Of a stretch of 64,000 bases of DNA, positions 1 through 64,000 are shown piece by piece. The notes beneath the pieces were generated by a model, which saw nothing but the letters and a program-made list of their open reading frames with translations, had not been told where the DNA came from and searched no databases. A program made the position numbers and the translations under genes. Position 1 is the first letter of the stretch. The number at the start of each line of letters is the position of its first letter. Source of the stretch: Glandiceps talaboti (lineage: Eukaryota; Hemichordata; Enteropneusta; Spengelidae); assembly GCF_964340395.1 (NCBI RefSeq), contig NC_135559.1, forward strand, positions 1,037,501 to 1,101,500. The letters are read 5' to 3'.

Positions 1-1154
1 CACACACAAAAAATAACACAATAAAATACTCGACATGTCATAATAGCACAACACAACTATGTAAAAATAGTCGTTTGTCATATCAAATGACTGAATGCAT
101 AACGTAGAAATGACTAAATACTTTCTGATTGAGAAATAGTTAAAGATGATACAGAGATCTATTAGAAAGTAAAAAGAGTACACACAGTTCTTTAGTTAAA
201 AAAATCACTGATTTAGACGACTCAAAAGTCTGTTTATGGAATTGGATCTCTTCCATACAAAGTAGTTCTATAATGTACCTTTTGCAGCCAGAATTTAATG
301 GCGTCATTTTAAATTACATATTTTGGTAACAATTGATGACATTTAAATCCAGTTTCCTTATCAACTGAATTCCTATCTATGATAACTCCAAGTAACATAA
401 GCCTCTCAATGCCTACGGCCTCTACCGTCATTTGCATTCATAGATATAACCCCGGAGGTGGCAGCGCCTTAGGTAAGCTTAGCTTCTTTAAAATGTGTAA
501 CTAGGACTAATTCAACGGAGTGTTGTGTTCAGTTTTGATGTATATGAAGATGTAAGTTATATGCATAACAACACGAGTTTGTATGTTTACACAGATAATA
601 ATGCTACATTTCAACGTTTGGCTCCAATGAAATCTTACTAACATTGCTACATTTTACTGTATGGTTTGACAAAAGTGCTATTTAAAAAAATATTGCTACA
701 TATATATGTTTGTCCTAATTAAGGGAAGTTCGCACAATGTCACACAAGCTCAATAAGCCGCGGAACTTCACGTGGGGGGGGGGGGGGGTTCTGGTGTCGA
801 TGCGATTGCTGAACTTCATTTTCATACTTCTAACCAGACATCGACGGAAAACTTTCACACCTCAATGATAACATCTTTTCCATTTACTACTGAGATGTTG
901 ACAAGTTGATTAAAATTTACTTCTAGCATGAAAGTATACTTCCATGCTTCTAGTGTGAGATATGGTGCTGGCTTTCCGCTAGTATTTTAATGTGTTTACA
1001 GTCATGTTTTTACATTACATCGATCCTAGTGATGTGACCACTACAGTTTTCATCATAGTTTACTTGATATATAAACATGTTAGGTCGCAGTTGTGATCGT
1101 GCGTTTAGGGGGAGGGGGGAGGCGGTTTTGAGCTTGTGACATTGTGCGATCGTC
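1..1154. other. No gene seen; left edge
   Basis: This AT-rich stretch has no ORF with recognisable protein similarity and no splice-consistent exon that I could find. A homopolymer G run lies at about 774-788. Confidence 0.5.
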
Positions 1155-1286
1155 CCTAAGAATCTTATTAACAAGCTACAGAACGCAGCCGCACACCTTG
1201 TGTGCAAAGCCACAAAGTTCGACCACTTTGAACAACTTCTACACTCTTTGCATTGGCTGCCGATCAACATTCTTTTAGTGGTCTGA
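1155..1286 (+). mobile_element. Non-LTR retrotransposon reverse transcriptase fragment
   Basis: An open stretch of about 43 codons translates with the pattern LQNAAAHLV, then a K-x-D-H segment, then LHSLHWLPI. This is the typical C-terminal palm/thumb region of CR1/L2/Rex-like LINE reverse transcriptases, where LQ-x-x-QNAAARLV and LHWLPV recur. It is truncated at both ends: the frame stops at 1284-1286 and nothing upstream continues the polymerase. I infer a dead 5'-truncated or fragmented LINE copy. The clade is not resolved. Confidence 0.72.
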
Positions 1287-2209
1287 GGTTTCATTAAGTG
1301 AGCTAGTATAAAATGCAGAAATGGGTAAAGAAAGAAAGCAGCACTGCAGCGCCCTCTATGCCTATGGGCTTCGCTTTGCCCCGGCCTGGCCCCGGCCCCG
1401 CAATGCACCGCGCCATGTTTGGATTTGTCAGCTGATTTTCTGGTGCGCAAATTTAAAATGACTGTACTCACTGCAGCAGTCGACAACTGAAGCTGTTTTC
1501 AAAGAAAGTTTGTTTTATTGGTAGTGGTGATTCTAGTCTGTTTCACGGAACCGAAGACTGCATAACCAGGGAAATTCCAGCTGCCATGGTTGGACCAGTA
1601 CAGTGTGAGGACTACACGGAAGTTTCCGTGGCTTACAAATCATAAATCGTAAATCATGTTTTCACTAAATTTCTAAGGTATGTTTTTCTTAATATGTATT
1701 AATCAACCCATACAATGCGTATTTATATTGAATAAATGTTATAGCAGGAAATTTGCAAGTTGTCAAATTATGGTCGATGCTAATGATTGTAGCTGTGTTG
1801 TGTCTGTGTCGAACTTTGCCCTGCCGGCAAGGTGCGTTGCGATGCTTGAAACAACACAAAATTTTCAGGACTAAAATTTTAGTTTATAAATCATTATCTG
1901 TGCCAAATTTGGTGTCTCTACCTTATGTGGTATATATTTTTACACTTTGTCTTTTTTGCTGTGCAATCACAACCTATGATCCACTAATCTTTGTTCCTGT
2001 TATTATCATGGAGATACAACACATTGTTATTTCATACATTTACTATTTCATGTGAATTTCCAATAGATGCATTGTATTGCTGGTTATAAAAGTTTCTGAA
2101 AAGTTGTTAATATTCACCTGCAACCTGTAACTTTTACATGAAAAAATGTCACAGGGAAGAATTATCGTATAACTTTGGTTTTGATTTTTAAAATCTATAC
2201 TTCTATATA

Positions 2210-2325
2210 TTTTCCTGACAAACTGTTTCTTTGTTTTGTTCATCTGTCAACAGAATGGATCTGGACAAAGTGTTTTCAAATACTTCTCATGGTATCGCTT
2301 TAAGTTTGAATCATTTCACTAAAGT
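2210..2325 (+). repeat. Orphan duplicate of a coiled-coil gene exon
   Basis: About 100 bp here closely matches 5225-5330. It includes a splice acceptor, a 38-nt exon (2254-2291) and its GT donor. The counterpart at 5267-5304 fits in phase into the coiled-coil gene. This upstream copy differs at a few bases and is separated from the gene by a piggyBac relic, so it is probably a segmental duplicate. Use as an alternative exon cannot be excluded. Confidence 0.6.
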
Positions 2326-2734
2326 GTTACTCAAAGTTTTAGTTGTGAGTGCTGTCTTATTTTTAAATATGATCTTATAAAATTGAATTATGTTCCAAAC
2401 CAGGTTGTCAATATAGTATCAATATGGTCTGTAGTCTTCAAAGATACTGTCTTGTACTTGTTTTATTGAGAAATGCATAAGAGAAGTGTTTATCTTGTGG
2501 GTATCTTATCTCAAGGGTATATGATAAAACTTTTATGGCCCATTGTATGGGTTGACCAAACCTTGAAAGCACTGAAGGCATCATGTAGCATGTTGCCCCC
2601 ATATGGTTATGGTGTCATCTGGAAATTATCCCAAATGTACCATCACATGGGATAATTTTCTTTTTTGATAACTTTTTCAGTTCAGTAAAGCTTTCCTTAG
2701 ACCTACTGAATGAAGGCACTCTGTGTTGCAGCAC

Positions 2735-3416
2735 TGTCCAACCAAATGGCGTGGGTTTCCAGCTGACCTACGTAAATGTGAAGCTCCCAGAACATGGATC
2801 ACTGACACAGCAATTCAGGAAACTCACAGCTAGTCTGGCAGGATAAACGACAGGTCACAACTATATCAACATCATGTCAGCCTATAACAACTTCACACAG
2901 GTGAAAAGGTGACATCCTGTGCCCTGAAAGTGTCATATAGTATAACAAGTACATGGGTGGAGTCGACCTACATTTGTATCCGATCAGTTGGTGACCTACT
3001 ACGCGATTGGAGGGAAGTATTACAAATACTGGAAGTACCTGTTCTGGTCCATCATGAACAGGGCTATTTGTAATGCCTAGATCTTATACAAGATCACAAA
3101 TTCACCAGCTCTAAGGCAGAGATACCGACAACTAGACTTCTGCCTTGCTTTGTCATCACAGCTGACTGCATGATTTAGTGCTAGGAAACAACCCAGGCCA
3201 TCACCAGCTACTCCGATCCTGACCTTGTTCCGCCATCTGTATCCATTGACAACTTCCCAGAGCATGAGTGTGAGAATCTTGACACCATCTGGCAAAAGAA
3301 AAACTGTGCTCTCTGCAGTGAAATCCAGAAGAAAACACAGTCTGGGATGGGAGAGGGTTCCCTGTGTAAAGTGGACTGTTTTGCCAAGTACCATGCTTTA
3401 CAGCTTCAGAACTAAA
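2735..3416 (+). pseudogene. piggyBac-family transposase relic (C-terminal part)
   Basis: Conserved piggyBac blocks appear in order but in different frames. First comes a W-x-D-K-R-x-V-x-x-x-S-T block (about 2837-2866), then YNKYMGGVD (about 2951-2977), then a YYAIGGKYYKYWKYLFW segment about 20 bp downstream in another frame. Finally, at 3305-3416, there is a cysteine-rich C-terminal domain with CxxC, a second C-x3-C and F-x-x-YH. In the family this last domain is the zinc-binding region that contacts the transposon end. Several stop codons and frame changes show it is inactive. The N-terminal two thirds, including the catalytic aspartates, was not found. Confidence 0.72.
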
Positions 3417-4420
3417 TAGGGTCAACCCAACAGACTACAGCACTGAAAAACTGTTCTGTGTGTAAATAGGCATTAGCCAATTTAACTAATAAAGGAAGGA
3501 CAAAGACAAACTGGTTTTTTTTATTTACTTTTTATTTGAATTCAACATCATCTGAAGAAACTTAGCAAAAAAATTGTTATTAGTGAATTTTAAACAGAGA
3601 AAGTTGAATTGACATTATTGGAAAGCAAAGTTTTCACTCTCTAAAATAAGTTTCGCTTGCTAGTCAATTTTTTATCATTTTTATGAAAAATTAATACAAT
3701 CATAACCCACAAAGTAATTATTACATAATCCCTTTGTTCATCAGTGGAAAGTCCTGGGCCCCACAGTGCATTGAGATACAAATGAGCTGGGCTGTACAGG
3801 GTTAAACACCTCATTCCTGGCAAGGTTAAGAAGGGTGGGCCTGATAATGTAAGTTATATGTGTTTTTATGTATACTAGTTGAAATAGATCATTTGGTCCA
3901 AATTATATGTTGATGAATGTTGTCATATGATTGTCTCATGAAATGAGACCATCTCTTGATTATTTTATCGAAAAAATAGATATTTGAACAGGAAATATTA
4001 GTTAAAATTCTGCATAATGGCAATAATGGATAACATGATAAAAATAATAGCATGATAGATTAAATACTGTAGTTTATAAGAATGTACATGAAATCATAGT
4101 TTCCTGAAAACTTTTATTCAGCGAATGTAGAGGGAATGTTACATCACATAAACGAAAAATAAAACAAAAACAACAGAGCAAGAAGAAAAAATCCTCTTTC
4201 TACTTATTTCGAGAAGCTTTGTGAAAATAACTCGGTGGTTGTGATCACACCGAAACAATTCTTTCCGTTGATATTGTAGAAAAGAGACAGAAGTGAAGTC
4301 ACCATAAAAGAGCCTAGCATGTTGCCGAGAACCAAGAAATAGGAAGTGTATATTCAGTGGAGAGTTGAGTTGAAGAATCTGTACAAGAATTCAGAGACAA
4401 AATTGTCTTTTTTCTAACAG

Positions 4421-5708
4421 GAACTGAACACCAAGCTCTGGGTGGAGCACTCATCCAGGGTTATGGCAGAAGAGATATTGGCAAAAACAAGAAAAATGAA
4501 AAAATTGGAGGAAGAAGTCAAGGTATGCTTGTTGTGTTTGAGGTTCATATCATCTCATCAACATGTTTTTTCTTTAAATCTGATCTTAACCTGCACACAC
4601 TATCAACATATGTCACTATTTAAATCCTACTTATTGTATATCTGATATTTTAGCACCTAGAGAACCAAGTCCATAACATCAAGGAAACAGCTGAAGGACA
4701 GGCACGATCTTTGGACAAAATGTACCAGGCAGTGGAGGTAAGGCATTTGTTGCTTAGTTGAGTTTGCGAGTTGGGGAGGGAGTGATTAAGACTATTCCGA
4801 GGTTTCCTTGTACAGTATATGTACTTCACTAGAAGTTAAAGTCAGAACAGGCTGTTGGTCATATCATATCAACATGTTTTTTCTTTAAATCTGATCTTAA
4901 CCTGCACACACTATCAACATATGTCACTATTTAAATCCTACTTATTGTATATCTGATATTTTAGCACCTAAATAACCAAATAAGTAACCTCAAGGAAACA
5001 ACTGAAGGACAGGCATGATATTTGGACAAAATGTACCAGGCAGTTGTGGTAAGGCATTTGTTGCTTAGTTTAGTTTGCTAGTTGGGGAGGCAGATGGGGG
5101 GTGTGGGGTTAAGACTATTCTGAGGTTTCCTCATGCAGTATATGTACTTCACTAGAAGTTAAAGTCAAAACAGGCTGTTGGTTAATTAATGTAATTAATT
5201 GTCAATTAAAGTTACACATATATTTTCCTGACAAACTGTTTCTTTGTTTTGTTCATCTGTCAACAGAATGGATCTGGACAAAGTGTTGTCAAATACTTCA
5301 CATGGTATTGCTTTAAGTTTGAATCAAGAACAGGCTGTTGGTTGTCAATTAAAGTTACTCATATAGAAAAGTCAATAGAACTTATTAACCTCCATAAAAG
5401 CTTTGCATATTACTCATTAGTTTATGAGGTTTTTAGTCATATAAAGATAATCTTCTATTTTTACTTAATTCAGGACTGTCTTGCAAACCATCGACGTGTC
5501 TGTGCCCCAGAAGGAAGACATCATTGCCTCCCTATATGATAACATCTACACCAGAGAGGACCAGGTTTACCATACAACTAAAAACCTGTTAAGATCAGTG
5601 TCCTCTCTAGGCGTCATGTCAGGTGAAGAGCATTGGCATGATACTCCTAAGGAGACAGTGCCAATTATTTATCCAGATCTAGAAGAGCAGCTCCTTAACT
5701 GGACATGA
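4421..5708 (+). CDS. Coiled-coil protein, 5'-partial gene model
   Basis: Four exons join in phase: 4421-4522, 4654-4737, 5267-5304 and 5474-5708 (stop TGA at 5706-5708). All have AG acceptors and GT donors. The first two encode a charged, heptad-like helix (KKLEEEVK followed by HLENQVHNIKETAEGQ). The 38-nt third exon supplies the phase needed for the last exon, which begins TVLQTIDVSVPQKED and ends DLEEQLLNWT. I do not recognise the family, and the 5' start was not found. The phase agreement across three introns argues that it is, or recently was, a real gene. A nearby AATAAA lies at about 6831. The second exon has a damaged duplicate at 4957-5049. Confidence 0.5.
4861..5183 (+). repeat. Tandem duplicate carrying a dead exon copy
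   Basis: This block repeats 4547-4859 almost base for base. It contains a second version of the coiled-coil exon (acceptor near 4963, donor GTAAGG near 5049), but the reading frame now has TGA in place of a CGA arginine codon. Intron and exon were therefore duplicated together, and one exon copy then decayed. Confidence 0.75.
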
Positions 5709-5967
5709 ACACCAAACTATAGATGCAGGATAACATACTTACTTAAGGTACACGAAAGTGTAATCATTATTACTTGTAATTGTCTCAGTGTATAAAACAC
5801 ACAACATTCATATATTTGTATAAGACTTGATGTATTACTGCCAAATACATGTCATATGGTTTGGATATTTCATTTAAAGCAAATAATAATCAGAAATCAT
5901 ATAAATCTTGGACATTTTGTTAGCGAGAATCATTTTTTTTTGCTGTGTATCCTTCAAACAACACAAC

Positions 5968-6185
5968 ATGAAAGTACTCATTCATGGTGTTCTTGCTGCA
6001 GGTATGACGTACAACACTGATGGGAAACGGTTACAGATCAGTGAATGTTATAATCTGTGAAGAGACATCAAGAATCCATATGACAAGAATGTTGTTGCTC
6101 TCTGGTTGAGAAGAATGACAATGTGGGCAGTTTAAAGAGAGATTTGGTGGTGTTTCTGGCTAAAAGTATGGACTTTTAGCTATCA
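5968..6185 (+). pseudogene. HIRAN-like domain relic
   Basis: The translation around 5998-6170 reads GMTYNTDGKRLQISECYNL, a stop, then RDIKNPYDKNVVAL. After a one-base frame change it continues VEKNDNVGSLKRDLVVFLAK. The order NPYD-x-NVVAL followed by a VG-x-L-x-R-x-L segment is the core pattern of HIRAN-type domains, often found in repeat-borne or helicase-associated proteins of invertebrates. The in-frame stop and frameshift indicate decay. The assignment rests on motif memory only. Confidence 0.42.
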
Positions 6186-6377
6186 AAAGGAGATATTTAT
6201 TACAGCAAGCCAAAACAGAATCCATTCTTCCATTCAAGATGAGATGGTGGGGCACATGCAGGTTTATAATCTTAGACTTTATGCCCATGACAGTGCCAAT
6301 GTACATCTCACACGAATTCTCCATGGTGCAGCATTTGATTATACAATCAAGTATAAAGCATATATGCCAAGTAAGCC

Positions 6378-6780
6378 TTATGGTGCAAACCAAACTGCCC
6401 TTTTCAGGACCACATTTTCCAAAAAGAGAACTACCGTATACCAACTGTACACATATTATTACGTATGTGAACAGCCCCCCCCCCCCCCCCCCAAAAAAAA
6501 AAGAAAAAAAAGAAGGGCAGAAAAAGAAACAAAAGAGGAAAAATCTAGCGCAAATGCCATGTCAAACTTTGATCTACCAATTCAAAATATAAGTTAGTAG
6601 CCTTATGGTGCAAACAAAACGGCCCTTTTCAGGAGGTCCACATTTTCCAAAAAGAGAACTAATGTGTACCAACCACACACACATTATTTCTGTGAACAGC
6701 CCCCCCCCCTCCCCTCCAAAAAAAGAAAACTAGCACAAATGTAAATGTCAATCTTTGATCTACCAATTCCAAAAATAAAT
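6378..6780. repeat. Imperfect tandem duplication of about 220 bp
   Basis: The segments beginning near 6378 and near 6598 share the same order: a TATGGTGCAAACC-like start, an AAAAAGAGAACTA block, a poly-C/poly-A junction and a TTTGATCTACCAATTC end. The homopolymer lengths differ between copies. No coding signal was seen. Confidence 0.7.
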
Positions 6781-9700
6781 TGTTAATGTCAGACAATTAT
6801 TGATAAGTGTGTGAATCACCAATGTGTGTAAATAAAGCTGTGTGTATGTTCTCAAGTCTCTGTTTGCACAAAATAAGTATACATTCTAATATTGCATTGT
6901 ACAGTATATGTGTAAGAAACAAGAAATAAATGTGACATCTGTAAGACAAGTACTATACTTACTGACTATTGAGTGTTGTTTTCTGAGTGAAGTACAGTAA
7001 GTTGAGCATGTCTTACATGAAAAATATGAAAAAAAGGAATTGCAGGGAAATTTTCATGGGAGGTTGGAAGAAGACTAACATTTGCCCTATCCCAAGTTTG
7101 GTGCTTGGGAAAATGGGTATGTTGGCCATGTTCAAAGTTGCCATTCTACTCGGTTACTGTTTTAACTCATAAGAGATGTACTTGTAGGCATCTGGAGGCT
7201 GTACCAAGTTACCAATTTAATGCTTGTTTTCCTGACACATCACCACTAATGAGCTTCAAAGAGATTGTCAAATTCAAATCCTGGTTGAAGCTTACAGAAA
7301 TCGGCTTACAATTTCACCATCCTTTGTTAACTTTGATCGGATCTTCTCCATCCAACTCCGACTAGTATATAAACCTGTAGATTAAGTGGTGAACATTTTT
7401 ATCACTTACTAAAAGAAATGACATTGAAGGAAAGACTATTTGAACTTTACACACCGGGTGAATCTAAGTGAGCGGAGTATGACATTGTGTACATGTTTGA
7501 ATTTTATCATTTAAATGGCACAAGGACAAAGTTAACATAACCTATAGACTTCTAATGTCACAATACATACCTTATGTATCGTCAACATTTCCCACTTCTG
7601 TATATTCAAGGCATATATAATCTTTTCAACAACAGTGGTAAAATTCTGTGATATAATGATAATAATTGCAATATTAGGCAATCAAGCATTCACTGTAATA
7701 ATGGAAACTGCATCATCATGCATGAATCAATAAGTATGCATGCTATTTACAGAAAAGTCAAACTGTCAAACTTATCCATGTAATAAATGGAAGATAAATC
7801 ATACTGAGTATGAGCAACAATCATTATTCAAGGCTGGGGGTTGGGGAGTTGGCAGATATGACAAAGAACCATAGAAATTCTTTGTAAACCCTTGCCTTTC
7901 AGACAAATTTCATAACCCTGCCTGTCACACCCCCTTTTCCAGAAACACAATGAGTGTAGCAACGAGACTTGGCATTCAGTCAAGCTGTCATTGACGTCAA
8001 GAGTGGGTCACTCCTTCCTACTGTGTATTTGCAAATCATGCAACAACTGGGCAGTTTTTATCTATCACATATTGACATTTGCCTGTTATAGCTACTTCAT
8101 TCAAATTGTTATTCACAATATTACAAAACTGGTCACTTGGATACTTGAATGGTCAGAAATCATGGTATTAAACATCCATAAAATTTTGCCACTTCGAGCT
8201 TGTATTATAAAAACACTATTTCAGTATTTAGAAGCTTAAAATGAATGAGAGAATGATCATGAACGCCACGCCTCTGATTGAGAGTTGATAATAAGTATAA
8301 TAATATAGAAGTAACTGTACAGGGATATGAGAGGGTACAAGGGATACATCTCACACAGACTACTAGTAATGGAGCTTTTACAAATTCAGGTTATTTTGAG
8401 TTGCAGAAATAGCAAATTTACTCACAATATTTTAGCATGCCCCTTCCTTTTTTGAGTGACCTCTCCCCCACCCCAAATGGCTTTTCCTTCTTATTTTGCA
8501 TCCCAGGCCACCCAAATTCAAAAAGGAAAATGTCAACTTTAAATAAAGGTTACTGGAAGAGTGATACATTTACATGTAACATACCTGGCACCAATTAAAT
8601 ATTACTTTATTATTATTCACACATTTGTCATCTGACTTGATATGGCAGGGAACAGTCAGCCCGTACTGCAATATTCCATAGAATCCAGTCAAAGAACTGA
8701 CAGAAAAAAAAGGAATGGCTGATTATTTGATTAGAACAAGCACATTACATCCAAAATATTACAGACCAGCAAATGAATGTCCAAATGACACATGATACAA
8801 TAGATTAATTGTGGCCGAAATGCTTTGGGTATAATTGTGGCGGCCTTTTGCGTACCTGGTTCCCGCCACTACAGTGACGTGTTGTAAATTGTAGGCCCTT
8901 TTGTAGGGGTGTCTCGTCATGTGTATGAAAATTTACTGCCAAGTGTCTAAAAGTAAAAATGTATGCTCCAGGCCGGCCCAAACTGACATTGGCAACAATT
9001 TTTCAGTCACCAGGCTGTCGGCTGAAGCACAAAATGAAGCCAGAGGATGACAGAAGAAGTGGTGTTTCTAGAAATGAATGCGCCGGCCCAAACTGCAACA
9101 TAGTTCAACATTAGCAACAATTTGGCGGTCATCGATGCGTCAGGCTGTCGCGTCGGCTGATGATGAAGCACAAATGAAACAGAGGCAGTGTTGTAAAACT
9201 AAACTCTTACCCTAAAGGAGAATACAGAGAAGTACAAAACAATTTTTTGACAAAGAAAGAGAGAGTTTGTTTTCCTTCAAACCTTCTAATACAGTGTACT
9301 ATAGATTTTGTTTGAGGGCCGTGCCTTTGCAACCCATTACATTAGTTTTTTTTATTTGCTTATAACCAGAATATACTCGATAGGAAGTTTAAACCCCAAT
9401 AACTATAAAGATATATAGAAACAAACATTTAAATACTTACCAGTAGCAATAAGTTGACAACTTATACTATTTCGGTCCAAAGTAAGAAAGTGTGATATAC
9501 GAAAACTGATCGATCGTCTAGTCATCACATACATGAGTACTTGCTTGCCGGTCACTTACAGGAAACTTACGTCACGCTCCGAATATGGTTGATGGAAGGT
9601 ACGCCCTCAGGAGCTAGGAGTCTAGTCTGTGTAGAGTAGTTTTTCATTTCGTTGGTTCAAAGGTTCATGTTCGTCAGGTTTAGCTTCACGGAAATCGCTG

Positions 9701-11570
9701 ATTTTCTTTACCTGTTCGTCGAATTCTTTGCAATTGCATGGTGGGTGTTATTGAATATATTGATCTCTGGATTTTGTAAATTGTAGAGAAAATAGTTGTT
9801 GAGAAATAAGACTTGTAAACATCTCTGTGGTACTGCAATTTATAGGCCTTTAAATAATTGTTTGCAAACAACTTGCAATGACTAGTGTGCACACAGTGTG
9901 AACCAGCATATCATAATAATTATGTAAAACTATAAGGCACATTGATAGCTCAGATCTAATAGTGATGTAGCTAATATTAAAAATAGCAGGTAAAATCAGA
10001 AGAGTAGGCGGTAATACCTATGAGGAAAACCCGTGAACTGCACACTAATGGACACACATACGCGCACGCTTTCAAAGATATAGTAATAAATTGTTACTCA
10101 TCAAAATGAATATAAAGACACTTTGACCTCTGTTCATCCATACAAATTCCCTTTTTATTTGGTTAGGGCGGCCCTTTTTATTTTTCTGTTTCTCATCTCC
10201 CGACCGACCCTAATTTGCAGCTCCGACATCAGAAAAAAAAAAAGTTTTTTTATTTCCGACCGACCCCCGAGCACAGCAAAATTGTAAGGTTCCCCATGGC
10301 GTCTTAGGCCAGTTCTGCCGAGGCCACGACCTTGCGACATTGGCCCCCTAAAATTACAAATGAAGCAATAATTTTCCCACCTTGCGTCGCTTTGGCGCAT
10401 TCATTTTACGGCAGACATCAAAATTATCTAAGTCCACGGCAGGACCATGGACCAGGCCTGGCTCTGACTCGACGTGAATCCCACAAGAAGTATACTGACT
10501 GCGTAAGGGAAAGTTTTGTTGACATCATATGAGATACAGTGACAACGCGCAGTTCTATCGTTAACATAAAAAATGGCACAAAAAGATCAACTTTCATAAA
10601 CTTAATCTACAAATTAAAACATTAGAGGGATTAGATGAGTCGAAATGGACGTCTCTCGTCACATGTTTTGTCTACTGTCACTGTCGTGACCTCTGACCTA
10701 ATCACTGACGTGTGCGAAACACTGAACTTGCTACCGGAACATTTATCTGCCATGCCACACCTCAGAAGCCTTCGTGAACCAAATTTATGGGACAGGTTGT
10801 GATTTTCATTTGTTGATGGGTTAAATTAAATGAGTACATGTGTATTTTGATTCCGAAAAAGCTGTGTTAGGGGATCGTGTTGCATGATGTTGACAGTGCT
10901 AGTGACACATGTGAATGTTGGGCACTGAATCAATGCGTAATCACTGGCATGGCCACTATAGACGGCCGATGCATGTGCGCCCGGTCAGACATGAAGAACG
11001 AACTTGTTGTGCAAATCAGAAAAAAATTAATGTAATATTTACAGAGCATCCCAACTTTGACTTTGTTGATAGTTTTAGTTAAAGATTCAAGTTCTGAGTT
11101 TCAAGGACACCTAATGTCAGCTTTCCGTATCATTGCAAGTTTTACGGTACGTAACTATGCTGTCATTTGATATAGCAGGACCAAATCATGATACACAGCC
11201 AGTAACGGTCCGGTTAATTAATAAAAAATAAATTATTTTAAAGTTTGTTTGACTATTATTTGTAAGTTTTTCGTTCACATTTGGTACTTTTTAAAGTCAG
11301 GGATTTTTTTTCTTCAAAATGTCATGAATTTGAAGAGGGAATGATAAACACAGCAGTGTACTAACAATTTCAAAAATGAAACAAGTGGTTACAAGTTTAG
11401 GATTTCCCAAAGTTTTTATTCAATCATATGTTCACTGTGACTTATTTTGAAGTTGTTCATTGTCCTTGTCTGAAAAAAGGGAATTATACATTTTAGCACT
11501 GCTATTCATTGATATTCAGATTAAAAAATTGTGACTACCTGGCTGTCCAATCTTTCTAAACAATATATCA

Positions 11571-11573
<3 letters not shown>
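6781..11573. other. Intergenic stretch without recognised genes
   Basis: Only short, composition-driven ORFs occur and none resembles a known domain. Within it, 8971-9050 and 9081-9185 are diverged copies of one segment (GCCGGCCCAAACTG start, CAGGCTGTCG core). Near 10160-10310 is a T-rich element with CGACCGACCC motifs, which may be dispersed, since similar GTCGG/CCGACC-rich pieces occur near 12790 and 35450. Confidence 0.45.
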
Positions 11574-11669
<96 letters not shown>

Positions 11670-11771
11670 CTCGGTGAGTATCAATCTGCTATAAGACAGT
11701 GCTCTATACCGCAGTGGCAGAGCGTAATAGTTTTGGTAGTACTGGAACTCTTTCTTGGGTGTAACTCGGAG

Positions 11772-11834
<63 letters not shown>
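11574..11834. repeat. Two (TA)n arrays around a 100-bp spacer
   Basis: Long (TA)n runs at 11574-11669 and 11773-11834 flank a unique spacer. The spacer edges are inverted relative to each other: TATATAACTC on the left, and GAGTTATATA on the right. This suggests a small inverted-repeat element inserted at TA, or one that seeded the TA runs. Confidence 0.65.
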
Positions 11835-11835
<1 letters not shown>

Positions 11836-11977
11836 CTTAAAATTACATAATCTTAATTGCCTTCTTTTTCTAAGGTGTAATGTGTAGTACACAATTTTCA
11901 AAAAATAGCTTACTGGGAACTGTTATTATGAATGGAATTTTTTTATGTTGTTAGGTAATGGTCTATACGTAATGGAA

Positions 11978-12015
11978 TATCTCAGACCACAGTATCTCTA
12001 TAGTGGTCTGAGATA
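11978..12015. repeat. Perfect 13-bp inverted repeat
   Basis: The arms at 11978-11990 (TATCTCAGACCAC) and 12003-12015 are exact reverse complements around a 12-nt loop. The CTCAGACCAC motif recurs near 1275-1286 (reverse), 33017, 33143 and 33183 in this window. Confidence 0.7.
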
Positions 12016-12999
12016 ATTTATATGAATATTTCATAGACAATAATAATTGACCCCACTCCCTGTCAAATGACACCACTTTTTGGAACCAAGGGGCCTGTGT
12101 CCCCACTTGTTGGAAACCTTGGCAGAACACCGCCGTCTAACCCCCCCCCCCTCTCACCCACCCACCCACCCAACCCCTTTGTTACGTCAGAGCAGCATGT
12201 GTCTTTCATCATGGCAGAAGCCGTTGAGGTTTGATGAGGGACAGGGCTCAAAATTAATACTGTCACGCGGTACATTTTGCTGCAATGCAATAATAGCTCA
12301 GAATATTTCCATCATTTTTAAAATTATGCTTAAAATTGGTAAAAGTCATACTGCATTCCTAATTTCTTGACCAGTTTTTAGCTTTAAATCAGTTGTATTA
12401 TCAGGGAAATGTTTCATAGAAGTAATGGTTTATATAAATGAAAATTCATCTAGCACACTGATGACAATCACGTAAGTGTTTCAAAAAGTTACATACTAAA
12501 GTTCAAATTGGATAACTTGAAAACATTGTTAGCGATGGCAATGCCACTTTGATTAATAGGACGAATGTATTAGTACTCCTGATAAAATCACACAATAGTT
12601 CATGGCTACACCCATCAGGATGATAAGTATTTAATCATCTTCTTACAAAGTTGTTCTACAGACTTGTCAACCTTGCTAAAATGAAGGAAAGAGACTTGTA
12701 ACAAGGAATTCAATAAAGAGAAGAGAAATGAAGTTGTATAGAGACTAACAGGACAGAAAGGACAGAGAATAGAACTGAAAAAATACATTTTTTTTCTTGC
12801 CCCCCCTTTTTTTTTTATTTCGCCCGCCCGACCCGCCTGACTATTCCATTGGAGATGAGAAACAAAAAAAAAAAAAACCTCACCCTTACAACAAAATAGA
12901 ACAACTCTATTGAATACACCATATTCCGGTAATCAGAAAGACGAAAGATTGTATAGTTTGACCACTAGGAGTGCTGTTCATAAGCAGCTAAAAGAACTA

Positions 13000-13086
13000 A
13001 TAGTCTCGGTTACCCAGACTCTTGCTGTCCGGGGGGGGGGGGGGGGGTATGTCCTCAACAGCAAGAGGCTGGGTAACCGAGACTAT
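13000..13086. repeat. Near-perfect hairpin element with a G-tract loop
   Basis: Arms of 29 bp at 13000-13028 and 13058-13086 are reverse complements with one mismatch. Between them is a 29-bp loop holding a run of about 17 G. Each arm begins ATAGTCTCGGTTACCCAG when read inward from its outer end. It is compatible with a very short MITE-like foldback element. No protein is encoded. Confidence 0.75.
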
Positions 13087-13311
13087 AGAACCAAGTGAGT
13101 GACACGATAGTTCAGTGCTATAGTTCTCTTTGAAATAATTATCATTTCCCTGTGTGTGATGAGCAAAGTTGGTTGCATTCTTAATCAATCAAAACATGTT
13201 ATTTATTTTATTTTCAATGGCATAATTTTTAGGTACCCATGGAGCTGTCACACATTGTTGTCTGTGTCAATGTGATTTAGCCCTTAATCATCCTAAACAG
13301 GGGCGCCCTCT

Positions 13312-13341
13312 TGAATTTGAATTTGAATTTGAATTTGAATT
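13312..13341. repeat. (TTGAAT)n microsatellite
   Basis: About five copies of a TTGAAT hexamer follow a GGCGCCCTC motif. Confidence 0.8.
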
Positions 13342-13977
13342 AATGGGTAAGAACAAGCTATGCTTGATAAACCCCATGTCTATTACTCAGGTAACTGTCC
13401 AAGTTCGATTTGTGACACTTCTTTTGAAAATGACCGCAAGGTGGATAACTGGAGTATGGTGTATTCATGGGGTGAATCCAAGAGTTAACAGACAGGGTGT
13501 TGTTGAATTTTCTTTCCAAACCACACATTTCATCAACACCAATACACAATAAATTTGTAAATAAGCAGTCAGTTAGAGCTTTAATACAGGTTTCTTGAAG
13601 GTCCTTTAGCTTTAACTTGTCCTTGGTCCATAAAAGCAGTCCTTTGACTTTCACTTCAAACACAGTCTACAGAATAACAAACCACTAAGTTGTTTTATAT
13701 TCGTTCGAAACTCAGAGCATAAATAATTTACCTAGTATATTTTGGCTAAATCCCTGAGGCATCTTCAACTGTTATGGGTCAATGACAAAGCCTTTGGTCA
13801 TAGGATTGCATTGTATACTACCAATAGTTCCATTCCCTTGTTCCTGTTAAATGACAGGCATTGACGTTTGAACTTGATGGCTTCTTTTACTTGAATATAC
13901 TTGGTAAATTATTTATGCTTTGAATTTGGAACTAAATATATATGATTCCAGAGCAAGGACACAACGTTTTGGTAGTG

Positions 13978-14098
13978 CACAAAGTGTACTAAAGTACAGT
14001 TCTTTCTCACAAAGTGTACTAAAGCACAGTTCTTTCTCACAAAGTGTACTAAAGTATAGTTCTTTCTCATAAAGTGTACTAAAGTACAGTTCTTTCTC
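13978..14098. repeat. 30-bp minisatellite, four copies
   Basis: A 30-bp unit beginning CACAAAGTGTACTAAAG and ending GTTCTTTCT repeats four times with single-base changes. Confidence 0.85.
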
Positions 14099-14531
14099 CT
14101 TCATTTCACAACTTTATCTATATGCTAACAAACAAAATGATGTACCCTGTTAAACCTCTAAATTTCTTTGAAAATGTTAAAATTAACTATGAACAAACCA
14201 ACACAGAAACAATCTAAACATACTTATTGCAACTTGTTATAAAATTAGCTCTCAATGGACATTCATGTAATTACACTCACAGTAGGGCATCGCTTCTGAA
14301 GTAATGCAACATTCATCTCATTTCTGACTTAGTATGAACTAGTCAATCAGGTTTATGGAACTTCCAGTGTTTCATTATCTTGATTACAGGATGATTAAGT
14401 CTACATAACCAAGACACTGCCATCATCCTTATTGTAATCTACCACACGCAACAACAATAGTTTCAGTTTGTTTTGCTGATTGTTTGTTTCCATGGCAATA
14501 TCAGATTTTCAATGACAAACACCAGTCAGTA

Positions 14532-14915
14532 ACCACTTTTAACTCAGAGTTTGATTTGGGTTTTACATCAAAAAGCTTACAAACTCAGCTTGTACCACTT
14601 TTAAATCATAGTTTGACTCGGGTTTTACATCAAAAATCTTACAAACTCAGCTTGTACCACTTTTAACTTATAGTTTGACTCGGGTTTTACATCAAAAAGC
14701 TTACAAACTCAGCTTGCACCACTTTTAACTTATAGTTTGACTCGGGTTTTACATCAAAAAGCTTACAAACTCAGCTTGCACCACTTTTAACTCATAGTTT
14801 GACTCAGGTTTTACATCAAAAAGCTTACAAACTCAGCTTGTACCACTTTTAACTCATAGTTTGACTTGGGTTTTACATCAAAAAGCTTACAAACTCAGCT
14901 TGCACCATTTCTAAT
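14532..14915. repeat. 62-bp minisatellite, about six copies
   Basis: Units contain CCACTTTTAACTCATAG, GGGTTTTACATCAAAAA and CTTACAAACTCAGCTTG in order. The array lies just beyond the inferred polyadenylation signal of MIPEP. Confidence 0.85.
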
Positions 14916-15094
14916 TTTGTTTGACATGACTTGTATGTAAAACAACTTACAGTAAATAAAAGTGGCTTTTTGCTTCTTTCCTTCTTTGATATTTGTTAAT
15001 TAATAAAAGTTCAAATAGCCATCATATATAATTCTTCTCTACCCTGATTTTTCTTTTGGTTGTCAGAATGTGATTTGATAACTGTTCACATGAT

Positions 15095-15100
15095 TTTATT
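15095..15100 (-). terminator. Polyadenylation signal, MIPEP
   Basis: AATAAA on the minus strand lies about 225 bp beyond the proposed MIPEP stop codon. Confidence 0.45.
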
Positions 15101-15325
15101 ATCATGATCATGTGATTTGATAAGATATTCTCATGATTTCGTCATCATGTTCATGTGATGTCCACATTTTTTTTTTATAATTGTGATTATAATGTGGTTT
15201 GGTGGTGTTCTTTGATATGTATATTAAAGAGAAAAGGCGTCTTTTATCAGGGCTTCCACAAGGTGGGACATTGTTGGTTCTTTGCCAAGCATATCTGATA
15301 AAAAAGACAAAAGATGGGAAAATAT

Positions 15326-17441
15326 TTAGTGACATTGGATTGAAATTAATGTCTTAAAGTCGTCAATTTTGGGTGTCCCATTTCTCATGACTCATCCAAC
15401 GCGACGTTTTAATTCTGGAATCTGACAAATAAATCAACTTGGCTGCAGATTGGATGAGACAAAAATGACAACATCACTCACTTTGTATAATGTATAAAAG
15501 ATGGCACCACCACAAGTGCATCTGTAAGAGAAAATTAGCATTTTAAGACTGAAACTTGGGACATTTAATCAAATTATTGGTTTCTCACAATGATCAACTT
15601 ACTTTGTACTAATACAGCTGGTTCTTTTCCACCACCAAATGCTAACATCTTTCTTCTGTAATCTTCACCAACACTTCTGTCCAGTGGGTTGCTATAGAAA
15701 CACTGTTGCCATATCAATGAAGCAACAGCTCTTGATAAAAGATAACTGTAATACTTAGCACCATAGCCAACTAAATGACCAAATCTCAATTGCCACGCCT
15801 GAGTTGAAAAGAAGGTATAATTGGACAAATTAAATTTTATTATAAATGTATTCTAAAATCAACCCAGGGTGTAATGTGTAATTTGACAATGACATTAAAA
15901 GTATACACCCTGGAGTGAAATGGGTCAGTGGTAACGGTATTACATGTACAATAAATATCTTTGTTATACATAATATCTATTTTAGTACATTGTAGTCAAT
16001 GTTTTTACGAAGGTTGGCGAACCCTGGTAACAGAAAGTTGGAATATGGTAAAACTGGTAGAGTTTCCAATACATTATATGACAATTTTGGTGAGGAACCC
16101 TGGTAAAATGACAGGGGAACTCAGGTAGATTTTACCTACATAATACTGCCCTTAACAAAAACACTGGTAGAGAACCCTGGTAAAATGACAGGGGAACTCA
16201 GGTAGATTTTACCTATTTACCACCCTTAACAAAAACACTGGTAGGGAACCCTGGTAAAATGACAGGGGAACTCAGGTAGATTTTACCTACATAATACTGC
16301 CCTTAATAAAAAACACTGGGATGGAACCCTGGTAAAATGACAGGGGAACTCAGGTAGATTTTACCTACTAATACCACCCTTAACAAAAACACTGGTAGGG
16401 AACCCTGGTAAAATGACAGGGGAACTCAGGTAGATTTTACCTACTAATACCACCCTTAACAAAAACACTGGTAGGGAACCCTGGTAAAATGACAGGGGAA
16501 CTCAGGTAGATTTTACCTACTTACCACCCTTAACAAAATCACTGGTAGAGAACCCTAGTAAAATGACAGGGGTACTCAGGTAGATTTTACCTACTTAATA
16601 CTGCCCTTAATAAAAAACACTGGTAGTACACCCTGATGATGGTGACTAGCTGTTGTTGAAAAAAAAAAGATGAAAATCGGTATTCTAAATAATTTTCTGA
16701 TTCACATGAATTGCATTATTTTATGACTATACTACTTACTGTTCCAGGTATATATGGTAAACAACTGTATTTATTTTGAATGTCTGCTAGGAGGTCAGTT
16801 GTTGTCTGCAAGAAAAAAGCAATTTATTTGACAATAAAACTATGGAAAATGTGGTATAGGCAATTACAATAGACACAAACTAAAACTAGTGTTGTTGTTT
16901 GTGAGATCAAAGTAATGCCTTGTTAATGTGGATACAATAATAATAATAATAATGTTGGGTTCTTATATAGCGCTTTCCCACTCCGTGCTCAAAGCGTTTT
17001 ACAATTATTACCCCTGGCTCGGATAAGAACGGCACAACGGCCCTTTAGTCTTCCTCAACTCCCCGGGGAGCATACAATCCATTGCAGCCGTTTAAGCGCA
17101 TAGGATTAAAGCCTTCACATTGCAACCTACATCCTACCAGGTCCCCAATTATACAGCTGGGTTGACTGAGGCACAGTCATGGTTCAAATCTTGCCCAAGG
17201 ACTTAAGCCACTCAGAAACAAACAGCAGGCAGCGCCGGGGATCGAACCTGCAACCTGTAGATTCCAAGCCGGTCACGCTAACCATTCACCCATCATGACT
17301 CCACAATCAAGGTAATAATAAGGTAATTGGTTATTTGATAACCATTTTGCTGTTACAGTAACAGTTTGATTATTCTCACTTGTCATGGAACAGTCCAATC
17401 ACCATTGTGTGTTTATTAGCGTTATTATTAATGTAAATATC

Positions 17442-17482
<41 letters not shown>

Positions 17483-20400
17483 TCTCTTTAGTAGTTTCTG
17501 ATTTTGTACGTAGTGTTATTAAATGTGAACAACTTAAGTCACCACAGTTTGATATGTAATTGACACTCTGGAAAATCGAGTGGCTAGGCTCAATTAGTTT
17601 TATCAAAACTATTTTCAAGTCTTTCACTCACAATTTTAAATCATTTCTTTTTTTTTGGATGTTAATGTTTACTTGTTATTTGTATGGTTATCTCTTTTAA
17701 CTCTTTTGTGGAAAATAAATTTTAATTCAATTCAATTCAATTCAATTCAATTCAATTCAATAACACACTAGACAAAGTGTTGGCTTACCTTGTTTAAGGG
17801 ATGTTCACCATGGTATAATTGATCCAATATTGAATAGTAAACTTGTTGTTGCATTTCACAAGCTGAAAATAATTTCTTGGCAGCACATAGCTTTGTAATC
17901 ATTTCTTCAGGCAGTGTCTACACAGAATGAACAGAAGATTATAATTACTCACTACAGTACGATGAAAATAAAAAACTATCGGCAAACTGAGATAGACCAA
18001 AGTAAAAAAAGTTGTTGTTGAATACTGTTGTTTAAATGACTCATTACTTCAACTTATATACATATAGGAGCTATTGCACATAACTACATACCTCTCCTGT
18101 TTGGTAATGTTTAGCAAATTGACGTAGCACCCGATAATCACTTGCAAAATATTCCATTAGGACTGACGGTACTTCTGCAAAGTCAGTTGAACATCGTGTT
18201 CCAGTAACATGTTGATATGTAGTTCTTGCTAACATGGCTGTAAACATAGAGAATAAACAACAGAGATGAAATATTTAAATTTATATGCATCTAAATTATC
18301 AATGTCTGCTGTTTGTTTATTAACATAAGTCATTCTAACATAAGTGTGGAAGTTGTGCAACCCTAAGGTACACAGTCCGACTTTTAATTCTACATCAAGC
18401 AAAATTATGTGACCTCGGCAAGTACCCTATGTGTTGCATGACTACAATCTTGTCTGTTACCTAGGCTACAAAACAATACATGTATATACATTACTTGTTT
18501 TCACCTAAAGAAATTCTCATGTATGTGTTCTATGGACCAGATTACAATCTGTATATACTTCTAGTTACTTACAATGCATAGCATGACCCATTTCATGAAA
18601 TAAGTTTTCCATCATCTGTAACAAAGAGAAAGGTGAATTGTGTAGTTCAGAAATAGCCTGGTTTAACATTTGACCTTGAAAGTCAAAGACAAGGTCATTT
18701 GCATATTGTTAACAAAAACTTCCATCAAGACTGTAAAGTATTCTATGCTGGGGCACCCTCATCCATCGACCAACACCTTTGAAGACTGTTGAGGGCAGAG
18801 AGACATGTTCAACCAAGACGTTAATTTTGTCCTACATTTTTAGAGTTTTTGAGATGTGACACAAATAATATATTTTTTTGTCAAAAATGGCCAGTACTGA
18901 AAGAAATATTCTGAAGTCATAAAACAATCATCTACATATGCTTATTATTAAAGGGTTGTGATGAGACAGACACAGGGACACACACACTGAATAAATCCTT
19001 TCATGTTGTGGCATTAGAGCTGAAGTCAGCTAATCAAACACTTTGGGCAGGATATCTTTGAAACAACACTTTGAAAAATGTAAAGACAAGTCTCAAAATT
19101 CAGTGTCAATTGCAAATGAATGTTGGCTTACCGAATGTGTTAGAAGTGATGGCGTCGTTGATGTTGGAGGTCTGTGGCAAATAATAGAATTTGTAGATGA
19201 TAAATATTAAGCAACGTTTGTATGAAGTTATAGTAACAAGTACATGTAAGTGTTTATAATACTACGTCAGCAATACAATTTGTTCAAAATGTACACAACA
19301 TCATTTAAGTCCATCCCAATATATGCTATTGGTATCATGTATGCTAGCAACATATTGTACATATGTGGCAAATGAATACATTGTATGCATTATAGAATTG
19401 ATATTATACTTCTGACACCATACTTTCCAATATGGGGGGGGGGGGGGGGGGTACAAACTGAATATTGTATTTTACAACTGTGATTCATATGACTATCTAT
19501 TTTGAGAGGGAAGTGCTGGAAGCATCTCATATACATTAACAAGAATCCTGCTTGATCAGAGATGGAGGGTGGTACTAACTACCTGACATCTAGTCATTTG
19601 TTGTGACCCTGTCACATCCAGTCCTATTCTGTTATTCTGCCCTCTAGTGGCAGTGAGTGAACAAGACTAGATATTCCGGTCAAAAGGTTTAGGTAATGAT
19701 TTTATTATTGTAGTTATGTGAAATCCTAAAAACAAATTTCAGAACAGTAATCTAATGTTATGACTGAAAATACTCATCACATCCAGTCCTAATCTGTTAT
19801 TCTGCCCTCTAGTGGCAGTGAGTGAACAAGACTCAAGATTCCAGTCAAAAGGTTTAGGTAATGATTTCATTATTGTAGTTATGCGAAATCATAAAAACTG
19901 AAAATACTTACGGAAAGCTACACATGAGAACAACTACTGGTAATTGATATGAACCATCATCAAGACATCTACCACCACGAATTGTAAAATGACAATCCTG
20001 CTGTGATTTACCACATCTTTCAAAGAAATCACAATAAATGTAGCCCAGAACTCCCTCAGTTTCATGGACAACGGCCTGGAAGAAGATAATATTTCTCAGT
20101 ATCTTGTTTACATGACAACAATGGTAATGAAGATGGTAATGCTATAACTTACACCATCTTATTGACCAAGTTCAAATTAGGATTAAGACAAACATCTTTT
20201 GAGCAGGACTTTAGAAAACACTGAGCTACAATGAAAGGAATAATCCTATTCTACCCACTGATAAGATAGCACTTTAAAAACCTGGGATTGAATTATGGGT
20301 CTTTAAGTAATGCAAATAGCATCGTAGGCTGCCTGTCTGTTGTCTGTCTGTCAGAAAGTGCATCCTTCCGCAGCCGTTTCTTGGAGATGCCTAGACCGAT

Positions 20401-21097
20401 TTTTTTCAAACTTGGTACAGGGGCAACATACTAGGGATACATATGCACATCAATTTGTATGGGTATGGTTGATATAATCCAATATGGCCGCCTAGCAGCC
20501 ATTTTGTTTGCGAATTTTCCATCTCCAAAGCCATAAGTGAGACATGCTTGAACATATTGGAAAAAAAGTCAAACATTGTAAATAATTCATGCAAATCTGA
20601 TATGAAAATATTAACATCGAAATGACTTTTACATAATTTATCTCAATATCTGAACCTAAGTAACACACTTTATCAGTATACATGTACATACCACTTTTTT
20701 GACATCTGGAGCCCAAATCTCTCCAGGTTTAGTTTCCTCATCTAAGAGTTGAATTCCATATAAACTTGTAAATATGAGACTAAGACCGTCCATACAGGTA
20801 CCCAGTGAAAAATATGGTGCATAGTGTGTGGAATTTAAGTCACATCTGAAATAATGATATCATGGAAACACAAAACTAAATGCAAAGTTCATTTGAAAAA
20901 CATTTGAGACGAGGACTGTTACTGGGACAAATCAAAGTACTTACTGGCTAGACAGGGAAAATATTGACTTTTTATGAAAGCACAGTAATATATTTCATTG
21001 TATTTTTCTGGACATATTTCTACACTTACTTTTATATGAATCTTCAAATAGTATGTATGTATTTAATGAAGCAAAATTTTGTTTTCCTCTTTTCATG

Positions 21098-21155
<58 letters not shown>

Positions 21156-21254
21156 ACACACACAGACACTGTACTACATGTTTATGCACATACACATACA
21201 GAGGCAGACAGACAGACAGACAGACAGGCAGACAGACAGGCAGACAGACAGACT

Positions 21255-21314
<60 letters not shown>

Positions 21315-23553
21315 CAAACAGCTGGCCCATATGCATACATATATACTCCCACACACAATACATCCCTACACACATAATAAAAACTCACATTTGGTGTCTT
21401 GCCAGGCCAGCATAATACGGTAGATCCCACGCCTTGATTTCCTGAAAGTGATTACATAACCAAGTATGTATGTTTTCAGGTAATGGATACTTGACACATC
21501 ACTGATTGGGTAATGTTATTTATGGAATAATTATAATAAAAGGTGGATGTAGTACAATATTGCTTAGGTTTTTTTTCAATAGATCAGCTGAGGGCTGTTA
21601 TGCAGCAACTATTTCCTACGGTTGAAACTTGAGGGAAGAAGCTGCTACATCACAGCACGCTTTGATATCTTATAAAAAGACATACCATATCACATACATG
21701 TACAATGTATTCTAAGTCAATCACTCATGACTGAAAAAAATCAGTGTATTATAACACAATTCATTGAATTCTCAGTGATTAATGTTTTTTTACCACAATA
21801 TTGATGATGCCCACACCTAGCAGCAAATATTAACTTGTAAATCGTTTGAGTAATCATTAAGTAATCTTAGACTAGTATTACTTACCGGTGTTGTACTGTT
21901 ATACTTTCTCTTAACTGCCTTTAACTGGGACAATTCTTCGAAGGCTCTAAAAATATATAATTTAAAAACATGTCAAATCAAAGCTAAGATATAAAACCAC
22001 TGCAGTCATCCTAATTACACACACACCATGCTACAAATGCCTAGTCAGGATGCTTACAGTATATCCCATGATTGCAGGGTGGGTCTATAGTGGCATGCTT
22101 CTCACCATTGCTTCCTAGCATACATTCCAGGTACTTGGATCAGCATTCAAGCTCATATTGTCAAACACCACTCTCAAATTAAACACATGTTCAGCCATTT
22201 TACATGAGAAAGCTGAGTACACCCATTCAAAATCAAAGACCATGTGACTGAAACACTGGGGTTTAAGACTCTTCTTGGTCAGTTAATTCATTGAATGACT
22301 CACCTGTCATTGATGCGACTTGCTGTCATTTCAAGGAATTCCATAACATATGTTCGATTCCTGGCTAGAGAAGACTTCAAGGCTCTATCTGCATAGGTAG
22401 GATATCCTACTAAGTTAGCTAGTTTATGTCTGGCTGTCAGCAAATTATCTAGTAATCCCTCCTGATGGTGGTTAGGATAGAGGAACACCTTGTAGGCTAT
22501 TTCCCTTACCTGTAATCATTTATAGAGAGATTAATGTCAAGTGTAATGTGAGGTAAATGTAAAAGTCTGTTATTGTATATGTACGTACAATAACAAATTT
22601 TTTACACTTTTGAAATGTATTGAGTTACAAACAAGGACTTGGTATATGTTATTTTCACATTGTTTTTTTCAAGTAGAAAAACATAGTAAAGTTTCAAAAT
22701 AATTCTCATCCATATGGCCACTTAAAGTAGCTAATTTTCTTTTGAGTTCTACCTTCTTATTTCATCCTAAAATGTACTCTAGTACTCACTACATGATGGG
22801 TACAAGGCAATGATATAATTCCTCGTTTAGTTTTATATACTCTCTGCCTTACATCTATATGTACATTACAATATATAGACATGATGTTGGCAATTGACCC
22901 AGAGGTCAAGTTCAAGTTGAGTGCTGTCCACAGAAAGTTTTTACTCTATGTTATCATATGGTACTGTAATGTATGTGATTATGCACTCATGTTTCATCAT
23001 TCCAAACAAAGGGGCAACATCATATGTGATGATAGAAACTCACAATATCATTTAGTGAGTCTGTATAAACTTACAATATCATTCGGGGAGTCTGTATAAA
23101 GTCCATTAACTTTAATTGTATCACCCTCCATAATAAAGGAATTTCGTATATGTTCTGGAAGTAGTTCTCTTCGGATAACATTGGCCATTTGAGTTCCTTG
23201 CATGAATTCACTTCCATATTTTAGTATATCACCATTCAGCTTAACCACTTTTCTCCTCTTGAAACATGAAATGTGAGATTGATTGATTGATTGATTGATT
23301 GATTGAGTTACTACAGATGTCTACACTTCGAACAATCTTCTCTCTTTGAAAGGGAACATTCAACAAGTCCCACAAGTTCTGTAAGAACAGTTTAATGTTT
23401 CGGCAGGAGGAAACCAACGGAAAAAGTGCATAATTGTTTGGTAGATTCAAACTGAATGACAATCCTCTTACTGTAGTGTAGCAAGGCTGGGTTTAAACTC
23501 CTTCTGTAGTTGTGAGAAGCAAATGGTTTAACAACTCAGCTATCAACAACAAA

Positions 23554-23634
<81 letters not shown>

Positions 23635-25836
23635 CACACAGGGTATCTACATGTGTAATCTCACCTTTCCAGCACTCAGGTGAATACCACTTTGTTCAAA
23701 GTCAAACATAAAGAGTTCAGCCACTCGTCTAGATTCACTGTCCATTGTTTGTAAGACATGGTCATCATTCAATAGATCCCTGAGAGAGTTGTGAAGTTCT
23801 TTGTTTGTATTTAATCTGGAAAACAAGTGGTACAATTATCCAAAAATACATTTAAAAATTGGGATATTGATAAAACAAACATCACATCACTTTGATAAAT
23901 ATAGTCTGTTTAGACCAGGAATAAAACCAAACCAAACCAGACCAGACTGAACCAAGCCTGACTAGACTTGACTAGTCCAGATTTGAATAGACTATTCTAC
24001 ACTCTGTCACAAGTATACAACAGATAGGACCTTGTTGCACTGATGCGACAACTATACAATTAAAAAATATTGCTGTCTTTCTTTTTCTTTTAAGTTTTAA
24101 ACTGCTTTATGTTGTTTGAATTAGAATGGAATTTAAATGACCACTGTGTCAAATATGGAGAGTAGTAATCAAGATAAAAAATTGGATCATGGTTCAAGCA
24201 AAGATAAAAATAATATAAGTTTGAATTGAACAGCTAGATTGCATTTTATCTACGTCAAATGGATCTCTTCTCAGCTAAAATTTAGTTCCACTTACTTTTC
24301 TACCATATTACCAACTGTAAAACATGCTTCTTCTGCAGCTTCTATATACTCACTTTTAGGATGTGCCACTCGAATAAAGTCAGCCTGCAAAGAAATTGTT
24401 AGTTAACTATCTTTATCTCCATTTATCATACATACATTTACATGTTCTATGGGTGAGTACAATTTACATTCATTAACCTTAATATTCACGAGGTGAACTT
24501 TTTTTTCAAAAAAAGCCAATTTCTGGAAGCAATCAAATACGTAGTTATCATATATGCATATGCAAACAACAGAATTGATGAAATACATACATGGTTGAGA
24601 TTACATTTCTTCTGCAGTTTTATACCAACCATTTTAGTAAAGTGAAGCTCCGAGGGCTGTGAGAGAGTCTACTGAACAAACTTTACAACGCCAACACAAA
24701 GGTAATATCACAACTACTGATCGACTACTTACCAAATCAGCCACCCTGCATAGTGCATCAGACAACTTGTCAAACACTGTTACTACTTTAGGTGATGTTG
24801 GCATGTTTATCGCTATGGCAACCAACTCATCAACCTCCCTGAGACAATTTTCTTGAGCTACTTTGAAACCATTTGGTTCATTTAATTGTTGTACACCAAA
24901 TAATCCCTGAAAGAAAATTTAACAGAGTCCCATCATAAAATTATAAATATGGCCATCTGAACATTCCCTAATCATGAGGTTGATAGCATGGGAAATGTCT
25001 TCAGAAATACAAAATGTATGTACCTTCACAGCATCAGAATAAAGGCAATTGGCTGGCTGGATAATTGTGACTGGAAATCCCTAACAATGGGTCTGATTTT
25101 TGGATTATATTCATTGTATATGGGTAGATGTGAACTTGAGGCTCCATACACCTGAACCTTGTGAGAGTACCCCCCCCCCCCCACCCCATTACTGATCTGT
25201 TTAATACATGTATATGTAACTCTTTAACACCCCTTTCCAGTACTTTAGTTTACACTGCACTTTTTATAGTCTAAGACAATTATTTTTATTCTAGTCTTCT
25301 CCATTTCGGTCGTCCTTTTGCCTGCTACTTTTTACTGGCCGTTTAAGTGGACTTTATTTTTTTTTTCATTTTACTTTTGTCAATAAATATATTCTATCTC
25401 TGCATAGACTTGTTTTGTTTACAAATTTTACACGCCACATTTAGTATGTCATTTTATTTTAGATTCCTAAGGAATAAGAGTGAAACGTGGAATGACTTTT
25501 TTATTTGTCCATTTGAGCCTAAAGTGACTTGTTTTTTCCACTAAACTATTGTACATGTTATGTAACACTGTCTACTATACCTCCACTCCAGTTTGAAGGT
25601 CGACTGTAAGCTGGGCTAGATTGTTTTGTAGAAGTTAAACTCACCGTATTTGAGCCATTTCTCTCGTCTTTAGTGTCCAATTTAGCATTAAATGCTGACG
25701 CTAACGGCGACCATGTTGTCACTTTTCTCCCGTTATTAAGCGGACACAAAATGTGCCCACGAATGTTAGTCCTACTTCTGTAAGCGATCATCGTTCTGAG
25801 AGAGAACATGTTTGATTTCAATAACACACGACGCAT
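15326..25836 (-). CDS. MIPEP: Mitochondrial intermediate peptidase (M3 metallopeptidase)
   Basis: This matrix zinc peptidase removes an octapeptide from presequence-processed imports. Exons in transcript order: 25645-25836, 24733-24906, 24296-24384, 23665-23815, 23075-23257, 22304-22509, 21886-21946, 21389-21441, 20692-20845, 19912-20075, 19132-19171, 18573-18615, 18092-18237, 17789-17917, 16740-16805, 15603-15798, 15326-15390. All phases agree, giving about 703 residues against 713 in human. The start is the ATG at 25834-25836, opening an Arg-rich, acid-free presequence. Landmarks are [31 protein letters not shown], the zinc site HEMGH (residues 496-500), the downstream Glu in TDFAEVPS (about 525), and [18 protein letters not shown]. 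The last exon is uncertain: it aligns without gaps to the family C-terminus (TPKIDDF versus human CPSVDDF), but its acceptor is weak. The gene is divergent from the TatD gene. Confidence 0.93.
16075..16640. repeat. About 77-bp minisatellite in a MIPEP intron
   Basis: At least seven copies share GGGAACCCTGGTAAAATGAC, CAGGTAGATTTTACCT and CCCTTAACAAAAACACTGG. They lie between the two penultimate MIPEP exons. Confidence 0.85.
16936..17310 (-). mobile_element. tRNA-derived SINE, apparently near full length
   Basis: On the minus strand the head has a box A-like TGGGTGAATGG (about 17283-17293) and a box B-like GGTTCGATCCC (about 17240-17250) at tRNA spacing. A body of about 270 bp follows and ends at an (ATT)n tail at 16938-16955. 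Box spacing, order and tail fit a Pol III-transcribed SINE inserted in a MIPEP intron. The family is not named. Confidence 0.7.
17442..17480. repeat. (TTG)n microsatellite
   Basis: An uninterrupted TTG/GTT run inside a MIPEP intron. Confidence 0.9.
17723..17761. repeat. (AATTC)n microsatellite
   Basis: Seven to eight pure copies of AATTC in a MIPEP intron. Confidence 0.9.
19613..19905. repeat. Direct duplication in a MIPEP intron
   Basis: The segments starting near 19613 and 19779 share about 120 bp, including CTGCCCTCTAGTGGCAGTGA and AGGTTTAGGTAATGATTT, with few differences. Confidence 0.75.
20322..20560. repeat. Possible interspersed repeat in a MIPEP intron
   Basis: The block reads like a dispersed non-coding repeat (GTCTGTC start, GATTTTTTTCAAACTTGGTA, ATGGCCGCCTAGCAGCCATT). 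I have no second copy in this window, so the call is tentative. Confidence 0.3.
21099..21313. repeat. Compound (CA)n-(CAGA)n microsatellite
   Basis: A (CA)n run is followed by a long (CAGA)n run with a few variant units. It lies in a MIPEP intron about 75 bp from the 53-nt exon 8. Confidence 0.9.
23041..23100. repeat. Duplicated 5' splice site of MIPEP exon 5
   Basis: A direct repeat of about 30 bp contains the end of exon 5 and its donor. The proximal donor is GTAAGT and the duplicated one is GTGAGT. Use of the second would add codons that run into a stop (TGA). Confidence 0.7.
23276..23307. repeat. (TTGA)n microsatellite
   Basis: About seven copies immediately upstream (in transcript sense) of the MIPEP exon 5 acceptor. 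Confidence 0.88.
23562..23630. repeat. (CA)n microsatellite
   Basis: A nearly pure CA run close to the MIPEP exon 4 donor. Confidence 0.92.
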
Positions 25837-27905
25837 TGTATAAATTTGGCAGAGGCTTTCAATACTCGTTTTTCGGTACAATTTGAACAAAAAGGCCGGA
25901 GATTCATTTAAATCATCTGATCCACTTTTCCAACTCTGACACAAATTGGTGTAATTCGAGTTATGTTGCCGTTCTTTCGCTGTTATTCTTACGAATCAAG
26001 TTACAGTGCATGAGCGCGGCCATTTTCTTTCACAGGTGTCTTCTGGGATCGTAATGTTTACATCTCGTGATATTTTTCTTGTCGGCATTTTCGAATAGTC
26101 ACCCAAAATGACCAACTATAAACTATTTTAATATGTTGACTAAACAGACGACGTCTATTACAAAGGCGCTGTTTGTATTCAAGGAAATACCCACGGATTT
26201 TTTTTATATGATAGGTCAAAGGTCAATAAGTTAAGGTGGTCACCTTAGTTCACAAGTTCACATCATATATCTCGCTTGGCAGAGGGATTTCAAAAGACGG
26301 TAAGAATAATACGAATCAGATTCAATTACTGAAATAGTTATGACGATGTTGGTTGACTAATTCACTTGTTCACCAAGAAGCTATTTCAGTTCAACATTCA
26401 ATTGAATTAATATTCAATTATTATATTATTTGACATATATCATGTATATTATGCAACGTAACTTATAGCCTATAGGATGATGACGTGCATACTGGTCACG
26501 AAGTCCGTATCGGATACATTCGGCTGTGACCGGACCACGTTCGAGAAACACACGTGCGCTACTGCCCATCAACTTTCACCCAATACAGTTACCCCCGGGG
26601 TAGCTAGGCTCTGAATTGAGCGCATTCCAGAGGATAAAAGCACATTTTCAGTGTTTGTACACAGTGGGTAAGTGTTCCCCGTATTTCTGTAGAATAATGA
26701 TTGTATTGATTCAATGAACTTCAGAAATGAGACCCCCTCTTCCTACACTGTCACTGATAAATTGGCTGTGGCCCATGCATGATGAACAAATATTACATTT
26801 TCGGCGTGAAATAAAGATGTCGTTTTAAGGTATAGAAAAGTTCGTCTTTCCATAATTTTTATAAAAATGTGTGTAAGCCAGACTAACTTTTAATTAATGT
26901 TAAAAGGACACAGACTGATACGAGTTTATACATTTTGGAGCGAAATTTATGCTGTAAGCGTAAATTGAAATATTATAAACTTACTGTTTTCTAATTAGTC
27001 ATTTTAATAATTAATTGCAGTTTGCAGAACTCAAACCTAGTATTCTAGAAATAATACATGAATGATTTGATGATAGATTTTATTCTACGTAACGTATACT
27101 AACAGGTTTTGGAACTGTTATGCCAACAACTCCAAAACATGAATCTTAATCCTCATTCTGCCAAGACTCTAGAGGGTATTTATTTGTACACAAAAAAAAA
27201 AACCTACAATAGTACAAGTTGAGAAAAACAGGACATTGAAGATATGCATCGACATTGTACCATGTACAAGCCAAGTTTGATAAAAGGAATTTATACCCTA
27301 GTCAATCTACATAACAACAACACTTGTCTACATCATTGGTTCTGCTGTGTTCGAAATATGTGACTTAAAACATTCCAAATTGCCATCATTTTCTCCAATT
27401 TTTCTTTGCTATTACTGGCACTGGTATAATTAAATTATTCCCCAATATTTTTCTTCATTCAGCCAGAAAATACTTGTGACCTAAGGGTTTTGTCAGTACA
27501 AGTCTAGCAACTTCGATCACGTGTATTTTCCTTGCATTGGTTGAATGAATTACGAAGAAAATATTGGGGAACAATAATTATAATGGTATGATTTTAGTAA
27601 TGTAAGTATTTTCACTCGTCACATAGAGTATAAAGTCAGTTTGGGTACCTGTTTAAAAACACTAAAATTATACATAACTGGAATTAAAGGCTACTAGCCT
27701 GTTCACTGCATTGGTATGGTACAGTGAAGTGGTAAACAGTTAATATTACAATAGTAGTATTTTCTGCAATGTGGATATTAAAGGCTAGTAATAACTGAAA
27801 CTAAACTTGTTCTGTCAACAGCTGATGTATAATATACATTTCTTGTCTGTTATTAACAGGAATTCTCTGTCGTCAAGGTTACATAAGACTTTGGAAAACC
27901 AGACA
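25837..27905. promoter_or_regulatory. Divergent intergenic region, MIPEP / TatD-like gene
   Basis: About 2 kb separates the two start codons. At 26009-26024 the sequence GCGGCCATTTTC (minus strand GAAAATGGCCGC) resembles a YY1 site, a common initiator element of nuclear genes for mitochondrial proteins. It lies where a MIPEP 5' UTR would begin. A GTAAGT-like donor near 26668 and acceptors near 27823 and 27859 could frame a 5' UTR intron of the TatD-like gene. All of this is inference from motifs. Confidence 0.35.
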
Positions 27906-30900
27906 ATGTCAAAGGTAAAGATTAATGCATGTCATTATAGGGATTTGCTGTACCTTCCACAAGTAGACCAAAGTATGGCAGATGCCATAATGTTGTACAG
28001 GGAGATCTATGGCACTTTATCCCTGGACATTGTGGCTAATATTCCTGGTATGAAGATAACAAAGAACTTTGTAGATGCTGTTGACTTCTCACCAAAAATA
28101 TCAAGTACAAGACCAACTGACACTTGCCACAAGGAAAACAAGTTAGCCAAACCAACCAATGCTAGTCACAAGTTAGCCAAACCAACCAATGCTAGTCACA
28201 AGTTAGCCAAACCAACCAATGCTAGTCACACAGAAGACAAGTTAGCCAAACCAACCAATGCTAGTCACACAGAAGACAAGTTAGCCAAACCAACCAATGC
28301 TAGTCACACAGAAGACAAGTTATCTAAACCAACCAATGCTAGTCATAGAGAAGAAGGCAAGTTAGCTAAATCAGCCAATGCTTGTCACAGAGAAGACAAG
28401 TTAGCTAAACCAACCAGTGCTAGTCACAAGTTAGCCAAACCAACCAATGCTAGTCACGGAGAAGACAAGTTATCTAAACCAACCAGTGCTAGTCACAAGT
28501 TAGCCAAACCAACCAATGCTAGTCACAGAGAAGTCAAGTTAGCTAAATCAATCAGTGCTAGTCACAAGTTAGCTAAACCAACCAATGGTAGTCACAGAGA
28601 AGACAAGTTAGCTAAATCAATCAATGCTAGTCACAGAGAAGAAGGCAAGTTAGCTAAACCAACCAATGGTAGTCACAGAGAAGACAAGTTATCTAAACCA
28701 ACCAATGCTAGACACAGAGAAGACAAGTTAGCTAAATCAATCAATGCTTGTCACAAGTTAGCTAAACCAACCAATGCTAGTCACAGAGAAGGCAAGTTAG
28801 CTAAACCAACCAGTGCTAGTCACAAGTTAGCTAAACCAACCAATGGTAGTCACAGAGAAGACAAGTTAGCTAAATCAATCAATGCTAGTCACAGAGAAGA
28901 AGGCAAGTTAGCTAAACCAACCAATGGTAGTCACGGAGAAGACAAGTTATCTAAACCAACCAATGGTAGTCACAGAGAAGACAAGTTATCTAAACCAACC
29001 AATGCTAGTCACAGAGAAGAAAAGTTAGCTAAATCAATCAATGCTAGTCACAGAGAAGAAGGCAAGTTAGCTAAACCAACCAATGGTAGTCACAGAGAAG
29101 ACAAGTTATCTAAACCAACCAATGCTAGTCACAGAGAAGAAAAGTTAGCTAAATCAATCAATGCTAGTCACAGAGAAGAAGGCAAGTTAGCTAAACCAAT
29201 CAATGGTAGTCACAGAGAAGACAAGTTAGCTAAACCAACCAATGGTAGTCACAGAGAAGACAAGTTATCTAAACAAACCAGTGCTAGTCACAAGTTAGCC
29301 AAACCAACCAATGCTAGTCACAGAGAAGACAAGTTATCTAAACCAACCAGTGCTAGTCACAAGTTAGCCAAACCAACCAATGCTAGTCACAGAGAAGACA
29401 AGTTATCTAAACCAACCAATGCTAGTCACAGAGAAGACAAGTTACGAGTAGCTAAACCAACCAATGCTAGTCTAGGACAAAACAGCAAGTTAGCTAAACC
29501 TACCCACACGTACCATGGAGTAAACAATAAATCAGCTAAATATACCAACATCGGTCACAGAGAAAATAAGTTATCTAAACCTACTAATACTTGTCACAGA
29601 GAAAACGGCATGTCCACTTCTGGTAATTCTAACACTTGTCCTGCACAAGACCATAAGTTCTCAACACTGACCCCACAGAAAAAAAGACCCAAAGTGGTTC
29701 CTTGTGATGAAGAATCTACACAGGAGAATGGAAAGAACACAACTGATCAATTATCAAAACTAGTGGATACCATAGATAGTATATTTGATGCTATACTACC
29801 TCCACAGAAAATTGATGATGGTGAGAAAACAAAGAGATCTTCAACCTCTCAATTGGAGGATGACGGCAGAGAAACAAGATTATCGGCAGGTCAGTTTAGT
29901 GATAGTGTCACACTTAAAGAAATGACAAGACCTCCAGCCTTTCAGTTTGGGAAAGATGGAGTTGCAGAAAAGATAGCAGATTTTGTTCCAAAACAAGATG
30001 GGAACATTTCCAGTGATATTATTTGCAAAAAATGGCAGTCAGAGATTCAGAGGAAACAAGAACTTGTTGATTCAAGTATTGCACTCTATCCATCACCAGG
30101 GCAACAACACCAGCAACAACTACTACAACACCAACGTTCAACATACCAACTACTACAAGTACCACCAGTGCCACATAGTTTCATACAGCAAGGAGATCCA
30201 TATGCATTATTACCACCCTCTTATCCTCTCTACATGTCTTTCAGAGATGAACCATCTAATAACCCCCAACCACAGCAACAGTCTACTTTCAGAGGTGAAC
30301 CACCTAATAACCCCCAACCACGGCAACTGTCTACTTTCAGAGGTGAACCACCTAATAACCCCCAACCACAACAGCTGTCTACTTTCAGAGGTGAACCACG
30401 TAATGACCCCCAACCACAGCAACTCTCTACTTTCAGAGATGAACCATCGAATAACCCCCAACCACAGCAACAGTCTACTTTCAGAGATGAACCACCTAAT
30501 AACCCCCAACCACAGCAACTGTCTACTTTCACAGGTGAACCACCTAATAACCCCCAACCACAGCAACTGTCTACTTTCATAAAAGATCACGTACCGAAAT
30601 ACTTGAAGCCTTATCATACTTCACAAAGGCATGGTGTAGTTGATCATGTAACATTGCCAACAGAAAACTTGGCTCCACTAGTTTCAGAAATTAGAGTGCC
30701 AGCAAGTTATGTAGCCACAATGAAGTCATGTACAGTTTTATCTGGAAGACAAAAAACAACCGAAAAGTCATCATTTACAGGTAAAAATGAAACAAATGTA
30801 GTTACTATAGAAAGTGGACCTACACAAACAACAATATTGCAAGATGTGCTGCCATATGCAATTGACACACACTTTTACCTACATCGAACACGAGCTGAAT

Positions 30901-31676
30901 TGTGGGGAGAAGACTCTATGGCAACATCTGATGACTTAGTTGCATTTACTCCATCACCTGGACCAACTACAAGAGTCAAGGAAATAGGAGGAGTAGAGAT
31001 ATATTCTGACCCAGATCGTTATCCTACTAATTTATCAAGATTCCAAAGCTATTGGAAAATAGCTGTTGGTGTACATCCAAGCAAGGTACACACATTTTCT
31101 TTAGAGAAATTTCACCAACTCAAACGTCTTGTGTTATCCCCACAAACAGCAGCACTTGGAGAGGTTGGACTAGATAGAACTGGGCCTTTCTCTTCTTGGC
31201 ATGAACAGGATAACATGTTAATAAATGTCCTGCAGTTGTGCTCGGTGCATAAGCCTCTGATTCTGTATGTCCGTGGTATCCATGGAGACAACTATGGTTC
31301 TGATGCGAGAAGCGCACTGTTTCGTATTGTAAAGCAGCGCTGCAGTCGTTTACAGCCAATACATCTACACAATTTCACTGGATTTTCAGAGCAAGTGAAA
31401 GAGTGGCTGCAGGCATTCCCAATCTGTTACTTTGGATTTACTGGTGAGGTGACAGACTTTGATTCAGGACAGTTGAAAGCGTTGCGGACAGTTCCACTTA
31501 ATCGTCTGTTGATTGAGACTAATTCACCCTACCTCTCTGTACATGGCAATGTGTGGACCAACACACCAGCTTACATAGGAGACATTGCAGAAAGAGTAGC
31601 CAAGGCTTTAGAGATGACTACAGCACAAGTGCTGGATGCCACAGTTCGCAATGCCATATACCTCTATCAATTTTAG
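27906..31676 (+). CDS. HhH-TatD fusion protein with a long basic repeat region (TATDN2-like)
   Basis: Single-exon coding region of 1,256 codons. I chose the ATG at 27906 because it opens the first domain; an ATG at 27825 would add 27 residues. Residues 1-60 form a ComEA-type helix-hairpin-helix (INACHYRDLLYLPQVD, AIMLYREIYG, NIPGMK), a DNA-binding fold. Residues about 77-570 are roughly 36 units of KLAKPTNASH with optional RED/REEG spacers, then decaying units. Residues about 777-892 are seven 16-residue units containing NNPQPQQ. Residues about 985-1256 match the TatD hydrolase core: DTHFYLH, ALGEVGLD, HLHNFTG, ETNSPYL. Canonical TatD has DxHxH, an HxR histidine and ETD. Here the second H is Y, the HxR histidine is Y (LILYVRG) and the ETD aspartate is N, so metal binding may be lost or changed. 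Closest known relatives by domain are TATDN2 proteins. Confidence 0.85.
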   Translation: MSKVKINACHYRDLLYLPQVDQSMADAIMLYREIYGTLSLDIVANIPGMKITKNFVDAVDFSPKISSTRPTDTCHKENKLAKPTNASHKLAKPTNASHKLAKPTNASHTEDKLAKPTNASHTEDKLAKPTNASHTEDKLSKPTNASHREEGKLAKSANACHREDKLAKPTSASHKLAKPTNASHGEDKLSKPTSASHKLAKPTNASHREVKLAKSISASHKLAKPTNGSHREDKLAKSINASHREEGKLAKPTNGSHREDKLSKPTNARHREDKLAKSINACHKLAKPTNASHREGKLAKPTSASHKLAKPTNGSHREDKLAKSINASHREEGKLAKPTNGSHGEDKLSKPTNGSHREDKLSKPTNASHREEKLAKSINASHREEGKLAKPTNGSHREDKLSKPTNASHREEKLAKSINASHREEGKLAKPINGSHREDKLAKPTNGSHREDKLSKQTSASHKLAKPTNASHREDKLSKPTSASHKLAKPTNASHREDKLSKPTNASHREDKLRVAKPTNASLGQNSKLAKPTHTYHGVNNKSAKYTNIGHRENKLSKPTNTCHRENGMSTSGNSNTCPAQDHKFSTLTPQKKRPKVVPCDEESTQENGKNTTDQLSKLVDTIDSIFDAILPPQKIDDGEKTKRSSTSQLEDDGRETRLSAGQFSDSVTLKEMTRPPAFQFGKDGVAEKIADFVPKQDGNISSDIICKKWQSEIQRKQELVDSSIALYPSPGQQHQQQLLQHQRSTYQLLQVPPVPHSFIQQGDPYALLPPSYPLYMSFRDEPSNNPQPQQQSTFRGEPPNNPQPRQLSTFRGEPPNNPQPQQLSTFRGEPRNDPQPQQLSTFRDEPSNNPQPQQQSTFRDEPPNNPQPQQLSTFTGEPPNNPQPQQLSTFIKDHVPKYLKPYHTSQRHGVVDHVTLPTENLAPLVSEIRVPASYVATMKSCTVLSGRQKTTEKSSFTGKNETNVVTIESGPTQTTILQDVLPYAIDTHFYLHRTRAELWGEDSMATSDDLVAFTPSPGPTTRVKEIGGVEIYSDPDRYPTNLSRFQSYWKIAVGVHPSKVHTFSLEKFHQLKRLVLSPQTAALGEVGLDRTGPFSSWHEQDNMLINVLQLCSVHKPLILYVRGIHGDNYGSDARSALFRIVKQRCSRLQPIHLHNFTGFSEQVKEWLQAFPICYFGFTGEVTDFDSGQLKALRTVPLNRLLIETNSPYLSVHGNVWTNTPAYIGDIAERVAKALEMTTAQVLDATVRNAIYLYQF
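28120..29620 (+). repeat. Coding tandem repeat, KLAKPTNASH type
   Basis: Units of 30, 39 or 42 nt, always multiples of three, keep the frame open through about 36 copies. Spacer types (none, RED, REEG, TED) recur in blocks, which points to higher-order unequal exchange. The last few units (after about 29455) are diverged. Confidence 0.95.
30236..30580 (+). repeat. Coding 48-bp tandem repeat, seven units
   Basis: Seven 16-codon units of the form STFRGEPPNNPQPQQL lie between the basic repeat region and the TatD domain. The complementary frames are also open because the unit is a multiple of three. Confidence 0.95.
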
Positions 31677-33085
31677 ACAAAAACATTGTTAGTATAAACA
31701 GGTTTATGAGTGTGAGACATTGATAGTAATACATGTATGTCATGTGCTGCTTACCCAACTTTTAGCCAGAAAACAAAATGTCAAAAGAGGGTGCTGAGGG
31801 TGCTCCTGAGGAGGAAAAATGAGGGCTTAAAATGACATGACTGATGTATATGAAGCAGTCAACAAACTGTGGCTAAAACAACTCAATAATTTCCTTTAAA
31901 ATGACATCTGATACAGTTATCAGAATTTTTGACTGGTTCAAATTTCCAAATGCCAGCAATTTTTTGGTTTGCGATGACACACCAGCTGGTATTTTTTTTT
32001 TAAGGAAGTTACAGTACTGAACTAGAATGGTCACCTGTGTCTGAACAGCACTCCTAGTGGCCAAACCAGACAATCTTTTGTTTTTCTGATAACCAGACTA
32101 TGATGTATTGTTGTCAGTGTTCACTCTGTCAGCTTGAACTAGCATTGACAGCATACTTTGTTTTTAAGTATTCCAAGTTTTCTATTTGGGTGTTTCAAGG
32201 AAAATAATAATGGAATGGAGAAATGATAAAAATTTCAGTTACAAATTTAAATATATATATTGTAAGACAGTCTGTGGCTGGGTTACATAGCGATTTATGA
32301 TTTTGCTTGGCTGTTGCGCTAACCTCTTGTAATGCTATCAACAGCAATCGATTAATTTAACCACACCCCCAATGGCTAGTCTGGAAGATACAACATTTGT
32401 GTCATGCTCAGTCAGCACTCGGTACTGGTTAAGAAGCCTGATAGGGCTGAACAGCATGATGTATCTTGCAGTCTACGCAATGACATGAGCATGCCCATTT
32501 GAAGATATTTACATAATATTTGCTATATTATATCTCTCTTTTGCTCATCTCTTCAAGGGCATATTTACATATTGACTTCATTTGAATATAGCCAATTAGG
32601 CTGACATACGTTATCACTCCCCATTGTGACCAATCACTTTGAGTGCATTTTTTCAAACTGATCAGTTTGAGTTTGTATAATTTCAAACTACATTACTTGG
32701 TTGCTGTTGATAGCATTATAAGTGGTTAGTGAGACAATGAAGCAAAATGACAGGTTGTGATGTAAACTGGCTAGAAAAAATGATTTCTTTTGGTTCAAAT
32801 TTAGATCATAGATGAAATCTTGAGTCAAAAACTTATTAGAAAAATATGAATTAGGTTCTCTGCTTTATGTTGTATTTATTTTGTATAATTATATAAACAA
32901 ACAAAAAGTGTCTTTGTTCTTAATAAAACTCCAAGTATTATTATTGAAGAATAACTGTTTTGCTCTGCTTTGTGTTTGTGTGTCTGCTGTTTTGTCTGTG
33001 TTTGTGTGCCTGCTTTGTTTTGTCTCAGACCACTAAAAATAGGTTTTGTTTGTGTGTCTGCTGTGTGTTGTATTTGTGTTCTTAG

Positions 33086-33117
<32 letters not shown>

Positions 33118-33913
33118 CTGCTCTGCTCTGCTTTGTTTTGTCTCAGACCACGTTTTGTTTGTGTGTCTGCTTTGTTTTGTCTCAGACCACTAAAAATAGG
33201 TTTTGTTTGTGTGTCTGCTGTGTGTTGTATTTGTGTGATTAGGTTTGTGTGTGTGTGTGTCTGCTCTGCTCTGCTTTGTGTATCTGCTTAGCTTTGTCTG
33301 TGTGTGTGTATCTGCTTAGCTTTGTGCTGTTTTTAAACGACTGAAATTATTAAATCTAGTTGTCCATTTCAGTGTGATAATTCTAGGAATGGGTGTGTAG
33401 ACAGGTTATGGCTCTCAGCAAGATGATCTAACCTTTGAATGAAATGTTATGGTAAAAATGTATGCTTTAGTAAAAAGAAGTGATGTTATAAGTGAATTAG
33501 TCTAAAAATCTGATATTTTTGCCAAACTTTTCCCCACTCCCGCCCCCCATTCCAAATCTTGGCAAGGGACCATTTGGTTTGACTCATGACAATGGCCCAT
33601 TAGCACAACCCAGTCAGACTATGCTCAGAAGACCAGTATAAATGTGGGATTTCCTTTGACTAGTGGCAGAAATTTCCATGTGTTATAATTAGTACTTGAT
33701 ATGAATCATCATTGTTGACATCAAAAGTGACTGTGTCTGTCTGTGTCTGTCTGTCTGTCTGTCTGTCTGTGTGCTGAAGGGGGGATTCTTCCAATTCAAT
33801 GAACAATGTAGACCTGTGAAATATTTTGCTTATTATGCCAGATATTTTTCTTATCCCATAATATACATTACCTTTTCTCTTGGTTAATAGTTATATGACC
33901 ATTTTGATTGGAG
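31677..33913. other. TatD-gene 3' UTR and GT-rich repeats
   Basis: No coding exon was recognised. AATAAA at 32922-32927 is the likely polyadenylation signal of the TatD-like gene. From 32950 to 33310 two diverged copies of a GT/TCTG-rich unit carry CTCAGACCACTAAAAATAGG, and a (TGTC)n run lies at 33728-33770. No FHA-like exon for the following aprataxin gene was seen here. Confidence 0.55.
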
Positions 33914-36331
33914 ATGCCTAAAATCACAGGAAAGAAACGCAAGGATTTTAGTGATTCTGAGGATGAAGAGATGGCAAACACATATGGAAATGTAGAGAAG
34001 AAACGCAGGGACTTCAGTGATTCTGAGGATGAAGAGACACAACACACAACTACAAAAGTTGAAAAGAAACGCAGGGACTTCAGTGATTCTGAGGACGAAG
34101 AGACACAACACACAACTACAAAAGTTGAAAAGAAACGCAGGGACTTCAGTGATTCTGAGGATGAAGAAATACACACCCCTGAAAAAGTAGAAAAGAAACG
34201 CAGGGACTTCAGTGATTCTGAGGATGAAGAGAAACAACACACCCCTGAAAAAGTAGAAAAGAAACGCAGGGACTTCAGTGATTCTGAGGACGAAGAGACA
34301 CAACACACAACTACAAAAGTTGAAAAGAAACGCAGGGACTTCAGTGATTCTGAGGATGAAGAAATACACACCCCTGAAAAAGTAGAAAAGAAACGCAGGG
34401 ACTTCAGTGATTCTGAGGATGAAGAGAAACAACACACAACTACAAAAGTTGAAAAGAAACGCAGGGACTTCAGTGATTCTGAGGATGAAGAGAAACAACA
34501 CACAACTACAAAAGTTGAAAAGAAACGCAGGGACTTCAGTGATTCTGAGGATGAAGAGAAACAACACACAACTACAAAAGATGAAAAGAAACGCAGGGAC
34601 TTCAGTGATTCTGAGGATGAAGAGAAACAACACACAACTACAAAAGATGAAAAGAAACGCAGGGACTTCAGTGATTCTGAGGATGAATCAGCATCTAGCA
34701 GTCATACAAGAGTTCCAAGCAAACCACCAATTAGGAAAGGCCACTGGAGTATGGGATTATTGGATTCAATGCATGATCCAACCTATCAGATTGATAAAGA
34801 TGACAAAATGATTATTATCAAGGATAAATACCCCAAGGTTAGTACATTGTCTCACTACATGTATGTCATGGGTACAGTAGTCCCCTCACTATGTCATGGG
34901 TAAAGTGACCCCTCACTCTGTCATGTCACTAACTAAGTTTTCATTCTAATCTGACCAGTAAAGTGTCTAAGTCGTAAAGTGGTACAGTGAGTCTGAAACT
35001 CATCAGATCCAATTTTGGATTTTATTCAGTGTGCAAAAAAACACAGTACACATGAAAACTTGTTCAGAAACAAATCTGAGTTGACAGTGTGATACTGATA
35101 GTCTAGAGCTAATGGTGGTTATTTATTTGTTATTCAAATTTATTGGTATCTAAGGCCAAAGAAAAAAAATTGTGTGGCTCCGATAACGGCCAATTTCAAA
35201 ACAGGGTGGGGTAGGGAATTTTTATTTTTTATTTTAGTTTATTATATTTCTTTATCTGGTTCAGGTTGTTCCAATGTACATGTACGTAGAGGTCAACAGA
35301 GATTTGTCATCGATGTGTTTGCACTTTCCGTATGATGTATGGACGACATTGTGTGCTACACTGTATTCTGCCATGTTCTTTTAAATTTTGTATTTTCAAT
35401 ATATTTGTCAATGTAGCTAAAATATAGTTTAGGGTCGGCAGTAAAAAAATGGGTTAGGTCGGGTTACCGGAACCAAACAATTAATTTCTATTGGCCTAAA
35501 AGAAATGTCATCATACTATCATTTTCACAATATACAAGAATATCTTACTTGAATTCTTGGTACTTTTATGATATAACTCTTGATATTACTCTAATTTCAG
35601 GCAAAACATCATTACCTGGTTCTACCAAGAGTAAGCATTCCAAGTTTAAAAAGTTTAAAACCCAACAATTTGGGTCTCCTGAAACACCTACATATGAAAG
35701 GAGAGGAATTGATTAAGAAGTAAGTGAATTATTCAATAAAGTCTGTACAATGTCATGTACATCTCATCTTAAATTTGCCAAATTGGAAATTGGAAAACCA
35801 GTAAAGTCCTATCAAATGATACATTCATAAGGTAACAGTAAGTACATACGTAACTTAGAGACAAGCTAAAACTATTTATATAAGCTATTAAATGGATGTT
35901 GGTTTAATCGTAGTCAATGTTGAAATACCACTTTTCCTATATAGTGCAGATATACAGCTAAGTAAAAAGCTATTAATATGGGAAATACACATTCAAATTT
36001 ATTTTATATTGACATATAAAGAAGACAATTAATTTTAATTAAACACACAGTATGATGATGTTTGTGATGACTTCCTGATCTTGCAGTGTCCATTTGTGGG
36101 CTTTGAGTGTTTACACTATCTTGATTACAAGGTGATTATATCCATACAACGATGCCACTGCTACTACCCACTTGTGTAATCTACCACATTGAACAAAAAT
36201 AGTTTTAGTTAACAGAAAGCTTAGTTTCTACAGTTCATGTAGTAAGAACTAAGATACTGTATGCATGTATGATGTACCATACCATGGCTAAATATAAATC
36301 AGTTGGTGCTATAAGTTATAGGTTGTTGTTC

Positions 36332-36373
<42 letters not shown>

Positions 36374-37974
36374 CAAACTTTATTCTACACCACATACACT
36401 AGCATAGAGTTGTGGTGTGTTACAAGTTTAGAAAAATAAATTGCATACAATAGAGCTATTACAAGAAAGTATACAAAATTAAACTAAATCAACTCAGCAG
36501 ATAGATAGAAAAATGTCAATGCATGATGTAGACAACACAGGTTTACAAATACTGTTCATGTTTATCAAAATCTGAACTTTTTTTCTATGAGAATGGTTGA
36601 AAGATGATCAACTCAATTATCTTGTATTCAATTAATACTCAAAATTCTAAAATTGTTTTGATATCTGACCGTCCCATAAATAATTTTGTCAATTTAGACT
36701 CTCTTTTATTCACACAATGCCTATCTCATAAATTGCTCATTTCAATTTTATATACACCCTACTCCTAAAATATCAGTAATATTCCTCAAAAAGTTTACTC
36801 ACATAATAACATGATTTAACAATCTATTTTGTTGACTTGTAGACATAAATCGTCAGGGTTACAGTTTAGGCTTGGATACCACTGTGTTCCTAGTATGAGG
36901 TGAGTACTCCCCCTTTACTTGCCACTTTGTCAAATTAACACAGAGAAGAAGAAAATGCACTTTATTTGGGTGATAACAAAGCTATATCATGTTACCTGCA
37001 CTTTCCAACTCATTGAATTCACTCAATCCATCGTCATTATTGTAATGCATTATCTAAATAACAAAGGTCTGTCCATATATGTCTATCCAATATTGAGATG
37101 AACATCTTGAACTATTACATCAATGTTGCAGTGGTGTTAAGTTTCTTGTATCACTCAAAAGTAGTCAGTCATTTTTAGACAAGTATTCTGATAATTTTGT
37201 ACTGTTAACGTTAGATTTGGTACTCAGATGTCAGTATTATAACTTATTAAACTTGGGACCTTCATTGATGAAATGGGACAAGAAGACTGGGAGATTACTT
37301 TTTGTATAATTTATTTTATTAATTTTGCTATACCGTCATATAAAATATCTAGAGATTACCTTTTGTATTTTTATTAATTTTGCAGTCATTTACATCTACA
37401 TGTGATAAGTCAGGATTTCAATTCACCATGCTTGAAAACAAAGAAACATTGGAACTCTTTTACAACCAAATATTTTGTGGAATCAGCTGGTAAGTTTTAA
37501 ATGTTTCGTTACCATGGGGATCAATCATCATATTTGGCTTTGACTAATTACTTTTAAATTAGTCTCTCTGGTTCCATGTAGTCTATAATCCTGCCATAAT
37601 CTACAGATATATTGATAAGTGTCAAACTTATCTTCGTAGATATAATACAACAATTAGAGAAGACAGGTAAGGTAAACCCTCCAGCAGCTGGACAACACAA
37701 AGAACTGTTACAAACTCCTTTGAGGTATGTACTATGCTTGTTATCTTATTGATTATCAAAACCTTATTATGTTCAATGGTGTTAAAAAAAGTTCACCAAT
37801 ATATAATATAATGATGTTAGTTTTTATGTAGTGTTAGCAACCATGAATATACCCTTAGCAAGTGAAATATTCTCAATTTTATCCGTTTTTTTCTGTAGAT
37901 GTCACGTGTGTAAACAACCTCAGAAGAACATGCCAACTTTAAAGCAACATATAATACGACACACAGGAAGTTAA
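33914..37974 (+). CDS. APTX: Aprataxin-like DNA adenylate hydrolase, FHA replaced by acidic repeats
   Basis: In the family, aprataxin removes 5'-AMP from abortive ligation ends and acts in the nucleus and mitochondria. Exons: 33914-34837, 35601-35719, 36843-36899, 37386-37489, 37640-37724, 37899-37974. Phases agree and give 454 residues. An in-frame TGA two codons upstream of the ATG supports this start. Residues about 6-257 are 12 repeats ([13 protein letters not shown] plus an 8-9 residue linker). Residues about 275-405 are the HIT domain: [44 protein letters not shown] and the histidine triad HLHLHVI (His 368, 370, 372). Residues 431-451 form the C-terminal zinc finger (C-x2-C-x12-H-x3-H). 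The catalytic motifs look intact. The N-terminal FHA domain of vertebrate aprataxin was not found. A missed upstream exon cannot be fully excluded. Confidence 0.9.
33930..34690 (+). repeat. Coding tandem repeat, 63/66-bp units, 12 copies
   Basis: Each unit encodes a basic KKRR cluster and the acidic serine motif FSDSEDEE, followed by linkers such as TQHTTTKVE or IHTPEKVE. The near-identity of units at DNA level indicates recent expansion or homogenisation. Confidence 0.96.
36334..36372. repeat. (ATCA)n microsatellite
   Basis: Pure tetranucleotide run in an aprataxin intron. Confidence 0.9.
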
Positions 37975-38590
37975 AAGACTTGTACATTATCTGTCATGAT
38001 GATCCAAAATGAAGTGTTATACTTCAGAACTTGGGACGACATCAGAACTTAGGACAATATCAGAACTTGTGATGGGACTTCATCTTTCAAGATTTCAGTA
38101 CAACAGAACCTATGACTTGTTCATCTTTCAAATTTGTGATTCAGACAGGGTTCAAAACATCACAACTCGTTATCAGGCATTTCCATCTTCCGAGTTTTTG
38201 ATCTGAACTCAACGATAGAATTATTAAGAATTACTGGTAGTTATCATGTGATTACAATATGGCACTTTTTTTTCTTTTTCTGGTGGGGGAGGGGGAAGGG
38301 GAGGGAACCATAGCTTCCCAGTTAGTTGTTGTTCTCCATTATCATTTCCCAGTCTGGATAACTAATCAGATGTTGAATAATTACAATTCAGTATTAGAAC
38401 TCAGTGACTAGTTATTTTGGTTAATGGTCGTCATGGACACCATCATGATGACCTCAACTGACCTACTTGAACTTTGCCCTAGCTGTATGCCTTAACTGTA
38501 TTGTAGGTTCATTTTCAATGGCACTGAAAAAACTAATAGATCAGAATCTGAGACTTATTTATCTTTCATGATGTAGATTTAACTTTATGA

Positions 38591-38596
38591 AATAAA
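38591..38596 (+). terminator. Polyadenylation signal, aprataxin
   Basis: AATAAA on the plus strand about 617 bp after the aprataxin stop codon. The convergent GFM1 transcript ends nearby. Confidence 0.5.
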
Positions 38597-38832
38597 AAAA
38601 TCACTTTCTCCTTGTACTTCCTTCTCCCAGATGATCAAAGCAATTCTTGCGAACTCCACATATATCCATATAAATATTTGCAAATATCTGGTAATGAAGA
38701 ACCAAGTAAAAGAATATCATATACTGTATTTTGTATCTGTTATTCAGAATGCTGCAAAAAATATGATGAACTTTGATATAAAAAAAAAGACGGACACCAG
38801 TTGCTTTATAAGAAATGCATTGGCCCATACGT

Positions 38833-38838
38833 TTTATT
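38833..38838 (-). terminator. Polyadenylation signal, GFM1
   Basis: AATAAA on the minus strand about 1.16 kb beyond the GFM1 stop codon and about 240 bp from the aprataxin signal on the other strand. The two convergent 3' ends are therefore closely spaced. Confidence 0.4.
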
Positions 38839-39489
38839 AAAAGTTACTCGTTAAATAAGAAAAACACATTTTTTTATGTTCAAAACAAAAATAGTACAAT
38901 ATGAGCAATGTACATAAATAGTCAACCAACAGTTTGGTTCAAAATGCATTGACAATTTTCAACAAAAACACACAAATATTGCTTAGCATTAATTTGATAG
39001 TTTCAAACCAATCGTTTTCAGATTACAGATGACCACTCTAAAAGAATTACACTTGATGTATAATGCAAAACAAGTAAATATTCAGTTCTCATGATCTGAG
39101 GGAATATGTAAATCCACCATCTTGAATAGTGCATTATGGGAAATGCAATCAATGTGAATTAACTACCATTGTCAATCTGTCACAACATTTTGAAATACAA
39201 ATACATACTTCATTCAAAATAAAGCACTGGATCCTTTTACAAGGAAGAGTACAACGTTTATGATCCCAAAGCTGTTTTGGGATATTTACACAGTATTTGA
39301 GCTCTACCAATAGAGGGCGCTAATGTGTCTCAATATGGTAATCTAGTACCAGTATTAGTTACCTATACTAGAGCCTACAGGAGGATATCAGTCCTGTAAA
39401 CCAAGATGACATATTATGGTAACTACATGTACTGGAGATAATCTCATAGTCCATATGCAGTGTGGATGATAAATTCCCTAATGCATCAG

Positions 39490-39905
39490 TGCCCACTTTT
39501 CTACATCTTATTGAGATTCTGTGATTATAAACTATGTGTATTGAAGAGTATTACTATCACATGGGCTGTGTACTGTCTACAGAATTACAATGTCCTGCAT
39601 CTTATTGACATTCTGTGATCAAAAACTGTGTTTGTTAGTTAAAGAGTTCTGCATCTTATTGAGATTCTGTGATCATAAATTCTGTTTATTGAAGAGTATT
39701 ACTATCTCATGGGCTGTGCACTGTCTACAGATTTACAATGTTCTACATCTTATTGAGATTCTGTGATTATAAACTATATGTGTTGAAGAGTATTACTATC
39801 TCATGGGCTGTGCACTGTCTACAGATTTACAATGTTCTGCATCTTATTGAGATTCTGTGATCATAAATTCTGTTTATTGAAGAGTATTACTATCACGTGG
39901 GTTGT
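39490..39905. repeat. About 110-bp tandem repeat in the GFM1 3' region
   Basis: Four units share CATCTTATTGAGATTCTGTG, GAAGAGTATTACTATC and GGGCTGTG. They end about 90 bp from the GFM1 stop codon and so probably lie in its 3' UTR. Confidence 0.75.
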
Positions 39906-39995
39906 GTATCATCTAAAAATTTACATGCAACTCTTATTAAAATCTCTGATAATGATATACAATAAAATAATTCTCTCTACTAATTATTGTCAACA

Positions 39996-52382
<12,387 letters not shown>

Positions 52383-53239
52383 AGTTGTAAAAAATCACCG
52401 GTGTTCATAGATCATTCATGAGTGCTACAATTTCGTATACACGTACACCACGTTGGTTTCGTAAGAGAACAGATCTGTCATGAGCATGCGTGAATAATAG
52501 TAATTATACCGTTTTACGATTCTTTGAGTACGATACGTAACAGTTGGCAATTTTTGGATATTTTTAGACTCTAAATCGATTTGGGTTCTCTTTATTTCAA
52601 TAAGAGAAGGAGAACAATAATAATAATATTGCTGAATAGTTGCCCAAAATATTAAAATCCAGAATAACGATATCGTCGTAAATTATTAAATGCAGTTCAT
52701 TGAGGCCCTTTAACTAGGTATAGATTACGCATAACATAAAATAATCATTATCATAGGCAGGCCCACAAATCTGCATGTACGTACGTTCACCCGGAGTCCG
52801 GAGCACGGTTATAACTACTAATTTTCCATAAAATGTTATCAGTTTCCCTTTATCGAGAGAATTCCTTAATATATACATAATTTGAAGAATAAAACTAAAC
52901 AAAAATGCAATTAAATCAGAAAGTAAATTATGATTATTTTATGGCCTAAAAAAGACTCGTTAAAACAAGGTATTATAATTTAGTATCCTACTTTGGTCAA
53001 TTTTTGATTTGCAATTCTGTATATTGTCCATTGCCAATTGTATAAAACAGACCCTACATATTGGTTTACTTTTACTCTTACGACGTATACGTACGTAACG
53101 GCCTTCTTCACTTTTTAGTGGGAGAGGTGGGGGGGGGGGGTCTCAACCCGGAAGAACGGTAAAGTTTAAAAATCGCGAAGGAAACCTTCTACATTTTGAT
53201 GTCTTTATAGTTAAAATGTGTAATTCACACTATATCAGC

Positions 53240-53420
53240 GAAACAATAGAAATTATGATAAGACTGTACATTTGGTCTAACATGTCTGAATTCACTTCGC
53301 TGAACAATCCGTTCCACATCTGCGACGCAATAGAATTATGATAAAGGGACTGTGGTCTAATATGTCTGATGTCATATATATAGAATATTCTCGATATGAG
53401 TTCCTGTTCCTTCAAGCTTC
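53240..53420 (-). mobile_element. Possible LINE ORF2 C-terminal relic
   Basis: A minus-strand open stretch contains FNVRSLKEQELISR, then YHNSIASQMWNGL. This resembles the C-terminal tail of non-LTR ORF2 proteins, where R-x-LRS and SI-x-LWNSLP recur. It is short and unsupported by neighbouring polymerase motifs. Confidence 0.38.
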
Positions 53421-53728
53421 TTACATTAAATTTTAAAAAATGAAATTCTAATTGGATTTCAAGAAATTTTAAATTTAGCATAGAGGTATAGAGAACCAGG
53501 GTGATTTTTAGTATGAAATGACAAATACTACGTTTAAATTCGAATGAAATGTCTTGCAGGTCGGAATTATCAATTTATAATTAGGTATAGGTAATTTGCA
53601 TAATCCGTGAGTATTACGTCATGAATATTGATTACTTTTAGTTAGTTTGTGGATAAAACTCCACCACTCTCAATGTTTCTTTGAAATCTTCTGTTTTAGA
53701 ATGTGATAATATTACTGTGGATGTACAA

Positions 53729-56700
53729 ATGTCGCTGACTACAAGACCATGTCGGTCTTTACTCAGATTTCAGTCGAGTTGGTTGAAGTTTTGGATATTA
53801 CTCCTTACTAGTATGTTGTTGTTGCAATTTATGAGCTATTCCGTGTCACTGTACAATAACAACAAGACCAGGACAACAGCAGTAAGTAGTCAACTAAAAC
53901 AAGTTAGTGATGATGCAGTGAGAACTATCGATAATTGTCCACAAGTGACGTGTCCAGTGTGTTCAAAAGAAGTCCCAAGATATGAAAGCGACCTTACGCC
54001 ACTTTCCAAGTTTCTAGAAGAACGTGCCAAACTGACAAGCAACCGGTCGCTGATAATCACCAAAACAAGGGGTATTAATAGGTGAGTTAAAGAAAATATA
54101 AGATCTCAACTGTACCGTGAAATAGAGTATAATTCTTGAGTTTTTAAAGGATAAGGTATAATGTTTCATCTATAAAATTTGGGAGAATTCAGAAATGAAG
54201 GAATGTCAAGTGTCGTTAGCTGTGACACTGTGTGAACCTCCATTCAGGGCTAGTGTTGTCAATATCGATCTATAGAATTCCAAGGCATTGTTAACACAAT
54301 TACCTCGTCCTCGATCACACTGAATAGTGTCAATATCTTTTTTTACCAAAAATAAAAACAAAAACATTTTATAGGAATTTATGTATTCGTAAGCAGAAGA
54401 GAATTTAGTTTAGGATTTCCCTTGCAAACACTATGTTCTCTGTTTTCTCCGTCTCAGTAGCACATTTCTTATCGGTTTTCCGATCCCAGGGCAGACTTGG
54501 TTTCCAAATTTGCGAACTCTATTCATGTTCTGTGATGGTGTAATCTATATCCTGAACACTGTGATGGGGATTTTGTAAGGCTGAACTAGCCCTCTAATTG
54601 CAATGATCTTGATCAAGTTCAAGTTTAAAAGTCAGGTCCGCGAATTCAACTCCTAATACTACTTCTGTCACGGTTTGATCTCTTATTAGTACGTGAAAAA
54701 TACACGAAAATTGCGATGGGGACTTTTCAATATTGAACCTAGCACTCTTCATGCAATGGCTCCGATCACAGTGCTCCGATTAATATCATTAAAAGTCAAG
54801 TAGACGAACCTTAATTGATCTTAAATGTGTTACATCCTTTTTCTTCTTCAGAATCCATCAAATATAACTTTAATTTCTTATCGTATTTCTCATTCTATCC
54901 GTGAAGTTAAGTACATGTGTATATGTAATTTCATTCATTCATTCATTCATTCATTCATTCATTCATTCATTCATTCATTCATTCATTCATTCATTCATTC
55001 ATTCATTCATTCATTCATTCATTCATTCATTCATTCATTCTATGATTTTCTTACACTTTCTTTTTTCTGTCTTCAGAGTTCCAAGTTTTTATATTTCGCT
55101 TCATCCGCCGGACACAGATCAGTCAATAAGCAAAGAAATCCTCTCAGTTGGTCATTGTCGGGGACAGATGGTCAGTAAATTATTAACGATAATGAAAGAT
55201 TGTCCGGATCCAGAGGACGAATATTTTGTTGACGTGGGTGCTCACATAGGTTAGTAGTAGGTTATCTCTCAGAGCAAAGGGAAATTCATAATTTATTTTT
55301 GTTTTACATTAAACTTTGGACAGTCAACAAATTAGTTTGTGAAGTTTGCTAGTTATTATGAAGTGTATACATTATTTTCGTATAAGGACTTATTTGACTT
55401 GTTTATTGAGTCGGCGAATCACAGTTATCATAGAATGTTTAACTTCTAATAACAAACTATTTTCGTTAAAATAAAGCAACAGGTGACGACTTTTTATGAT
55501 TTATTATTAAAATCTTGTTTGATATTTATGACTTCAATAAATAACAAAATCCACTAGAAACGAAAATATTTGCATTACAATGATTCAGAAATGGGAAATT
55601 AAAATATTTTGAAATAAATGTAAATTTAATCTTTAGCAATGATGGTTACCACCGTTTCAACTGTTGTTTAAGAAAGATGACATCACAGCCGTTTCGTGGC
55701 TATATTTTAGCGAGAAAACCGCCTGCATCATTTTCTTTTGTTATTACCCAGGCTTCTTATCTCTATCTGTGGCTATGTCTGGATACAAAACGATGGCATT
55801 TGAACCACTTCCTCACAACTACGCCTTACTGGAAGAAAGCATTCATTTGAACAATATCGGAAAAGAATCAATCCAGGCTTTTAATTTAGCACTTGGTAAT
55901 TACACTGCGAACTACTGTATGTCAGTGGGGAAAACAAACCAAGCATTTGCAAGATTTGAATTGGGTACGTATGATTTCATCACAAGTGGAAATACCTACT
56001 TAAAAACCTTGATTAAACTGTCAATACACGTCTTCTATCACATTACAATTGTCAATAATAAATGTCAATACATGCCTTACATGACACTACAATTATTGCC
56101 TTAAACTATTCTAGTAGAATGTTAATGTCAATACATGTCTTCTATGACATTACAATTGTCTTCTGGCATGTGTAGAACAGTTTGTTGCATAGTAGGGATT
56201 TCACTGATATTTTGCACGTCTAATAAATGACGTCATCTGGTCGTCTACATTACGTTATACCTTAATACGAGGTTTGAGTTCGGTCAATAAAAAAATGATG
56301 ATTAAGTGTGCTTTAGTAAGTAGGACATTGTATTACCTTAGGAAGCAAATACTATCTACGCCAAAACAACGTATAAACTCAGTTGCAGCTCGTGCCCCTT
56401 TAATGTGAAAGTATGCACCTATTACATAATCTAATTACAATATCAATCCGTGACAACAGAAAATAACACCACGGTCCATGTCGTTTGTACCCATGTGAGT
56501 TTATGAATGATTTTTATTCCATAGGAATGTCCAATATGGATTGTAATGCCCAAATGTACACAGCTATAATCAAGCGACTTGATGACGTCATCCCAGACAA
56601 GAAAATATGGTTATTACATATTGACACAGAGGGCTATGCTCCGTCAATCATATATGGTGCTTCAGGACTTATAAATGGCAGGAACCCTCCTAAATATATT

Positions 56701-56892
56701 CATTTTCTTCTTACGAAACGGCGTTCACAGAAAGAACTTGGCATTGATTTAATTCGGTTTTTCACATGGCTTAAACAAGCGGGTTATGAAATGGTTATTC
56801 CTCGATTTGGAGCTTTGAAAGATATCGAGGGTTACGTCAAGTCTTCTGTTGGTGGAACATCAAGTTACGTCATCGCAGAATATATAGGGTAG
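53729..56892 (+). CDS. Type II membrane-anchored FkbM-family methyltransferase
   Basis: Exons 53729-54081, 55077-55249, 55752-55964 and 56525-56892 join in phase to give 368 residues. I start at the ATG at 53729; the same frame upstream has no better ATG. Residues 21-41 are one hydrophobic helix after a short basic tail, which predicts a Golgi/ER type II anchor. A CPQVTCPVC motif follows (about 78-86). The SAM-binding motif VDVGAHIG straddles the intron between exons 2 and 3, followed by AFEPLPHNYALLE and, near the C-terminus, HIDTEGYAPSII. These are the signature blocks of the Methyltransf_21 (FkbM) family, which methylates hydroxyls of small molecules or glycans. The substrate is unknown. 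No clear vertebrate counterpart comes to mind. AATAAA at 56931 follows. Confidence 0.87.
54930..55040. repeat. (TTCA)n microsatellite next to a splice acceptor
   Basis: About 27 pure copies end 36 bp before the acceptor of FkbM exon 2. Confidence 0.95.
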
Positions 56893-56930
56893 ACTTGCTC
56901 ACTCCCTGGACATTTTGTACTGTTTATTTG

Positions 56931-56936
56931 AATAAA
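56931..56936 (+). terminator. Polyadenylation signal, FkbM gene
   Basis: AATAAA 38 bp after the stop codon. Confidence 0.6.
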
Positions 56937-59066
56937 TTTTGTTGAACACAATTGTTCTTTTGTGTGAAATAGCGACCTGAGTGATCGATGAGTGATTGTG
57001 AACTATCGGGTGAACTCTGAACCCATAGCCCTCAGAAGACTACTTGTAACTGGGAAAACTATTTTTTTTTTAAGTTGACAACATTTTCCTTCACAAAATT
57101 TAAAGATCAAGAGGCAAAAAATCTCCAAACGGACTATGCCAGCTGATCACCAAATTTGCTTCGATGGCATTAGCAAATGCTGAAGCAAATTAATTTTGAT
57201 TTCTTTGAAACAATCATAAGGAATACATTATGGACCTCTTCGTTTGTCTGTCCTTTTTTTCGTAATTTGGAAGATAATTCAGATCAATACTACGCTGGAA
57301 AATACAGAAGTGTGAATAATATATGTATTCTGAAACAATTGTACAACCAAACAACTTATCAATATAGCCTATCGAGTACTCGTATTTCAGTTTTTATTTG
57401 AAAATAACTCATACACATCTTGATATTTGATTACAAATATTTTCAAGAAATTTATAACAATTGTGGATATTTTAGTTAGCGTCGAGTCCAAGGTAATTTT
57501 CAAACAAACCATTACATGTATCCGTTTAAATTATCGCAACGAGTATAAAGTTGGCGTCAGATTCAGATTCAGATTCAGCTAGCGTCATATTGAGCGTCAA
57601 ATTCAGCGTCAGATAAATCTGAATTAATACCGTTGAGACGACAGGGGAAGATTCCACTCCACAAGCTTTTGATGGAAGTTGGGATGTCTCTGCTTTTACA
57701 ATTTTTATTTGATTTAAATTACACGTTGAAAAATATATAACCTGTAGTACATTGGCTGTTTATCATGTGAACAACAGCATTGGGCTGATAGATCAGTGCA
57801 GTCAAGATGATATTAATCTGAGTCAGTTAATAATGTCTGTCACCCTATGATGGATCATAATTGTAAAGGATGTATAATTACAAGATACAGAGACTGCTAT
57901 TATCATTGTGATGTTCGTTACATTTTCTAATAAGTATCAAATACAATTATCATAGGTATATACAGTTTGTATGAATTGATGTGCTTTATTGCATTATTTA
58001 CCTATCCCCATCAAGTTGGTACATATAAGGCTTAATAGTCACAACATTAACTGTAATTTTTCATTTACCATCGAAAGAATTAATTCATTGAATTTAACAC
58101 TGTGTGGGTAGAGGCAGTGCATTATTATAAAATCAAACATTTATTTTTCTTACAAGTAACTTATTGTTTTTCCACTTAAAATTGTGCTCCCTGTGTCAAT
58201 TATTTAACAAAGATGTGAGCATCATTGCTTTCAAATAAGTTTTGCATGCTTCTACTGAATTATCTATGCCTTAGAAGCCAAGATGGAAGTATATAATTGT
58301 TACAGTATTCAGGATGTCCTAGAGGAAAATGTCATCAACTGGGGTAGGAATTGGTGAAAGATGTAGTCTTGCTGCCCCTTGTTCTGTACTGATCAATGAC
58401 ACAACACATATCAACCAACAATAAACTGAACATGCTCCCATTCAGAGAAATATATCCCATGTTCCAAAAGTTCATCAACTATATACAAATTAGCAATTGA
58501 TTGACCTCGGGTCACCGATTGACAACAACCTTGGGAAAAAACTTTAGAAGAGTCATATAATAGGCACGATCACGACACACAAACTGAGGTGTTGAACAAG
58601 CGTACCAAGTCCCTCGATGCTGCCACGATAAGTACACTTACACAAAACTTTCCTTGATATTTACAAATTACAACGTCCTAAAGTTAGAACCACGACGGCG
58701 CATGCGTACATTTTGTGAAAACGTTCACATCCTCTCTCTTTTCTATCGTAACGGGGCGCTATATACATTACGCCCGTCATATTTCGATAGTAAACAATAT
58801 TCATAATGTTTGCAAATAAAGGTATTCTCTTTATGTTTTGTTCTTAATGCACAATGTTTTCAGTAACATTGCCCGTTCATGTGGTCTAGTTACGGCGAAC
58901 ACATACAATGTGAAACGTTTTTATAACGATTGGTTCATATTCAAATTAGCAAATGTCAAACCGTAGTGAAAGTTTTCAAAATCTAACCCTCTATCCCTTT
59001 TGCTTACTTTTATTACTGATATTAAAATATATTATAAGCTTTGTCAAATGTGATCACAAGATACAG
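56937..59066. other. Intergenic stretch without recognised genes
   Basis: No exon or domain was recognised. At 57555-57615 short AGATTC and GCGTCA(A/G) repeats occur. The remainder is ordinary AT-rich sequence. Confidence 0.5.
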
Positions 59067-59280
59067 GTGGAGTAGTGGTTAAAGTTGACAACTTGTAAGT
59101 CTAACCTTGTACTGTGTGCTCAAGATCGAATCCGACAACGGATCAATTTTTTTACTGAGATCTTTATTCGAAAGAGATATATGGTAAAAAAAACATTGGT
59201 AATCACAAGCTAAGTAGAATAGAGTAGTGGTTAAAGTTATATACCTCAAAGATTAAGGTTTCTGGTTCTATTCCTAGAAG
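59067..59280 (+). mobile_element. Two SINE-like tRNA-related heads
   Basis: GTGGAGTAGTGGTTAAAG followed 40-45 bp later by GATCGAATCCG, and again AGAGTAGTGGTTAAAG followed by GGTTCTATTCCT, resemble Pol III box A/box B pairs. Both are diverged and neither has a clear tail. Confidence 0.45.
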
Positions 59281-59381
59281 AGTTAATTTCATTCGTAGCA
59301 AACTTTGAGTCTGTGTGTTAAATTCTAATGCATCTTGTCAAAATTGCATAATAACTAATGAGACGATCAACAACACCCCCC

Positions 59382-60411
59382 GAGTAGAGTAGAGTAGAGT
59401 AGAGTAGAGTAGAGTAGAGTAGAGTAGAGTAGAGTAGAGTAGAGTAGAGTAGAGTAGAGTAGAGTAGAGTAGAGTAGAGTAGAGTAGAGTAGAGTAGAGT
59501 AGAGTAGAGTAGAGTAGAGTAGAGTAGAGTAGAGTAGAGTAGAGTAGAGTAGAGTAGAGTAGAGTAGAGTAGAGTAGAGTAGAGTAGAGTAGAGTAGAGT
59601 AGAGTAGAGTAGAGTAGAGTAGAGTAGAGTAGAGTAGAGTAGAGTAGAGTAGAGTAGAGTAGAGTAGAGTAGAGTAGAGTAGAGTAGAGTAGAGTAGAGT
59701 AGAGTAGAGTAGAGTAGAGTAGAGTAGAGTAGAGTAGAGTAGAGTAGAGTAGAGTAGAGTAGAGTAGAGTAGAGTAGAGTAGAGTAGAGTAGAGTAGAGT
59801 AGAGTAGAGTAGAGTAGAGTAGAGTAGAGTAGAGTAGAGTAGAGTAGAGTAGAGTAGAGTAGAGTAGAGTAGAGTAGAGTAGAGTAGAGTAGAGTAGAGT
59901 AGAGTAGAGTAGAGTAGAGTAGAGTAGAGTAGAGTAGAGTAGAGTAGAGTAGAGTAGAGTAGAGTAGAGTAGAGTAGAGTAGAGTAGAGTAGAGTAGAGT
60001 AGAGTAGAGTAGAGTAGAGTAGAGTAGAGTAGAGTAGAGTAGAGTAGAGTAGAGTAGAGTAGAGTAGAGTAGAGTAGAGTAGAGTAGAGTAGAGTAGAGT
60101 AGAGTAGAGTAGAGTAGAGTAGAGTAGAGTAGAGTAGAGTAGAGTAGAGTAGAGTAGAGTAGAGTAGAGTAGAGTAGAGTAGAGTAGAGTAGAGTAGAGT
60201 AGAGTAGAGTAGAGTAGAGTAGAGTAGAGTAGAGTAGAGTAGAGTAGAGTAGAGTAGAGTAGAGTAGAGTAGAGTAGAGTAGAGTAGAGTAGAGTAGAGT
60301 AGAGTAGAGTAGAGTAGAGTAGAGTAGAGTAGAGTAGAGTAGAGTAGAGTAGAGTAGAGTAGAGTAGAGTAGAGTAGAGTAGAGTAGAGTAGAGTAGAGT
60401 AGAGTAGAGTA
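59382..60411. repeat. Pure (GAGTA)206 pentanucleotide array
   Basis: 1,030 bp of GAGTA with no interruption that I can see. The minus-strand ORFs of about 360 codons over this array repeat LLYST and are artefacts of the five-base period. Confidence 0.97.
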
Positions 60412-60697
60412 CCATGTCCATGAGTTTCAGGTGTAACCTGCCATTTTACCAATGTGTGACAGAGAATATGCTCTTAAAATTATATTATTACAAAACTAAA
60501 GGTATTAAAATTGGCACATATTGCTCTAATGTGCATAGTTGTTCGATCACCTGACATGGGGTTGCTAAATGAGAAGATACGACACGTGATCATTCCTGGA
60601 CCATCGCTTACTTATCGTGACATGTTTTTTTTATGAAATGAATTCACCAGATACGGTGGGTAAGAATATCTGATCTCTGACAACATCTCGCAGAAAC

Positions 60698-61269
60698 ATG
60701 ACTGAAGTAAGCCTAACCAAAACAGCATCCACACCGACATACAAGTTTAACGGTTACGCTGACAGTAAGAGTAGTAGGAAGATATTCGATCAGCATGCTA
60801 TCAAGCGATTCCGATTTCTAACGTCGTTCGTCCCAAATCTACGGAAAAGAAAGGAGGGAATGACATCATCAAAGAGAAGAACTACGAGAAACTCGAATTA
60901 TTCGAGACGTCGAAAGTGGAAAAAGAAAACAAAGACACGCCAGGAAAAAGTGGAGAGACAAGAGAGAGGAAAACGGGGCAAAGGAAACAAAATACTTAGA
61001 TCAGCTCGGTTAGAACATCGGGAAAAATCAGCGGCTTACACTAGCACCGAGGTACAAACAACAGATGAATACTTTGTGAACAATGAAACAACGAGACTCG
61101 GTGCGGATAACGATGGTAATGGTGTTAATTCACTGGTTGTGGTGACCAAAGACGGGTCTAATCATAGACAGTATCAAACTATGAGATCCAACTTCAAATT
61201 GAAAACATCTAATGAAGTAGATTCTGTTGATTTGTTACCCGAACTGATCAACAAAGAGGGGAGTAGCAC

Positions 61270-61317
<48 letters not shown>

Positions 61318-63175
61318 GGAGGAGGAGGAGGAGGAGGAGGAGGAGGAGGAGGATGTGGGTAATGGAAGTGATCACAAAAGATCTCCAGTCGGGCATGTCA
61401 ACACAGACATTGATGGAAAACAGCAACGCCGGGATATCGAAAGCCAGGCATTTGAAAGAAATGGCCATCGAGAATCAGTGAATTTAAAACAGGACTCAAC
61501 AGGGAAAACAAAGGAAAACCTGGAAATAGACCAGGAAGAAAGACCTACAGTTGTTGTGCAGATAAGAGGAATGGCAAATCGTATTGGTAGTAGCAGAGTT
61601 ACACAGAATGTTAATAATGAGGCAAATTGTACAGAAAGAATGAGAGAGAAACGACAGTTTACAATTCAACCAGACAGTGAAAGTGGGAGTGATTTGAACA
61701 CTGATAACAAGGAACAGAAAAAGGAACATTACTCTGGAAAAAACAGAGACAAATCAATTAGAAACAACCGTGTAAAACCACTGAGCGACACAACAGCTGT
61801 TGGTTCATGTATGGATGACCAGGAGAAGGTAACCAGGGATTCTAAAATTGTATCCGGCAAGTTAAAATATTTACAAGGCTTTATCATCTTTTACGTTGTT
61901 ATCGTCGCCATCTTGGGAATTATTGCCGAGTGGCTGTGTTATTATTTCATAGCTGTGTCGCGAAATTATGGTATTTACCTTTCACGGAATAAAACAGCTG
62001 ATATAGAGTTATTAGTGTTTTGTATCCTAGCAACAACAGTGTATGTGCTTTTAACAATTTTGTGTATTCAAGAATACCAATATATTGTTGTTTTTATTTG
62101 GAAAACTAACCAGAGGGAAAATGACACACAAAAACAACAGGAAGAAAAAGAAATACTGGCAATAGCATTATGTTTACTCTCCAGATATAATTTCAGCACA
62201 CGTCAATTTGTTCGTTATAAATCAGAGCTTAAAAAGAGGGGCTTTAAAACAACGAGTAAAGTTCTCGTGGCAGCCATTAAAATTGCCAGGCGAAAATACG
62301 AGAAGAACAAAATACAACAAAGGGCTGACTTAGAGTCAAAGGCACGGAAACATGTTATTATGTTGTTGTTTATTTTAAGTTTTTTGAGCGTTATTTTCCA
62401 AGACTTACCTTTAGGAGTTATTTATTACCAACATATTAACCCTTGTACTTTTGGATGGAGCAACCGACAAATTATTGTTTTGTTTATATCTGGTTTCTGT
62501 TGTTATACAAAGACAATCCTACTGGTGTTGTATACCTTCATTGCTGTCTTCTACGTTGGGAGAACAATACTCAGCAAACGACGTACCGCTATAGTCGGTT
62601 TTGTCTTTATCATCTATCTAGTCCTAGTTTTAGCATCGGCAGTTTTTTCAACATTAGTTTTAAATGACATTTTTGTTCAATCTGAGGACAGTTATTGTGA
62701 AAATAATCCCGATAAGTGTATGCTTAAAGTGTTTGCTTCACCATCATTCTCTGTCAAAGAATATGAGGATGGCAATATGAAATTTGAAAATATTGGAGAA
62801 ATGAGAGTAAATGCACCAGTAAGTGTATTCAACTTACGGAATTTAAGAGATGAGAATGTTCATTTTGTGAGGGTACATTGCGATGGTTTAATAGCTGACG
62901 ACAATCTTCGATTTACCTGTCAGCCTGAAAATTGCTGGGTAAATTTTGTCTTTGTTTATCGCAATCATCTATCACCATCAATTTTGTACAATTTTGAACA
63001 AGCTGACACCTGGAACTGTACTGCAAAGACATTAATGATGGGACAGGACTCGGTAATGGAGACCGTTGTCACATATAATGCTTCAAGTATAATGACTGTT
63101 GGATTTGCAAATAATGCATGGGGAGACTGTGATGAACCAAAAAGAGATTCTACACTTTTTACAGAGGTGAATTGA
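60698..63175 (+). CDS. Unrecognised five-pass membrane protein, intronless
   Basis: An uninterrupted 825-codon frame with a true ATG at 60698, TGA at 63173-63175 and AATAAA at 63339. Residues 1-390 are hydrophilic and probably cytoplasmic: a very basic stretch (about 47-105, many RK/KR pairs) and an uninterrupted Asp run then Glu run (about 192-218). Hydrophobic helices lie near 392-420, 435-460, 552-577, 590-625 and 631-656. The loop between helices 2 and 3 is basic and about 90 residues long. Helix 3 ends in FQDLPLGVIYY, where an acidic-Q-D-L/I-P-type turn recalls several invertebrate multipass families. The last 165 residues contain several cysteines and N-glycosylation sequons (NCT, NAS), consistent with an extracellular C-terminus after five passes. 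I do not recognise the family. The lack of introns could mean a retrocopy or a naturally intronless lineage-specific family. Confidence 0.8.
61271..61352 (+). repeat. (GAT)n(GAG)n coding trinucleotide run
   Basis: Pure GAT then pure GAG codons encode the Asp and Glu runs of the membrane protein. The run is prone to length change without frameshift. Confidence 0.95.
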
Positions 63176-63204
63176 GTTTCGTTGTCTATTTTTGAAAGAC
63201 GCGG

Positions 63205-63205
<1 letters not shown>

Positions 63206-63258
<53 letters not shown>
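63206..63258. repeat. (CAGA)n microsatellite
   Basis: A pure run just after the membrane-protein stop codon, in its 3' UTR. Confidence 0.92.
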
Positions 63259-63259
<1 letters not shown>

Positions 63260-63338
63260 TATGAAGATACGATACAATACGAAGTGCTATTCTGTAAATT
63301 TATACATAGTTTAGAACAATTCTATTAGAGTATGGTGA

Positions 63339-63344
63339 AATAAA
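63339..63344 (+). terminator. Polyadenylation signal, five-pass membrane protein
   Basis: AATAAA about 165 bp after the stop codon. Confidence 0.55.
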
Positions 63345-63562
63345 AGTCATTGAATTATATTATCAGTGTTTGAATTCCACATTATCACATTATCAGTGTC
63401 TGAATTATACATTATCAGTGTCTTAAATCTACATTATCAACTTGTGTCTGAATTCTACATCATAAATGTCCCTCAGAGTGTCTATGTATATAATAGTGAA
63501 TAATATTATGTATGTTGAGGATCACTACTTATTCAGCACAGGAGAATTTATGAACGTTCTCT

Positions 63563-63569
<7 letters not shown>

Positions 63570-63637
<68 letters not shown>
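63570..63637. repeat. (GT)n microsatellite
   Basis: A pure GT run. The rest of the right edge to 64000 shows no gene. Confidence 0.92.
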
Positions 63638-63639
<2 letters not shown>

Positions 63640-64000
63640 TGAGACAGTGGCAAACTGTCGAATTGACCAAGTTAAAATATGTCTGTTTAGTTAAACTCAG
63701 ATCACCGTCACTTTTGTTTTCGGTCATTTCCATGGCAACAGCAGTAAATTAGTCATTACTTTTATACACCCTGTCCTTTGTTTAGTTATTATGATATAAT
63801 GATATTTCGTATCCATGACGACAAGGAGAATCCACTTTTTAGACAATTAAGCACAGGTGATGTGTAATTTATGCGGTAGCAACTGTTTTTATAGTGTAAA
63901 TATCTATGCAGGTACTATTGTGTTGTGTACTTAGTGATACTGGTGATACAGTTAGAGGGAGCGGTTGATGCATGTTGTCTGCGTTCTAGTATATTACAAC

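What the first reader, a model, noticed from the sequence alone, without database searches (positions are those of the whole stretch)
33914..34837. Aprataxin with a built-in array of predicted CK2 sites instead of an FHA domain
Seen: 12 units of [13 protein letters not shown] precede an intact HIT and zinc-finger aprataxin, and both serines in each unit fit the CK2 consensus S-x-x-E/D (about 24 sites). Known: vertebrate aprataxin uses an FHA domain to bind CK2-phosphorylated XRCC1/XRCC4, and its linker has a KRKR-x-x-SDS-like stretch. Inference: this lineage lost FHA and turned the protein into a phospho-ligand, which could recruit FHA proteins such as PNKP or make tunable multivalent nuclear contacts.
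Basis: partly seen in the sequence, partly recalled or inferred. Interest (0 to 1): 0.8.

Follow-up and report, generated by a model that had tools for sequence, protein, structure and literature searches.

The report
FHA-less aprataxin with charged repeat tail
In this animal genome the DNA-repair enzyme aprataxin has no partner-binding FHA domain and instead starts with a disordered tail of twelve near-identical units, each a basic nuclear-import-like patch followed by an acidic patch with two likely CK2 phosphorylation sites; what the tail does is untested.

Summary
Exon 1 (33914-34837) encodes 12 in-frame units KKR[R/K]DFSDSEDE[E/S] with 24 S-x-x-E sites; five more exons complete an intact aprataxin (98 of 174 aligned residues identical to the human catalytic domain). 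The window's own 590-Mb genome could be searched. Aprataxin and the array were found only at this locus, and the one APTX/PNKP-type FHA match over Pfam's cut-off belongs to PNKP. XRCC1 there keeps two YxxSTDE FHA-ligand motifs. So the parts of the CK2-XRCC1-FHA route exist in this species, but aprataxin is not tied to it by an FHA.

The proposed mechanism is weaker. FHA domains are described as phosphothreonine-specific, and the array's clusters are serine-only (0 of 12 SDT, 0 YxxSTDE). Loss of FHA, rather than never having had it, could not be tested: no other animal genome was available.

Best reading (0.4): a disordered tail of tandem NLS-plus-CK2 units, grown by 66-bp duplication, that keeps aprataxin in the nucleus and gives it weak, multivalent, CK2-tunable electrostatic contacts. 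Main rival: a mostly neutral coding minisatellite in which one NLS would do. New variant of a known kind; moderate interest.

The parts
33914..34837 (+). exon 1 of aprataxin: array, short linker and the first part of the HIT domain (308 codons)
   Evidence: ATG at 33914, donor GT at 34838
33932..34690 (+). array of 12 units; unit starts 33932, 33998, 34064, 34130, 34193, 34259, 34325, 34388, 34454, 34520, 34586, 34652
   Evidence: found nowhere else in the own genome
33896..33907 (+). two stop codons (TGA 33896-33898 and TGA 33905-33907) in frame just upstream of the ATG
33889..33913 (+). two candidate splice acceptors before the ATG: AG at 33889-33890 (13 of 16 pyrimidines) and AG at 33912-33913 (10 of 16, the same as exon 2's real acceptor); only the second could join an upstream coding exon in frame
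35601..35719 (+). exon 2 (HIT domain)
36843..36899 (+). exon 3 (HIT domain)
37386..37489 (+). exon 4: histidine triad HLHLH and [14 protein letters not shown]
37640..37724 (+). exon 5 (link to the zinc finger)
37899..37974 (+). exon 6: zinc finger C-x2-C-x12-H-x3-H and stop codon

Best explanation
A single-copy, catalytically intact aprataxin that has no FHA domain and carries a disordered N-terminal tail of 12 tandem units. Each unit is a monopartite-NLS-like basic patch (KKRR) followed at once by an acidic CK2-type patch (DFSDSEDEE). Shown: the array, the intact enzyme, absence of an FHA in the gene and of a second APTX/PNKP-type FHA over the cut-off in the genome, and presence of PNKP-FHA and of XRCC1 with FHA-ligand motifs. 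Inferred: the units grew by 66-bp duplications from one NLS+acidic motif, similar to the single RKRTISNSDDEDED in this animal's PNKP linker; CK2 phosphorylates the serines; the tail takes over the localising job that the FHA does in vertebrates, by redundant nuclear import plus many weak, charge-based contacts with chromatin or nucleolar proteins that phosphorylation tunes (not by FHA-phosphothreonine recognition).
For: 12 units, 24 S-x-x-E. Basic and acidic residues are more segregated than in shuffles of the same composition (kappa about 0.225 against 0.134; 1 of 2000 shuffles reaches it; residues 7-258). Between unit 1 and unit 2 the 39-nt core differs at 3 sites and the 27-nt spacer at 12 (Fisher p 7e-4; all 8 comparable units give 3-4 of 39 against 11-13 of 27); 4 of 5 variable core columns are synonymous where 15-24% is expected (p 0.0025-0.014). 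KKRMRK in the human PNKP linker is a tested NLS (PMC7514006, passages), and this genome's PNKP linker has a [KR]3..S.S[DE]3 motif of the same make. Precedents for tandem or alternating charged repeats giving localisation and condensation: Ki-67 repeats (PMC9106583, passages) and the treacle repeat domain (PMC11996177, passages). PNKP-FHA and XRCC1 YxxSTDE are present.
Against: No expression, phosphorylation or localisation data. The core's excess of synonymous variants is not significant against internal controls: core 3 synonymous: 1 non-synonymous against spacers 2:3 (p 0.36), spacers with unit 1 3:5 (p 0.27), TatD array one 4:10 (p 0.14), TatD array two 3:6 (p 0.22). On the 25-residue scale that the Ki-67 paper uses, the tail hardly alternates: 18 of 228 windows are net positive unphosphorylated and 0 of 228 with all 24 serines phosphorylated; alternation is seen only at 5-9 residues. 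The same paper says phosphorylation diminishes charge blocks in treacle, nucleolin and Nopp140. The locus is rich in minisatellites, coding and non-coding, so the array could be a by-product. One NLS would be enough for import.
Confidence: 0.4

Rival explanations
1. Mostly neutral coding minisatellite: a useful single NLS+acidic motif was tandemly copied by slippage or unequal exchange, and copy number has little function because the tail is disordered and tolerates it.
For: 68 tandem-repeat rows in the 64-kb window, among them two in the coding region of the neighbouring TatD gene; array units 2-11 differ at 0-2 of 39 core nt, so expansion is recent; a 3-unit block (period 195) repeats inside the array; synonymous excess not significant against controls.
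Against: Core conserved relative to spacer since unit 1 split off (p 7e-4); core variants are synonymous but one, K/R; spacer indels are in frame.
Confidence: 0.35
2. Histone or chromatin tether: each unit's aromatic-plus-acidic patch (DFSDSEDEE) works like the aromatic anchors of acidic histone-binding segments, as in APLF.
For: Phe invariant in 12 of 12 units, with a synonymous TTT/TTC change in unit 1. APLF, a member of the same FHA family, binds histones through an acidic domain with aromatic anchors and needs it to accumulate at damage (PMC9328677, passages).
Against: The anchors in APLF are Y, F and W at specific spacings and no such pattern was tested here; that paper's own sequence search found no clear candidates with the same octamer activity. 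The basic KKRR beside each patch would oppose histone binding.
Confidence: 0.08
3. Phospho-ligand array read by a phosphoserine reader such as the NBS1 BRCT pair (pS-D-pS in place of MDC1's pS-D-pT), so aprataxin is recruited like MDC1 recruits NBS1.
For: Twelve SDS, zero SDT. NBS1 BRCT1/2 is modelled with low pSer/pThr selectivity and binds MDC1 pS-D-pT (PMC8079451, passages). A nibrin BRCT match lies in this genome about 2 kb from an FHA match on the same strand.
Against: The model prefers hydrophobic residues at +3/+4; here these are E and D. No paper seen shows pS-D-pS binding.
Confidence: 0.06
4. One reading: CK2-phosphorylated units bind FHA domains, for example PNKP's.
For: PNKP with FHA is present; CK2 sites are dense; 9 T-x-x-[DE] sites exist in the spacers.
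Against: FHA described as phosphothreonine-specific with ligand YxxSTDE; 0 YxxSTDE, 0 ST[DE], 0 S[DE]T in this aprataxin against 2, 3 and 1 in this animal's XRCC1; the spacer threonines are followed by basic KKRR.
Confidence: 0.04
5. Target for inositol-pyrophosphate-driven serine pyrophosphorylation, giving a nutrient-sensitive nucleolar or chromatin tail.
For: Human pyrophosphosites sit in disordered acidic serine stretches with a CK2 consensus, most heavily in NOLC1 and TCOF1 (PMC11427299, passages); the units fit that description.
Against: Only a resemblance; no data for this species or for any aprataxin.
Confidence: 0.05

Closest known systems
Vertebrate aprataxin (human APTX; 4NDF catalytic, 3KT9 FHA)
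   Same: HIT plus zinc finger, 98 of 174 aligned residues identical; 17 of 18 checked positions identical, including the histidine triad and C-C-H-H; the exception is R199 to K310 (some residue numbers are recalled)
   Different: No FHA domain; a 253-residue tandem array (aa 7-259) in its place
S. pombe aprataxin-like protein (3SPD and others)
   Same: HIT-zinc finger match, residues 356-448; that fungal aprataxins lack an FHA is recalled, not tested
   Different: No such array in the aligned chain; far more diverged (E 1.2e-11)
MDC1 SDT repeats (NBS1 ligand)
   Same: Repeated acidic CK2-type S-D-[S/T] clusters in a disordered region of a repair protein
   Different: Thr in MDC1 (pS-D-pT), Ser here in 12 of 12; the units here each carry a basic patch; MDC1 is a scaffold, this is an enzyme
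Ki-67 and treacle repeat domains
   Same: Tandem disordered repeats pairing basic and acidic stretches, with phosphosites
   Different: Units are far shorter (22 aa) and, over 25 residues, net acidic rather than alternating
PNKP linker of the same genome
   Same: One RKRTISNSDDEDED motif: basic triplet, S-x-S, acidic run
   Different: Single copy, next to an FHA; no Phe

Membership tests
Aprataxin | HIT domain with histidine triad | tested here: met
   DcpS_C E 6.8e-30, HIT E 1.3e-10; H368/H370/H372 align to the human triad
Aprataxin | C-terminal zinc finger | tested here: met
   zf-C2HE E 5.9e-18; C431, C434, H447, H451 conserved
Aprataxin, vertebrate architecture | N-terminal FHA domain | tested here: not met
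   none in gene or window; only PNKP's PF17913 match passes the cut-off in the genome; no PF00498 match on contig C12
Aprataxin | removes 5'-AMP from aborted ligation ends | not testable with these tools
   activity inferred from conserved residues only
FHA-ligand array (XRCC1/XRCC4/MDC1 type) | phosphorylatable Thr in YxxSTDE or SDT context | tested here: not met
   0 YxxSTDE, 0 ST[DE], 0 S[DE]T in the whole aprataxin
FHA-ligand array (XRCC1/XRCC4/MDC1 type) | binds an FHA domain when phosphorylated | not testable with these tools
   needs binding assays
CK2 substrate | S/T-x-x-D/E consensus | tested here: met
   24 Ser and 9 Thr sites in residues 1-260; phosphorylation not shown
Charge-block (Ki-67-like) repeat domain | alternating basic and acidic blocks beyond chance | tested here: inconclusive
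   segregated beyond shuffles at blob size 5-6, alternation visible at 5-9 residues, nearly absent at 25
Disordered region | no stable fold | tested here: inconclusive
   AlphaFold of exon 1 as a single sequence: mean pLDDT 47.7, no helix, strands only in the HIT part; no alignment was given, which itself lowers confidence
APLF-type acidic histone-binding segment | aromatic anchors in an acidic segment that bind histones | not tested
   Phe in 12 of 12 units; anchor spacing and binding not examined

The most novel reading that the evidence does not exclude
In this lineage the logic of CK2 in strand-break repair is turned round for one partner: PNKP still reads CK2 marks on XRCC1 through its FHA, while aprataxin, having no FHA, carries the CK2 marks itself as a 12-fold serine array read by something other than an FHA (chromatin, nucleolar condensates or a BRCT pair), so that CK2 dials how strongly the enzyme is held at its sites and unit number sets the gain.
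Probability: 0.13. Interest if true: 0.7.

Novelty: new variant of a known kind. Interest (0 to 1): 0.42.

Why it matters
It would make the question 'what is the aprataxin FHA for' testable by comparison. If it is neutral, it is a clean case of how a short functional motif is inflated by minisatellite growth.

Tried and rejected
Upstream FHA exon: rejected as far as sequence goes. FHA profile and tblastn over six frames of the window gave only chance-level matches (best E 4.1 and 0.47). In the genome PF17913 gave one match over the cut-off, in PNKP, and one below it (E 0.65, C8:12324083, not followed up). The 14 PF00498 matches lie on other contigs; apart from the one near the nibrin BRCT match, their genes were not identified.

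Array as a dispersed repeat: rejected. DNA unit: 12 matches, all in this gene. Peptide unit: 8 matches at E up to 10, 7 in the array and one chance-level (E 3.5, C2).

Reverse-strand long ORFs over the array: rejected as by-products of a repeat whose length is a multiple of three.

Selection test with internal controls: tried, not significant. In the column count I left out the last codon of unit 12 (E to S), where the array ends; one search used only the first 12 codons of each unit; 24-nt spacers were left out of the spacer counts, and TatD units were picked by a motif pattern.

Relatives elsewhere: none in viral contigs (5 pattern matches, 0 confirmed) or prokaryote contigs (53, 0), as expected for an animal gene. 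No collection of animal genomes was on hand, so loss versus never gained stays open.

Papers: 10 searches. 14 papers were seen as search passages only, none whole. 'aprataxin' with 'tandem repeats' gave 14 papers, 10 listed; none of the listed titles and abstract beginnings describes such a tail. One search (MDC1 SDTD) found none.

Full report
What is there. Exon 1 runs 33914-34837 and five further exons end at 37974; joined, they give a 454-residue protein with GT-AG introns throughout. Residues 7-259 are 12 units of a 13-residue core, ten of them identical, separated by spacers of 8 or 9 residues. The rest is an aprataxin: E 7.1e-62 to the human catalytic domain, 98 of 174 aligned residues identical, and 17 of 18 checked positions the same, the exception being R199 to K. 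Pfam reports DcpS_C, zf-C2HE and HIT, and no FHA.

The 5' end. Two stop codons lie in frame 6 and 15 nt before the ATG. Any upstream coding exon would have to join exactly at 33914. That AG has 10 of 16 pyrimidines, no worse than the acceptor of exon 2, so splicing there is not excluded by sequence; an AG at 33889-33890 with 13 of 16 is the better-looking acceptor and would give a 5' leader with stops. No FHA-coding segment exists in the window to be joined: the profile's best match over 2790 segments is E 4.1, against 5 of 6 exons found by the catalytic control. The FHA query was confirmed as 3KT9.

The whole genome. G000 has 590 Mb in 47 contigs; the window lies on C12. The catalytic query gives 6 matches, all in this gene. 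PF17913, the APTX/PNKP-type FHA, gives one match over the cut-off (E 6.9e-14) on C8 and one below it (E 0.65). The first is PNKP: the FHA exon (E 8.3e-17) is followed on the same strand by PNK3P exons (E 2.4e-8 and 0.03), with two further FHA exons seen by tblastn. PF00498 gives 14 other FHA matches, none on C12; I did not name their genes except that one lies about 2 kb from a nibrin BRCT match. The array unit occurs 12 times, all here. The tool scores only its best candidates, so these absences hold at that sensitivity.

The XRCC1 side. XRCC1 on C26 is one open frame of 589 residues with XRCC1_N and BRCT domains. It carries two YGGSTDEE motifs, which fit the YxxSTDE core that aprataxin-family FHA domains bind (PMC4655838, passages).

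Why the FHA-ligand idea is weak. The same paper states that FHA domains specifically recognise phosphothreonine. The array has 12 SDS and no SDT, ST[DE] or YxxSTDE. Threonines with an acidic +3 do occur, 9 of them, but in the spacers. An NBS1 BRCT reading of pS-D-pS is not excluded (PMC8079451, passages), though the +3/+4 preference does not fit.

What the tail looks like physically. Over residues 7-258 there are 63 K/R and 87 D/E, net -24, or -72 with 24 phosphoserines. Basic and acidic residues are segregated beyond shuffles (1 of 2000 reaches the observed value). Alternation is strong over 5-9 residues but nearly vanishes over 25: 18 of 228 windows are net positive, and none when fully phosphorylated. 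This is a result against a simple Ki-67-like model, and phosphorylation could as well loosen as strengthen contacts. AlphaFold on exon 1 alone gives mean pLDDT 47.7 and no secondary structure in the array, weak evidence because no alignment was given.

Is the core under selection? Unit 1 differs from unit 2 at 3 of 39 core sites and 12 of 27 spacer sites (p 7e-4), and 4 of 5 variable core columns are synonymous (p 0.0025-0.014). Against internal controls the synonymous excess is not significant (p 0.14 to 0.36). Units 2-11 are nearly identical and a three-unit block is repeated (period 195), so the expansion is recent. Together this suggests, without proving, that the core sequence matters while the number of copies may not.

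Origin. This genome's PNKP linker has one RKRTISNSDDEDED motif, and the human PNKP linker has a tested NLS, KKRMRK (PMC7514006, passages). A single NLS+acidic motif is therefore a plausible seed for the array; this is inference.

Verdict. Observation confirmed and strengthened at genome scale; interpretation partly supported. I file it as an aprataxin of FHA-less architecture with a new tail, a new variant of a known kind. Loss of FHA in this lineage was not tested. That fungal aprataxins also lack an FHA is recalled, not tested here.

Noticed in passing
window 27807-31676 (+): Neighbouring open frame of 1289 aa with a TatD DNase domain (E 3.4e-31) and two coding arrays: about 37 units like KLAKPTNASH and at least 6 like TFRGEPPNNPQPQQLS. 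Resemblance to TATDN2 is recalled.
   Followed up: partly
G000:C26:9022834-9023271 (L020): XRCC1 appears as one uninterrupted 589-aa open frame with two YGGSTDEE motifs 50 residues apart; a second XRCC1_N-like gene with introns lies on C19 (L024), where no STDE-like motif was seen in the segments scanned.
   Followed up: partly
G000:C8:15935000-15943600 (L017): PNKP with an FHA in three exons and a linker carrying an NLS-plus-acidic-serine motif like one aprataxin unit.
   Followed up: yes
window 39999-50000 (-): Exons matching EFG_C and GTP_EFTU, probably a mitochondrial elongation factor G (name recalled).
   Followed up: no
window 15577-23835 (-): Exons matching Peptidase_M3, perhaps a mitochondrial intermediate peptidase (name recalled).
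   Followed up: no
window 59382-60411: GAGTA repeated 206 times without a mismatch.
   Followed up: no
window 60674-63175 (+): 833-aa open frame with a D/E run and probable membrane segments; no Pfam match at E 0.1.
   Followed up: no
G000:C8:12324083-12324166 (L016): Sub-threshold PF17913 match (E 0.65, 19.2 bits) with one stop inside; not examined.
   Followed up: no
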